From: Eunapius fragilis | Lineage: Eukaryota; Porifera; Demospongiae; Spongillida; Spongillidae | Direction of reading: 5' to 3' | NCBI GenBank assembly: GCA_963681505.1 | Contig: OY811981.1 | Coordinates: 6,368,307-6,432,306, forward strand | Length of the DNA stretch: 64,000 nt | In this document: one piece after another, positions 1 through 64,000 of the stretch | Numbering within the stretch: position 1 is the first letter of the stretch | How the letters are laid out: the number at the start of each line of letters is the position of its first letter | Translations under genes and position numbers: made by a program | The notes under the pieces: generated by a model | Seen by the model: the letters and a program-made list of their open reading frames with translations, nothing else | Database searches by the model: none | What the model was told of the DNA's origin: nothing

Positions 1-418
1 TCAGGATGTGTTCTAAATGGACTAATAACAGAATCAGTCCCTGTTGAGCTCAAGTCATTCGATGTTCTCAGCAAACAGCTAATTCAGAGAGCAAAAGCAT
101 TTCAGACTCAGCTGAAACAGAAAAAAAAAAGAAAAAATACAACAATGCAGCTATTGCTAGACGAGCCTCATTTACACCATTTGTGGTATCAGTTGATGGT
201 GCCTTGGGATGTGAAGCAACCAACTATCTTAAACACCTCTCTGAGCACATCTGCATGAAATGGGGAAAGTTCTATGGAGAAGTGATGGGATGGGAGGGCC
301 AGTTTGTCATTTGCAATCAGTAGAGCCACTGATTTGTGTCTCCGGGGATCTCGTATCAGATGGAGGAGTGTTATGGATATGGCTGATAGCATAGGACTTC
401 CCTATATAGTAGAATAGT
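1..418 (+). pseudogene. C-terminal remnant of a retroelement reverse-transcriptase ORF
   Basis: Translation in two plus-strand frames gives a C-terminal tail of the kind found after the RT in non-LTR-type retroelement proteins of basal metazoans. The frame starting near 148 reads AAIARRASFTPFVVSVDGAL, then a block with a KHLSEHICMKWGK core. After a frameshift near 310-320 it continues as RATDLCLRGSRIRW and stops at about 418. A lysine-coding A-run (121-136) marks another likely frame slip, since residues upstream (KSFDVLSKQLIQRAKAFQ) sit in a different frame. The window edge cuts the 5' part. The same domain type recurs at 54985-55442. Recognition is from remembered family pattern, not a search. 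Confidence 0.6.
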
Positions 419-856
419 TAGTTCTTCCAATAATATTTCCCAGTATTTATTTATTTCATTTCTTCTCTGGTATTATGGATTCTATACTTACTTAATTATT
501 CTATGTATGTATTTCAGACTATTGTGCGGTTGGGTACATATTCTGGTAAAGTGCCAGCATATTTGCGCGCTACACAGCTGTCCTCAAATAATGATCCTAA
601 CGCGGACCTCTTCGTGGCATCTTAAACTGGCGATTAGAATTATTTGGTAAATGTATAAATACTGATAGATGTGCGCTTTTATTACTCACACAACAAAAAA
701 TGGTTAGTTAAAGAAATTATTGGTGTACATTTTCACAATTCTTTCAATATCCATCAGGCTGATTGTCTGCGCGAAGTGGTTAGTATCCTCGTCGAGGAGG
801 AACGCCAGCTAACAGCTGGCCCCTCCCGACGAGGAACTATGCAGGTTGGCCGACGA
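419..856. other. No gene recognised
   Basis: An AT-rich stretch follows the remnant. A short open frame from 671 runs into the GC-rich minisatellite but has no recognisable domain. I see no RNA gene or TIR here. Confidence 0.5.
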
Positions 857-1040
857 CCCCTGCCCCAGGACGAGGACCGGCGGCCTAGGGTCCTGCCCCA
901 CGACGAGGACCCGCAGCCTAGGGTCCTGCCCACGATGAGGACCCGCGGCCTAGGGTCCTGCCCACGACGAGGACCCGCGGCCTAGGGTCCTGCCCCACGA
1001 CGAGGACCCGCAGCCTAGGGTCCTCCCCCACGACGAGGGC
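857..1040. repeat. 32-33 bp GC-rich minisatellite
   Basis: The motif CCTAGGGTCCT recurs at about 884, 917, 949, 981 and 1014, giving spacings of 33, 32, 32 and 33 bp. The unit encodes an acidic/proline phrase (DEDPQPRVLPH) in the plus frame that continues into the retroelement ORF at 1041. The 32-bp units shift the frame, so the 5' part is not openly translatable. It lies immediately upstream of the RT and may be an expanded piece of the N-terminal region. Confidence 0.8.
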
Positions 1041-3240
1041 CTTTGTCCCCAGCCCCAGGAGGAGGAGGACCTGGGGCCGCAAGAGGCAGAGGGCAGGAGG
1101 CCTTACCGCCGCGGCAGGCCCTTCAAAAGAGGCCGAGGCCACAGAGGCCGTGGAGCCAACATTTATAGCATTAATAATGCTTACTTTTACGATAACACCT
1201 GGCAGTTATTGCAAGCCAAGCACCCTCCTTGCCCTTCTCCTGTGATCCCTAACTTCAATCCCGACCCTTTGACACTCAGCCCAGACTTTGACATCCTTTC
1301 AGTACTTAAAACCTTTCCCAGGGGCTCTGGAGCAGGACCCTCAGGGCTTTCTGCCCAGCATCTGTTAGATGCAGCCTCCATCCATCTCCCCACTTCCATT
1401 GGCTCTTCCCTTAGGGACGTGGTCAATCTTATGGCTGCAGGCAAAGTCCCGCCACCAGTTTCAGTATATTTGGCTGGTGGTAAGTTGGTTGCACTCAACA
1501 AGTTCACGGAAGGTCAGCCAACAGATGTTAGACCAACAGCTGTGGGCGAAACCCTATGGAGGCTGACAGGTAAGTGTTTATGTACTCTTTTAAAGGGCAA
1601 GTTTTCTTCCTTCTTCCAGCCTTTTCAGTTGGGGGTTGCTTGCAAGGCAGGGGTGGAAAAGGTCATCCACAGCCTTAGACACAGCATGGAGGCCAACTGG
1701 CAGCATGGGGACTTTGTTGTTTTTAAGGTAGACATGTTTGACGCCTTCAACCTGGTATACACAGCATCGAGGCCGATGATGGTTGTATTGACATTTCCCT
1801 AGAGGCGTGGTATCTTGATGATGGTGTCATTGCCGGGGATAGACAAGCAGTGATTCGTGCCCTGGGTCTCATTGAGGAGCTGGGTCCACACCTTGGACTA
1901 CACATCAATCTCCATAAATGTGAACTTTTCAGCAGAAATGGGAATTCCCTTTTTCCCACCTCAGTAAAGTTTTCCTATTATGGTTATTCTGGGGTCCCCT
2001 TTGGGAGATCTCATTCATGTTTCCAGGTTTATTGCAGAGAGAAATGTTCACTCTAAGGTTTTACTCAAGGCTGTAACGGAAGTTGCCGAAATTGATCTTC
2101 ACGTGGCTTTCTCACTTCTACGCTTATGTGCTTGTTTTTGCAAGCATGTTCATCTGTTACGCACCACTCCCCCAAGCCTCTGTTCAGATTCCTTGAAGTT
2201 TTGTGATGACGAGGTTCGACCTTGCCTCTCCTCATGTCTAGCTGTAGACATCCCCGATCGCAATTGGACACAGGCTCAACTCAGTCCCAGTATGGGAGGT
2301 TTTGGTCTTCGTTCGTTATCAGGGCACTCCCCTGCAGCTTTCATTTCCTCTTTGGCTGCTTCGGGGTTTGGTAATCTTGATAACGTTCACTTGCAGCAGG
2401 CAGTTACCCGTTTCAACTCTCAGGTATGGAACGCCAATCATGTCAATAATCGATCGTCCGAAATCGACTGCTTTCATCAATCGATCATGCAACTGTAGGG
2501 TGCTATTCAATCTTTACTATCCTCCTCCTCCCAAGCTAATAAGGCACGTCTCCTTTCAGTTTCAGCCCCCTTTTCAGGTTCTTGGATATCTACTATTCCC
2601 TCCCCAGGTCTGAACTTGCATTTGGATTCAGCAGAATGTCAGATGGCCCTCAGATGGTGGCTTGGTCTGAACACAGCAGGAGGTTCCTGTTGCCCTTTTT
2701 GCCCGGACACGGTCCTTGACCCCCTAGGACATCATGCAGTTTCTTGTAGGCATGGAGGTTTCGTGGTCACTCAGCACAACCTCCTGCGAGACATCCTGGC
2801 AGGATTCTGTCGTCGGGCTCACCTCTCTGTGAAGATAGAGGTCGGTTACGGATTGAGCAGGGAGAACATCAACTCTCGCCCAGCAGACATCCTTGTTCAG
2901 AGTTGGGACAGAGGCCACCCTGCTGCTTTTGATGTCACCGTCACCTCACCCCTTACCCCTGCCATCCTAAACATATCCAGTATCTATGAGGGAACAGCTG
3001 GTCGTGTTGCTGAAGCCAGGAAACACACAACCAATAATGCTAAGTGCCAGGATTTGGGGTGGTTGTGCATTCCCCTTGCAGTGAGACGTATGGCAATTGG
3101 AGGAAGGAGGCACGTGAAGTTTTTAATCGTCTCGCATCTTTACTTGCCTTTGGTCAGACCAGCCATAAGTCAGGCCTTCTGTTGGAGATATATAGCCATG
3201 TAAATATGTCTCTCGTCAGGTCTATTGCCAGGGCCATCTA
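1041..3240 (+). pseudogene. Degenerate non-LTR-type retroelement ORF (RT plus zinc motif plus nuclease-like C-terminus), copy 1
   Basis: From 1041 a basic R/G-rich stretch leads into an RT-like region with GPSGLSAQHLLDAAS, RPTAVGETLWRLTGKCL and a motif-A-like KVDMFDAFN. The frame then breaks at about 1760-1800, where part of the palm seen in copy 2 is missing. It resumes with the catalytic YLDD (EAWYLDDGVIAG, about 1803-1838). The C-terminal part has a zinc-knuckle-like motif (CPFC...HHAVSC, about 2692-2748) followed by RPADILVQSW and AFDVTV. That resembles the PD-(D/E)xK restriction-like endonuclease tail of RLE-type non-LTR elements; this assignment is inference. Frameshifts occur near 1940-1985, 2490-2615 and 3070-3090. 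Copy 2 lies tail to tail at 3510-5652. It is non-functional. Confidence 0.75.
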
Positions 3241-3509
3241 GTGTAGGTGTAAAACATAGGATAAATTAGTGACAATATTAATAATAATTCTGTATGAGCA
3301 TTTATTCCATTCGTGTATTGTCTTGTATCGAGTATTATTACCAATAATAATAATAAATAATACTTTTATTATAGTATAATGATAATAATAGCATAACATG
3401 AACAGGAATACAAGATGCAGCAGAATACACTAATCAGAATAAATGCACTAAATAACGAATGCTATTATTAATACATACATACATATCCAGACACACTGAG
3501 ACACACTGG
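3241..3509. other. AT-rich spacer between tail-to-tail retroelements
   Basis: The spacer contains ATA/AATA-rich runs (3270-3380) and probably holds the 3' UTRs of both elements. No gene is seen. Confidence 0.5.
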
Positions 3510-5652
3510 CTATGAAAGTGACAATGAGGAACTATCCCCCTCATGAAGGGAACAGCCACACCGTAAGAGGAGGGCTCGGGCATTGGCTCGCACAAGAGTC
3601 AAATTAAGGCGGCCATACAAGCTGCAGACAACCTTGGACTTGGGGGAGTTGGTCCTTGTGGCAAGGTATGATGCAAGCCGTGAAAAAGCTTGCATCGCTT
3701 CGTTGCCCCAGGCTCCATATGACTCGGCCACAAGGGGAATACATGTCCACCCTAGCTCGGAACACTTGGCATCATTGGCAGAGTGCTTCCTTAGCTCAGC
3801 AGCAACCGCTGCTGACCCTGCTGTGCGACCCGCTTCAGAGATAAGAGTAGGGTTAAGCGGAGACACCACAGTAAGGTCAAAGGCAGCAGGCTTGCCACAG
3901 AGCCAATTGGAAGCTAGGATGTCAGCAGGGCGTGTGTTCCGAAGATCATGTCCTAGTCCACTACCGGCCTCTGCCTTGGCGCTGATGCAGGCATGATGGC
4001 AGGTTTGAAGCACTACATCCCTGAGCTTGTTGTGCCTGGATACAGCATCACCACCTCTCTTACATGTTATTGCATGGTGACCTAGGGGATCCAAGGGATG
4101 TTCTGGACACAATGCACAGGGAGGTGAGCCAGGTGAGGTGTTTAGCCCCAGCCACCACTTGATGGCCATTTGGTGCTCGTTGGGGTCTAAGCTTAGACCC
4201 AGGCCTGGAGATGGTACTACAGAGAGCCAAGCAGAGGCATGGGGAGAGGAGATAGATAGGAGACGAGCCTTGTCAGCCACAGAGCTCTGGGATAGAAGAG
4301 AGTTAAATTGAATGTTTTCTAATGCAGCTGATAGAGTGTGTTGTCGGCAAGGAGAAGATGCAAGACTGTTAATATTAATTGCACTCTCAGAGGGAACACA
4401 CCTATTGTAGGAATTGACCGCATCAGCCAGGAAATTATCTGATGGTGAGGCAAGGCCTGCAGTACTGATGGAGGCTACAAAGGCTGCATTAGAGTGATGA
4501 GCTAGTGAACGAAGCCCCAGGCCACCTCTGCTTAAGCTCAACTGGGCCTGCATCCAAGAACTGTCAGTAGTGTCAATAGCCTGGCACTCTGTGAAGGAGC
4601 ACCTAACCTGCTCATCAAAGGCATGCAACTCATCCAATGCCAGGGATGGGGGAGTGGAACGTGCAATATGGACCAATTTGGTAAATCCACCACACATGCG
4701 TAGTAGAATGAGAGCAATCTGAGGATCACATGACCCAAGCTTAACCAGGGAGGATAGCAAAATGGAGGCAGCAGCACGTTTAGAGGCAATAAATGATGAA
4801 CAAAATGCAACATCCCCTATGGGGGCTCCAAGGATGATAAGATTGGGAGTACAAGATTTGTTCATCTGAGAAGGGAATACACTGAGGTCACCTGGCCAAA
4901 AAGCTCACATTTAGATGGATTTAGATGGAGCCCCAATGAGGGACCTAAATCTTGAAGTAGACATACAACATGCTGGACAGAGGTAGATGGGCCGGCCACC
5001 ACCCCATCATCCAGGTACCATGCATTGAAAAGTAAGTCTTGGCAACTTTCCTCCTTGGAGATGGAAAGGACCAGATGGTGCAGGACCAAGGCGAAGTAGA
5101 AGGGGCCTAGGGGATCCCCTTGCTGCACACCAGCCTCAGAAGTCAAAGTTCCCAAAGAATGCCACAGGAAAGGGTGTTGGCCATAACACCATGTTGTCCA
5201 TGGGAGGAGAAGGGGAAAATGTAGGGTGCATTGGTCAAGGAGGGACTGGCGAGACACTAGGTTGAAGGCATTTTTCATATCACCCTTCAAGCAGACAAAT
5301 TCAGGGTCGTGCCAATGATTATCAAGACAACGTCTGAGGCCATGGATTACCTTCTCACATCCTTGGGGGAGAGCAACACCAAACTGAAAAGGTTGAAAGA
5401 AAGCAGAAGCATCTTCCTTAATCAAACTGCATAGACATTTGCTGGTGAGTCGGCGAAGTGATTCACCCACTGCGATGGGCCTGATGTCCTGTGTACCTTT
5501 CCTTAAAGCAACTAAGCTGCCCCCGGCCATGTACTGGGAAATTGCAGCTGGGGCTTGTCCAGAGGCGAGGAGATTTATTATACCCCGAAGGAGGGAGCAG
5601 ATGGAAGTAGGAACTGGAACTTCAGCCACATCAAGAAGGTGTTGGATGCGTA
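3510..5652 (-). pseudogene. Non-LTR-type retroelement RT/nuclease-like ORF, copy 2 (5'-truncated, one main frameshift)
   Basis: Two minus-strand frames overlap by a few bases near 4862-4865 and together cover the RT and C-terminus. The first (5629-4862) has RPIAVGESLRRLTSKCL, a motif-A-like KGDMKNAFN, motif B (GVQQGDPLGPFYFALVLHHL) and the catalytic YLDD (AWYLDDGVVAG). The second (4865-3510) has the thumb-like region, a zinc motif (CALCPEHPLDPLGHHAITC), RPADIL...AFDLTVVSPL as the nuclease-like core, and a terminal ELRKH...GWTCIPL block. Homology starts abruptly at about 5652 with the sequence corresponding to QHLLD in copy 1, so the N-terminus is missing, as is typical of incomplete reverse transcription. 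It is better preserved than copy 1 and diagnostic for it. The superfamily (CRE/NeSL/R2-like) is not settled. Confidence 0.8.
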
Positions 5653-5692
5653 ATATTATGTTAAGTATGATTCATCTCAAAAAATATATATT
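5653..5692. other. Short junction between truncated retroelement and MITE
   Basis: AT-rich spacer with no feature. Confidence 0.4.
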
Positions 5693-5977
5693 ACAAGTGA
5701 TAAAAACATTCTCTATGCGAGAAGGTTGGTGGTATATAGGAATCAAAGGCGGTGGTGGTGTAAAAAGCAAGGGAACAAGGATTGTGATTGAAAAGGAAAA
5801 AAGAAATAGACCTATATTAGCAGCATGTCGTCATGTTTAACTGTGTGTGCTAATATAGGTCTATTTCATTTTTCCTTTTCAATCACAATCCTTGTTCCCT
5901 TGCTTTTTACACCACCACCGCCTTTGATTCCTATATACCACCAACCTTCTCGCATAGAGAATGTTTTTATCACTTGT
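5693..5977. mobile_element. Hairpin MITE with about 131-bp near-perfect arms
   Basis: The left arm 5693-5823 and right arm 5847-5977 are reverse complements with almost no mismatch (one A/T difference seen near 5800/5868), around a loop of about 23 bp. Outer ends read ACAAGTGATAAAAAC and its complement. There is no coding potential beyond the spurious mirrored frames. A diverged relative of the right arm lies at 32524-32640. No clear target-site duplication was found. The superfamily is unknown. Confidence 0.85.
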
Positions 5978-6170
5978 TTCCTACATTTTTTGGTAGATTT
6001 AGTATTGTATTTAGTTCTTGAAAAGTAACCATGTAGCAAGAATGTCAAATGACAGTTTTATTTTAGAATCTCGTGGCCATGCAATTTTTTGAGGTGTGGG
6101 TGTACCATTAAAACACACAGTATTATTATTTAAACAATAAGTACAAGTATTTCATTTATAACCCAGGAGC

Positions 6171-6326
6171 ATGTCATCTTGTATAGGATATACTGCTGTA
6201 TATTCTGGACCAGGATATACTTCTGTATATCCAGGATATATAGCAGGTAGAGCAGGTGGAGCTAATCCTGCAGCTGGACATGGAACCACTCCTGGACCTG
6301 GAACAGGTGATTTAAACAACCATTAG
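6171..6326 (+). CDS. Possible short Gly/Pro/Tyr-rich peptide or exon (51 aa)
   Basis: An ATG at 6171 opens a frame to TAG at 6324-6326. It encodes a low-complexity peptide with imperfect repeats GYTAVYSGPGYTSVYPGYIA followed by a Gly/Pro/Ala-rich tail. The reading depends on a tandem duplication of a GGATATAC-type motif. No domain is recognised. It could be the C-terminal exon of a larger gene or chance. There is no obvious splice acceptor immediately upstream. Confidence 0.2.
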   Translation: MSSCIGYTAVYSGPGYTSVYPGYIAGRAGGANPAAGHGTTPGPGTGDLNNH

Positions 6327-6350
6327 TTAAAACAAATCCTCCACTGGCAA

Positions 6351-6614
6351 GTGAAGCCATATAATACATCAGACAAAGATTACATGTACCCACTGATCTC
6401 ACGCTATTATCAGATAAACCACAATACGTTGTCATCAGCAACTTTGATACTATTAGATATAAATTATGCACCACAATACACATTAACATTATTACGAAAT
6501 TGTTGTCAGCGAACAGCGTGCACATATTTCAAACAACAGCATGGAGAGAGATGCAATATCTTCCGCTGTAACTGTTGCATAAAATATTTTAGCGATACAC
6601 TATACATGCTATAA
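6351..6614 (+). CDS. Hypothetical Cys-rich open frame (87 aa)
   Basis: The open frame ends with a cysteine cluster (RNCCQRTACTYF...CNIFRCNCCIKYF). The pattern is not one I recognise. The sequence is AT-rich and unlike the neighbouring elements. It could be a real exon or a chance ORF; the minus strand is open across much of the same stretch too, which weakens the case. Confidence 0.15.
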   Translation: MKPYNTSDKDYMYPLISRYYQINHNTLSSATLILLDINYAPQYTLTLLRNCCQRTACTYFKQQHGERCNIFRCNCCIKYFSDTLYML

Positions 6615-7737
6615 TTTATGTCCAGATCCAACATTCATTAACGCACCTTCGGGGTGGTCGCTTTGATGGTCCTTTCAGTAGCGCGCTTGACACCTTGTCG
6701 TGTCTTGTATTGCACTCGTTTGGCATATCTGTAGGTGTACGAGTGGCTTGTTGACATTGTTGTTGCCGGGTTTTTTTTCTGTAAGGGCGGTGGTGTGGGG
6801 GAGACACATTCTAATTGGAGCCTCTTGCTTCACATTATCTGCTGTAGACTGTATACCGTAGTATCTGATCGCGTATGTAGTTCCACCGACAGAATTCGAA
6901 AGTTATGCTATATAAGAAGCTATAGTATAGAAATCAATTCGGTCAAAACAATTATATGCGATAGTGTCGTGTACTTACGTGTATGGTAGTTTTGGCTTTC
7001 ATTTCAAGCTGCGTAACGAATGATAGGAGTTGAGAGTAACGCACAGGCGTCATGCAGAAAATGATACCTTGAATATTCGTCAGGAGCCTTCCTATAACGT
7101 TATCGCTGCTCCATTCCGTTTCTCAACAATTTGGCATTATGGTTGGACATTTATACATGGAGCCGTAGGGACCCGAAAAGGCTCTTGGATTCAGTGCGTA
7201 TACCTCTTCCACAGCGTGCGGGAATATTAAGAATTTGAATCACGCCCACGACACGTGGCTATTATTGCATTTAAAAATAGCTAGCTGATGTAATTGGGTA
7301 TTTTTAACCGAATACCAAATGAGGTACTATTCGCTTTAGTTAATTGCCCGAACAGTTAGGCGTCTAACAGACCCCCGAAGATAACCTGCGGACGCATCCT
7401 GAAGCGATTGGTACACTTGGCGTGCTTTACAAACGTTCCTGTCGTGAGTTATACTCTCCGGAAGGAAGAAGAAGAATAAGAGGAGGAGAAATTTTAGGTG
7501 GGACTGGGTACGGACGATGGGGACGAGTATTTTTGTTCTCTAAAAGTACACCGTCTTGTGACACAAATACAACGCAGAACTGTTGTCCTTTTTTATATCG
7601 CTCGAATGCCACTAAGAGCGATTCGGAAGTGACCCGATTCTTAAATGTCCCGCTAGACGTGAGTGACGTTTTTTTAATGACATTCATGATACTGTTGGAT
7701 TCCTATATGGAACCTACTCGCGTAGGTTCCGATTATA
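6615..7737. other. Unassigned non-coding stretch
   Basis: No convincing gene, RNA or transposon end was identified. There is a small hairpin at about 7709-7730 (GGAACCTAC / GTAGGTTCC, 4-nt loop) just before the TATA that precedes the foldback-family end at 7738. Confidence 0.4.
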
Positions 7738-8471
7738 TGGGTCAGTTTCCGCGAAAATGAGCCTTCGCTATAATATTTTAAAGTTATAAAAATGACTCAT
7801 GTTTGAATCGCTATAACTTCAGAACGGTAAACACTATTGACTTCCTATTTTCAACACTTCATACTACATCATTTTCCTCTGGTAAAATCGATTATGGGCT
7901 CTTGCATTAGCTTCGTGCCAGTGTTACAGCGTCCGATACCTCTTGGGGTTCAAATCCGCCATATCTTTCTGCAGGAAAATTCAATTCACTCCTAGTTTGG
8001 TTTGTACGTAGAGGGATTTCTTTACCCGTTACGGCCGGGGATACAACTGTGCAAAGTAATTGCATATTTCCCGGTCGTTTCGCGTCATTTATCTATTACG
8101 ACTGGCATCCAGGACATGAAATGCAAATTACTTCCTGTTAAATAACTATGTCTCCGCCCATCTATACACTGTACGCGGCGTTTTCGCTTCTTGCAAACGT
8201 CTGGTTCTGTTCCCCTCCTTGGCTTCTTCAACATAGCGAGCAGAAGCTAAAGATTCTTAATACGTGGGTTCAGCTGCCATCAGCCTGCGCAACACGGTAC
8301 GCACTCTGTAGCGCATGCACGTAGAAATCGAGCGTGTTGGCTCGATCAAACTGCTTCATTTATGCGTGCACAACGCTGAAGAGGATGAAAGTGCACGGTG
8401 TTTAGGGCTAGCTTAATCTGAAACGCACCCTTCCATTTTGACTTCTGCACGCATAGATATATATATATATA
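7738..8471 (+). mobile_element. Diverged foldback-family terminal unit (left)
   Basis: It starts TGGGTCAGTTTCCGCG after TATA. Its first ~420 bp are recognisably homologous to the terminal arms at 8472 and 16513: shared blocks GCTATAACTTC, CTTCCTATTTTCA, CTTGGGGTTCAAA and TACGTAGAGGGA in the same order. The rest (to a (TA)n run at 8455-8471) is matched in inverted orientation by 29270-30047. Together these two segments bracket the whole foldback complex like an older pair of terminal arms. No coding capacity is seen. Confidence 0.75.
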
Positions 8472-9640
8472 TGGGAAAGTTTCCGAGAAAAGGGACCTAG
8501 CGTGTATTTTATAAAAGCATAATAAAAATGCACCACGTTTGAAATACTATAACTTCCGAACGGTTAATGCTACCGTCTTCCTATTTTCAGCACTTCATAA
8601 TGCACCATTTCTCTATGATAAAATACATTTGGGGATCTTCAACGTGCTCCATGCCAGTGTCGCGATGTCCGATACCCCTTGGGGTTCAAACTCCCCATAT
8701 CTTTCGGCAGGAAATCTCAATTCATTCCAAAATTGATTTATACGTAGAGGGATCCTGTGCCTATCGATTTGTCCTGTTCGTTAATTTTTACATTACCCGT
8801 TACAAAGATATTGCTTTGCAAAGTAGGAACATATTTCCCGCTCGATTCGCGCCATTCTATGGCCAGAGACAGCATGAATATTAAACTCTTCCTGTTGATA
8901 ACCTATTACCACGCCTACAAGACCCTATTGCGTGATGGCGTTGCACATCGATCGTTGATTTGGTGTACAGCATACGGTAAGTTAAGATTGTCAACGTTCT
9001 TCGATGTAGGCACAGATAAGGCAGCATGGCGCCGTATAACACGAGTGGAGACGAGCCGACTCGTTAATTTGATTGCAACGGTTAGGCCGGTACGATATTC
9101 AGGTCGAGGACGAGGACGGCGTGCATGGTTGAGAGCGTTGATGCTGATGACGATGGTAATTATGGCAATTTCGATGGTTATGATTGACGACAACGATGTT
9201 GACAATAAATTTGATGACGGCGAGTCCAAGTTGAAGTGATGGTGGTAATGAAGGTGTTAATTGTAATGCAAGTAATGATGATGGTAGTGGTGGTGGTGGC
9301 CCAGGTTTGCGTTAAAACTAGAAAAACCCGTCCAGCTGAATGTCTACCTCACTAGAGAAGGTTACTGCAAAACAGCTGCTCAATGAAGTACCGTGATATG
9401 CTCACATTATAGACTGGCCAAGAAAATCAGAATGGTGCTGAGACAAGGGCATAGGTCCTCATCTTGGTTTACACGTCCTTGTGAACTTTTGCACACACTT
9501 GCATTGTTACGAGTACACCATTGTATGGCGAATTCTTGTACAAACACACACACACATGCACATACATATCTTCACCCATATACACAAGCATTTTGTTCCA
9601 TTTAACTGCTTGTATGTGATCTGTATCCCACTACTCTAGA
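8472..9640 (+). repeat. Unit 1 left terminal arm
   Basis: An inverted repeat of about 1.17 kb, matched by 15353-16508. It contains short open frames on both strands, including a stretch rich in Asp/Met codons (GATGAC repeats near 9140-9290), but they are mirrored in every arm copy and have no recognisable domain. It ends at a CA-rich tract (9541-9575) and TAGACAGCCATGCAGTGG, where the satellite begins. Confidence 0.85.
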
Positions 9641-11490
9641 CAGCCATGCAGTGGACACTACTATAGACAGCTGTGGAGTGGACACCACTGTAGATAGCTG
9701 TGGAGTGGACACTACTGTAGACAGCTGTGGAGTGGACACTACTGTAGACAGCTATGCAGTGGATACTACTATAAGACAGCTGTGGAGTGGACACTACTGT
9801 AGACAGCTGTGGAGTGGACACTACTGTAGACAGCTGTGGAGTGGACACTACTGTAGACAGCTGTGGAGTGGACACTAATGTAGACAGCTGTGGAGTGGAC
9901 ACTACTGTAGACAGCTATGCAGTGGACACTACTGTAGACAGCTGTGGAGTGGACACCACTGTAGATAGCTATGGAGTGGACACTACTGTAGAAAGCTATG
10001 CAGTGGACACTACTGTAGACAGCTATGCAGTGGACACTACTGCAGACAGCTATGCAGTGGACACTACTGTAGACAGCTGTGGAGTGGACACCACTGTACA
10101 TAGCTGTGGAGTGGACACTACTGTAGACAGCTGTGGAGTGGAACGACTGTAGACAGCTGTGGAGTGGAACTACTGTAGACAGCTGTGGAGTGAACACTAC
10201 TATAGACAGCTATGCAGTGGACACTACTATATAGATAGCCGCGGAGTGGACACTACAGTCGACAGCTGTGGAGTGGACACTGCTGTATGGACAGCTGCAG
10301 AGTGGACACTACTGTAGACAGCTGTAGAGTGGACACTACTGTAGACAGCTGTAGAGTGGACACTAACTGTAGACAGCTGTGGAGTGGACACTACTGTAGA
10401 CAGCTATGCAGTGGACACTACTGTAGACAGCTGTGGAGTGGACGCTACTGTAGACAGCTGTGGAGTGGACACTACTGTAGACAGCTGTGGAGTGGACACT
10501 ACTGTAGACAGCCATGCAGTGGACACTACTGTAGACAGCTGTGGAGTAGACACTACTGTAGACAGCTGTGGAGTGGACACTACTGTAGACAGCTATGCAG
10601 TGGACACTACTGTAGACAGCTGTGGAGTGGACACTACTGTAGACAGCCATGCAGTGGACACTACTGTAGACAGCTGTGCAGTGGACACTACTGTAGACAG
10701 CTGTGGAGTGACACTACTGTAGACAGCTGTGGAGTGGACACTACTGTAGACAGCTATGCAGTGGACGCTACTGTAGACAGCCATGCAGTGGAAACTACTG
10801 TAGACAGCTGTGGAGTGGACACTACTGTAGACAGCTGTGGAGTGGACACTACTGTAGACAGCTATGCAGTGGACACTACTGTAGACAGCTGTGGAGTGGA
10901 CGCTACTGTAGACAGCTGTGGTGTGGACACTACTGTAGACAGCTGTGGAGTGGACACTACTGTAGACAGCCATGCAGTGGACACTACTGTAGACAGCTGT
11001 GGAGTGGAAACGTCTGTAGACAGCTGTGGAGTGGACACTACTGTAGACAGCTATGCAGTGGACACTACTGTAGACAGCTGTGGAGTGGACACTACTGTAG
11101 ACAGCCATGCAGTGGACACTACTGTAGACAGCTGTGCAGTGGACACTACTGTAGACAGCTGTGGAGTGGAAACGTCTGTAGACAGCTGTGGAGTGGACAC
11201 TACTGTAGACAGCTGTGGAGTGGACACTACTGTAGACAGCCATGCAATGGGCACTACTGTAGACAGCTGTGGAGTGGACACTACTGTAGAAAGCTATGCA
11301 GTGGACACTACTGTAGACAGCTATGCAGTGGACACTACTGTAGACAGTTATGCAGTGGACACTACTGTAGACAGCTGTGGAGTGGACACTACTGTAGACA
11401 GCTATGCAGTGGACACTACTGTAGACAGCTGTGGAGTGGACACTACTGTAGACAGGTATGGAATGGAAACTACTGCCGACAGCTGTATTT
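9641..11490 (+). repeat. 27-bp satellite array 1 (forward, about 68 copies)
   Basis: The repeat unit is 27 bp with the core ACAGCTGT and the near-palindrome CTACTGTAG. Length divided by 27 gives about 68 copies. Common variants replace TGTGGAG by TATGCAG or CATGCAG. Rare marked units at 10141-10260 (one-base losses, and GCCGCGG) recur in array 2. Because 27 is a multiple of 3 and the common unit has no stop in most frames, very long open frames appear on both strands; they are artefacts. Confidence 0.95.
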
Positions 11491-12905
11491 AAGTTTACCC
11501 CGACTTGCAGATAGCTATGCAGTACCCCATAGCGGAGTGCTATGGAGTACATAATATAGCAGATTATGGATTTATAGCCAAAAGAAAGAACCTGCAGCAA
11601 ACAGCAGTGAAGTCGACTCACACTACATTACTGCAGACATCTAAGCTATATGAGTCCCCACATATAACAGTAGACAGCTGTAGAGTACTCCATGACAGTT
11701 GGCTATAAGGTCTATGCCATGCCTATTGCGTCGTCAACCCTATGCTGTGTCCATGCCATCATTGTTTGTCTGTGGTTACTCTTTAGCTGACTGCAAAAGC
11801 ATCCACTCCACAGCTGAATTCCACAGCTGTTTGGCGTGGGTCCACTTTAGTATGGCAAGTGTACAGTGCAGTAGACATATGTGGAGTAGACTCTGTGGCA
11901 GATACATGTAGCTGTCCTGGAACAGGCAGACAGCTTTGGAGTATGTACCACAATCAACAACTGTTGAGTGGTCAGTGGAGCAGACAGCCATGAAGGAGAC
12001 CTTACTGCCAACTGTGGAGTGATTTACTATAACAGACAGCTCTAATGTCAGACGAGCTAAATGCAGCAGACAGTTGTGAAAGGGACCCACCACAGACTGT
12101 GTTATATATGCTAGTAGCTATTTATTGCAGATTACCTGAACACCTTTATTGAACGTTATCAACTGTAATTCCTGCTGTACATGCTTGTTCGTTTCATGTG
12201 TGTAAAGTACATACCTCTAGAGGTTTCAAAACGTGCCTGGGCCTTTGCATTCTGAGAACATTTCCTGCCTATATAAACTTTACCACGGGCCCTGACCAAC
12301 CCAAATCAGTACATGTAAGAGATAGGCTAGTAATGATAATCACAATTCAAGCGCCTGTACCTCAAGTAATGAATATTGTTACTGGCTATCATATTGGATT
12401 TAGAAGGTCGGGCATTAGGAAAATAGCTCAGGTTGCATTGACTTGACTCAACAGCCATAGGATACTAGTAAGGTTAAACAAAGGTGTTCAAGTGATCTTT
12501 AAGAAATAGCTACTCATGATCATTTCTCCGCTTGAACCCACTCCTCAAGATCACCTCAAAACAACTGGTAAACCATTACCACCGTCCTAGGACTGTTGAG
12601 TGAAGTATACAACTGCAGTTCCTGTACATGTACAAGTACGTACAGCAATCCAATTTTATCAGGTCAGCGTTCGACCTTACCAATCAGTAGTGAGAGCTAG
12701 TAATGATATTCATTGCTTAAAACACCCGCTTTGAGTTGTAAATATCATTACTAGCCCTACCTCTAACTGATTTGGGTTGGTCAGGGCCCGTGGTAAAGTT
12801 TACATACGTAGGAAATGTTTTCAGGATGCAAGGACCAGGCACGTTTTGAAACCTCTAGAGGTACGTATTTTAAAATGTAACTGAACAAGCATGTACAGCA
12901 GGATA
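11491..12905. repeat. Unit 1 interior
   Basis: About 680 bp next to array 1 contains degenerate relatives of the 27-mer (for example TCCACTCCACAGCTG at 11799-11813). It is followed by an inverted pair sharing CCACGGGCCCTGACC, TTTCAAAACGTGCCTGG and CTGTACATGCTTGTTC. The centre is about 12470-12630. The same interior occurs at 19149-20560. No gene is seen. Confidence 0.75.
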
Positions 12906-15352
12906 ATAGCGTCCACTCCACAGCTGTCTACAGTAGTGTCCACTCCACAGCTGTCTACAGTAGTGTCCACACTCCACAGCTGTGTACAGTAGTGTCCACT
13001 GCATAGCTGTCTACAGTAGTGTCCACTGCATAGCTGTCTACAGTAGTGTCCACTGCATAGCTGTCTACAGTAGTGTCACTCCACAGCTGCAGCTGTGGAG
13101 TGACACTACTGTAGACAGCTATGCAGTGGACACTACTGTAGACAGCTGTGGAGTTTACACCGCTGTAGACAGCTAGCTGTCTACAGCGGTGTAAACTCCA
13201 CAGCTGTCTACAGTAGTGTCCACTGCATAGCTGTCAACAGTAGTGCCCACTCCACAGCTGTCTACAGTAGTGTCCACTCCATAGCTGTCTACAGACGTTT
13301 CCATTCCACAGCTGTCTACAGTAGTGTCCACTCTACAGCTGTCTACAGTAGTGTCCACTGCATAGCTGTCTACAGTAGTGTCCACTCCACAGCTGTCTAC
13401 AGTAGTGTCCACTCCACAGCTGTCTACAGTAGTGTCCACTCTGCAGTTGTCTACAGTAGTGTCCACTCTGCAGCTGTCTATAGTAGTGTCCACTCCACAG
13501 CTGTCTACAGTAGTGTCCACTCTACAGCTGTCTACAGTGGTGTCCACTCTACAGCTGTCTACAGTAGTGTCCACTCTACAGCTGTATACAGTAGTGTTCA
13601 CTCCACAGCTGTCTACAGTAGTGTCCACTCTGCAGCTGTCTACAGTAGTGTCCACTCTGCAGCTGTCTACAGTAGTGTCCACTCCACAGCTGTCTACAGT
13701 AGTGTCCACTGCATAGCTGTCTACAGTAGTGTCCACTCCACAGCTGTCTACAGTAGTGTTCACTCCACAGCTGTCTACAGTAGTGTCCACTCCACAGCTG
13801 TCTACAGTAGTGTCCACTCTGCAGCTGTCTACAGTAGTGTCCACTCTGCAGCTGTCTACAGTAGTGTCCACTCCACAGCTGTGTACAGTAGTGTCCACTC
13901 TACAGCTGTCTACAGTAGTGTTCACTCCACAGCTGTCTACAGTAGTGTCCACTCTACAGCTGTCTACAGTGGTGTCCACTCCACAGCTGTCGACTGTAGT
14001 GTCCACTCTGCAGCTGTCTACAGGAGTGTCCACTCTGCAGCTGTCTACAGTAGTGTCCACTCTGCAGCTGTCTACAGTAGTGTCCACTCTGCAGCTGTCT
14101 ACAGTAGTGTCCACTCCACAGCTGTCTACAGTAGTGTCCACTCCACAGCTGTCTTATAGTAGTATCCACTGCATAGCTGTCTACAGTAGTGTCCACTCCA
14201 CAGCTGTCTACAGTAGTGTCCACTCCACAGCTATCTACAGTAGTGTCCACTCTACAGCTGTCTACAGTAGTGTCCACTCCACAGCTATCTACAGTAGTGT
14301 CCACTCTACAGCTGTCTACAGTAGTGTCCACTCTACAGCTGTCTACAGTGGTGTCCACTCTACAGCTGTCTACAGTAGTGTCCACTCTGCAGCTGTCTAC
14401 AGTAGTGTCCACTCCACAGCTGTCTACAGTAGCGTCCACTCTACAGCTGTCAACAGTAGTGTCCACTCCACAGCTGTCTACAGTAGTGTCCACTCTGCAG
14501 CTGTCTACAGTAGTGTCCACTCCACAGCTGTCTACAGTAGTGTCCACTCTACAGCTGTCTACAAGTGTCCACTCTACAGCTGTCTACAGTGGTGTCCACT
14601 CTACAGCTGTCTACAGTAGTGTCCACTCCACAGCTGTCGACTGTAGTGTCCACTCCGCGGCTATCTATATAGTAGTGTCCACTGCATAGCTGTCTATAGT
14701 AGTGTCCACTCCACAGCTGTCTACAGTAGTCCCACTCCACAGCTGTCTACAGTCGTTCCACTCCACAGCTGTCTACAGTAGTGTCCACTCCACAGCTGTC
14801 TACAGTAGTGTCCACTCTACAGCTGTCTACAAGTGTCCACTCTACAGCTGTCTACAGTGGTGTCCACTCTACAGCTGTCTACAGTAGTGTCCACTCCACA
14901 GCTGTCTACAGTAGTGTCCACTCTACAGCTGTCTACAAGTTTCCACTCTACAGCTGTCTACAGTGGTGTCCACTCTACAGCTGTCTACAGTAGTGTCCAC
15001 TCCACAGCTGTCGACTGTAGTGTCCACTCCGCGGCTATCTATATAGTAGTGTCCACTGCATAGCTGTCTATAGTAGTGTCCACTCCACAGCTGTCTACAG
15101 TAGTTCCACTCCACAGCTGTCTACAGTCGTTCCACTCCACAGCTGTCTACAGTAGTGTCCACTCCACAGCTGTCTACAGTAGTGTCCACTCCACAGCTGT
15201 CTTATAGTAGTATCCACTGCATAGCTGTCTACAGTAGTGTCCACTCCACAGCTGTCTACAGTAGTGTCCACTCCACAGCTATCTACATGCAGTGGTGTCC
15301 ACTCCACAGCTGTCTATAGTAGTGTCCACTGCATGGCTGTCTAGAGTAGTGG
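12906..15352 (-). repeat. 27-bp satellite array 2 (reverse, about 90 copies)
   Basis: This is the reverse complement of the array 1 unit. The inner end (12980-13260) has TATGCAG-type units. The bulk has CTCTACAG and CTCTGCAG variants. A block of about 210 bp at 14563-14780 is repeated at 14937-15145, with shared oddities (a shortened unit, CCGCGGCTATC, AGTCGTTCC), so there is a higher-order duplication. A small palindrome sits at 13079-13096 and another at 13160-13200, where orientation flips briefly. Confidence 0.95.
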
Positions 15353-16508
15353 GATACAGATCACATACAAGCAGTTAAATGGAACAAAATGCTTGTGTAT
15401 ATGGGTGAAGATATGTATGTGCATGTGTGTGTGTGTTTGTACAAGAATTCGCCATACAATGGTGTACTCGTAACAATGCAAGTGTGTGCAAAAGTTCACA
15501 AGGACGTGTAAACCAAGATGAGGACCTATGCCCTTGTCTCAGCACCATTCTGGTTTTCTTGGCCAGTCTATAATGTGAGCATATCACGGTACTTCATTGA
15601 GCAGCTGTTTTGCAGTAACCTTCTCTAGTGAGGTAGACATTCAGCTGGACGGGTTTTTCTAGTTTTAACGCAAACCTGGGCCACCACCACCACTACCATC
15701 ATCATTACTTGCATTACAATTAACACCTTCATTACCACCATCACTTCACCTTGGACTCGCCGTCATCAAATTTATTGTCAACATCGTTGTCGTCAATCAT
15801 AACCATCGAAATTGCCATAATTACCATCGTCATCAGCATCAACGCTCTCAACCATGCACGCCGTCCTCGTCCTCGACCTGAATATCGTACCGGCCTAACC
15901 GTTGCAATCAATTTAACGAGTCGGCTCGTCTCCACTCGTGTTATACGGCGCCATGCTGCCTTATCTGTGCCTACATCGAAGAACGTTGACAATCTTAACT
16001 TACCGTATGCTGTACAGCAAATCAACGATCGATGTGCAACGCCATCACGCAATAGGGTCTTGTAGGCGTGGTAATAGGTTATCAACAGGAAGAGTTTAAT
16101 GTTCATGCTGTCTCTGGCCATAGAATGGCGCGAATCGAGCGGGAAATATGTTCCTACTTTGCAAAGCAATATCTTTGTAACGGGTAATGTAAAAATTAAC
16201 GAACAGGACAAATCGATAGGCACAGGATCCCTCTACGTATAAATCAATTTTGGAATGAATTGAGATTTCCTGCCGAAAGATATGGGGAGTTTGAACCCCA
16301 AGGGGTATCGGACATCGCGACACTGGCATGGAGCACGTTGAAGATCCCCAAATGTATTTTATCATAGAGAAATGGTGCATTATGAAGTGCTGAAAATAGG
16401 AAGACGGTAGCATTAACCGTTCGGAAGTTATAGTATTTCAAACGTGGTGCATTTTTATTATGCTTTTATAAAATACACGCTAGGTCCCTTTTCTCGGAAA
16501 CTTTCCCA
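15353..16508 (-). repeat. Unit 1 right terminal arm
   Basis: Inverted copy of 8472-9640 with only scattered differences. It abuts unit 2 across the 12-bp palindrome CCCATATATGGG (16505-16516). Confidence 0.85.
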
Positions 16509-16512
16509 TATA

Positions 16513-17822
16513 TGGGAAAGTTTCCGAGAAAAGGGACCTAGCGTGTATTATAAAAAAGTATTATAAAAGTGCATTACGTTTGAATTGCTATAACTTCCGA
16601 ACGGTTAACGCTATCGTCTTCCTATTTTCATCACTTCATACTACACCATTTCTCTATGGTAAAATACATTTCGGGATCTTGAACATGTTCCATGCCAGTG
16701 TCGCGATGTTCGGTACCCCTTGGGGTTCAAACTCCCCATATATGTCGGCAGGAAATTACAATTCATTTCAAAATTGGTTTATACGTAGAGGGATCCTGTG
16801 CCTATCGATTTGTCCTGTTCGTTAATTTTTACATTACCCGTTACAAAGATATTGCTTTGCAAAGTAGGTACATATTTCCCGCTCGATTCGCGCCATTCTA
16901 TGGCCAGAGACAGCATGAATATTAAACTCTTCCTGTTGATAACCTATTACCACGCCTACAAGACCCTATTGCGTGATGGCGTTGCACATCAATCGTTGAT
17001 TTGCTGTACAGCATATACGGTAAGATTGTCAACATTCTTCGATGTAGGCACACATCCAGATAAGCAGCATGGCGCCGTATAACACGAGTGGAGACGAGCC
17101 GACTCGTTAATTTGGTTGCAACGGTTAGGCCGGTACGATAACCACGATATTCAGATCGAGCACGAGGACGGCGTGCATGGTTGAGAGCGGTGATGGTGAT
17201 GACGATGGTAATTTGGTAATTTCGATGGTTATGATTGACGACAACGATGTTGACAATAAATTTGATGACGGCGAGTCCAAGGTGAAAGTGATGGTGGCGA
17301 TGAAGGTGTTAATTGAAATAGAAGTAATGATAATGATGATGATGGTAGTGGTGGTGGTGGCTCAGGTGTGCGTTAAAACTAGAAAAACCCGTCCAGCTGA
17401 ATGTCTACCTCACTAGAGAAGGTTACTGCAAAACAGCTGCTCAATGAAGTACGGTGATATGCTCACATTATAGAGATTGACCAAGAAAACCCGAATGGTG
17501 CTGAGACAAGGGCAATCAGATGGCACCATCAAGGTTTGTATGTGTATGGCGCATCACCCTTCTGTAGTCAGGGAAAAAAGGTAGTGTATTATACGCTTTA
17601 CTATTTGCCTTAGCCTTCGTCATGTAGTTTTAACTCACACATAGGTCCTGATCTTGGTTTACACGTCCTTGTGAACTTTTGCACACACTTGCATTGTTAC
17701 TAGTACACCATTGTATGGCGTATTCTTGTACAAACGCACACACATGCACATACATATCTTCACCCATATACACAAGCATTTTGTTCCATTTAACTGCTTG
17801 TATGTGATCTGTACCCCACTAC
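16513..17822 (+). repeat. Unit 2 left terminal arm
   Basis: Homologous to 8472-9640 but with unit-2-specific changes: the extra 127 bp at 17515-17641, an extra ACATCC before AGATAAGCAGC near 17052, and an inserted ACCACGATA near 17140. All are shared with the unit 2 right arm. Confidence 0.85.
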
Positions 17823-19148
17823 TCTAGACAGCCATGCAGTGGACACTACTATAAGACAGCTGTGGAGTGGACACTACTGTAGACAGCTGTGAAGTGGATG
17901 CTACTGTAGACAGCTTTGAAGTGGACACTACTGTTGACAGCTGTAGAGTGGACACTACTGTAGACAGCTGTGGAGTGGACACTGCTGTAGACAACTGTGG
18001 AGTGGACACTACTGTAGACAGCTGTGGAGTGGACACTACTGAAGACAGCTGTGGAGTGGACACTACTGTAGACAGCTGTGGAGTGGACACTACTGTAGAC
18101 AGCTGTGGAGTGGACACTACTGTAGACAGCTGTAGAGTGGACACTGCTGTAGACAGCTGTGGAGTGGACAGTACTGTAGACAGCTGTGGAGTGGACACTA
18201 CTGTAGACAGCTGTGGAGTGGACACTACTGTAGACAGCTGTGAAGTGGACGCTGCTGTAGACAGCTGTAGAGTGGACACTACTGTAGACAGCTGTGAAGT
18301 GGATACTACTGTAGACAACTGTGGAATGAACACTACTGTAGACAGCTGTGGAGTGGACACTACTGTAGACAGCTGTGGAGTGGACACTACTGTAGACAGC
18401 TGTGGAGTTGACACTACTGTAGACAGCTGTGGAGTGGACACTACTGTAGACAGCTGTGGAGTGGACACTACTGTAGACAGCTGTGAAGTGGACACTACTG
18501 TAGACAGCTGTGGAGTGGACACTACTGTAGACAGCTGTGAAGTGGACGCTACTGTAGTCTGTAGACAGCTGTAGAGTGGACACTACTGTAGACAGCTGTG
18601 AAGTGGACACTACTGTAGACAGCTGTGAAGTGGATACTACTGTAGACAACTGTGGAATGAACACTACTGTAGACATCTGTGGAGTGGACACTACTGTAGA
18701 CAGCTGTGGAGTGGACACTACTGTAGACAGCTGTGGAGTGGACACTACTGTAGACAGCTATGGAGTGGACACTACTGTAGACAGCTGTAGAGTGGACACT
18801 ACTGTAGACAGCTGTGAAGTGGACGCTACTGTAGATAGCTGTGGAGTGGACACTACTATAGACAGCTGTGGAGTGGACACTACTGTAGACAGCTGTGAAG
18901 TGGATGCTACTGTAGACAGCTGTGAAGTGGACGCTACTGTAGATAGCTGTGGAGTGGACACTACTATAGACAGCTGTGGAGTGGACACTACTGTAGACAG
19001 CTGTGAAGTGATGCTACTGTAGTCTGTAGACAGCTGTGGAGTGGACACTACTGTAGACAGCTGTGAAGTGGACACTACTGTAGACAGCTGTAGAGTGGAC
19101 ACTACTGTAGACAGCTGTGGAATGGAAACTACTGCCGACAGCTGTTTT
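17823..19148 (+). repeat. 27-bp satellite array 3 (forward, about 49 copies)
   Basis: Units mostly read TGTGGAG, TGTAGAG or TGTGAAG before TGG. The TGTGAAG variant is frequent here and in array 4 but was not noticed in arrays 1 and 2. A 12-base irregular unit (CTACTGTAGTCTGTAG) at 18549-18564 and 19015-19030 recurs reversed in array 4. Confidence 0.95.
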
Positions 19149-20560
19149 TAAATGTACCCTGACTTGCAGACAGCTATCAGTACCCCATAGTGGAGTGCTA
19201 TGGAGTATACCATATGGCAGATTATGGAGTCATAGCCAAAAGAAAGAACCTGCAGCAAACATCAGCTAAGTCGACACACACTACATTACTGCAGACATCT
19301 AAGCTATGAGTCCCCACATACAACAGTAAGACAGCTATAGAGTACTCCATGACTGTTGGCTATAAGGTCTACGCCATGCCTGTAGCGTCGTCAACCCTAT
19401 GCTGTGTCCATGCCATCATAGTGGTCTGTGGTTACTCCTTAGCTGACTGCAAAAGCATCCACTCCACAGCTGAATTCCACAGCTGTTTGCCGTGGGTCCA
19501 CTTTAGTATGGCAAGTGTACAGTGCAGTAGACATATGTGGAGTAGACTCTATGGCAGATACATGTAGCTGTCCTGGAGCAGGCAGACAGCTTTCACTACA
19601 GTCAACAACTGTGGAGTGGTCAGTGGAGCAGACAGCCACGAAGGAGACCTTACTGCCTGCTGTGGAGTGATTTACTATAACAGACAACTCTAATGTCAGA
19701 CGAGCTAAATGCAGCAGACAGTTGTGAAAGGGACCCATGCACCCCCAGACCATGTTATGTATGCTAGTAGCTTTTTCTTGCAGATTACCTGAACACCTTT
19801 ATGAACGTTATCAAATGTAATTCCTGCTGTACATGGTTGTTCGTATCATATGTGTAAAGTACATACCTCTGGAGGTTTCAAAACGTGCCTGGGCCTTGCA
19901 TTCTGAGAACATTTCCTACGTACATAAACCTTACCACGGGCCCTGACCAACCCAAATCAGTAAGAGATAGGGCTAGTAATGGTAATCACAATTCAAGCGT
20001 TTGTACTTCAAGTAATGAATATTGTTACTGGCTATCATTGGGTTTAGAAGGTCGGGCACTAGGAAGGTCAGAAGCAGCTCAGGTTGCATTGACTTGACTC
20101 AACAGCTATAGGATACTAGTAAGGTTAAACGAAGGTGTTCAAGTTATCTTTAAGAAATAGCTACTCGTGATCATTTCTCTACTTGAACCCACTCCTCAAG
20201 ATCACCTCAAAACCATTGGTAAACCCTTACCACCGTCCTAAGACTGTTGTGTGAAGTATACAACTGCAGTTCCCGTACATGTACAAGTATGTACAGCAAT
20301 CCAATTTTATCTGGTCAGCGTTCGACCTTACCAATCAGTAACGAGAGTTAGTAATGATTTCATTGCTTAAACGCACCAGTTTGAGTTGTAAATATCATTA
20401 CTAGCCCTATCTCTAACTGATTTGGGTTGGTCAGGGCCCGTGGTAAAGTTTACATACGTAGGAAATGTTTTCAGGATGCAAGGCCCAGGCGCGTTATGAA
20501 ACCTCTAGCAGTACGTATTTTAAAATGTAACTGAACAAGCATGTACAGCAGGAATAATAG
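19149..20560. repeat. Unit 2 interior
   Basis: Homologous throughout to 11491-12905, with small indels. It includes the inverted pair around the CCACGGGCCCTGACC block (about 19930 and 20440). No gene is seen. Confidence 0.75.
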
Positions 20561-23500
20561 CTCTACAGCTGTCTACAGACTACAGTAGCATCCACTTCAC
20601 AGCTGTCTACAGTAGCATCCACTTCACAGCTGTCTACAGTAGTGTCCACTCCACAGTTGTCTACAGTAGTGTCCACTCCACAGCTGTCTACAGTAGTGTA
20701 CACTCCACAGCTGTCTACAGTAGTGTCCACTCCACAGCTATCTACAGTAGCGTCCACTTCACAGCTGTCTACAGTAGTGTCCACTCTACAGCTGTCTACA
20801 GACTACAGTAGCATCAGTTCACAGCTGTCGACAGTAGTGTCCACTCTACAGCTGTCTACAGTAGTGTCCACTCTACAGCTGTCTACAGACTACAGTAGCA
20901 TCCACTTCACAGCTGTCTACAGTAGTGTCCACTCCACAGCTGTCTACAGTAGTGTCCACTCCACAGCTATCTACAGTAGTGTCCACTTTACAGCTATCTA
21001 CAGTAGTGTCCACTCTACAGCTGTCTACAGTAGTGTCCACTCCACAGCTGTCTACAGTAGTGTCCACTCCACAGCTGTCTACAGTAGTGTCCACTCCACA
21101 GCTGTCTACAGTAGCATCCACTTCACAGCTGTCTACAGTAGTGTCCACTTCACAGCTGTCTACAGTAGTGTCCACTCTACAGCTGTCTACAGTAGTGTCC
21201 ACTCCACAGCTGTCTACAGTAGTGTCCACTCCACAGCTGTCTACAGTAGTGTCCACTCCACAGCTGTCGACAGTAGTGTCCACTCCACAGCTGTCTACAG
21301 TAGTGTTCATTCCACAGTTGTCTACAGTAGTATCCACTTCACAGCTGTCTACAGTAGTGTCCACTCTACAGCTGTCTACAGCAGCGTCTACTTCACAGCT
21401 GTCTACAGTAGTGTCCACTCCACAGCTGTCTACAGTAGTGTCCACTTCACAGCTGTCTACAGTAGTGTCCACTCTACAGCTGTCTACAGTAGTGTCCACT
21501 CCACAGCTGCTACAGAAGTGTCCACTCCACAGCTGTCTACAGTAGTGTCCACTCTACAGCTGTCTACAGTAGTGTCCACTTCACAGCTGTCTACAGAAGT
21601 GTCCACTCTACAGCTGTCTACAGTAGTGTCCACTCCACAGCTGTCTACAGTAGTGTCCACTCCACAGTTGTCTACAGTAGTGTCCACTCCACAGCTGTCT
21701 ACAGTAGTGTCCACTCCACAGCTGTCTACAGTAGTGTCCACTCCACAGCTGTCTACAGTAGTGTTCATTCCACAGTTGTCTACAGTAGTATCCACTTCAC
21801 AGCTGTCTACAGTAGTGTCCACTCTACAGCTGTCTACAGCAGCGTCTACTTCACAGCTGTCTACAGTAGTGTCCACTCCACAGCTGTCTACAGTAGTGTC
21901 CACTTCACAGCTGTCTACAGTAGTGTCCACTCTACAGCTGTCTACAGTAGTGTCCACTCCACAGCTGCTACAGAAGTGTCCACTCCACAGCTGTCTACAG
22001 TAGTGTCCACTCTACAGCTGTCTACAGTAGTGTCCACTTCACAGCTGTCTACAGAAGTGTCCACTCTACAGCTGTCTACAGTAGTGTCCACTCCACAGCT
22101 GTCTACAGTAGTGTCCACTCCACAGTTGTCTACAGTAGTGTCCACTCCACAGCTGTCTACAGTAGTGTCCACTCTACAGCTGTCTACAGTAGTGTCCACT
22201 CCACAGCTGTCTACAGAAGTGTCCACTCCACAGCTGTCTACAATAGTGTCCACTTCACAGCTGTCTACAGTAGTGTCCACATCACAGCTGTCTACAGTAG
22301 TGTCCACTCCACAGCTGCTACAGAAGTGTCCACTCCACAGCTGTCTACAGTAGTGTCCACTCTACAGCTGTCTACAGTAGTGTCCACTTCACAGCTGTCT
22401 ACAGAAGTGTCCACTCTACAGCTGTCTACAGTAGTGTCCACTCCACAGCTGTCTACAGTAGTGTCCACTCCACAGTTGTCTACAGTAGTGTCCACTCCAC
22501 AGCTGTCTACAGTAGTGTCCACTCCACAGTTGTCTACAGTAGTGTCCACTCCACAGCTGTCTACAGAAGTGTCCACTCCACAGCTGTCTACAATAGTGTC
22601 CACTTCACAGCTGTCTACAGTAGTGTCCACATCACAGCTGTCTACAGTAGTGTCCACTTCACAGCTGTCTACAGTAGAGTCCACTCCACAGCTGTCTACA
22701 GTAGTGTCAACTCCACAGCTGTCTACAGAAGTGTCCACTCCACAGCTGTCTACAGTAGTGTCCACTTCACAGCTGTCTACAGTAGTGTCCACTCTACAGC
22801 TGTCTACAGACTACAGTAGCGTCCACTTCACAGCTGTCTACAGTAGTGTCCACTCTACAGCTGTCTACAGACTACAGTAGCATCCACTTCACAGCTGTCT
22901 ACAGTAGTGTCCACTCCACAGCTGTCTACAGTAGTGTCCACTCCACAGCTATCTACAGCAGCGTCCACTTCACAGCTGTTAACAGTAGTGTCCACTTCAC
23001 GGCTGTCTACAGTAGTGTCCACTCCACAGCTGTCTACAGTAGTGTCCACTCTAGCTGTCTACAGTAGTGTCCACTTCACAGCTGTCTACAGTAGTGTCCA
23101 CTCCACAGCTGTCTACAGTAGTGTTCATTCCACAGTTGTCTACAGTAGTATCCACTTCACAGCTGTCTACAGTAGTGTCCACTCTACAGCTGTCTACAGC
23201 AGTGTCCACTTCACAGCTGTCTACAGTAGTGTCCACTCCACAGCTGTCTACAGTAGTGTCCACACCACAGCTGTCTACAGTAGTGTCCACTCCACAGCTG
23301 TCTACAGCAGTGTCCACTCCACAGCTGTCTACAGTAGTGTCCACTTCACAGCTGTCTACAGCAGTGTCCACTCCACAGCTATCTACAGTAGTGTCCACTT
23401 CACAGCTGTTAACAGTAGCGTCCACTTCACAGCTGTCTACAGTAGTGTCCACTCCACAGCTGTCTACAGTAGTGTCCACTCCACAACTATCTACAGTAGC

Positions 23501-24728
23501 GTCCACTTCACAGCTGTTAACAGTAGCGTCCACTTCACAGCTGTCTACAGTAGTGTCCACTCTACAGCTGTCTACAGACTACAGTAGCATCACTTCACAG
23601 CTGTCTACAGTAGTGTCCACTTGACAGCTGTCTTCAGAAGTGTCCATTCCACAGCTGTCTACAGTACTGTCTACAGACTACAGTAGCATCACTTCACAGC
23701 TGTCTACAGTAGTGTCCACTTGACAGCTGTCTACAGAAGTGTCCACTCCACAGCTGTCTACAGTAGTGTCCACTCTACAGCTGTCTACAGACTACAGTAG
23801 CATCCACTTCACAGCTGTCTACAGTAGTGTCCACTCCACAGCTGTCTACAGTAGTGTCCACTCCACAGCTGTCTACAGTAGTGTCCACTCCACAGCTGTC
23901 TACAGTAGTGTCCACTCCACAGCTGTCTACAGTAGTGTCCACTCCACAGCTGTCTACAGTAGTGTCCACTCTACAGCTGTCTACAGTAGTGTCCACTCCA
24001 CAGCTGCTATAGAAGTGTCCACTCCACAGCTGTCTACAGTAGTGTCCACTCCATAGCTGTCTACAGTAGTGTCCACTCTACAGCTGTCTACAGTAGTTTC
24101 CATTCCACAGCTGTCTACAGTAGTGTCCACTCTACAGCTGTCTACAGACTACAGTAGCGTCCACTTCACAGCTGTCTACAGTAGTGTCCACTCCACAGCT
24201 GTCTACAGTAGTGTCCACTCCACAGTTGTCAACAGTAGTGTCCACTCTATACAGCGTTCTACAGTAGCATCCACTTCACAGCTGTCTATAGTAGTGTCCA
24301 CTTCACAGCTGTCTACAGTAGTGTCCACTCTACAGCTGTCTACAGTAGTGTCCACTTCACAGCTGTCTACAGCAGTGTCCACTCTACAGCTGTCTACAGT
24401 AGTGTCCACTCCACAGCTGTCTACAGTAGTGTCCATTCCACAGCTGTCTACAGTAGTGTCCACTCCACAGCTGTCTACAGTAGTGTCCACTCCACAGCTG
24501 TCTACAGTAGTGTCCACTCCACAGCTGTCTACAGTAGTGTCCACTCCACAGTTGTCTACAGCAGTGTCCACTCCACAGCTGTCTACAGTAGTGTCCACTC
24601 TACAGCTGTCAACAGTAGTGTCCACTTCAAAGCTGTCTACAGTAGCGTCCACTTCACAGCTGTCTACAGTAGTGTCCACTCCACAGCTGTCTTATAGTAG
24701 TGTCCACTGCATGGCTGTCTAGAGTAGT
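20561..24728 (-). repeat. 27-bp satellite array 4 (reverse, about 154 copies) with higher-order repeats
   Basis: The largest array. A marked stretch GTGTTCATTCCACAGTTG at about 21303 recurs at about 21762, a 459-bp step (17 x 27). The shortened unit CAGCTGCTACAGAAGTG recurs at about 21507, 21965 and 22317. Irregular GTCTACAGACTACAGTAG joins are scattered through it. This pattern indicates unequal exchange or replication slippage in blocks of many units. Confidence 0.95.
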
Positions 24729-25537
24729 GGGGTACAGATCACATATAAGCAGTTAAATGGAACAAAATGTTTGTGTATATGGGTGAAGATATGTATGTGC
24801 ATGTGTGTGCGTTTGTACAAGAATACGCCATACAATGGTGTACTAGTAACAATGCAAGTGTGTGCAAAAGTTCACAAGGACGTGTAAACCAAGATCAGGA
24901 CCTATGTGTGAGTTAAAACTACATGACGAAGGCTAAGGCAAATAGTAAAGCGTATAATACACTACCTTTTTTCCCTGACTACAGAAGGGTGATGCGCCAT
25001 ACACACACAAACCTTGATGGTGCCATCTGATTGCCCTTGTCTCAGCACCATTCGGGTTTTCTTGGTCAATCTCTATAATGTGAGCATATCACCGTACTTC
25101 ATTGAGCAGCTGTTTTGCAGTAACCTTCTCTAGTGAGGTAGACATTCAGCTGGACGGAAGTTTTAACGCACACCTGAGCCACCACCACCACTACCATCAT
25201 CATCATTATCATTACTTCTATTTCAATTAACACCTTCATCGCCACCATCACTTTCACCTTGGACTCGCCGTCATCAAATTTATTGTCAACATCGTTGTCG
25301 TCAATCATAACCATCGAAATTACCAAATTACCATCGTCATCAGCATCACCGCTCTCAACCATGCACGCCGTCCTCGTCCTCGATCTGAATATCGTGGTTA
25401 TCGTACCGGCCTAACCGTTGCAACCAAATTAACGAGTCGGCTCGTCTCCACTCGTGTTATACGCCGCCATGCTGCTTATCTGGATGTGTGCCTACATCGA
25501 AGAATGTTGACAATCTTACCGTATATGCTGTACAGCA

Positions 25538-26925
25538 CAAGGCCGTAGATAAGGGGGAGCTTGGGGGGGCACGTGCCCCCCCAAAATTTCTGTGACATTT
25601 TAAAATTATTACAGTGCAATCACGTGCGTGGCAATCGCAATGTCAATATTGAAGTATATTGTGTCGAAACGGCCCGCGGTATCATCAAAGGAGGATTCTG
25701 ATGTCCGACAAACTTCGGGTAATACAGGCTCAGCTCAGGTAATACTTCACTCAAGTGAATCTAGTAGCGAGCCTATAAGCGGGAGTAATGAAGTCGTAGG
25801 CCTATTGGAAGAATGCGGTCATGATGAAGCAAATGCACCTGATTCACCATCCCCCACTACCAGTCCTGTGACCTGTACCAGAATTCTCCCATTAAAGCCC
25901 AATCAGCCCAGGCTGAAGTTTCCTATGAGGCAGTTTGGTAGTAAGCGTTGTAGCTTTTGTTACTCGTGGTATGAAAAGTATACCGCTGGTTGCATTACAT
26001 TGAAGAAGAAGATGCCGTCTTATGCTTCTATTGCGCTACTGCAGTCCAGTTAAAGATGCCAATGAGAGGATACATGGATACAGTATTTAGTACTTCTGGA
26101 TTCTTTAACTGTGTGAAGTACTGGAATACCCGCGCTCGACAGCCTGTTATGAATCACTATCAGCTTAGAGCAGCGATAAGAATCACACAGCAATAGGCAC
26201 ACAAATAACATCAGTTCGCGCCTCCGTCCGTCCGTCGGTATGCCAGTCTCCAATGATCTGATCTTCCTCTGCTGAGCGGCAGCTTAAGTACCTGCGCTGA
26301 ATCTTCTAGAAGGTTCTCAAGGGTTAAATTAGGCAATTACCATTACACAATAAATGACAATACTACAAACTGGAAAAAAGCATTAGATAAATTCAGCAAG
26401 CACGATCAATCAGCATGCCTTTGCGATGCTCTTAGCATGGTTGCAGCAGCTTCGACAGAGACAATGAATGTGGGTACACAACTAAGTGCTGAATATACTG
26501 AACATAAAGCTTTAAACAGAAAATGTCTTTTCAAACATTCGCTTCTTAGCACGGTAAGGTTTGGCTTTACGTAGAGCGCATTATGATGCTGATATGACTT
26601 CAGATAGCAATGCACCAATCAAGGTTAAACTGATGCATGCTACTGCATGTTCACAAAGATGAAACAGACAAGCTTGACCTTGCAACCATTGGCAATGAAT
26701 TTGCAAGCCGCAATTCCAGTCGCCAAGAAGTGTTTGGTATTTTTCCTTAATGAGTGTATATGATAACGCGCGCATGCATGCAAAATATGGTTCAAATCAA
26801 ATTGTGATCGAAGAATTGTGCCTACATGTAGGCTTTTACGTACATGGCATACCTATAAAATTTAGACCACATTGACATTCAGACTATTGTGCCCCCCCAA
26901 ACTATAAAAGTTATCTACGGCCCTG
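25538..26925. mobile_element. hAT-like DNA transposon remnant inserted in foldback arm
   Basis: Ends are CAAGGCCGTAGATAA and, reversed, CAGGGCCGTAGATAA. The arm sequence it interrupts is known from three other arm copies; CAGCA is present on both sides (25533-25537 and 26926-26930), an apparent 5-bp duplication rather than the 8 bp normal for hAT. Next to the left end is a perfect palindrome GGGGGGGCACGTGCCCCCCC (about 25564-25583). It carries the 5' part of a transposase ORF on the plus strand. Confidence 0.75.
25628..26195 (+). pseudogene. N-terminal fragment of hAT-type transposase (TTF/ZMYM1-like zinc finger region)
   Basis: An open frame from 25628 has a Ser/Glu-rich N-terminus and then the stretch LKFPMRQFGSKR...YSWYEKYT. 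A frameshift near 25990-26000 moves into a second frame with EEEDAVLCFYC and TSGFFNCVKYWN. Tryptophan/tyrosine-rich WYxKY followed by DAxLCFYC is the signature of the TTF-type domain at the N-terminus of ZMYM1/hAT-like transposases. The catalytic core and hAT dimerisation region are absent, so this is a deletion derivative. 26196-26925 shows no further recognisable coding. Confidence 0.65.
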
Positions 26926-27032
26926 CAGCAAATCAACGATTGATGTGCAACGCCATCACGCAATAGGGTCTTGTAGGCGTGGTAATAGGTTATCAACAGG
27001 AAGAGTTTAATATTCATGCTGTCTCTGGCCAT

Positions 27033-27964
27033 GACATCTCCATTAGCTACGTGTAAGGAGGTGAAGCAGAGGCCAGTCTATAGCTGATGCCTCTGTCCAT
27101 AGAACTCAGCAACAAGTGGAAACACTCACCCCAGATCATAATAATTGGTGTCATAAAACAGGCATACTTTCGATCTTTGTGGCCTGGGCATCCATGCTGT
27201 GTATAGTGTTAGGGGTTTGGATAGGTGGTGGACAGGTCTAGAGCCATGAGCCTTACCAAAGCTTCTAGCAATACACTGAGGTGGAAATCACTGAGCCTAT
27301 TGTGGTTAGCAGGCTTATCAGGATGGTGGGGGTAGTCAACCTATGGCATGAGATGAGTCCACACAGACATGGATGGGTCAAAGTGAAGGGCAATTAATGG
27401 AATCACAGAAAGCCAGCTCAGAAACTATCTCTCGGAGATTCTTCTTAGCCTGGATACATGTACATGTCTTGTATATTGAAAACCTCAACGGCTATGGGTG
27501 TTGATGGTGTATGGTTGTGCACCTACCTAGCTGCTGGCGCTACTCAACCTGACAAGTTTAGTACTTAGAATCATGGGACATGAGCATCTAGTGTAGGTGA
27601 TGGGACATGAGCATCTAGTGGAGGCCATGGGTACATCAGTGGAAGCCAAACAGGAGCAGCAGAAGAAAAAAAAAATCAAAATTGTATATGAGGTGAATTA
27701 AGGACCAACAGGCTCTAATGGTGGAGGTACAAGTGTTAGTGTACCAAGCAGAGTGGAGAGTGGGTGGTTTGCACTTGTGTATGTGTATGTGTTTGTGCAT
27801 GCATGCCTGTGTGCATAAGTGTGAATTCTTGTAGTGCAGGCTCACATCTAGTAAGTGTGCTCATAGCAACAAGAGACAACAAGGAAATTAGAATTTTACA
27901 AAGCAGACGCCAGTTCTGTGTATGTGTGTGTGCATGTGTGTGTGTGTGTATGATGGATGACTGC
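27033..27964. other. Unassigned segment
   Basis: It starts at the truncation point of foldback unit 2. The minus strand between about 27480 and 27040 gives long semi-open translation with only a couple of stops, possibly a decayed exon; no family was recognised. The segment also contains poly-A (27665-27675). Confidence 0.3.
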
Positions 27965-28452
27965 CAAAGCCATTTTTATGTGTACATATGCACATGTTTG
28001 GGATTGAAGCATGACTCCTGTGTGTGTGTGTACATGAATGTGCGTGCATGTGCATGTGGGTTTGTGTGCATGTGTGTGTGTGTGTGTGTGGGTGCATGTG
28101 CATGCATTCATGTATGTCTAAAAGTGCAAAAGGCAACAAGAAGACCTGTTGGTAATTGCCAGAGCAAAAAAACACAAATTTACACAAACAATAAACATGT
28201 GACTGCAGTTGCAAGTAGTGCTTGTATGTGTGTGCATGCATAAACGTGCACATTGATACACAAGACAATTTCGAAAAAGGTACGGCTCCAATAGAAATAC
28301 AAAAGAGAAGCATGTGATGAATAGGATGACAGCTAAAAACAGTTTAATGTTTGTGGGTCGACAATTAGGAAATAAAATAAATTGCAATAGCAAAGCATTG
28401 ATGTTGATGCATGAATGACTGACTGCCCATGGTGTGTGTGTGTGCACATGTA

Positions 28453-28491
<39 letters not shown>

Positions 28492-29268
28492 GTGTGAGTG
28501 TTCATGTGTGTGTATAAGTGCACATTGCAACACTAAATTTCTAGCCTGGAGTATTTTCTGGGAAAGCCTCACTTTCATTCTACCCTGAGCCTAAATGTCT
28601 GGAAAAGCCTTGCCTCCATTTAACTCATTCCCTCACTTTCACTCATACCCCATCTAACACACTGTCCCCAAAATATTGACACCTGGTATGGTTGCAGGTC
28701 ACACATGTATGTATAAAGGATGGTAGAGGTGGGCTGCAATCACTCCAGCTAAATGCCAGCTGCGTTGCTTACCATGGCTGTACGTATAAATGTATTGCTA
28801 CAGGTGTTATTGTTTATACATCAATGGCAGGTAGCACCCTTATGGCTTTTACCCTGGCCTAACCACCTTACCTTGACCAGCATCAAGGTGTGAGCTGACC
28901 AAATGGTAACCTTGGTTCCAGTCACACTCAGGGTAGGGGACAGCAAACCCACAGTCGCCTGACCCCTTTTGGGCAAAAAATCAACTATGCCAAGCACACC
29001 ACCAATTGGAAACTAAGCATGAGGGAGCATTCTGACAGAATTAAATGACACCAATTCCTCTGATCTGAGGTTGTGTATGGATGTGAGTGTGTGCATGTGT
29101 GTGACTTGTGGATCTTATTTTGTATGGATATTATTTTGTAGAACCAAATATAATTGGTTCACCAATGAAGATAAATTAAACAAGAAAGAGGTTTTAGTAG
29201 TCCAATGAGAGTACTACATGTTGGTAAATACATGTAGCTACAAGGAGGTGCATGTTTGATATACATGT
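27965..29268 (-). repeat. CA/TG-rich dispersed repeat, copy A (inverted)
   Basis: It shares with copies B and C, in inverted order, blocks such as ATCAAACATGCACC, TTGGTGAACCA, CAATACATTTATA and CCTACCCTGAG. It contains long TG microsatellites (28020-28105, 28433-28500). Its inner end abuts the TA run of the foldback-family unit at 29270. Confidence 0.8.
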
Positions 29269-29269
29269 A

Positions 29270-30047
29270 TATATCTATGCGTGTGCAGAAGTCAAAAAGG
29301 AAGGGTGCGTTTCAGATTAAGCTAGCCCTAGACACCGTGCACTTTCATGCACTGCAGCGTTGTGCACGCATAAATGAAGCAGTTTGACCGAGCCAACACG
29401 CTCGATTTCTACGTGCATGCGCTAGGCCTACAGAGTACTCAGTACGTACCGTGTTGCGCAGGCTGATGGCAGCTGAACCCACGTATTACGAATGTTTAGC
29501 TTCTGCTCGCTATGTTGAAGAAGCCAAGAAGGGGAACAGAACCAGACGTTAGCAAGAAGCGAAAACGCCGCGTACTTGTTGTATAGTGTATAGATGGGCG
29601 GAGACATAGTTATTTAACAGGAAGTAAATGCATATTCATGTCTCGATGCCAGTCGTAATAGATAAATGGCGCGAAACGACCGGGAAATATGCAATTACTT
29701 TGCACAGTTGTATCGCCGTAACGGATAAAGAAAAAATTAACGAACAGGACAAATCAATAGGTACAGGATCCCTCTACGTACAAACCAAACTAGGAGTGAA
29801 TTGAATTTTCCTGCAGAAAGATATGGCGGATATGAACCCCAAGGGGTATCGGACGTTGTAACACTGGCACGAAGCTAATGTAAGAGCCCATAATCTATTT
29901 TACCAGAGGGAAATTATGTCGTATGAAGTGTTGAAAATAGGAAGTCAATGGCGTTTACCGTTCCGAAGTTATAGCGATTCAAACGTGAGTCATTTTTATA
30001 ACTTTAAAATTATATAGCGATGGGTCATTTTCTCGGAGACTGTCCCA
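29270..30047 (-). mobile_element. Diverged foldback-family terminal unit (right)
   Basis: Inverted homologue of 7738-8471 over its whole length, ending GGAGACTGTCCCA then TATATA. Distinct substitutions show that it is old relative to the arms of units 1 and 2. It is flanked on both sides by copies A and B of the CA/TG-rich repeat in opposite orientations. Confidence 0.75.
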
Positions 30048-30061
30048 TATATATATATATA

Positions 30062-30823
30062 TCAAACATGCACCCCTTGTAGCTACTTGTATTTACCAAC
30101 ATGTAGTACTCTCAATGGCCTACTAAAACCTCTTTCTTGTTTAATTTATTTTCATTGGTGAACCAATTATATTTGGTTCTACAAAATAATATCCATACAA
30201 AATAAGATCCATAAGTCACACACATGCACACACTCACATTCATACACAACCTCAGATCAGAGGTGTCATTTGATTCTGTCAGAATGCTCCCTCGTGCTTA
30301 GTTTCCAATTGGTGATGTGCTTGGCATAGTTGATTTTTTGCCCAAAAGGGGTCAGTCGACTGTGGGTTTGCTGTCCCCCTACCCTGAGTGTGACTGGAAC
30401 CAAGGTTACCATTTGGTCAGCCCACAACCTTGACGCTGGTCAAGGTAAGGTGGTTAGGCCATCGTAGAAGCCAAAAGGGTGCTACCTGCCATTGATGTAT
30501 AAACAATAACACCTGTAGCAATACATTTATACGTGCAGCCATGGTAAGCAACACAGCTGGCATTTGGCTGGAGTGATTGCAGCCCACCTCTACCATCCTT
30601 TATGTATACATGTGTGACCTGCAACCATACCAGGTGTCAATATTTTGGGGACAGTGTGTTAGATGGGGTATGACCAAAAGTGAGGGAATGAGTTAAATGG
30701 AGGCAAGGCTTTCCCAGACATTTAGGCTCAGGGTAGAATGAAAGTGAGGTTTTCCCAGAAGATACTCCAGGCTAGAATTTAGCTTAGAATTTAGTGTTGC
30801 CATGTGCACTTATACACACACAT

Positions 30824-30867
<44 letters not shown>

Positions 30868-31051
30868 GCACACACACACTATGGGCAGTCAGTCATTCAC
30901 GCATCATCATCAATGCTTTGCTATTGCAATTTATTTTATTTCCTAATTGTCGACCCACAAACATTAGACTGTTTTTAACTGTCATCCTATTCATCACATG
31001 CTTCTCTTTTGTATATCTATTGGAGCCGTACCTTTTTCTAAATTGTCTTCT
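30062..31051 (+). repeat. CA/TG-rich dispersed repeat, copy B
   Basis: Direct relative of copy C and inverse of copy A. It includes a (CA)n tract at 30822-30865. It breaks off at about 31051, where a fragment of the foldback-family unit follows. Confidence 0.8.
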
Positions 31052-31172
31052 GCTTCATTTATGCGTGCACGCTGCAGAGCATGAAAGTGCACGGTGCCTA
31101 GGGCTAGCTTAATCTGAAACGCACCCTTCCTTTTTGACTTCTGCACATGCACAGATATATATATATATATCA
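31052..31172 (+). mobile_element. Fragment of foldback-family unit
   Basis: About 105 bp match the inner end of 7738-8471 (CTGCTTCATTTATGCGTGC through CTTCTGCAC and a (TA)n run). It sits exactly between copies B and C, which suggests the unit and the CA/TG repeat move or duplicate together. Confidence 0.7.
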
Positions 31173-31313
31173 AACATGCACCTCCTTGTAACTACATGTA
31201 TTTACCAACATGTAGTACTCTCATTGGCCTACTAAAACCTCTTTTATCTTCATTGGTGAACCAGTTATATTTGGTTCTACAAAATAATATCCATACAAAA
31301 TAAAACCCATAAG

Positions 31314-31357
<44 letters not shown>

Positions 31358-31989
31358 ACACACATACACACACATGCACACACTCACATTCATACACAAC
31401 CTCAGATCAGAGCAATTGGTGTCATTTAATTCTGTCAGAGAGCTCCCTCTTGCTTAGTTTCCAATTATATTGGTGGTGTGCTTGGCATAGTTGGTTGTTT
31501 GCCCAAAAAGGGGTCAGGTGACAGTGGGTGTGCTGACTCCGTACCCTGAGTGTGACTGGAACCAAGGTTATCATTTGGTCAGCCCACACCTTGACACTGG
31601 TCAAGGTAAGGTGGTTAGGCCAGGGTAGATACCAAAAGGGTGCTACCTGCCATTGATGTATAAACAATAACACCTGTAGCAATACATTTATAAGTACAGT
31701 CATGGTAAGCAACACAGCTGGCATTTAGCTGGAGTGATTGCAGCCCACCCTTACCATCCTTTGTATATACATGTGTGACCTTCAACCATACCAGGTGTCA
31801 ATATTTTGGGGACAGTGTGTTAGATGGGGTATGACCGAAAGTGAGGGAATGAGTTAAATGGAGGCAAGGCTTTCCCAGACATTTAGGCTCAGGGTAGAAT
31901 GAAAGTGAGGTTATCCCAGAAGATACTCCAGGCTAGAATTTATATTTAGCTGGGAATTTAGTGTTGCAATGTGCACTTATACACACACA

Positions 31990-32023
<34 letters not shown>

Positions 32024-32475
32024 CACACACACCATGGGCAGTCAGTCATTCCCGCATCAACATCAATGCTTTGCTATTTTATTTCCTAATTGTCGACCCA
32101 CATACAAACATTGTTTTTAGCTGTCATCCTATTCATCACATGTTTCTCTATTGGAGCCGTACCTTTGTCTAAATTGTCTTGTGTATCAATGTGCACGTTT
32201 ATGCATGCACACACATACATACCACACACAAGCACTAGCATACACTTGCAACTGCAGTCACATGTTTATTGTTTGTGTAAATTTGTGTTTCCTTGCTCTG
32301 GTAATTACCAACAGGTCTTCTTGTTGCCTTTTGCACTTTTAAGCATATGCATGCACATGCACACACACACATGCACACAAACCCACATGCACATGCACGC
32401 ACATTCACGTACACACACAGGAGTCATGCTTCAATCACAAACGTGTGTATATGTACACATTAAAATGGCTATGAT
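31173..32475 (+). repeat. CA/TG-rich dispersed repeat, copy C
   Basis: Full-length direct relative of copy B with (CA)n tracts at 31316-31352 and 31990-32020. Its far end (about 32475) matches the far end of copy A (about 27965). Confidence 0.8.
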
Positions 32476-32640
32476 ACAAAAATCCTATATTTAGCACATG
32501 TAAATGTAACAGAACCAAAAGAAGTGCTAAATATAGGATTTGTGTCTCATTTTTCTTTTCCCAAAACCTTGTTCCCCTCCTTTTTACACCACCTTTGCCT
32601 CCAATTCCTATATCCCACCAACTTTCTCGTTTTCTTTACT
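32476..32640. mobile_element. Hairpin element related to the 5693-5977 MITE (one arm)
   Basis: A short hairpin (AAATCCTATATTTAGCA / TGCTAAATATAGGATTT, 32482-32542) is followed by a stretch that tracks the right arm of the 5693 MITE: CTTGTTCCC, TTTTTACACCACC, ATTCCTATAT, CCACCAAC and TTTCTCG in the same order. The left arm is missing or greatly shortened. Confidence 0.55.
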
Positions 32641-33584
32641 TATACCAAGAAAGTTGGTGCTTCACCAAGGTTTAAATACTTATCAATTGTAGGAAATCGG
32701 TGTTAATCATTCCTCATAGCAATGCTGCATGGAGTTTAATCTTGATAAAAACTGTAATGGAACCCTGTCATCAATTGCTCAAGTTAAAGCTACGACACTT
32801 TTGCATGGGAACCTTCCATGGAGCTATTAAGCTTACGAAATAAAGCAACAAAACAATAGAATGATGAGCACAAAAGAAAATTAATTAGTTTTAGCACACT
32901 CCTTGCTGTTACATTATTAATTTTGTACACGTGCAATTTTGGCAATGTTATGCAAATGCTTATGAATCTGCTAATTACTACTTATTAATAGTTGCAACCT
33001 GCCCCCTTGATTTCATTATCCTGCATAGCTTCTTGACTGATAACAAATGTAGTTCTGTCGTTTCATGTTTGGATGATACTTGAACCCAAATAGCAAATAT
33101 CTACTCAATAGTTGTGGAATCTTGGTAGCATTACATCACAGAGCATATCCGTGCCATCATCTCATGTGCATTACTACAGAAGTTCCACTGATTTCTGGCT
33201 TAAATATTGCTTTTTCAAGGGTGCATGGGCATAGCTCTGCAATAAGCTATTATTACATTCATTAGAAGTGGTTACATGAGAGATGATTGAAGTTATTTCA
33301 CCTACAGTTGTTAGATACAATTTCTGAAATAGGTTTCCTGCCAACCACTCTCATTGGGTCAATGCCCACTGAGTGAGTATTTAATTTGTAGCATTGGGTC
33401 CCATCATCATGCTCCATGCACCCCAACTCTCCACACCTCATCTTCCCAAGGGTTATTCCTATTTATATTTCATGTAAAACCACACACTGCAATATTATCA
33501 ATTGCAGTACATATATAGAAAATGCACACACACACACACCAGCACACAATTGTTAATAATCTTTGATATCCTTAATCGCTTGAA
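32641..33584. other. 3' flank of the membrane-protein gene
   Basis: AT-rich, duplicated at 62259-63160. It holds a short CA microsatellite (33520-33540). No gene is seen. Confidence 0.5.
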
Positions 33585-36500
33585 TTAAGAGATCAGTTCT
33601 TGACGAAAATTATTGGTCTCATTATTCTTTTCCGTCAGCTCAGTATTCCTTACAATCTCTAAGTAATTTCCATAATTATAAATGCCATTTGTACTTGTCT
33701 CTTGCAGTACCTTTTGGGGTCGCAATAGCTCATGCAATACTACGTATGACTTCCCAATAAGTATGGCAATGAACAGAACCAAAGCACTTCCCACAGTAAT
33801 TGAGTAAGATGCAAGCAGTGCACCTGAATCATTGAACCCCCTAAAAAAGAGGGTCAGCTGGAACAGTACCAAGAGGTTAACGTACAGGGACAGCTCCAAC
33901 AAAAAGTACTGCCACTTTTTGTACACACCAAAACGACCCAGATATATCACCAACCCCGTTGCAACAAAGATCACCAGGATCAAGTTGATGTTACTGTGAG
34001 CAACTTCTACTGCAGCAGTGGTGACATAGATAGGTATACGTATCAAGAGAAGAAAGCCTGTCCAAAACCTATGACGACTAATATAGGGACCTTCGTAGCT
34101 GTCAATAAATGGTTTTATCTTGTTGAACCAACATAATATCTTCCAATGAGACTTTGTCACTGCACACGAGGACAGCAACATGAGCAGCATGTACGGTACG
34201 ATGAACAGGGCAACCAGGAGGACAGCAGCTATGAATAGCTGCAAATGGCCACCTCTGAAATAGCCAATATTTCCATCGTGCCTCCAGACCACGTTGTTAC
34301 CAAAGGTGCTGTTGTGCTCCACGAGGACCACTGCACGAGAGAAGATGTGAATGGACGTTTTGAGGAGCTTTGTGTATGACATCAGGATGAGCGTTGCAAT
34401 AACAGGCACCACGTTGTGCCTGCAAAGCCTGGACACCCGGGTGGAGTACCTCCCTACCAGGACGATGGCTCCCACCAATGAGAAGATGTATGCTGGGAAT
34501 GCAAACTGCGCCCACATCTTACCACGCACACTCATGCCGTCGTAGAAACAGGTGACAATGCCCAAATCTAGGTTGAGCCATGAGATGAACGTCGATAGAA
34601 CAGCGGTGGCCGCACTTGTGCTGTACTTTGGCCGGAGTATTTCGTCATTGATCTTAATGATATTAGCATAAAAGATAAACCCGTTCAACGTTCCGTTGGA
34701 AACTGTCATGTTGAGTATGATGAGGAGGGCAACCAGGGCCATCCCCATGAGGGCAAATGGGATGAGGAGGAGCAGATACATGTTGGAACATTTTTTGCAC
34801 AGAGGGCCTCCAAATACTTCGCTGTAGCCGGGTGCACACCCACCACACAGCACACCACTGTGGTCATTGTTGCATTGTTCGTCTGGAGCGTCAAGATTCA
34901 CTGTGGTGTTTGTGTTGCAGTAGTCAGGTGAACATGACCCATAGAATAAAACACCACCATCTGATGTGTTCCCAAACCAACTGTACGATGGTTTGGAGAT
35001 CGTCATATCAGTAAGGTTACATGTTACATTGTTGTCTTTAAATAGTGTGATGCATTCACAAGCGGAAGTTTCTGCATTCAAGGTAAAGCCTTGAGGACAA
35101 GGGATGCCCATGATTGAAATCTGCAGCATTTTGTAGTCTGAGGAGAAGTCGAATGTGAACAACACCTGAGGTACGAGGCTGAGTGTGGCACTCGGCACAT
35201 TTTTAATATCATAGCGAGTCCCACTTACCGTTGTTCTGATTGTGTCATATACGGTATTATCGGGGTTAGTGAAATAAACAACAGATGGAGTTGTGCCATT
35301 GTATTCATCCATTGTGGTGAGCGATATAGTTTTGATCTGGCCTGGATGAAGGAGAATTGTGAGTGGTTCAGACTGATTGTTGGAACATTGATTTATAGTT
35401 CCATATGACATGCATACAACAAGTGGATCAGCTGCAATATCAAGAGTGTCGTTAGATGCACTTAGAGAGTCATTAGATGCACTTAGAAGTTTCAGGACGT
35501 CCAGGTTTGTTTTGTTGTTAGTGTCATATAATGGTACATAGCTATTGCTGGGTGTGCAGTTTAGACTTGCATACATATCGTTACCTACTTCTCTAGCTCT
35601 ATTACCTTTGAAGTAGAGTTGGACTCCTGGTGAACTTAAGGTTCCAGTGTTGTCATAAATTCTAATGAAGCAGTAAAGATTGCTTTTTGGGTTTTCGCTG
35701 TAGATAGCTCCTCCACCCAACTGTGCTGTGTTATTGATGAAGGACACTCTTGCAGGAGCATAGAATACAATAGAGCAATCACTGAGATGCAGAGCTCCTC
35801 CATATCCAATGCTGTGTCCTTTAGAGAAGCTGATATACTCTGAAAATTGTAAGTAACTTGAATGGGCCAAGATACTAGACCTTCTGCTGTTTGAAAAGTT
35901 TGAGTTTTTAATTTCAACATGTGAGTATGTGTACATTCCAGCATTGATAGAATTATTGAAACTTGAATCTACAATAGTAGCAAAAAGGGACACAAATTGT
36001 GTTGGAAGTTTGACATTATCAAATTTACAATTGGTTATTGTGAAACTTGATAAGCTGGCATTGATTCCTGTAGCACAATCCTCAAAGGTGCACAGCATGC
36101 ATTTAAATGCAATGTTTCCAATTGTGGAGATAGCAGTTGTTGTGTTGTAAAATGTGCAATCAATGACATTACTATAACCAACGAATTGACTATATGAATT
36201 GAAGCTTATGGCTGTACCGTCAATTATAATGAATGAAGATCTTGTAATAGTAGCTAATGGCGGTCCTATTTTGCTATCATACTGCAGCCATGTTGTATTT
36301 GAAAGTATTCCATACCCTGTTGCATTCTGAATGGACACAATATCGATAGTGAAAAGATAAGTTGAGAAAAAGTAAATTGGTGCTGGGTTGGAACCACAGT
36401 TAGCAAAAGTAATATTTGCAATGAACACATTGGTAACGTTATGAAATGAAAACCCTGATGAAGGGTTGGTGCATACAATTCTGCTGAAAGGCTCATAATA

Positions 36501-36761
36501 TATATCGTTTGCAGCCGACTCCAAGCTGTAAAGTTTGACTTTAACCCCTCCAGTACCTATTAAGCTGATGTTTGCAACATCTTTGAAAAAAAATCGGTAA
36601 TTTAGCTCATGTGATCCATTTGAGAAATGAAAAGTGGTGTTTGACTGGTTGTCAAAATGTGAAGGATCATCTATATTTGAAGAGATATAGTAGTCTTCTG
36701 ATCTTCCAATAGCTACATAGCTACATACGACTATGCATAGATACAGGTGTCTGTTCGCCAT
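33585..36761 (-). CDS. Secreted beta-helix-like ectodomain plus Cys-rich module plus multi-pass membrane protein (1058 aa, intronless)
   Basis: A single ORF begins with ATG at 36761-36759. Residues 1-21 form a signal peptide ending near AIGRSED. Residues about 25-550 are Ser/Asn/Thr-rich with many N-x-S/T sites and recurring short N-x-x-F/I strands (for example NVTNVFIANITFANC, FKCMLCTFEDCATG, FTITNCKFDNV), typical of right-handed parallel beta-helix (pectate-lyase-like) repeats. About 550-660 is Cys-rich and EGF/TNFR-like (CPQGFTLNAETSACEC; CGGCAPGYSEVFGGPLCKKC). From about 660 there are 9-10 hydrophobic segments, starting YLLLLIPFALMGMALVALLI and ending near residue 1025, then a short polar tail. 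It probably sits at the cell surface as an adhesion or receptor-like protein. The function is unknown and no named family is assigned. A frameshifted paralogue lies at 59058-62258. Confidence 0.85.
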   Translation of the reverse strand: MANRHLYLCIVVCSYVAIGRSEDYYISSNIDDPSHFDNQSNTTFHFSNGSHELNYRFFFKDVANISLIGTGGVKVKLYSLESAANDIYYEPFSRIVCTNPSSGFSFHNVTNVFIANITFANCGSNPAPIYFFSTYLFTIDIVSIQNATGYGILSNTTWLQYDSKIGPPLATITRSSFIIIDGTAISFNSYSQFVGYSNVIDCTFYNTTTAISTIGNIAFKCMLCTFEDCATGINASLSSFTITNCKFDNVKLPTQFVSLFATIVDSSFNNSINAGMYTYSHVEIKNSNFSNSRRSSILAHSSYLQFSEYISFSKGHSIGYGGALHLSDCSIVFYAPARVSFINNTAQLGGGAIYSENPKSNLYCFIRIYDNTGTLSSPGVQLYFKGNRAREVGNDMYASLNCTPSNSYVPLYDTNNKTNLDVLKLLSASNDSLSASNDTLDIAADPLVVCMSYGTINQCSNNQSEPLTILLHPGQIKTISLTTMDEYNGTTPSVVYFTNPDNTVYDTIRTTVSGTRYDIKNVPSATLSLVPQVLFTFDFSSDYKMLQISIMGIPCPQGFTLNAETSACECITLFKDNNVTCNLTDMTISKPSYSWFGNTSDGGVLFYGSCSPDYCNTNTTVNLDAPDEQCNNDHSGVLCGGCAPGYSEVFGGPLCKKCSNMYLLLLIPFALMGMALVALLIILNMTVSNGTLNGFIFYANIIKINDEILRPKYSTSAATAVLSTFISWLNLDLGIVTCFYDGMSVRGKMWAQFAFPAYIFSLVGAIVLVGRYSTRVSRLCRHNVVPVIATLILMSYTKLLKTSIHIFSRAVVLVEHNSTFGNNVVWRHDGNIGYFRGGHLQLFIAAVLLVALFIVPYMLLMLLSSCAVTKSHWKILCWFNKIKPFIDSYEGPYISRHRFWTGFLLLIRIPIYVTTAAVEVAHSNINLILVIFVATGLVIYLGRFGVYKKWQYFLLELSLYVNLLVLFQLTLFFRGFNDSGALLASYSITVGSALVLFIAILIGKSYVVLHELLRPQKVLQETSTNGIYNYGNYLEIVRNTELTEKNNETNNFRQELIS

Positions 36762-37193
36762 GGTGGTATTTGAGGTTGGCTGGATAACAACAGTACAGAA
36801 AGGAACAACTCTGCAACAATGTTATCAGCAAAAAGTGAAATCATTGGGCATTAATTGCATAATTCATTCCCTAATTTGCTTTTCAATACTACGCAATTGT
36901 GTGCGCTGGCAGCAATTAACGGTCACCTGAGCACACACAGTAGTATGTCACCTTTACTCCCCCTACATTCCCACTATGTACACATGCAAGTACAGTAAGA
37001 TATTGCCATAATGATATGTTATTCCGATGGTATGATAAGTATACAAAATCTGTACATAGATGTGAACATATTTGGCGTCGTGTAAGGATGGTGCAATTCA
37101 CACTAGAGGTGTGTATATTTGCATGCTGGATATCAGTATTATGACTAACCTTTAGGCTCATGCATATTGCATGCGTGTATTCGAACGTACATA
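36762..37193. promoter_or_regulatory. 5' flank shared with the paralogue
   Basis: About 345 bp upstream of the ATG are conserved with 58718-59057 in the inverted copy, so whatever promoter exists was duplicated. No TATA box or other specific element could be assigned. Confidence 0.35.
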
Positions 37194-37195
37194 TA

Positions 37196-37245
37196 TGGGA
37201 TTGTGGCAGCGAAAGGGACCTAGCGCATATTATAAAAATTTTCCA
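37196..37245 (+). mobile_element. Solo foldback-family terminus
   Basis: TGGGATTGTGGCAGCGAAAG then GGACCTAGCG and TATTATAAAAA, preceded by CATATA. This matches the outermost ~45 bp of the arms at 8472 and 16513. The rest of the arm is not present. Confidence 0.6.
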
Positions 37246-37277
37246 AGAAGGAGCATCAGAGTTGACGCGTGCATGCA

Positions 37278-37481
37278 ATGACAATTGAAATCAGTGTACG
37301 CGTAAATAATTATGCTGCCTATACATTACTAAAATACAAAGCAGTGACGGACCTGATCGAACTACTGCACAGAAGAATTGACCAGGTCACAGCTTGTAAG
37401 TTCAAATGGCTTAGATCGAAGCACACAATCGCTCATATACGGCATCCCGACAAATGCAACAAGCCCGTTTATACGAGGTAA
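37278..37481 (+). CDS. Possible first exon of an unidentified gene
   Basis: The frame from ATG 37278 encodes about 67 residues (MTIEISVRVNNYAAYTLLKY...), rich in charged residues and Cys/His, and runs into ACGAG|GTAAGGATA at 37478-37481, a good splice donor. A downstream block near 37608-37710 (MDGVICKIILKKRREFINDV) could be a further exon but the junction is not clear. No domain is recognised. It lies just downstream of the solo terminus. Confidence 0.25.
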   Translation: MTIEISVRVNNYAAYTLLKYKAVTDLIELLHRRIDQVTACKFKWLRSKHTIAHIRHPDKCNKPVYTR

Positions 37482-38315
37482 GGATATTGTGACTTACTGA
37501 TTTTTCCGGTTTCTTTACTAAGGAACAACGGCTGACTCCGATGTCCTTATAAGGATTGTGTACTTACGTGATCGTGCTTACGTGCAATTGGGCGTTCCCG
37601 TGACAAGATGGATGGAGTTATTTGCAAGATTATACTAAAGAAAAGGAGAGAATTTATTAACGACGTTAATTCAAAGCGAGAAGGGAGGACATGCATGCTT
37701 CACGCCATTTCGGCCGAACATCAAACATGAGAGACATATATATTCACTTTGCACATTTCGAGTTTTAGAATGCCTAGCCTCTTTTATAAAATGGGCTCGC
37801 TTATTTGAGAGAACAAGATTGAATAGGACGGTCTGCCAACGAAACAGATCAGCCTTTAATACACGCATATATGGATTTAACCGATTATTCGCTAAATTAT
37901 TCGTAGCGTAACGTAACCACTAACCGCGGAATTAAATTTTGTGGATACATGTAATGTCTAAATTTGGCATCAACGCGTGATAACTTTTGAACGAAACGAC
38001 TTTTACACAAGCCAGAAGTTACCAATCTGATTCGAAACTGGTAGTGCTTAACAGTTTGAACCAGGGTGGGGGGGAGATAAGCACGTGACCATACCTTTGA
38101 ATCAATCCTGTAATCACGAGCTGGTTCAAACTGTTAAAAAATCTGGTTCAGATTGAATCAAAAAGTCATTATCAGGTTGTAATCAGTTTGAATCAACCTG
38201 GTAAAACAGCCCACAATCAGACTGTTGTTATCAACAGCTTTGGTTCAGACTGTGACTCGTGCCCAGACACTGCATCGCTGATCGCAGACCCATAATATAA
38301 CTGCGGGTTGTACGA
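37482..38315. other. Unassigned, with a small inverted repeat
   Basis: AACAGTTTGAACCAG (about 38050) and CTGGTTCAAACTGTT (about 38121) form a hairpin of about 70-bp span; related GGTTCAGA/GAATCAA phrases recur to 38250. No gene is seen. Confidence 0.4.
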
Positions 38316-38334
38316 CAGGGGCGGATCCAGAAAA

Positions 38335-38368
<34 letters not shown>

Positions 38369-38566
38369 TAATATTTGTGAAGCGGGGGATGGGGTCTGGC
38401 CAGCCGCCAACGCTTTTTTATCATATCATGCGCAAAACACTACATAACGTTATGATACTGCCTTGCCGTTTGTTTGCTCGCAGTGCTGCAGTTGTATTAC
38501 GAATGTTAGCCATCTTTACTTCGCTTAATTGTTACTATTCATTGCGGGTTTGACATGGGGGGTTGC

Positions 38567-38600
<34 letters not shown>

Positions 38601-38619
38601 CCCCCTGGATCCGCCACTG
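38316..38619. mobile_element. hAT-type MITE with poly-G/poly-C inner TIR
   Basis: The left end CAGGGGCGGATCCAG and the right end, reversed, CAGTGGCGGATCCAG are typical hAT ends. Inside them are a run of 29 G (38335-38363) and a matching run of 30 C (38569-38598). No 8-bp duplication was found flanking it. Non-coding. Confidence 0.7.
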
Positions 38620-38826
38620 TTAAAGACAACGTTGCTTCTTGATGTATCCTTACAGCCTAGTCTCTGTATTAGACGCCCACGCATATGGTAAACAAGCCTC
38701 TTTAATTATCATTCGGAGTATATAGCAATGATGACATGCGTAAGGTATACATGAATCTATCATTGGAAGTGATACAGCACGAATACATGATGAATAAATG
38801 CCACAGCAATAAATAGGTAAAATTAA
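38620..38826. other. Spacer; likely 3' UTR of the minus-strand spliced gene
   Basis: No feature other than possible polyadenylation-like AT stretches. Confidence 0.3.
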
Positions 38827-41027
38827 CTATTGACCTTCATATAAATACCCATCCAGTTGTGGTGACTGAGTGGATGGGTACAAATCGTCTGGCATGGCAG
38901 CAGAATTGTGATCATAAGCTGGGTATGAAGCGTACTCCATTGCAGCTGAATTGTGACCATAGTTGTAAGCCACATGCATCCTCCTCAACCACACTTTGAA
39001 TATCTACAAGAGATGGTTTACCATTACAATAGTTATCATTCAGCCATTGGCCAAAATGTTTGTAGGTGCCATCTTTGCTTGTTCAGTGGTGTCACAAACT
39101 TGTGCTTCAAAGAGATAGAATAACATCATACATGAAACACATTCTGGTTGAAAAAAAAACTTACCAAGAAAGCAAGATTGGGCTTGTATTCAGAAAGTTT
39201 GTCCGTATCAACCCTCAGAAAAGAGGAGAACCGTTCCGCAAATTCATCCGTACTGAGGTTTGCAAATGCCTCAAATGGCTTCATTGCTATAGAACCTGAG
39301 TGTCATTCAAATTAATTTTAACCAATGCATACATTACCAACCCTTCGCCTCTCTTCTGCCCTTATGTCAGAAAGACATTTCAGGCAAAATGATAGTGCTT
39401 TCCTGACCTTTGACATTGACTTAGCTACTTCTGGTCCTAGCACTTTTTTGACAACAGTTTCCTACCAGCAACAAATAAAAACGTACCCTTACAACCTGTG
39501 AACTGGGGGATCTATTAAGAGTGTTGCAGAACAACACACCAACCGCTACAAGGAGATCATCCTATGTGGGTAAGCCCAAATGGTGATGATAACATGCTAG
39601 CATGCAGATTATTATTATAAACCTTGAAAGGACTGGTCTCAACCTGGTATGACTGTTCACTGAGATCCAGATATGCATTGCTCAGCGTCTTATATTCCCC
39701 TGCAAGTCTGTTGAAATTCTCAATCATCTGTTTATTGTGCTTCTCCATTATATCCTTCATAGCTTTCATCTCCTGTACAACTGATGACAGTGAGAATTCA
39801 GATGGCAGATTCACTCCACTGAGGGGTGTTAGTGATAAAAATTGGTACGTTTACTTCACTGATTAGTGTATATATACCTTCCTTCTCTTGATCCAGATGG
39901 TGGATTCACTCCTCTAATGTAGTTGTGATGATGTTTGGAAAAAATGCATGTATGTCATCTGTCAAGGTGCTGATTTATTCATAATACCTTCCTACTCCCA
40001 CATCACGTGGTGGATTCACACCCCTGTGGGTATAGAATACGTTTAAGTAGGCTTCATTGATTTCATTATATACCTTCCTTCTCCTGATCCAGATTGTCCC
40101 CTGAGGATTTGTGATACCTAATAAATGCATGTGCTGATTTGTTCGTAATACCTTCCTACTCCCACATCACGTGGTGGATTCAGACCCCTGTGGGTATAGA
40201 ATACATTCAAGTGGGCTTCATTGATTTCATTTTATACCTTCCTTCTCCTGATCCAAATTGTCCTATAAGGATATGTGATACCTAATAAATGCATGTACTG
40301 ATTTGTTCGTAATACCTTCCTACTCCCACATCACGTGGTGGATTCACACCCCTGTGGGTATAAAATACGTATATGTGATCATTTGATCAATGCATACCCG
40401 GGTGAAAAAATACACGTTGTAACGCGTTATAACGCGTGAAAATGGGACATAAATAACGCCAAAACACGCGATTTTCAAGATGATTATCTCCTTGATTGTG
40501 CAATACAATAGAGTAGAATTTTGCCTATACACAAAGCGGTCCAGTGTGTATAAAGTTCCAAAGACTGGTTGGTTTGGCATGCATCGTTCCGAAGATATTC
40601 ACATTCAAGTACGAACTTGATTTCGCGGGAAAGTATACAAAAGCCCGCGAAATTAAGCTAGTACATTGAATGTGAATATCATCGGAGCGATGCATGCCAA
40701 ACCAACCAGTCTTTGGAACTTTATACACACTGGACCGCTTTGTGTATAGGCAAAATTCTACTCTATTGTATTGCACAATCAAGGAGATAATCATCTTGAA
40801 AATCGCGTGTTTTGGCGTTATTTATGTCCCATTTTCACGCGTTATAACGCGTTACAACGTGTATTTTTTCACCCGGGTGCACTCCAAATGCATGAAATGA
40901 AATAGGATAAATAATACCTTCCATTTCCCAAACGTGGTGGATCTATTCGCCTGCATTCAACATATGATTTAGTCTCAAATACTCATCTCTTTCCTACCTT
41001 CCACATGACGTTGGTGGATTCACTCCT
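38827..41027 (-). CDS. Spliced gene with microexon array and coiled-coil C-terminal half (5' end unresolved)
   Basis: Exons inferred from GT/AG sites with consistent phase: microexons 41027-40998, 40950-40918, 40351-40316, 40187-40152, 40100-40074, 40023-39988 and 39913-39878 (27-36 nt, all phase 2), most encoding G/R-V/I-N/D-P-P...GR; then 39818-39644, 39461-39338, 39295-39165 and 39003-38827 (stop TAG at 38829-38827). The exon at 39818 itself starts with the same GVN(L)P module and continues as a probable coiled coil (VVQEMKAMKDIMEKHNKQMI). Later exons read ETVVKKVLGPEVAKSMSK and KPFEAFANLSTDEFAERFSS. The tail has a duplicated (Y)DHNSAAM motif. No family is recognised. An unspliced reading upstream of 39003 (WLNDNYCNGKPSLVDIQS) is also protein-like but out of frame. 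One possible microexon (40262-40238) breaks phase. Confidence 0.6.
40397..40877. mobile_element. Palindromic MITE (about 240-bp arms) in an intron
   Basis: Starts CCCGGGTGAAAAAATACACG and ends in its complement. The two halves match almost perfectly through TTGGTTTGGCATGCATCG, around a short centre near 40635-40640. It lies in the intron between microexons 40950-40918 and 40351-40316. It is non-coding; mirrored ORFs are artefacts. TSD unclear. Confidence 0.85.
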
Positions 41028-41436
41028 CTGTGGGTACTAAATTAATATCCTTTCAATTTCAATAATATAAACAACTGAACTTACACTTCATCGCCTCTGT
41101 CATGTTAATTAAGCATTCAGTCGGTCCTTCAAACAGTGTCCCAATGAAGTATACACCTTACCTTGCATCATTAGAAGAATGATGTGAAGTATACCTAGAA
41201 AGCCCATATTGTGTTTAAATGTATTAAAAAGTAATATACTTGTATTCACCCTGCATCGGTAGCCTCCTGCAGTTCAGTCAGTCTTGTCACAGTATAGAAA
41301 TATTATAATAAGTATCTTTATTAAAAAGGAACAGCATTTCATACGGAAGTCTTGATTGTTCAAAAGACTGTTCTGCCATTTTTTGTGATTCCCGCCTGAA
41401 AAAAATAACGAATTTACAGCCTCGAATAATAAAAAC
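41028..41436. promoter_or_regulatory. Divergent intergenic region
   Basis: It lies between the minus-strand microexon gene and the plus-strand zinc-finger/transposase gene. Candidate 5' exons of the minus-strand gene (ATG followed by GTAAG donors near 41095-41115, 41160-41185 and 41245-41265) were seen but cannot be chained with certainty. It could contain a shared promoter. Confidence 0.3.
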
Positions 41437-41673
41437 ATGGCTACATCTTCTAAACGAAACCGTGGTGGGAAAGCGTATATTGGTGATCGAAAACGTAAGC
41501 TTATCGATTAAATAACTGCATTCCGTATTATATGTACATTATCTCTGTTAGTTCAGTACTGTTGCCACGTGTGTGATCAGACCTTTACACGACACTTCAA
41601 TCTCGATCGACATATGTTGAGAGCGTCTCACACTTCTTTTGCTAGCAGTCTCGCAACACTGGAGGATGCACCT

Positions 41674-41795
41674 TATAATATAGTAAGTTCAGGAGCACAT
41701 AAACGTACAACTCTGGCCTAAGGAACTGCACAATACTAGTAGCCCACTGCGCATGCGCGCAGGCACTAAATAGGAATATACACAACTATACTACA
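41674..41795 (-). repeat. 3' LTR of LTR element 1
   Basis: 122 bp; matches 45815-45936 with one difference. It contains GCGCATGCGCGC. Confidence 0.9.
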
Positions 41796-41828
41796 CTCCC
41801 TCACACTAAATTGTCTGATTACAGTTCA

Positions 41829-43412
41829 TCAATAGCGGTCTGGTGGTCTACGTTGACGTTGAGGGTATCGATGAATCCCAGTTTCAGGTGCAGGTAGATG
41901 TTCATTGACTACAGGAGGCTCAGCCACTGGTTCAGGTAACTCGGTGTTCTCCACTGCTGGATGTTCAGCCACTCTTCCAGGATACTGGTCATTCATATGG
42001 GGTTCATTTGTATCTTGCTCTGGAATATCCATTGCTGAGTCTGCCTGAATTGGTCCATCAGGTATTCCAAAGCTTTTCCCTTCCTCTGTGCCCTCTCGTA
42101 AGGTAGAATCCCCCTTATCCCTTATGTGGTCAACATGTCGCCGCCAATACTGGTTGGGTCCTACCTCCACCAGGTAGGTTAGTGGTCCTCTCCGTTCTGA
42201 AATCACTCCTGAAACCCACTTAGGACCGTTGAGTAGATTCCAAACCATTACATTTTGACCCACCACAAATTCTCTTCCTCTTGCATGTTTATCATGAATT
42301 AGTTTCTGATGAGCTTGTTGATCTAAAACCATCCGTTGCAGGTCTGGCTTCAGCATGTCCAACCGGGTTTGCATTGATCGTTTCAAAAACAATTCACAAG
42401 GAGCAACATCAGTAGTCGTGTGTGGAGAGCTGCGATATTTCAACAGAAATTGACAAAGCTGATACTTCAAGTCACACCCTTCCCGGTCTCCAGCCAACAT
42501 TGCCTTCTTGAATGTTTGGATGAATCTTTCTGCCAATCCATTGGATGAAGGGTGGTAAGGAGCACATCGGATATGTTTGATACCATTGTTTCTCATGAAT
42601 GTTTCAAACTCTGCAGAGACAAATTGTGGTCCATTGTCTGATACTACTTGTTCTGGAAGGCCATATGATGAGAACAACTCTCGTAATATTTCTATTGTCC
42701 TTTGTGATGTTGTGGATTGCATCATTTTCACTTCAGGCCATTTTGAATGTGCATCTATGACGACCAGGAACATATGGCTCTTGAATGGTCCTGCGAAGTC
42801 AATATGCACCCTCTTCCATGGTTGGGTAGGCCAAATCCAGGGATGGAGTGGGGCCACAGAAGGATTGTTCTTCACTTCTTGACAACTGAGGCAACTCTTG
42901 GCTTTCTCTTCCAAACATTTGTCAAGCCCTGGCCACCATAAATACCTTCTTGCAAGTGCCTTCATTCTTGATGCTCCGGGGTGTTCTTTGTGTAACTCCT
43001 GTAGCACATGCTCTTGTAATTTAGCAGGCACCACAACCCTAATACCCCACATTAAGCAATCTCCCTCCACTGTCAGCTCATTCCTGCGTGTCCAATAAGG
43101 TCTCAGGTTCTCAGGAACTATACTTGGCCAACCATTCCTTGTAAAAGTAACCACTTTGCTCAAAATGGGATCTTGACGAGTAACCATTCGCAATTGCATG
43201 GCAGTCACTGGAAGAGCCTCGATCTGACCTACATTGAAAACATCACTGTCTGAAGTAGCTGTCCCTGCATCGGCTATGACAGAGAGAGGTAACCTGGACA
43301 AACCATCAGCATTTGCATGCTGTTGCTGTAGGTCTGAATTCCAAATCATACTCATAAGCTGATAATAAAAGAGCCCATCTCTGTAACCGCGCTGCAGCCA
43401 ATGGGGGTACAC
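41829..43412 (-). pseudogene. Integrase region of LTR element 1
   Basis: An HHCC zinc-binding region (H-x4-H in LHKEHPG, then CLSC) precedes the catalytic core: first Asp in HIDFAGPF, second in SDNGPQF, Glu in SNGLAERF, the D,D(35)E order. The C-terminal tail is basic (YPQRQRRPPDRY), common in this Gypsy group. The first residues overlap the RNase H end in another frame. Confidence 0.9.
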
Positions 43413-44508
43413 CGGTCTTTGGGCCTAGAATTGTCATCAAAGGCTTATGATCTGTAAGCAGTGTGAACCGACGCCCATAAAGGTACTCGTGAAACTTCTT
43501 AACCCCAAATATGAGAGAGAGAGCCTCTTTTTCTAGCTGGGCATAGTTCCGTTCACTAGCATTTAAAGTTCGTGATGCGAAAGCGATAGGCCGTTCACTT
43601 CCATCAGGCAGTGTGTGAGAAATTAGAGCCCCAATGCCATACGCAGAAGCATCTCCAGCCAACTTAATGGGTAAGGTAGGATCGTAATGTACTAACACAT
43701 TGGGTGATGTCAGACACTGTTTAGCTTGCTTAAATGCCTGCTCACGCTGATCAGTCCATTTCCACTGAACATCCTTTCTGAGCAGCTCATTAAGAGGATT
43801 AAGAAGTGTTGCCAGGTTTGGAATGAATTTTGAGTAATAATTTATCATCCCCAAAAATGACCGAAGTTGAGGCACACTACTGGGTACTGGGGCCATCAAA
43901 ACGGCGTCTAACTTCTCTCCAGTAGCATGGATTCCGTTGGCATCAATCCTGTGACCCAGATATTGCACAGATGTAGTAAGAAAACAACATTTTTCTTTGT
44001 TCACTCTCAACCCTTCATTCTGTAAACGCTTCAGCACCTCCTCTAAGGTAGCGAGATGTTCCTCTTTGTTCTTTCCTACTATCAATGTGTCATCTATGTA
44101 GCATAACACCCCCGACATTCCTTGAAGAATTGTATCCATGGCTCGTTGAAAAATTGCAGGAGCTGAAGCAATTCCGAATGGTAAGCGTGTGTACCGGTAA
44201 AGCCCACGATGTGTGTTAATGGCAACAAATTGCCGAGATACCTCATCAAGCTCCATCTGTGTATAGGCCTGAGCTAAATCCAGTTTGGTAAACCACTTGC
44301 CACCTGAAAGAGCAGCAAATAAATCACTGGGCTTAGGCAGAGGATACTGGTCTACCATCAATGCCTGATTTATGGACACTTTATAATCACCACACAGTCG
44401 CACTGTACCATTCTTCTTAGGTACAACTACTACAGGAGCTGCCCACTCACAATGTGTTACTTTTTCAATGACGCCAGCCTCCTCAAGTCGATCTAGTTCC
44501 CTCTCCAC
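43306..44508 (-). pseudogene. Reverse transcriptase-RNase H region of LTR element 1
   Basis: The RT has the catalytic motif YIDD (GVLCYIDDTLIVG) and conserved LPFGIASAPAIFQR. RNase H follows with DASAYGIGAL, LEKEALSLIFGVKKFHEYL and TDHKPL. The frame is lost near 43310-43330; the integrase continues in a different frame. Confidence 0.9.
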
Positions 44509-44516
44509 TGCTTCCT

Positions 44517-45797
44517 TTAGAGCAAAAGGGACAGGCCTTGGTCGATGAAATTTCGGCTGTACATCGGTAGCAACTTCAGGGTAGCTTTGAAATGCATCAT
44601 CTTGCCTAGATCATTGCGAAACAAGTCACTGTATCGTTGAATTAAGCTTTCTACAGGAGAACCCGGCACCTGACTGGGCACTTGGTGAATTGCCAAGCGT
44701 GAATCCCGACACAGTGTCTTCCAATCTATCTCCATCCGACGTATCCACTCTCTGCCCATCAAACTTGGCCCATCTCCCTTAACCACAATTAGTCTAAGTT
44801 TCAGCGGCTGTCCTTTATATTGCACTTCAACATCAGCTTCTCCTAACACAACCAAAGGTTCTGCAGAATATGTTCTCAAAAATACTCGGGACTTTTTCAA
44901 TGTAACAGAACGCAGACCTCTATACGTGCACTCTGATACAATTGACACTGCTGCCCCAGTATCTACTTCCATTCGTATCCAGGAACCATTAATACAAACC
45001 TTAGCCACCATTGCTGGAGAATGACTCTTCCCAACACAAGATATCACATAACTTTGCTCAACCCCTGGGTCCTCCTCTGCACCCACCCATTTAGCCTGGC
45101 TTCTATTCTTACATACCCGAGCTATATGCCCTTTCTCACCGCATTTGTGACAAGTACAATCCTTCAACCGACATTGATCTGGAGGATGACTTCTTCGTCC
45201 ACAATGAGTGCATTGCTCTCTTGTATCCTTTTCAGAAAGCCTTGTTCTTGATAGCTTATGAACGCCTATGTCAGGGTCCTTAAATTGCTTAGCCTGTAAC
45301 TCTGCTGCTTCCTGTGCCTTGGCTAATTCTAAGGCACCAGCGAATGTAAGCTTTGCCTCTGTCAGTAATCTCCTTTGTATGGCCTCGTTCTGTAATCCAC
45401 ACACCAAGCGATCCCGCAAAGCTTCGTCCAGAAAGTCTCCAAATTGGCAGTTTCTCGCTAGACGTCGTAGCTCTGCCACAAAATCCGCTACACTTTCCCC
45501 TACCAATTGACTACGGCGGTAAAAACTAAACCGCTCAGCAATAACAATAAGTTTCGGCTCAAAATGGCGTATTAACACCTCTGTCACTTCGCTGAACTTC
45601 TTCTCTTGTGGCCTAGAAGGCGCCAGAAGATTCCTCAGCACCCCGTACGTCTTGGGTCCAATTACGCTAAGTAGTATCGCTAGCTTTTTGTCCTCACCGA
45701 TACCATTAGCAGAGAAATACAGTTCCACACGCTCGAGATAAGCGGTGATAGGTTCCAGGTCCGTATCGAACTCCTGAAGATGGCCGAATTTCGCCAT
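44517..45797 (-). pseudogene. Gag-protease region of LTR element 1
   Basis: ATG at 45797, 18 bp inside the 5' LTR. Residues about 15-170 look like a retrotransposon gag capsid domain. Two CCHC zinc knuckles follow (about 196-209 and 216-229, the second CHKCGEKGHIARVC). The aspartic protease motif DTGAA lies at about 279-283. The frame ends at 44517, but homology to the start of RT continues in another frame from about 44590, so there is a break near 44517-44590. An upstream in-frame Met inside the LTR is not needed. Confidence 0.85.
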
Positions 45798-45814
45798 CCT
45801 ACCCTCGTCGCCAG

Positions 45815-45936
45815 TATAATATAGTAAGTTCAGGAGCACATAAACGTACAACTCTGGCCTAAGGAACTGCACAATACTAATAGCCCACTGCGCATGCGCG
45901 CAGGCACTAAATAGGAATATACACAACTATACTACA
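45815..45936 (-). repeat. 5' LTR of LTR element 1
   Basis: 122 bp, among the shortest LTRs one would expect. It is followed (minus strand) by the PBS-like site and the gag ATG at 45797. Confidence 0.9.
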
Positions 45937-48900
45937 CACCTCGTGAGGTATGTGATGTAGGGAGTTAATACCCCAAGACCTTTTTCCGATGCAGACAGCG
46001 TGAAAATTTTACCCTTACCGTACGTAGCAGTTGACCCTTCCTTCCATATCGGCAGTACGAAGGGTATAACCCTAAGTACCAAACGAAACCCCTGAAAATG
46101 TCCATCCGTCGCTATATAGAGGTATCCTAATACAAAAAAGTATATCTTTATCCGCAGATATGGCTTGATTTTGATGTGAGCCTATTTAACTCCTCATCAC
46201 CAGAAAACTCAGGTATACTTAATATTCATTTATCATATAATAGCATGTTCTCGCATTCAGAGCAAGAAGGTGAACCTGAGGTTAGTGATAATACTTCCAG
46301 TACTAATGATCAATGTGATGCACATGATGAAGAGCTAGTAAATGGTATGTTCATTTTGGATAGCCTATTCAATTAAGCATAAACCTGGCTAACAGCATTT
46401 GACACCTTTTTGGGTGAACATGTACAGACTGAGTCATCATTGTGTCTGGATTATTATCCATTTCCTACCAAAATATTTGCAATGTTGTATTTCCTACAAA
46501 ATTGTCCAAGGCCTATGGCTAGTGAACTATGTATTATCCTATGATATTTCAAGTTTTCTTTGGGAGAATCTGTCATATCGTTTGTACAGTATATTCTTAA
46601 ACCGTGTGGGTGTGCTGTTCCAAGCTTGAAACAGTTAAAGGCTTTCAAATTACCGGGTTTGCTCTCCCCCAGATCAGTAACAATGATAATATGCAATATA
46701 CACTCACACCTACCCACAGTGCCTAACGCCTAATGGAGCACCCTTTTACATGATTTCATTGGTTGACATTGTATCTAAGTGCCTTGGAAGTCCTGCACAT
46801 CATCATTGTTGAGACGATTTCCAATCCATACAGATGGCTGCTACACGTAAGTAACATTTTATTAGCATGTGTATGTACTGTATGTAATGTTCCATCTCCT
46901 ATCAGAGAACTCTATCATGGCAGGTGTTGAAAGACTGACCCTCGTTTTAGAGCACCAATGGTCTGTCTTCCCAACGGAATTCCTGTCTTCACAAGGGATG
47001 TTGTTTTGTTTTACCACCCTCACCTGGGATTCACAAAAGGCTAGGTAACGGAATTTTTCAAAAGGTAGGGTATATTCTCAAAGAAATGCAATGTAATTTA
47101 TTTCACTTACCACATTAGGAGGGCTGTTTTGATGTGTTTGTACACATAGACGTCATGTTATATGCAATCCAGTTTAACTCCGTGGTCGAAGGTGCTGATG
47201 TGACACTTCCCAATGATGCCCTCATCTTGTATGAGGATCTAGTTGTACCTCTGTCTGTTATGTATGTGCTGGCCCTACCTCCAAAATGCATTGTGCAGTG
47301 GGATGGAGAACACAAGCGTTTTAAGAGATTTGATGACCAGGTGATGATTGAATACACGCTTCTGTATATGTGAATACTTAATTATTTACAGGAGACGTTG
47401 CTATATTTCATGCAAAATCCATGGAAGGTCAAGGCAGCAGGCAGAAAAGTTATAATGGTGCCCCTTATTCTTTTCTCCGATGATACAAGTGGAAATAAAA
47501 GTAAAAAGTGGCAAAAGTTCGAGAGTTGGTATCTACTCTTTGCTGGCCTTCCAAGGCAGGCAAATGGACGGCATGTCAATATGCATTTTGTCTGCTGCTC
47601 GGATTCCGTCTCCCCTTTGGATATGGCAAGACCAATATCCTGAAGATCTGGTAAGATTAGAAAATGATGGTGTAGAAATGTATGATGCACAAAGTCAGGA
47701 GAAAGTTTTGGTTGTGGCACCTTTGATGCTCATCATTTGTACGTGCCTCTGAACTTGTAAACCATCTGGGTAGTGCAGCCAATAAGTTTTGCCGTATCTG
47801 TGAGGTACGTTGAAAAACATTTGGATTATAGTTATAGTACTTATACATTATTTCTAGGTTGACAAAGGTGTAAATCCATACATGATAGATGAAGAAAGAA
47901 TCCTTGAAAAATGTCTCAATCAGATTGCAGCTATTCGTTCTCAACCAACGGTACAGAGTGCTAAGGAAATGCAGACACTGTATGGCTTAAGAGCTACAGC
48001 TAATCCTATGTTGGAAATAAGAGTAAATCTTTACAGGTAAGTGGCTGTATAATAATATATACGATTATCTTAAAACGTTTCAGGAGGATCCCAATAGAAG
48101 TACTTCATACTCTTCTACTTGGGCCTTACAAGTACCTTTTAAAGGACTTTGTTCCAAACTTGACTGAAAGGATGAAGGATGAAGTTCTTGCTAGGGTGAA
48201 TGCATTCCCTCATTCAGGCCTCACCGCTAAGATGTTGGTAATGTTTGCCATTACTTTAAGTCGTTTGTTGGGAGAGACTTCAAGGGATGGGCTCAGATGG
48301 CTGTTTTCGTTTTAAGTCCATATTTGAGCACTAATGAGAGGAAGGTGTTACTGAGCTTGTCTAAGGTATGTACTTTCAAACTCTTATTTACCAGTGACAT
48401 TACTTGAACATAAAACAGGTATTCCAAATAGCCTACTGCAACTTTTTTTCTGTTGATCTGGCACTCCAGTGGCAACAAATCTGTGAAGAGTTTGTTACCA
48501 ATGTGAAGGATTATATGCCTAACCTACTAAGAAAACCTAAAATTCACTTGCTACTTCACTTGGTTCAATCTATGCAAGATTTTGGGCCATGTTCAGCATT
48601 CAGTGCAGAAAGGTGCGTGCGTGTGTGTGTTTGTCATTATGCATGTGTGTTTGTGTCAGTGTATGTGAGTATATGTATGTTTTATGTATGTTTTATGTGT
48701 GTACATGTATGTTTGTGTGTGCAGTGCAACGTTGTGTTTATTGAACCTGAGACCCATTCTTGTTTACTTTTTAGATGTGAATCATTCAATGCAACAGTGA
48801 GAGCGCAGAATATATACAGCAACCGACTCTCACCTAGTCGTGATATCTGCCATCATTTTGCTGTACAGCAGCATCTGCGTTACCTGTGTGATGCCCCATC

Positions 48901-49386
48901 TTCTGGCGATGTACGGTATGCTAAAACAGATAATAGTACGAAATAATATGTCTCTCATATTTAGATGTGGTGATGCTTTGAAAAGAATGTATCTCTCTCC
49001 TATGATGCAACATTTCTTCAATAATGTTCCCATTGAAGAACTTAATGCTGGCAGAAGTATACATCATCCAGGAGCACTAAGGAAAGTGAGCACACCTATC
49101 TGTACATACGTAAGGTACATTTACATAATGTTACATGCAGCTTAGGTCCAAACATCCTCAAATGCTCAAACATGTCAACCTTGGAATTGTTGGTCTTAAT
49201 TACCCAGCTACATGTATTGAAGGACTTCAGAACGACCAAGGAGTCAACATTCAGCTTCTGCACTGCCTACCTGAGGATTATGTTAAGGTTTTTGCTGGAA
49301 TCATAGCACGTGATTCAGAACTAGTGAACACAGGAGATTTCGTTGAAACCGTCTCTAGTCTAATGTGTTATGCATATAGTTGCGGA

Positions 49387-49437
49387 TAGGGTGTGCGGTG
49401 ATGGAGGGTAGGGTGTGGGGTGATGGAGGGTAGGGTA
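49387..49437. repeat. Short tandem repeat (about 21 bp unit), split by later insertions
   Basis: Units of the type GTGATGGAGGGTAGGGTGT occur here and resume at 54242-54310. The MITE (49438-49926) and LTR element 2 (49938-54241) therefore landed in one repeat tract, probably in an intron of the transposase gene. Confidence 0.7.
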
Positions 49438-49926
49438 CGGTGGCCCGGTAGGTTGCGTAACAAAACAGTAGACATAAGAGCGATATGGCGTAAAACCAAA
49501 TCGTATTTGGCGCAAAACATATGACGGATTTGGCGCAAAGCGTATGACAGATTTGGTGCAAAACGTATGACGGATTTGGCGCAAAACTAGACTAGACCTC
49601 CACCATCCCTACACACACCTCCACCATTCCCTACACACTCCTCCACCATCCCCTACACACACCTCCACTATCCCATACACACACCTCCACTATTTGTCTG
49701 CCTGCCTGCCGTATATATCGCTCTAATTACTACTTCGGTTGTCCGACATCAGGTCCGGGGCAACGCCCAAAAACGTTTTGCGTCTTACGTCTTGCGCCAA
49801 ATCCATCATACGTTTTGCGCCAAATCCGATTTGGTCTCTGTCATGTGTTGTGCCAAATACGATTTGGTTTTACATCATATCGCTCTTATGTCTACTGTTT
49901 TGTTACGCGACCTACCGGGCCACCGT
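49438..49926. mobile_element. TA-flanked MITE (489 bp)
   Basis: Ends are CGGTGGCCCGGTAGGTTGCG and its complement, each flanked by TA (49436-49437 and 49927-49928). The inverted homology reaches about 150 bp, with internal GGCGCAAAACGTATGACGGA direct repeats. The non-coding centre holds CTCCACCATCCC repeats. Confidence 0.8.
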
Positions 49927-49937
49927 ATTAGGGTGTT

Positions 49938-50153
49938 TACTCAACTTGTATTTTAAATTGAACATATCACATACAAGAACACAGCAGTATATATACACAT
50001 AGTACACAATACAACAAAAGGCCGGTGCTACTGCGCCTTGCTCTTAGCCTCTTAACGGCGCGAGCATTGTCCATAACAATGACTATTGTGTTCTAGTGCG
50101 CATGCTCCCTAAGCTAAGTACTAAAGTACTCACCAGTGACCACATATACCACA
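49938..50153 (-). repeat. 3' LTR of LTR element 2
   Basis: Matches 54025-54241 apart from a few substitutions and one single-base indel. Confidence 0.88.
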
Positions 50154-50164
50154 TTTCCTCCCTT

Positions 50165-51307
50165 CTAGTATCGTACTGGAGGGTGGCGTTCTCTTGTGGG
50201 GTAACGGCGTGGTGGAGTTACATTCTGTTCAATACTAGTTTCTTCTTGTACTGGAGGTATCAAAGGGTGCTGTGCATCATCCAGCCGATCCTGATCATTG
50301 TGAGCTGGTTTTGAAGTTGGTCCAAAGTAATCAGCTTCTTCAACTCTAGCTCTTAGCTGATCTACATGGCGTTTCCATAGTAGTGTGTCATTGATTTTGA
50401 CTTTGTATGTTAGGGGGCCTTGCCGTTTTTGTATAATTCCAGGAACCCACTTGTTACCCTCTCTGTAGTTTCGAGCCCAAACTATATCTCCTTCCTTAAA
50501 TTCTTTGGGACATGGAGCAGCAGCACTTTGTTGGTACCATACTCCCTTTTCTACTTCATTTTTGATATCTGGTCTCATTAGGTCCAGCCTTGTACACAGT
50601 GTTCTCTTCATCAGTAATTCACATGGAGCTACCCCGGTTGTGGGGTGTGTTGAAATTCTGTATGTAAGCAGAAAATTTGCTAGACATCTCTCCCATTCAT
50701 TTCCACTTTTTTGGATTTTGCTCATTGCCTGCTTAAAAGTCTGAACAAACCTTTCTGCCTTTCCATTTGAGCTGGGATGATACGGTGCTACCAGTATGTG
50801 ACTAATACCAGTTTTGTCACAAAATTGTTTGAATTCTGTCGCTGTAAATTGTGGTCCATTGTCAGTGACAATTTGCTCAGGTAAGCCATGAGTGCAGAAT
50901 ATTTGGCGGAGTACTGAGATGGTCCTTTCTGAGGTAGTGAATTGCATTGGTATCACTTCTGGCCACTCTGAATGTGCATCAATGGCTATAAGCCACATTT
51001 TTCCCAGAAAGGGACCTGCAAAGTCAATGTGTAGCCTTTGCCATGGTCTTGAGGGGAAGTCCCAGCAATGTAGAGGTACTTTTGCAGGGTCTTTACTTTC
51101 TAAGGCACAAGCTGTGCATTTTCTAGCCAGCTGTTCAATTTCTGCGTCTATTCCAGGCCACCAGACATGCGTTCGTGCTAGTGCTTTCATTCTGACCATT
51201 CCTGAATGTGCCGAGTGGAGTTCTTGCAGTACTTGGTTTCTAAGTTTAGTAGGTATCACCACTCTGAGACCCCACATGATGCATCCTGCTTGACATGTCA
51301 GTTCCAT
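50165..51307 (-). pseudogene. Integrase region of LTR element 2
   Basis: HHCC region (LHSAHSG...CTAC). Core aspartates are in HIDFAGPF and TDNGPQF and the glutamate in SNGKAERF. The basic tail ends RERHPPVRY at 50165, close to the 3' LTR. Confidence 0.9.
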
Positions 51308-51875
51308 TTGTTTGTTTTTGAATTGTGTCTTTTATCATTTTTGCAGATACAGGCAGGCAGTCCAGTTGACTTTGTTGTACTTCGCAAACTATAGCCTCAT
51401 ATGTGTGATATTTCTCAAATTTCTCATCTGGACCCATCGGTAAGCGGGAAAGGCAGTCTGCATTTCCATGTTTTTCTGTAGGTTTGAACTCTATGCTGTA
51501 TGAGTAACCAGCTAATACAAGTGCCCAACGTTGCAATCGGCTAGCTGCCATAACTGGAATACCTCGTTGTGATCCGAAAAGAGCCAGTAAAGGTTTGTGA
51601 TCAGTGACCAATTGAAATCTTCTTCCAAACAAATACTGGTGAAACTTCTTAACTCCATAAATGATGCTCAGGGCTTCTCTTTCTATTTGAGAGTAGTTCC
51701 GTTCTGCATCATTTAAGGTCTTTGATGCATAAGCAATTGGACGTTCTGTTCCATCTTCAAATCGGTGAAAAAGGACTGCTCCCACTCCAACTGAACTAGC
51801 ATCACAAGCCAATCCAAGTGAGCGCTCAGGGTCATAATGAACCAGAACATCCATGGAGGCCAATGCTTGTTTCAT
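51246..51875 (-). pseudogene. RNase H region of LTR element 2
   Basis: ACDASSVGVGAVL, IEREALSIIYGVKKFHQYLF and TDHKPLLALF are the RNase H signatures. The frame runs out near 51300, where the integrase frame takes over. Confidence 0.9.
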
Positions 51876-51940
51876 TTTCTTGAAAGCTTCATTTGCTGCC
51901 TTGTCCCAACTCCAAGGTACATCCTTTCTTAATAGTCTGT

Positions 51941-52945
51941 TTAATGGTCAGACAATTCTGATAGCTGTGCTATGAACTTTCCAAAATAAGTCACTCCACC
52001 TAGAAATGACCTCAATTGCATCTGATTTTCCGGTTTCGGAGCTTTGAGAATTGCTTCAACCTTTGTTGGAGATGGACGAACTCCTGATTTGTCTATAATG
52101 TGTCCCAGGTACTCTACTGAGTCTTGAAGGAATGAGCACTTTTCCTTTTTGATACAGAACCCATATTCCTCTATCCGCTTTAGAACAGCTTCCAAATTTT
52201 TAAGGTGCTCTTCCTTGGTGCAACCTGTGATTAGCAAGTCATCTATGTAGCAGGCTGTGCCTTGAAGTCCTTGAATTACTTGATCCATGACCTGCTGAAA
52301 TATTGCCGGTGCTGAGCTGACCCCGAATGGTAACCGCTTGTATTGGTAGAGTCCCTTGTGGGTATTTATCACCATACATTTCTGTCCACCTTCATCTAAT
52401 TCGATCTGTAAGTAGGCTTCTGCGAAATCCAGTTTTGTAAACTGTTGACCACCATTTAACGATGCAAACAGTTCTTCAGGTCTTGGTAGAGGGTATTGGT
52501 CAACCTTGAGTTGTGGGTTAACAGTGACTTTGAAGTCTCCACAAATGCGAACTGCTCCTGAAGGTTTCATAACAGGAACCACAGGTGCGGCCCAATCTGA
52601 ATAAGGGATCTTTACCAGGACTCCCAATGTTTCCAATCGATCCAGGTCCTTACTGACAGCTTCTTTAATTGAATATGGAATTGGTCTTGGTTTGAAAAAT
52701 TTTGGTTCAGCATTTGGTTGAAGTACAATGTGGGCTTTAAGATTCTTGCAATGGCCCAATTCTTCCTTGAATACCAGTTCATACTTCTGGAGTAAAGAGG
52801 TTAATGCATCTTCTCTAACTGAGTTGACTGCTACAATTTCTGCCCAGTTTAATTTTAATACTTGCAACCAGTCTCGTCCAAGTAGGTTATTGTGACCTGA
52901 GTACTTTGGTTTGTTGATTAGCAGTGACCTTGGCCTTGACTTCAC
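51941..52945 (-). pseudogene. Reverse transcriptase region of LTR element 2
   Basis: LLGRDWLQ marks the protease end. The RT core has LPFGVSSAPAIFQQ and catalytic YIDD (GTACYIDDLLITG). The frame ends near 51941, just before RNase H. Confidence 0.9.
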
Positions 52946-53966
52946 CCAGTATGGCTATTTGATGCCCAGAATAGCTTTTCAGCTGATTGTTGCTTTTCTG
53001 CAATTTTGGCCTGCCCAGTGTTTCTTTCCACGTTCTCTCATTTAGGATAGTGACAGCGGAGCCTGTGTCTAGTTCCATTTCTACAGGCCTTCCATTGATT
53101 TGCACTTCTACCATGATTGGTTTCACTGATTTGTGATTTGCAGTTGTACCAAATATATCACCAATTGTGACACCATGATGTACAATTGTATTGGTCTGCT
53201 GTTCATTTCTCCTGTCTTCTTGAGGCTTGACAAATCTTTTACTCCTTGATCTGCAAGCGCTGGCTATGTGTCCCTGCTTCTTGCATTTGAAACATTCTGC
53301 TTCGATGAAGGGGCACTTCGACGGCTCGTGTTTGCCATTGCAGCGGTGGCAATCTGACCTTCCACTGAACCTTCGCACCGCTTGGACAGGGGCCTGAACT
53401 TCGGCAGTGGGAATTGACGCTCCGTTTACTGCTGACTGTATTTGTTGCGTGTTGCGCTCTGCAATCTCCATCCCTTGAGCAATTTCCAATGCACGCTGGA
53501 GCGTAAGATCCGCCTCCGCTAGAAGGCATTTCTGTGTCGTAGCGTTTCTAAGACCACAGACTAACCTGTCTCTAAGTGCTTGGTCCAAGAACTGTTCAAA
53601 GTTACAAGTACTTGCTAGATGTCGCAGCTTAGCCATGTAGTCCATCACCGATTCTCCGTCCGCTTGGTTGCGTTGATGGAATTTGAATCGTTCTGCGATT
53701 GTGATCACTTTGGGTTGAAAATGATGCTGCAATACCTCGATCAATTCGCCCAGCTTCTTTGTTGCGGGTTTTCCCGGAGGCACCAGATTTTCCAATAGCT
53801 TGTAGGTTGATGCCCCGATCACTGTTATCAAGCACACTGCTTGTTTCTTCGGGTCTTGTACATCGTTCACCACCAAAAACTGTTGGAACCGGTCGATATA
53901 TCTCCCCCACTCTTCCGTAGCTGCATGATCGAATGCTTCCATCATTCCGAGATATCCTGCAGCCAT
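52887..53966 (-). pseudogene. Gag-protease region of LTR element 2
   Basis: ATG at 53966. A gag capsid-like region is followed by two zinc knuckles (about 206-218, with an unusual C-x2-C-x3-H-x4-C spacing, and 225-238, CFKCKKQGHIASAC). The protease motif DTGSA lies at about 300-304. The frame is lost at 52887-52945 inside the protease. Confidence 0.85.
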
Positions 53967-54024
53967 TCTTCGCTCTTTTGCCGACTACGCCAATTGTGAT
54001 GTATGCCGAGTTGCCAATTTCCAG

Positions 54025-54241
54025 TTACTCAACTTGTATTTTAAGTTGAACATATCACATACAAGAACACAGCAGTATATATACACATAGTACACAATAC
54101 AACAAAAGGCCGGTGCTACTGCGCCTTGCTCTTAGCCTCTTAACGGCGCGAGCATTGTCCATAACAATGACTATTGTGTTCTAGTGCGCATGCTCCCTAA
54201 GCTAAGTACTAAAGTAATCACCAGTGACCACATATACCACA
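54025..54241 (-). repeat. 5' LTR of LTR element 2
   Basis: Followed (minus strand) by a PBS-like segment and, about 60 bp on, the gag ATG at 53966. Confidence 0.88.
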
Positions 54242-54310
54242 GTAGGTATGGTGATAGAGGGTAGGTGTGGTGATGGCGGGTAAGGTGTATGATGATGGAG
54301 GGTACTAGGA
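54242..54310. repeat. Continuation of the split 21-bp tandem repeat
   Basis: GGTGATGGCGGGTAAGGTGT-type units, diverged from those at 49387-49437. Confidence 0.6.
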
Positions 54311-54839
54311 GGATGCTGTTATTACATTAGCAGTGGGCCCCAGTTATAGCCTATTGCTGTATGATAAATGTTTATATTCTAGTACAGGTATACTCACTAT
54401 TCTTGGCTGCATGCCAGTTACGCTCTGGGCAAAGCTTCTGTCTGCTGCAAGGCTGTGAAGATTACATCTTAAATGGACAGCCTGTGTTGAATGACTACGA
54501 ATGTCATTGGTTTCTTTAACCAAGAATATTTTTTCTGTGGATTGTAACCAGGTGAAGCATGCTGTGTCCCTTGTCCATGACTGCACGGATACTTGCACAT
54601 TTGAAGAGAGGGATTCGTCCAGGAGGGTTGAAAGGAAACTCACCAATGAAAAGGCTCTACATTTCAAACATGATTGGTGTAATATGATGTACTGTTTAAA
54701 AATGTATTGTGTATTGTATTGTTTGTAACGTGTTTTGTTTCAACTTTGTATTATATTGCGAATTGACCCCTCGTGAATACAAAATACTTTAAGGGCTGGG
54801 AACGTGGTAAACATACGTAAATGCGTTCCGGCCTTCATC

Positions 54840-55442
54840 TTTTTTTTTTTTTTTTTTTTTTTTTCCGCGGGTGCAAATAACTACATGTACATGTACACAG
54901 TGCAGTGTTAGATACGAGTTAAATAATGAAGTTAAATGATATAGATCAACTAGTTGCTTTCTAGTCCAGAGTGAACCTAGATTCACTGTGCACTAGGTCT
55001 ACAGGGAGAGGGTACACGCCCCTTTGATGAACGAGCTTCTCTGATGCATAGGATGGATGAGCGGAGGAGAGAAAAGGACAGACGGCATCGCAACCATCCA
55101 ATGGTTTGGCTGTAGGATGAGTTCCATTTGGAAGCTAGCCGGTCTGCCAGTCGTTTATAGAAAGTGGTTGCAATTGGACCCATTCCACCAGTAGTGGAGA
55201 GTACAATGGGGGTGAAAGAGGCATGCTCTATTTCCCTGATGCGTTGTTCATATGCTCTTTGTTTTTCTTTTTCATGTCTGCGGTAGCAAGCACTGGGTGT
55301 GGGTGTGGTGTTAGATGGAGCAAGTGGGTTAAGGACTCTGACGTCAAAAAACGTTTTTTCAAAGTGGCCACCCCAGAAACCATCAGCTGCAATGTCTGAT
55401 CTTGCCCCAATGTCAGTGATGGCAGAGGCAAGTTTGAAGGTT
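54840..55442 (-). mobile_element. 5'-truncated non-LTR retroelement insertion with poly(A) and 14-bp TSD
   Basis: TTCCGGCCTTCATC occurs on both sides (54826-54839 and 55443-55456). Next to the left copy is a run of 25 T (54840-54864), the poly(A) tail of a minus-strand insertion. The insert encodes a C-terminal retroelement domain in two frames: an upstream part (55442 to about 55200, with a LxxGxDQ/SDIAADGFWGG-like block) and KRLADRLASKWNSSY...GWLRCRLSFSLLRSSILC (55183-54985). It is the same domain type as at 1-418. This is a textbook target-primed reverse transcription product. Confidence 0.8.
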
Positions 55443-55456
55443 TTCCGGCCTTCATC

Positions 55457-55882
55457 GGATACTACGTTGATTCATACCTGATAACCATGTTTGGTAATCC
55501 TCGTGTAATACTTGTATGAATCAATCTTACTCCATCTAATATGAATCAGCGATTCTGCAACAGGTCTACCAGGGTCTGGTAAACAGTCTGATTCAATATT
55601 GGGTGCATGCAGGTTTGAAACAAGAAAAAACTTCTGGCTGTGTATATTAGCTACTTTTTGAAATCGGCTGATGGGTAGATCAGCTATTCGCTAGTGCCTT
55701 CCGATTGGAGATCCGATGTAGGAAACATACAAAGAGCAGGTATCATAATATTCTTCAGAGACGGACAGGCTTACAAGGACATTGTGATGCGAGCAGGGTG
55801 AAACAGTTGTCACACTAATGAAAAGTAAGTATATCAGAGACATACTAAGTATGTGAGAACCTTTTTGATCTCTCGACAATAA
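55457..55882. other. Unassigned
   Basis: A small hairpin TTGATTCATAC / GTATGAATCAA (55468-55526) is the only structure seen. Confidence 0.4.
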
Positions 55883-56002
55883 TAGTCTCGTACCCAGACC
55901 CACATCGCAGCGCGGATGGAATACATCACCGCCTACGCGAGTAGTGTAGGCGATGATGTAATTTCCATCCGCAGCTGCGATGTGGGTCTGGGTACGAGAC
56001 TA
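55883..56002. mobile_element. Small hairpin MITE (120 bp)
   Basis: TAGTCTCGTACCCAGACCC and its complement form arms of about 52 bp with CATCACCGCCTAC near the loop. A one-arm relative ends at about 58480 (GGGTCTGGGGACGAGACTA). Confidence 0.75.
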
Positions 56003-56073
56003 CGACAATATCGGGGAAAGGTGCGTTGTCATAATCATCCGAGCATTGAAATTTGATAATTCTATTTAGTGCC

Positions 56074-56136
56074 GTGGAAGATGCTACCGCCACAACAGCT
56101 TGTTCAACAAGCTGTTGTGGCGGTAGCATCTTCCAC
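56074..56136. repeat. Perfect 63-bp palindrome
   Basis: Two 31-bp arms (56074-56104, 56106-56136) around a single C; GTGGAAGATGCTACCGCC at the outside. It could be a very small foldback element or a cruciform-prone site. Confidence 0.85.
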
Positions 56137-56399
56137 AGTTCGGTACTCTTGTCAGTACGGTTTTACTTTGTCTTGCGTATATGTGCTTCGATGCCAATAG
56201 GGTTGCGGCGTATGGAAGTTGTCAAGCGCATCGATGAAGCTAATGAGACGCACACTGTGACTGGCAGGTGGAGACTTGTAATTCAAATTATAAGTGGTAA
56301 GCAAGTAGTTTGTAAGCAAGTACTCTGGGGTGGTAAGTACACCAGAACACCACTTCGTGCCGTTGAAGGGTAATTCTATACGTTAGAGTGTCGAGTACA

Positions 56400-56690
56400 T
56401 TGCTATGGATAGGGGTGTTGAGATATATATGTGTGCATAGCTATGGGTGTGCACTGGGGGTGTTGAGGGGGATGTGTGCATAGCTATGTGTGTGCGCTGG
56501 GGGTGTTGAGGGGGATGTGTGCATACCTACAGGTGTGCGCTGAGGGTGTTGAGGTGGATGTGTGTGCTGGGGTGTTGAGGGGATGTGCGCGCTGGGGGTG
56601 TTGAGGGGATGTGCGCGCTGGGGGTGTTGAGGGGGATGTGTGCGCTGGGGGTGTTGAGGGGGATGTGTGAATACCTACGTATTTCTTCCA
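56400..56690. repeat. GT-rich minisatellite
   Basis: Repeated GGGGGTGTTGAGGGGGATGT and GTGTGCGCTG phrases, unit length variable (about 25-55 bp). Open frames on the minus strand (HTSPSTPPA) are repeat artefacts. Confidence 0.75.
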
Positions 56691-56877
56691 TACCACAGGT
56701 AGCAATTTGAAATGGCAACAACTCATCATCTGAATGAATGTTATGTCACACCGATGTTGAACCCATGCCATATACTGGCTCCTACTGCTGCTATCAATGT
56801 TACTGTCTGGTCTGTGCTTCCTTTGCGTTCAACAATGAACTCTGCATCTACATGTCTGGTATGTTATACGTGTATGT

Positions 56878-57045
56878 ATTGCATACACCATCCACATTTT
56901 CCTGTTCAAGGTCGCTGAATTCATCATCACTCCCTGGCATAACAGGCTCGTCAGGGTCACTACAATAGCTCTCGAGGGCATCGTCATCCTTGTCAAGAAG
57001 TTCTATAACGTCTGGCGGTTCATCCTGCGCGAGCGCTTCGCCATT
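56878..57045 (-). pseudogene. Acidic N-terminal fragment, possibly piggyBac-type transposase
   Basis: The minus-strand translation includes DVIELLDKDDD and DPDEPVMPGSDDEFSDLEQE, an acidic stretch like the N-terminus of PGBD-type transposases. No DDE core follows. It is truncated by the adjacent Tigger element at 57098. The family call is weak. Confidence 0.3.
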
Positions 57046-57097
57046 CTCTTTATGTGTTATCAATTGAATTTTATCGATGCATGCAATCGATTGTTTA

Positions 57098-57990
57098 CAG
57101 TAGCGGCTCACAAATAAGACCACCCGGTAATAAGACCACTTAACCGCCCGATCATAAGACCATTTCGCCAATCAGACCACCGTCTAATAAGACCAGTAGT
57201 GCGTAAATTTAGGTGGGCGTTTTTGTGTACCTTTCTACGTTATGTATGCTTTGATGTTTTAAAAAGATCAAAGTAAGCTATAACTCTATCGCGATCATCG
57301 ATGCATAACCGTTTCATTGTCAATAAAAGGCCGCTTCTTTGTGATGTTGTAGTGCACATAAAAACTCTTTCAAATACTGCGCAAAACGCTAGTTTATAAT
57401 GCAGTGTAAGCATGATACATGTACGTACAGTAGCCACAGGCGACGTGATTCAGCTGTGCTTGCGGCCCTCGAAATGTCGAGTGAAGAAAAGCAGTCTCCA
57501 CAACAACAAAAATCCAGTTTGACTACGCCAAGAACAAAACGACATGCCCTGTCATTGGAGGAGCGATGTGCTGTCCTACGCCTTATTGAAGAAGGAAAGT
57601 CGCAGAGAAAGATTGCTAAAATTTTAGGTGTTTCAAAAACACAAATTCAAAACATTCAAGCATCACGATCCCGTATCAATCAAGCTGTTAAAGATCCAAT
57701 TGTTCCTCGCAAATCCAAAATAACAACTGTTAAGGCTAAACATCCTCAACTCGATAAAGCTGTGTACGAGTGGTTTTGCAGGATGCGAAACCCTCCGAAG
57801 CTTGCGTCACAATCATAATTGTTCTACGATTCGTTTGTTTATTCACTGCTAATTAACTTATGCTGGTATTTTAATTAAAGCACATTTCAAAAGGCGGGAA
57901 ACTCGCCAATAAGACCGAAACGGTCGTATAAGCGAATTTTACCACAAGATCTGATTGTCCCGGGGTGGTCTTATTAGTGAGCCGCTACTG
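57098..57990 (+). mobile_element. Tigger/pogo-type DNA transposon fragment (893 bp)
   Basis: Ends CAGTAGCGGCTCACAAATAA and, reversed, CAGTAGCGGCTCACTAATAA; TA duplications at 57096-57097 and 57991-57992. Subterminal AATAAGACCACC phrases recur (57113, 57129 and, reversed, near 57968). It encodes only the N-terminal DNA-binding part of a transposase, so it is an internal-deletion derivative. Confidence 0.85.
57399..57818 (+). CDS. N-terminal CENP-B/pogo-type helix-turn-helix of a truncated transposase (139 aa)
   Basis: ATG at 57399; a second Met (57474, MSSEEKQ) may be the true start. The HTH region reads LSLEERCAVLRLIEEGKSQR then KIAKILGVSKTQIQNI, the psq/CENP-B N-terminal pattern. Then KHPQLDKAVYEWFCRMRN begins the second HTH. 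The frame ends soon after; no DDE domain is present. It could act only as a DNA-binding fragment if expressed. Confidence 0.7.
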   Translation: MQCKHDTCTYSSHRRRDSAVLAALEMSSEEKQSPQQQKSSLTTPRTKRHALSLEERCAVLRLIEEGKSQRKIAKILGVSKTQIQNIQASRSRINQAVKDPIVPRKSKITTVKAKHPQLDKAVYEWFCRMRNPPKLASQS

Positions 57991-57992
57991 TA

Positions 57993-58589
57993 CCTTGTCC
58001 GCAGATTTAGTACAAACCCACAATAGCAAGCCTACTAGTTCGATAATAAACTGAATAGTACAGGAACGGGTGTACACAACTGTGTAAGTTTCAGAACCAA
58101 ATGTGTCACCGACGGTGGATGGCGCTTAGTGTATACAGCTAGACGCAAATTTGCGTCTACCGCGGTTAATACACGAATTATGCGCATATATGGATTTGCA
58201 GTACACCACACAGAATTGTTTTGCGGTGTTTTGACAACTGCGCTGCAGTAATTTTGGCACAAATCACATGCCATAGAATACGCGTATCTTGCTCGCACAT
58301 TCCCACTTCGATGTCTAATTGAGCCGCACCTTCAACTTGAAATCAGCAACTTGCGCATGTATTATTAAGGTTACGTCAGCGTCATTACGTAATACACATC
58401 CGTTCTTATTTCCCATACTCCGTAGCGGTGATGTAATCCACCAGCAGCTGTTGGGAATCTGGGTCTGGGGACGAGACTACTAAAAGACAGAGATATCAGA
58501 ATGACAATCGTGCTGCTAAAAGAACGAAGTACAAGGACAGTTCTGATTCCATTCGAGCATCTAAAAGGAGTCGCTATTGGAAAGACCCC
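57993..58589. other. Unassigned, with a half-MITE
   Basis: 58420-58480 resembles the right arm of the 55883-56002 MITE (GATGTAATCCACC, GGGTCTGGGGACGAGACTA). Nothing else was recognised. Confidence 0.4.
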
Positions 58590-58715
58590 GATGCTGCAAA
58601 GCCTGGACACCAGGGTGGAGTACCTCCCTATAGCTACCAGGACGATGGCTCCCACCAATGAGAAGATGTATACCGGGAATGCAAACTGCGCCCACATCTT
58701 ACCACGCACAGTGTC
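58590..58715 (-). pseudogene. Detached exon-like fragment of the multi-TM gene
   Basis: About 126 bp match the minus-strand coding sequence of the intact gene at about 34410-34535 (VRGKMWAQFAFPVYIFSLVG), in opposite orientation to the paralogue that follows at 59058. It carries a 6-bp duplication (CTATAG) relative to the intact gene. It is joined directly to the upstream flank at 58718. Confidence 0.75.
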
Positions 58716-59057
58716 TAGTGTGAATTGCACCGTGCTATTCATCTTTACACGACCCCAAATATCTTCATATCTCTGTACAGATTTTGTATTCTTATCATAC
58801 CCGCGGAATAGCATATCATTATAGCAATATCTTACTGTACTTGCATGTGTACATAGTGGGAATGTAGGGGGAGTAAAGGTGACATACTACTCTGTGTGCT
58901 CAGGTGACTGTAAATTGCTGCCAGCGCACACAATTGGGTAGTATTGAAACGCAAATTTATGCAACTTATGCCCAATGATTTCACTTTTTGCTGATAACAT
59001 TGTTGCAGAGTTGTTCCTTTCTGTACTGTTGTTATCCAGCCAACCTCAAATACCACC

Positions 59058-62000
59058 ATGGCGAACAGACACCTGTACCTATGCAGAGTTGTATGTAGCT
59101 ATGTAGCTATTGGAAGATCAGAAGACTACTATATCTCTTCAAATATAGATGATCCTTCACATTTTGACAACCAGTCAAACACCACTTTTTATTTCTCAAA
59201 TGGATCACATGAGCTAAATTACCGATTTTTTTTCAAAGATGTTGCAAACATCAGCTTAGTAGGTACTGGAGGGGTTAAAATCAAACTTTACAGCTTGGAG
59301 TCGACAGCAAGCGATATATATTATGAGCCTTTCAGCAGAATTGTATGCACCAACCCTTCATCAGGGTTTTCATTTCATAACGTTACCAATGTGTTCATTG
59401 CGAATATTACTTTTGCTAACTGTGGTTCCAACCCAGCACCAATTTACTTTTTCTCAACTTATCTTTTCACTATCGATATTGTGTCCATTCAGAATGCAAC
59501 AGGGCATGGAATACTTTCAAATACAACATGGCTGCAGTATGATAGCATAATAGGACCGCCATTAGCTACTATTACAAGGTCTTCATTCATTATAATTGAC
59601 GGTACAGCCATAAGCTTCAATTCATTCAGTCAATTCATTGGTTATAGTAGTGTGGGGGCTATCACTGAGCTAATTGATTGCACATTTTACAACACAACAA
59701 CTGCTATCTCCACAATTGGAAACATTGCATTTAAATGCATGCAGTGCACCTTTGAGAATTGTGCTACAGGAATCAATGCTAGCTTATCAGATTTCACAAT
59801 AAACAATTGTAAATTTGATAATGTCAAACTTCCAACACAATTTGTGTCCCTTTTTGCTACTATTATAGATTCTCGTTTCAATAAATATATCAATGCTGGA
59901 TTTTACACATACTCATATGTTGCAAATGAAAACTCAAACTTTTCAAACAGCAGAAGGTCTAGTATCTATGCCCATGAAAGCTATCTAACATTTTTGAAGA
60001 ACATCAGCTTCTCTAACGGATACAGCATTGGATATGGAGGAGTTCTGCATCTCAGTGCTAGCACTATTGGATTCTATGCTCCTGCAAGAGTGTCCTTCAT
60101 CAATAACACAGCATGGTTGGGTGGGAGGAGCTATCTACAGCGAAAACCAAAACACCAATATTGACTGCTTCTTTATTATTATCGACGAAACTGGAATCTT
60201 AAGTTCACCAGGAGTCCAACTCTACTTCAAAGGTAACAAAGCTGGAGAAGTAGGTAAGGATATGTATGCAAGTCTAAACTGCACGCCCAGTGATAGCTAT
60301 GCTCCACTCTATGACACTAACAACAAAACAAACCTGGACATCCTGAAACTTCTAAGTGCATCTAATGACTCTCTAAGCGCATCTAACGACTCTCTTGATA
60401 TTGCAGCTGATCCACTTGTTGTATGCATGTCATATGGAACTATGAATCAATGTTCTAACAATCAGTCTGAACCACTCACAATTCTCCTTCATCCAGGCCA
60501 GGCCAAAATAATATTGCTCACCACAATGGATGAATACAATAATGGCACAACTCCATCTGTTGTTTTTTTCACTAACCCCGATGGTACCGTATATGACACA
60601 ATCAGAACAACGATAAGTGGGACTCGCTATGATATTAAAAATGTGCCGAGTGCCATACTCAGCCTCGTACCTCAGGTGTTGTTCACATTCGACTTCTCCT
60701 CAGACAACAAAATACTGCAGATTTCAATCATGGGCATCCCTTGTCCTCAAGGCTTTACCTTGAATGCAGAAACTTCCGCTTGTGAATGCATCACACTATT
60801 TAAAGACAACAATGTCACATGTAACCTTACTGATGTGTCGATCTCCAAACCATCGAACAGTTGGATTGGGAATACATCAGATGGTGGCGCTTTATTCTAT
60901 GAGTCATGTTCACCTGACTACTGCAACACAAACACCACAGTGAATTTTGACGCTCCAGACGAACAAAGCAACAACGACCACAGTGGTGTGCTGTGTGGTG
61001 GGTGTGCACCTGGCTACAACGAAGTATTTGGAGGCCCTCTGTGCAAAAAATGTTCCAAAGTGTATCTGCTCCTCCTCATCCCATTTGCCCTCATGGGGAT
61101 GGCCCTGGTTGCCCTCCTCATCATATTCAACATGACAGTTTCCAACGGAACGTTGAACGGGTTTATCTTTTATGCTAATATCATTAAGATCAATGACGAA
61201 ATATTCCGGCCAACGTACAGCACAAGTGCGGCCACCGCTGTTCTATCGACGTTCATCTCATGGCTCAACCTAGATTTGGGCATTGTCACCTGTTTCTACG
61301 ACGGCATGAGTGTGCATGGTGAGATGTGGGCGCAGTTTGCATTCCCAGCATACATCTTCTCATTGGTGGGAGCCATCGTCCTGGTAGGGAGATACTCCGC
61401 CCGGGTGTCCAGGCTGTGCAGGCACAACGTGGTGCCTGTCATGGCAACACTCATCCTGATGTCATACACAAAGCTCCTCAAAACGTCCATTCACATCTTC
61501 TCTCGTGCAGTGGTCCTCGTGGAGCACAACAGCACCCTTAGTAACAACGTGGTCTGGAGGCACGATGGAAATATTGGCTATTTCAGAGGTGGCCATTTGC
61601 AGCTGTTCATGGCTGCTGTCCTACTGGTTGCCCTGTTCATCGTACCGTACATGCTGCTCATGTTGCTGTCCTCGTGTGCAGTGACAAAGTCTCATTGGAA
61701 GATAATCTGCTTGTTCAGCAAGATAAAACCATTTATTGACAGCTATGAAGGTCCCTATATTAGTCGCCATCTTCTCTTGGTACGTATACCTATCTATGTC
61801 ACCACTGCTGTAGTAGAAGTTGCTTACAGTAACATCAACTTGATCCTGGTGATCTTTGTTGCAGCGGGGTTGATGATATATCTGGGTCGCTTTGGTGTAC
61901 ACAAAAGTGGCAGTACTTTTTGTTGGAGCTGTCCCTGTACGTTAACCTCTTGGTACTATTCCAGCTGACCCTGTTTTTTAGGGGGTACAATGATGCTGCA

Positions 62001-62258
62001 GTTTCTTCTCCATCCTCAGATGCACTGCTAGCGTCTTTATCAATTACAGTGGGAAGTGCTTTGGTTCTGTTCATTGCCATACTTATTGGGAAGTCATACG
62101 TGGTATTGAATGAGCTATTGCGACCCCAAAAGGTACTGCAAGAGACAAGTACATATGGCATTTATGATTATGGATATTACTTAGATATTGTAAGGAATAC
62201 TGAGCTGATGGAAAAGAATAATGAAACTAATAATTTTCGTCAAGAACTGATCTCGTAA
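59058..62258 (+). pseudogene. Frameshifted paralogue of the beta-helix/multi-TM protein
   Basis: It starts with the same signal peptide (MANRHLYLC) and follows the intact copy closely. Compared with that copy there is one extra G in a G-run at 60119-60125 and a net one-base loss near 61895-61907, so three frames (59058-60121, about 60125-61905, about 61905-62258) are needed to cover it. There is also an 18-bp in-frame deletion near 61770, losing RFWTGF before the seventh hydrophobic segment, and a 21-bp insertion near 61995-62020. Glycosylation sites, the Cys-rich module and hydrophobic segments are otherwise kept, so inactivation looks recent, or the two slips are assembly errors in homopolymer runs. 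Confidence 0.8.
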
Positions 62259-63160
62259 TTCAAGCGATTAAGGATATCAAAGATTATTAACAATTATGTG
62301 CTGTGTGTGTGTGCGTTTTCTCTATATGTACTGTAATCCATAGGGTGTGGTTTTACATGAAATATAAATAGGAATAGTCCTCGGGAGCAGAGTTGGGGTG
62401 CATGGAGCATGATGATGGGACCCAATGCTACAAACAGTGGGCATTGACTCAAAGAGAGCTGATAGCAGGAAACCTATTTCAGAAATAGTATCTAACAACT
62501 GTAGGTGAAAAAACTTCAATCATCTCTCATGTAGCCACTTCTAATGAATGCAACAATAGCTTATTGCAGAGCTATGCCCATGCACCCTTGAAAAAACAAT
62601 ATTTAAGCCAGAAATGGAACTTCTGTAGTAATGCACACAAGATGATGGCACAGATATGCTCTGTGATGTAATGCTACCAAGATTCCACAACTACTGAGTA
62701 GATTTTTACTATTTGGTCATGTTCAAGTATCATCCAAACATGAAACGACAGAACTACATTTGTTATCAGATACTATTCAAGAAGCTATGCAGGATAATGA
62801 AATCAAGGGGGCAGGTTGCAACTATTAATAAGTAGTAATTCACAGATTCATAAGCACTTGCATAACATTGCCAAAATTGCACGTGTACAATGATAAAATT
62901 AATAATGTAACAGCAAGGAGTGGGCAAAAACTAATTAATTTTCTTTTAGTGCTCATCATTCTATTGTTCTGTTGTTTTTTTACAGCTCATTGGAAGGTTC
63001 CCATGCAAAAGTGTCGTAGCTTTAACTTGAACAATTGATGACAGGGCTCCATTACAGTTTTTATCAAGATTAAACTCCATGCAGTATTGCTATGAGGAAT
63101 GATTAACACCGATTTGATAAGTACTTAAACCTTGGTGAAGCACCAACTCTCTTGGTATAC
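62259..63160. other. 3' flank of the paralogue (duplicated)
   Basis: Inverse counterpart of 32641-33584. No gene is seen. Confidence 0.5.
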
Positions 63161-64000
63161 AAGGCAAATACTAACAATTCAATTTTATTGTAAGCGGTTA
63201 ATTATAAGTAACTGACATTGTATCAAAACCCTCATAAATTAAAATATTCAAAGCCCTCTACTATTAAAGTTATTCAAGATTGATTTTAATAACACTAATA
63301 AGTAAAAAAGATCTTAATATGCAGTGGAACAGCACTGATTTCAAGTTCAATGGTAAGTTATTAACATTTAAGCCAATAATTAAAGTTATGGGATAACTAA
63401 TTTTAATAACATCACTAATTAGTCCATGATTAAATGAGGTAAAAAGTATCATTTGATTTTGTATTAAATTATGTAATGGTGAGTTATTAAAACTCAAAGT
63501 TAATTAAAATTGTAATGGACATTTAGCATTATCAAGTTTGATTTGTTGTTTTGAATAAAACGCCAGTCAAATCTTATACGTTTTCAAACTTTTATCAAGG
63601 TTATTCTGCAATTTATAAATCATATTATTGATTAAAAGCTGTCATACATTATTGTGCCAAATTAATTAATTGCATTCAATTTGATTTTATCTTTTGAACT
63701 AAGATAATCGAATTCTAATAATGCGGTTCGTATTTGTCTAAATGAGGTTATTGTACATTCATAAATTTTCTTTAGATTGATAATATCAATCCTAAGTTAT
63801 TTCGCTTCAAACACTGTCTGTTCATTCTTGGACACCCTGTATAAGTTAAGGGCCAAGCAGACCGGTTGTACGTTCCCTGCATACAGTCTGCTATGTACCA
63901 TCATAGAAAAGAGCTAGGCAGGCCATATTGGTTTTTCACAACACAGTGTAACAGTTCTGTTGTAATTTGTGTCAGTTCATATGTATTCTACCATGCACAT
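63161..64000. other. AT-rich unassigned end of window
   Basis: No gene is seen. TTGGACACCCTGTATA at 63827-63842 resembles the end of a Tc1/mariner-type element (CAGGGTGTCC next to TA), but no partner end is in the window. Confidence 0.35.

Follow-up and report, generated by a model that had tools for sequence, protein, structure and literature searches.

Foldback elements in flies

In Drosophila, the Foldback (FB) elements carry short tandem units in their long inverted repeats, the units themselves forming the termini, and the target duplication is of 9 bp. The two elements that concern us here, E1 and E2, which lie side by side in a window of 64,000 nucleotides (the whole stretch of DNA analysed) from the sponge Eunapius fragilis, also combine long inverted repeats and short tandem units, but in their family the arrays begin 1.16 kb inside the element and the duplication is of 4 bp. 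Most foldback elements have been assigned to Mutator, Galileo, of the P superfamily, being one of the exceptions (PMC4079207).

According to its published descriptions, Galileo of Drosophila resembles the present family in its long inverted arms, in internal tandem repeats that vary independently on each side, and in arms that grow via the recruitment of internal DNA, but it differs in its P-type transposase, its 7-bp flanks, and its repeats of ~210 bp in 2-3 copies (PMC3573991, PMC3688188). Tetris, of Drosophila virilis, is a non-autonomous foldback made of an outer flanking domain, internal tandem repeats and an inner domain, with an end common to a MITE (DAIBAM), repeats that feed satellite growth and, in that account, no autonomous copy found; however, its repeats are of 220 bp, with 3-4 copies in the described allelic pair and up to 66 in satellite arrays, and its duplications are of 8-10 bp in three complete copies, as against the 4-bp ANNT of 31 tip pairs here (PMC4079207). 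An earlier sequence-only reading of the window had compared E1 and E2 with Foldback and Galileo; this is sustained in architecture, although not in membership, because the duplication is a 4-bp ANNT. In the literature searched, no description of this foldback family was found; what looks new is the family, together with its target for insertion and its size, while the general design is already known from flies.

Structure of E1 and E2

Self-comparison of the window aligned 8467-11485 in inverted orientation with 16513-13471 (93.3% over 3,054 bp), and Tandem Repeats Finder placed 27-bp arrays at 9629-11486 (68.7 units), 12907-15351 (90.2), 17817-19145 (48.7) and 20580-24729 (152.4), with the consensus CACTACTGTAGACAGCTGTGGAGTGGA or its complement; the two foldback elements with inverted 27-bp arrays that had been proposed are thus borne out. 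The tip TGGGAAAGTTTCCGAGAAAAGGGACC was found at 8472(+), 16508(-) and 16513(+), with TATA alone spacing the tips of E1 and E2.

E1 (8472-16508; 8,037 bp) is an intact foldback element with a tip at both ends. Its left arm (8472-9628, + strand), the outer ~388 bp of which are a terminal module common to sister families (78-85%), is followed by the left array (9629-11486, +; ~69 units), a 1.42-kb spacer (11487-12906), the right array (12907-15350, -; ~90 units) and the right arm (15351-16508, -), and the arms, of 1,158 bp, show 99.57% mutual identity. The tips, at 6376778/6384814 of contig C11, are flanked by ATAT/ATAT, the left copy of this target-site duplication occupying 8469-8472, where the last T is the first base of TGGG, and the right copy 16508-16511.

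E2 (16513-27032), of a second subfamily, is built on the same plan: a left arm of 1,304 bp (16513-17816, +), in which ~125 additional bp follow arm position 980, a left array (17817-19145, +; ~49 units), a 1.43-kb spacer (19146-20579), a right array (20580-24729, -; ~152-154 units) and a right arm that begins with its inner part (24730-25534, -). Both spacers contain an inverted pair of their own, at 12170-12410 / 12903-12672 in E1 and at 19820-19996 / 20555-20381 in E2 (82-87% in the self-comparison). Two full arms had been attributed to each element, which is right for E1; the right arm of E2, however, is split by a 1.39-kb insertion (25535-26925, from the self-comparison), with 12-bp terminal inverted repeats read from the sequence as GGCCGTAGATAA / TTATCTACGGCC, and its remaining outer part (26926-27032, -) corresponds to arm positions 494-388, so that the terminal 387 bp, and with them the right tip, are absent. 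On the other side, E1 is abutted by an arm (7738-8471, +) of X, a sister family of palindromes whose tip, TGGGTCAGTTTCCGCG, is related.

That no transposase is encoded, as had been stated, agrees with the Pfam searches, which covered ORFs of the window and four ORFs of a relative (L058): three ORFs of the arms and insertion (8757-9239, 15741-16223, 25628-26053) gave 0 matches, and 8 of the array ORFs gave only matches below the curated cut-offs, no transposase among them.

A dispersed family and its insertion sites

The ends of the family read TGGGAAAGTTTCC..., the end motif being also given as TGGGAMAGTYTCC. The terminal 26-mer has 79 genome matches (<=2 mismatches), compared with 0 for a reversed control, and a 34-letter tip pattern with flanks has 82 in the assembly, compared with 0 in the control, which excludes chance; the arm sequence, whose confinement to this locus would have counted against the sequence-only reading, is dispersed through the assembly.

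The flanks were analysed for 80 of the 82 tips, two sister-family tips being left out. Among 31 convergent tip pairs (<25 kb apart), which take in small MITEs as well as relatives that have this tip and a 317-bp array, 29 carry the same 4-bp ANNT flank on both sides: ATAT, AAAT or ATTT in 27, and ACAT in 2. Most pairs lie in ATAT, the commonest target, where chance agreement is cheap (insertions are often within (TA)n or next to related elements), and shuffling of the right flanks gave a mean of 20.6 matching pairs of 31, with 29 reached in 1/10,000. Apart from ATAT/ATAT, five of seven pairs match (AAAT twice, ATTT once, ACAT twice), the two mismatches being a 403-bp MITE on contig C11 and a pair on C23, both AAAT/ATAT.

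Empty sites with TA or TATA had also been foreseen, and paralogous ones were found with a single ATAT or AAAT. A 10-kb 27-mer foldback (C1a) has its counterpart at L054, with 95% identity and a single ATAT, and a 317-bp-array relative (L039) has one at L053, with 99% and a single AAAT, and two more at L055 and L056 (86% each). Forty of 2,367 candidates were scored in the joined-flank search; among the matches listed, no empty site appeared for four of the seven elements searched (C4a, C13, C4b and C18a), and for C6a the matches to the joined flanks spanned the junction at places that bear a MITE.

The assembly of an inverted satellite is difficult, and in one copy (C4b) the two arrays are separated by a run of N of 5,000 bases, so that a collapsed or mirrored satellite could be imagined as the source of the inverted arrays. 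Nevertheless, one plan recurs at many loci, with differing array lengths and with spacers in both orientations, and a 27-mer element has an empty site in addition to target duplications; the shared ANNT flanks and the two empty sites indicate real transposon insertions, and such an artefact has next to no likelihood. It would also be highly improbable that the palindromes serve the host as an origin, a recombination hotspot or a source of hairpin RNA: this is an idea suggested by structure, whereas the scattered copies and their target duplications speak for a selfish element, and Rfam gave 0 matches over 7600-27100 at gathering thresholds.

Thus, we consider E1 and E2 to be copies of a dispersed non-autonomous DNA transposon with foldback architecture, with a probability of roughly 0.9. 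The undescribed family of this kind that had been suspected finds support, as far as tested, in the many copies, the target-site duplications, the paralogous empty sites and the literature searched. Long dispersed inverted repeats of this type may be candidates for ectopic recombination and chromosome inversions.

Sister families with the same ends

Either the tip or the terminal ~390 bp of E1 and E2 recurs in three other foldback families, as well as in MITEs, so that the foldback architecture is repeated by several sister families in one genome. A 403-bp MITE (L037) has the family ends and no array, a second element (L057) with a 317-bp array is present in addition to L039, and L058 carries pieces of the arm. 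The sister palindromes with the tip TGGGACAGTCTCC duplicate the same targets, in 27/27 pairs (100 of 227 tips), three of them besides ATAT (ATTT, AAAT and ATTT). No 27-mer unit was found within 4 substitutions in nine relatives (L031, L034, L035, L037, L038, L039, L052, L057 and L058). The 27-bp repeat of the X family was rejected as a relative of the E1/E2 27-mer, its 13/27 identity being reached by 173/500 shuffles.

A single AWWT-targeting, probably Sola2-like transposase could have driven the radiation of at least four giant foldback families, with 27-bp arrays, with 317-bp arrays, as CA-rich X palindromes (for example, the 7.8-kb L031) and as 6.4-kb palindromes, which have little in common beyond the ~390-bp terminal module, and whose unrelated interiors would have been captured independently and turned into inverted arms and satellites. 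We put this forward tentatively, at slightly less than even odds; if true, the foldback form would be a reproducible outcome of end repair, and not the accident of one lineage.

The mobilising transposase

With the duplication spectrum alone as its basis, the mobilising transposase would most likely be Sola2-like, at about even odds. The described Sola2 elements have AT-rich 4-bp AWWT duplications, namely ATAT, AAAT and ATTT (PMC3627910), the spectrum seen in 27 of the 31 pairs of the family and in 27/27 of the sister family, although a 2-bp reading in A|NN|T also fits. The differences are (i) that the terminal repeats of these Sola2 elements, of 12-21 bp (PMC3627910), are far shorter than the arms of the family; (ii) that the Sola2 elements described encode a transposase or keep its remnant, with no foldback form mentioned in the part of that source available (PMC3627910); (iii) and finally, that two matching pairs of the family, those with ACAT, fall outside AWWT. 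The family itself has the long inverted arms, tandem repeats and short middle of a foldback, and AWWT duplications would place this architecture in another transposase background, and in a sponge.

The length or sequence of the duplication speaks against other superfamilies. Being of 4 bp, it does not agree with the 7 bp of Galileo and the P superfamily, or with the 8-10 bp of Tetris and Mutator (the P element duplicates 8 bp); being ANNT, it is not the TTAA of piggyBac or Kolobok. A strict TA duplication, and with it Tc1/mariner, was dropped on the matching AA, TT and CA pairs, a dinucleotide other than TA being present at 16/80 tips. ISL2EU in its strict form (AT within A|AT|T) is disfavoured likewise, as ATAT, AAAT, ATTT and ACAT are duplicated.

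It is possible, albeit unlikely, that the transposase belongs to the PHIS group (ISL2EU-like), with a 2-bp NN duplication in A|NN|T and tips TGGG...CCCA, the 2-bp and 4-bp readings being inseparable in the present data. An autonomous ISL2EU element would combine THAP/DDE with YqaJ, and genes of this kind abound in the genome: at least 152 matches to DDE_Tnp_4 were obtained, 150 of 327 candidates having been scored, besides 118 to YqaJ, many of them ~1 kb apart on opposite strands. ISL2EU is described with the same outer A and T in its target and with ends that usually begin with GG (PMC4482050). Against this, the duplication reported for ISL2EU is AT in A|AT|T (PMC4482050), whereas the inner two bases vary here (TA, AA, TT, CA), and the upstream 2.65 kb of 12 of the 152 DDE_Tnp_4 loci contained no family tip oriented as expected, nor anything that matched L034 or the outer arm of E1; at one DDE_Tnp_4 locus (L051) there is a tip match with 2 mismatches, in the other orientation.

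An autonomous relative with a transposase between similar ends had been anticipated, and none was found among the tip pairs inspected in the assembly, that is, those without a known array interior, whose ORFs were read by eye. The palindromes L034, L035, L031 (from its listed ORFs) and L052 showed no transposase of their own, L052 having a transposase-like ORF of 743 aa, putatively hAT-like by eye, in an apparent insertion; in L036, with MITE copies at both ends, no transposase-like ORF was recognisable by eye. The DDE_Tnp_1_7 gene of L058 is probably not the partner, because it lies in what seems to be an insertion, delimited by ends of its own (CGGGGTATACCCCG).

Arms and arrays across copies

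In 13 copies selected by their arms, arrays are present in all, and the order of arm, array, ~1.4-kb spacer, array and arm is kept in 11, the exceptions being C23a, without spacer, and C4b, with its run of N. In one assembly, from which all array lengths were taken, the units per array range from 19 to 279 (11 elements). The twins C4a and C2b, on contigs C4 and C2, have identical spacers (100%), arms at 99.8-100% and identical right arrays, while their left arrays show 9 mismatches and differ in length by 405 bp (exactly 15 units), with 56 bp elsewhere in the array; array length thus probably changes fast, and from twins differing by whole units one could measure directly how, and at what rate, a satellite grows within a transposon.

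In the mechanism that we infer, a transposase made elsewhere would recognise the common terminal module and move, by cut and paste, any DNA between two such ends. The long arms would pair during repair or replication and become homogenised, this pairing would allow internal DNA, satellites included, to become inverted and duplicated, and unequal exchange or slippage would then expand the arrays. The arms are reciprocal best matches within their own element in 6 of the 11 elements with two arms compared, match best one way only in C23a and C4a, are tied in C2b, and in C18a and C18b neither best-matches its partner. Between elements, too, the arrays resemble each other more at their outer ends than at their inner ones (medians 92.0 and 89.6%), and the case for exchange within the element is the weaker for it.

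Most likely, the arrays are passengers, or accessory binding sites at most, and the 27-bp units are probably not needed for end recognition, because the same ends occur in MITEs and in sister families that lack the 27-mer. By analogy with Galileo, in which the THAP domain is bound by the tandem repeats (PMC3688188), the arrays might instead have been selected as transposase binding sites, more units giving better mobilisation, and the palindrome ACAGCTGT, read in each consensus unit, as well as the arrays in all 13 copies (these having been picked by arms), would agree with such a role. We regard it as rather unlikely, given the nine relatives without the unit and a 27-mer with no relative in the arm, where the best match, 16/27, is at chance level (shuffles 16-18); the same comparison rejects the arm as the source of the 27-mer. 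In the spacer, the best match to the 27-mer is 21/27, a figure with no shuffle control. Lastly, two of the copies have been interrupted within an arm, C5 by a 7.55-kb insertion in the right arm, with putative transposon-like ORFs, and C2a by one of ~10.3 kb in the left arm.

The two elements and their copies

The assembly searched is a eukaryotic one of 219 Mb in 24 contigs, in which the window lies at C11:6368307-6432306. Repeat detection and self-comparison bore out the arrays, spacers and arms that the sequence-only reading had described in the two adjacent foldback elements, E1 (8472-16508) and E2 (16513-27032), between which there is TATA alone. The right arm of E2 lacks its outer 387 bp, and its end (27032) corresponds to arm position 388, which coincides with the end of the homology to the sister families (385-389). 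A 1.39-kb insertion (25535-26925) interrupts the same arm; its 12-bp terminal inverted repeats, GGCCGTAGATAA, are perfect, its 141-aa ORF has no Pfam match, and it resembles a non-autonomous hAT-type element.

Matches to the E1 arm number at least 54 among those listed, fragments included (40 of 1,845 candidates scored), and many are inverted pairs some 6-19 kb apart; the terminal 26-mer of the arms occurs 79 times in the assembly at no more than two mismatches, against 0 for the reversed control. The layout comparison covered 13 copies (C1a, C2a and so on), with a common plan of arm, 27-bp array, spacer of ~1.4 kb, inverted array and arm, the arm measuring ~1.16 kb in the family and 1.29-1.30 kb in E2 and C4b, and the spacer lying in either orientation with respect to E1. 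C23a has no spacer and its arrays stand head to head, C4b has 5,000 N between its two arrays (L012-L013), either an assembly gap or sequence that was withheld, the left arm of C18b is broken close to the tip, and C2a and C5 each carry a large insertion in one arm. That of C2a (L009-L010) is of 10.3 kb, interrupts the left arm at arm position 877-882 with a 6-bp overlap in arm coordinates, and has GGGAG-type repeats. Array size ranges from 19 to 279 units (11 elements). Genome-wide there are 3,048 27-mers at up to two mismatches, 1,892 of them inside the family copies examined; of the 100 perfect matches listed, every one on C1, 98 are clustered at or beside family tips and two lie elsewhere.

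Insertion by transposition

Eight flanking bases were taken at each tip, and 29 of the 31 convergent pairs had an identical 4-bp ANNT on both sides; five of the seven pairs other than ATAT/ATAT still agree, and shuffling of the flanks gave a mean of 20.6 agreeing pairs, 29 being attained in 1/10,000. When the joined flanks of seven insertions were searched against the assembly, empty paralogues were found for two. One, L054, matches the site of the 27-mer element C1a at 95% and carries ATAT once, against twice at the filled site; the others, L053 (99%), L055 and L056 (both 86%), correspond to the sister element L039 and have a single AAAT. The matches listed for C4a, C13, C4b and C18a include no empty site, and the joined flanks of C6a matched MITE-bearing places. 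Matching flanks and empty paralogues with a single target thus show that these insertions arose by transposition with duplication of the target. The duplication is either of 4 bp (ANNT, with ends GGG...CCC) or of the 2 bp NN within A-NN-T (with ends TGGG...CCCA); the data fit both and cannot tell them apart.

Relatives and the presumed mobilising transposase

Some 390 bp at the outer end of the arm recur, at ~78-85%, in elements with different interiors, which are the X palindromes (L031, L052), the 6.4-kb palindromes (L034, L035) and the 317-bp-array elements (L039, L057), and a shorter part of it is present in two MITEs, L037 (403 bp; 91% over 244 bp) and L038 (815 bp; 81% over 319 bp). Tips of the TGGGWCAGTNTCC type number 307 in the assembly, X and 6.4-kb types pooled, and a MITE of ~252 bp, with tip TGGGACAGTGTCC, has 2,077 tips of its own. 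In the 6.4-kb type the duplications match in all 27 pairs listed, three being ATTT, AAAT and ATTT. Given this common end module and the like duplications, a single targeting machinery would probably serve the 27-mer family, its sisters and the MITEs.

In the window, CA-rich inverted repeats of the X palindrome type (27968-32470 with 29259-30060; 86-93%) enclose an X-type end with its tip at 30047, which we read as a rearranged sister palindrome adjoining E2. Sister palindromes also contain another 27-bp repeat, of ~2.4 copies (window 27572-27636; L052:1819-1882 and 5799-5863; L035:3104-3168), which proved unrelated to the E1 27-mer when the two were compared in rotation and against shuffles.

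No transposase belonging to these ends was found in the family copies and relatives examined, their ORFs being inspected mostly by eye. The transposase genes in L052, L058 and C5, considered as partners, look like separate insertions; that of L058 (23-3155) is a DDE_Tnp_1_7 (piggyBac-type) gene carried by an apparent insertion with ends, CGGGGTATACCCCG, that form palindromes in their own right. A study on Sola2 elements describes AWWT duplications of ATAT, AAAT and ATTT (PMC3627910), a spectrum nearly equal to that of the 27-mer family, in which ACAT is extra, and we put the probability of a Sola2-like mobilising transposase at about one half. A PHIS-like enzyme, with ISL2EU as the main rival, seems unlikely: ISL2EU is abundant in this genome and its target likewise has an outer A and T, but its duplication is AT (PMC4482050), and the 12 DDE_Tnp_4 loci tested of 152, on one side each, all had no matching tips. 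The genome contains many DDE_Tnp_4 and YqaJ gene pairs of ISL2EU type, ~1 kb apart on opposite strands; several such sets score equally, so they have perhaps been amplified recently.

Dynamics and role of the array

Between C4a and C2b, which lie on different contigs, spacer and right array are identical and the arms agree at 99.8-100%. Their left arrays show nine mismatches, yet differ in length by one stretch of 405 bp, equal to 15 units, and another of 56 bp; therefore, unless one array is misassembled, units come and go in blocks while few bases change. As for the arms, the partner within the element is the best match both ways in six of 11 elements (E1, C13, C1a, C6a, C4b, C5) and one way in C23a and C4a, is tied in C2b, and fails in C18a and C18b, a pattern that would fit homogenisation inside each element, though not in all of them. 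Left and right array agree better over their outermost 400 bp than over the innermost in 10 of 11 elements, which might hint at exchange within elements, although only faintly, because outer array parts are somewhat more alike between elements too (medians 92.0 vs 89.6%).

The 27-mer bears no likeness to the arm and was not found in the nine relatives checked, and for these reasons we favour the array as a passenger that grows through unequal exchange. Tetris repeats are reported to have given rise to a satellite (PMC4079207). Those of Galileo are described as binding the transposase (PMC3688188), and the 27-bp array may conceivably provide accessory binding of this kind. In the titles and abstract openings covered, which took in few subscription papers and lay outside Repbase, there was no sign of the 27-mer family or of any foldback family with AWWT duplications, and both may be undescribed; the architecture is already known, and family and target are apparently new.

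Other features of the window

The 1,058-aa protein encoded at 33585-36761 has a Dysidea avara relative at 28% identity among the 120 relatives listed, closer ones existing, which makes a sponge the probable host. Its gene lies in a 4.4-kb inverted duplication (32641-37090 and 58740-63159; 92%), with the second copy broken into two overlapping frames (59058-60164 and 60028-61968). In two gypsy-like retrotransposons (41674-45937 and 49937-54241), reverse transcriptase, RNase H and integrase score above the Pfam cut-offs and most of the gag and protease matches fall under them; direct repeats, of 123 and 217 bp and 99% identical, flank the two elements. Finally, a run of 29 G (38335-38363) is followed 205 bp on by one of 30 C (38569-38598), with which it could pair.
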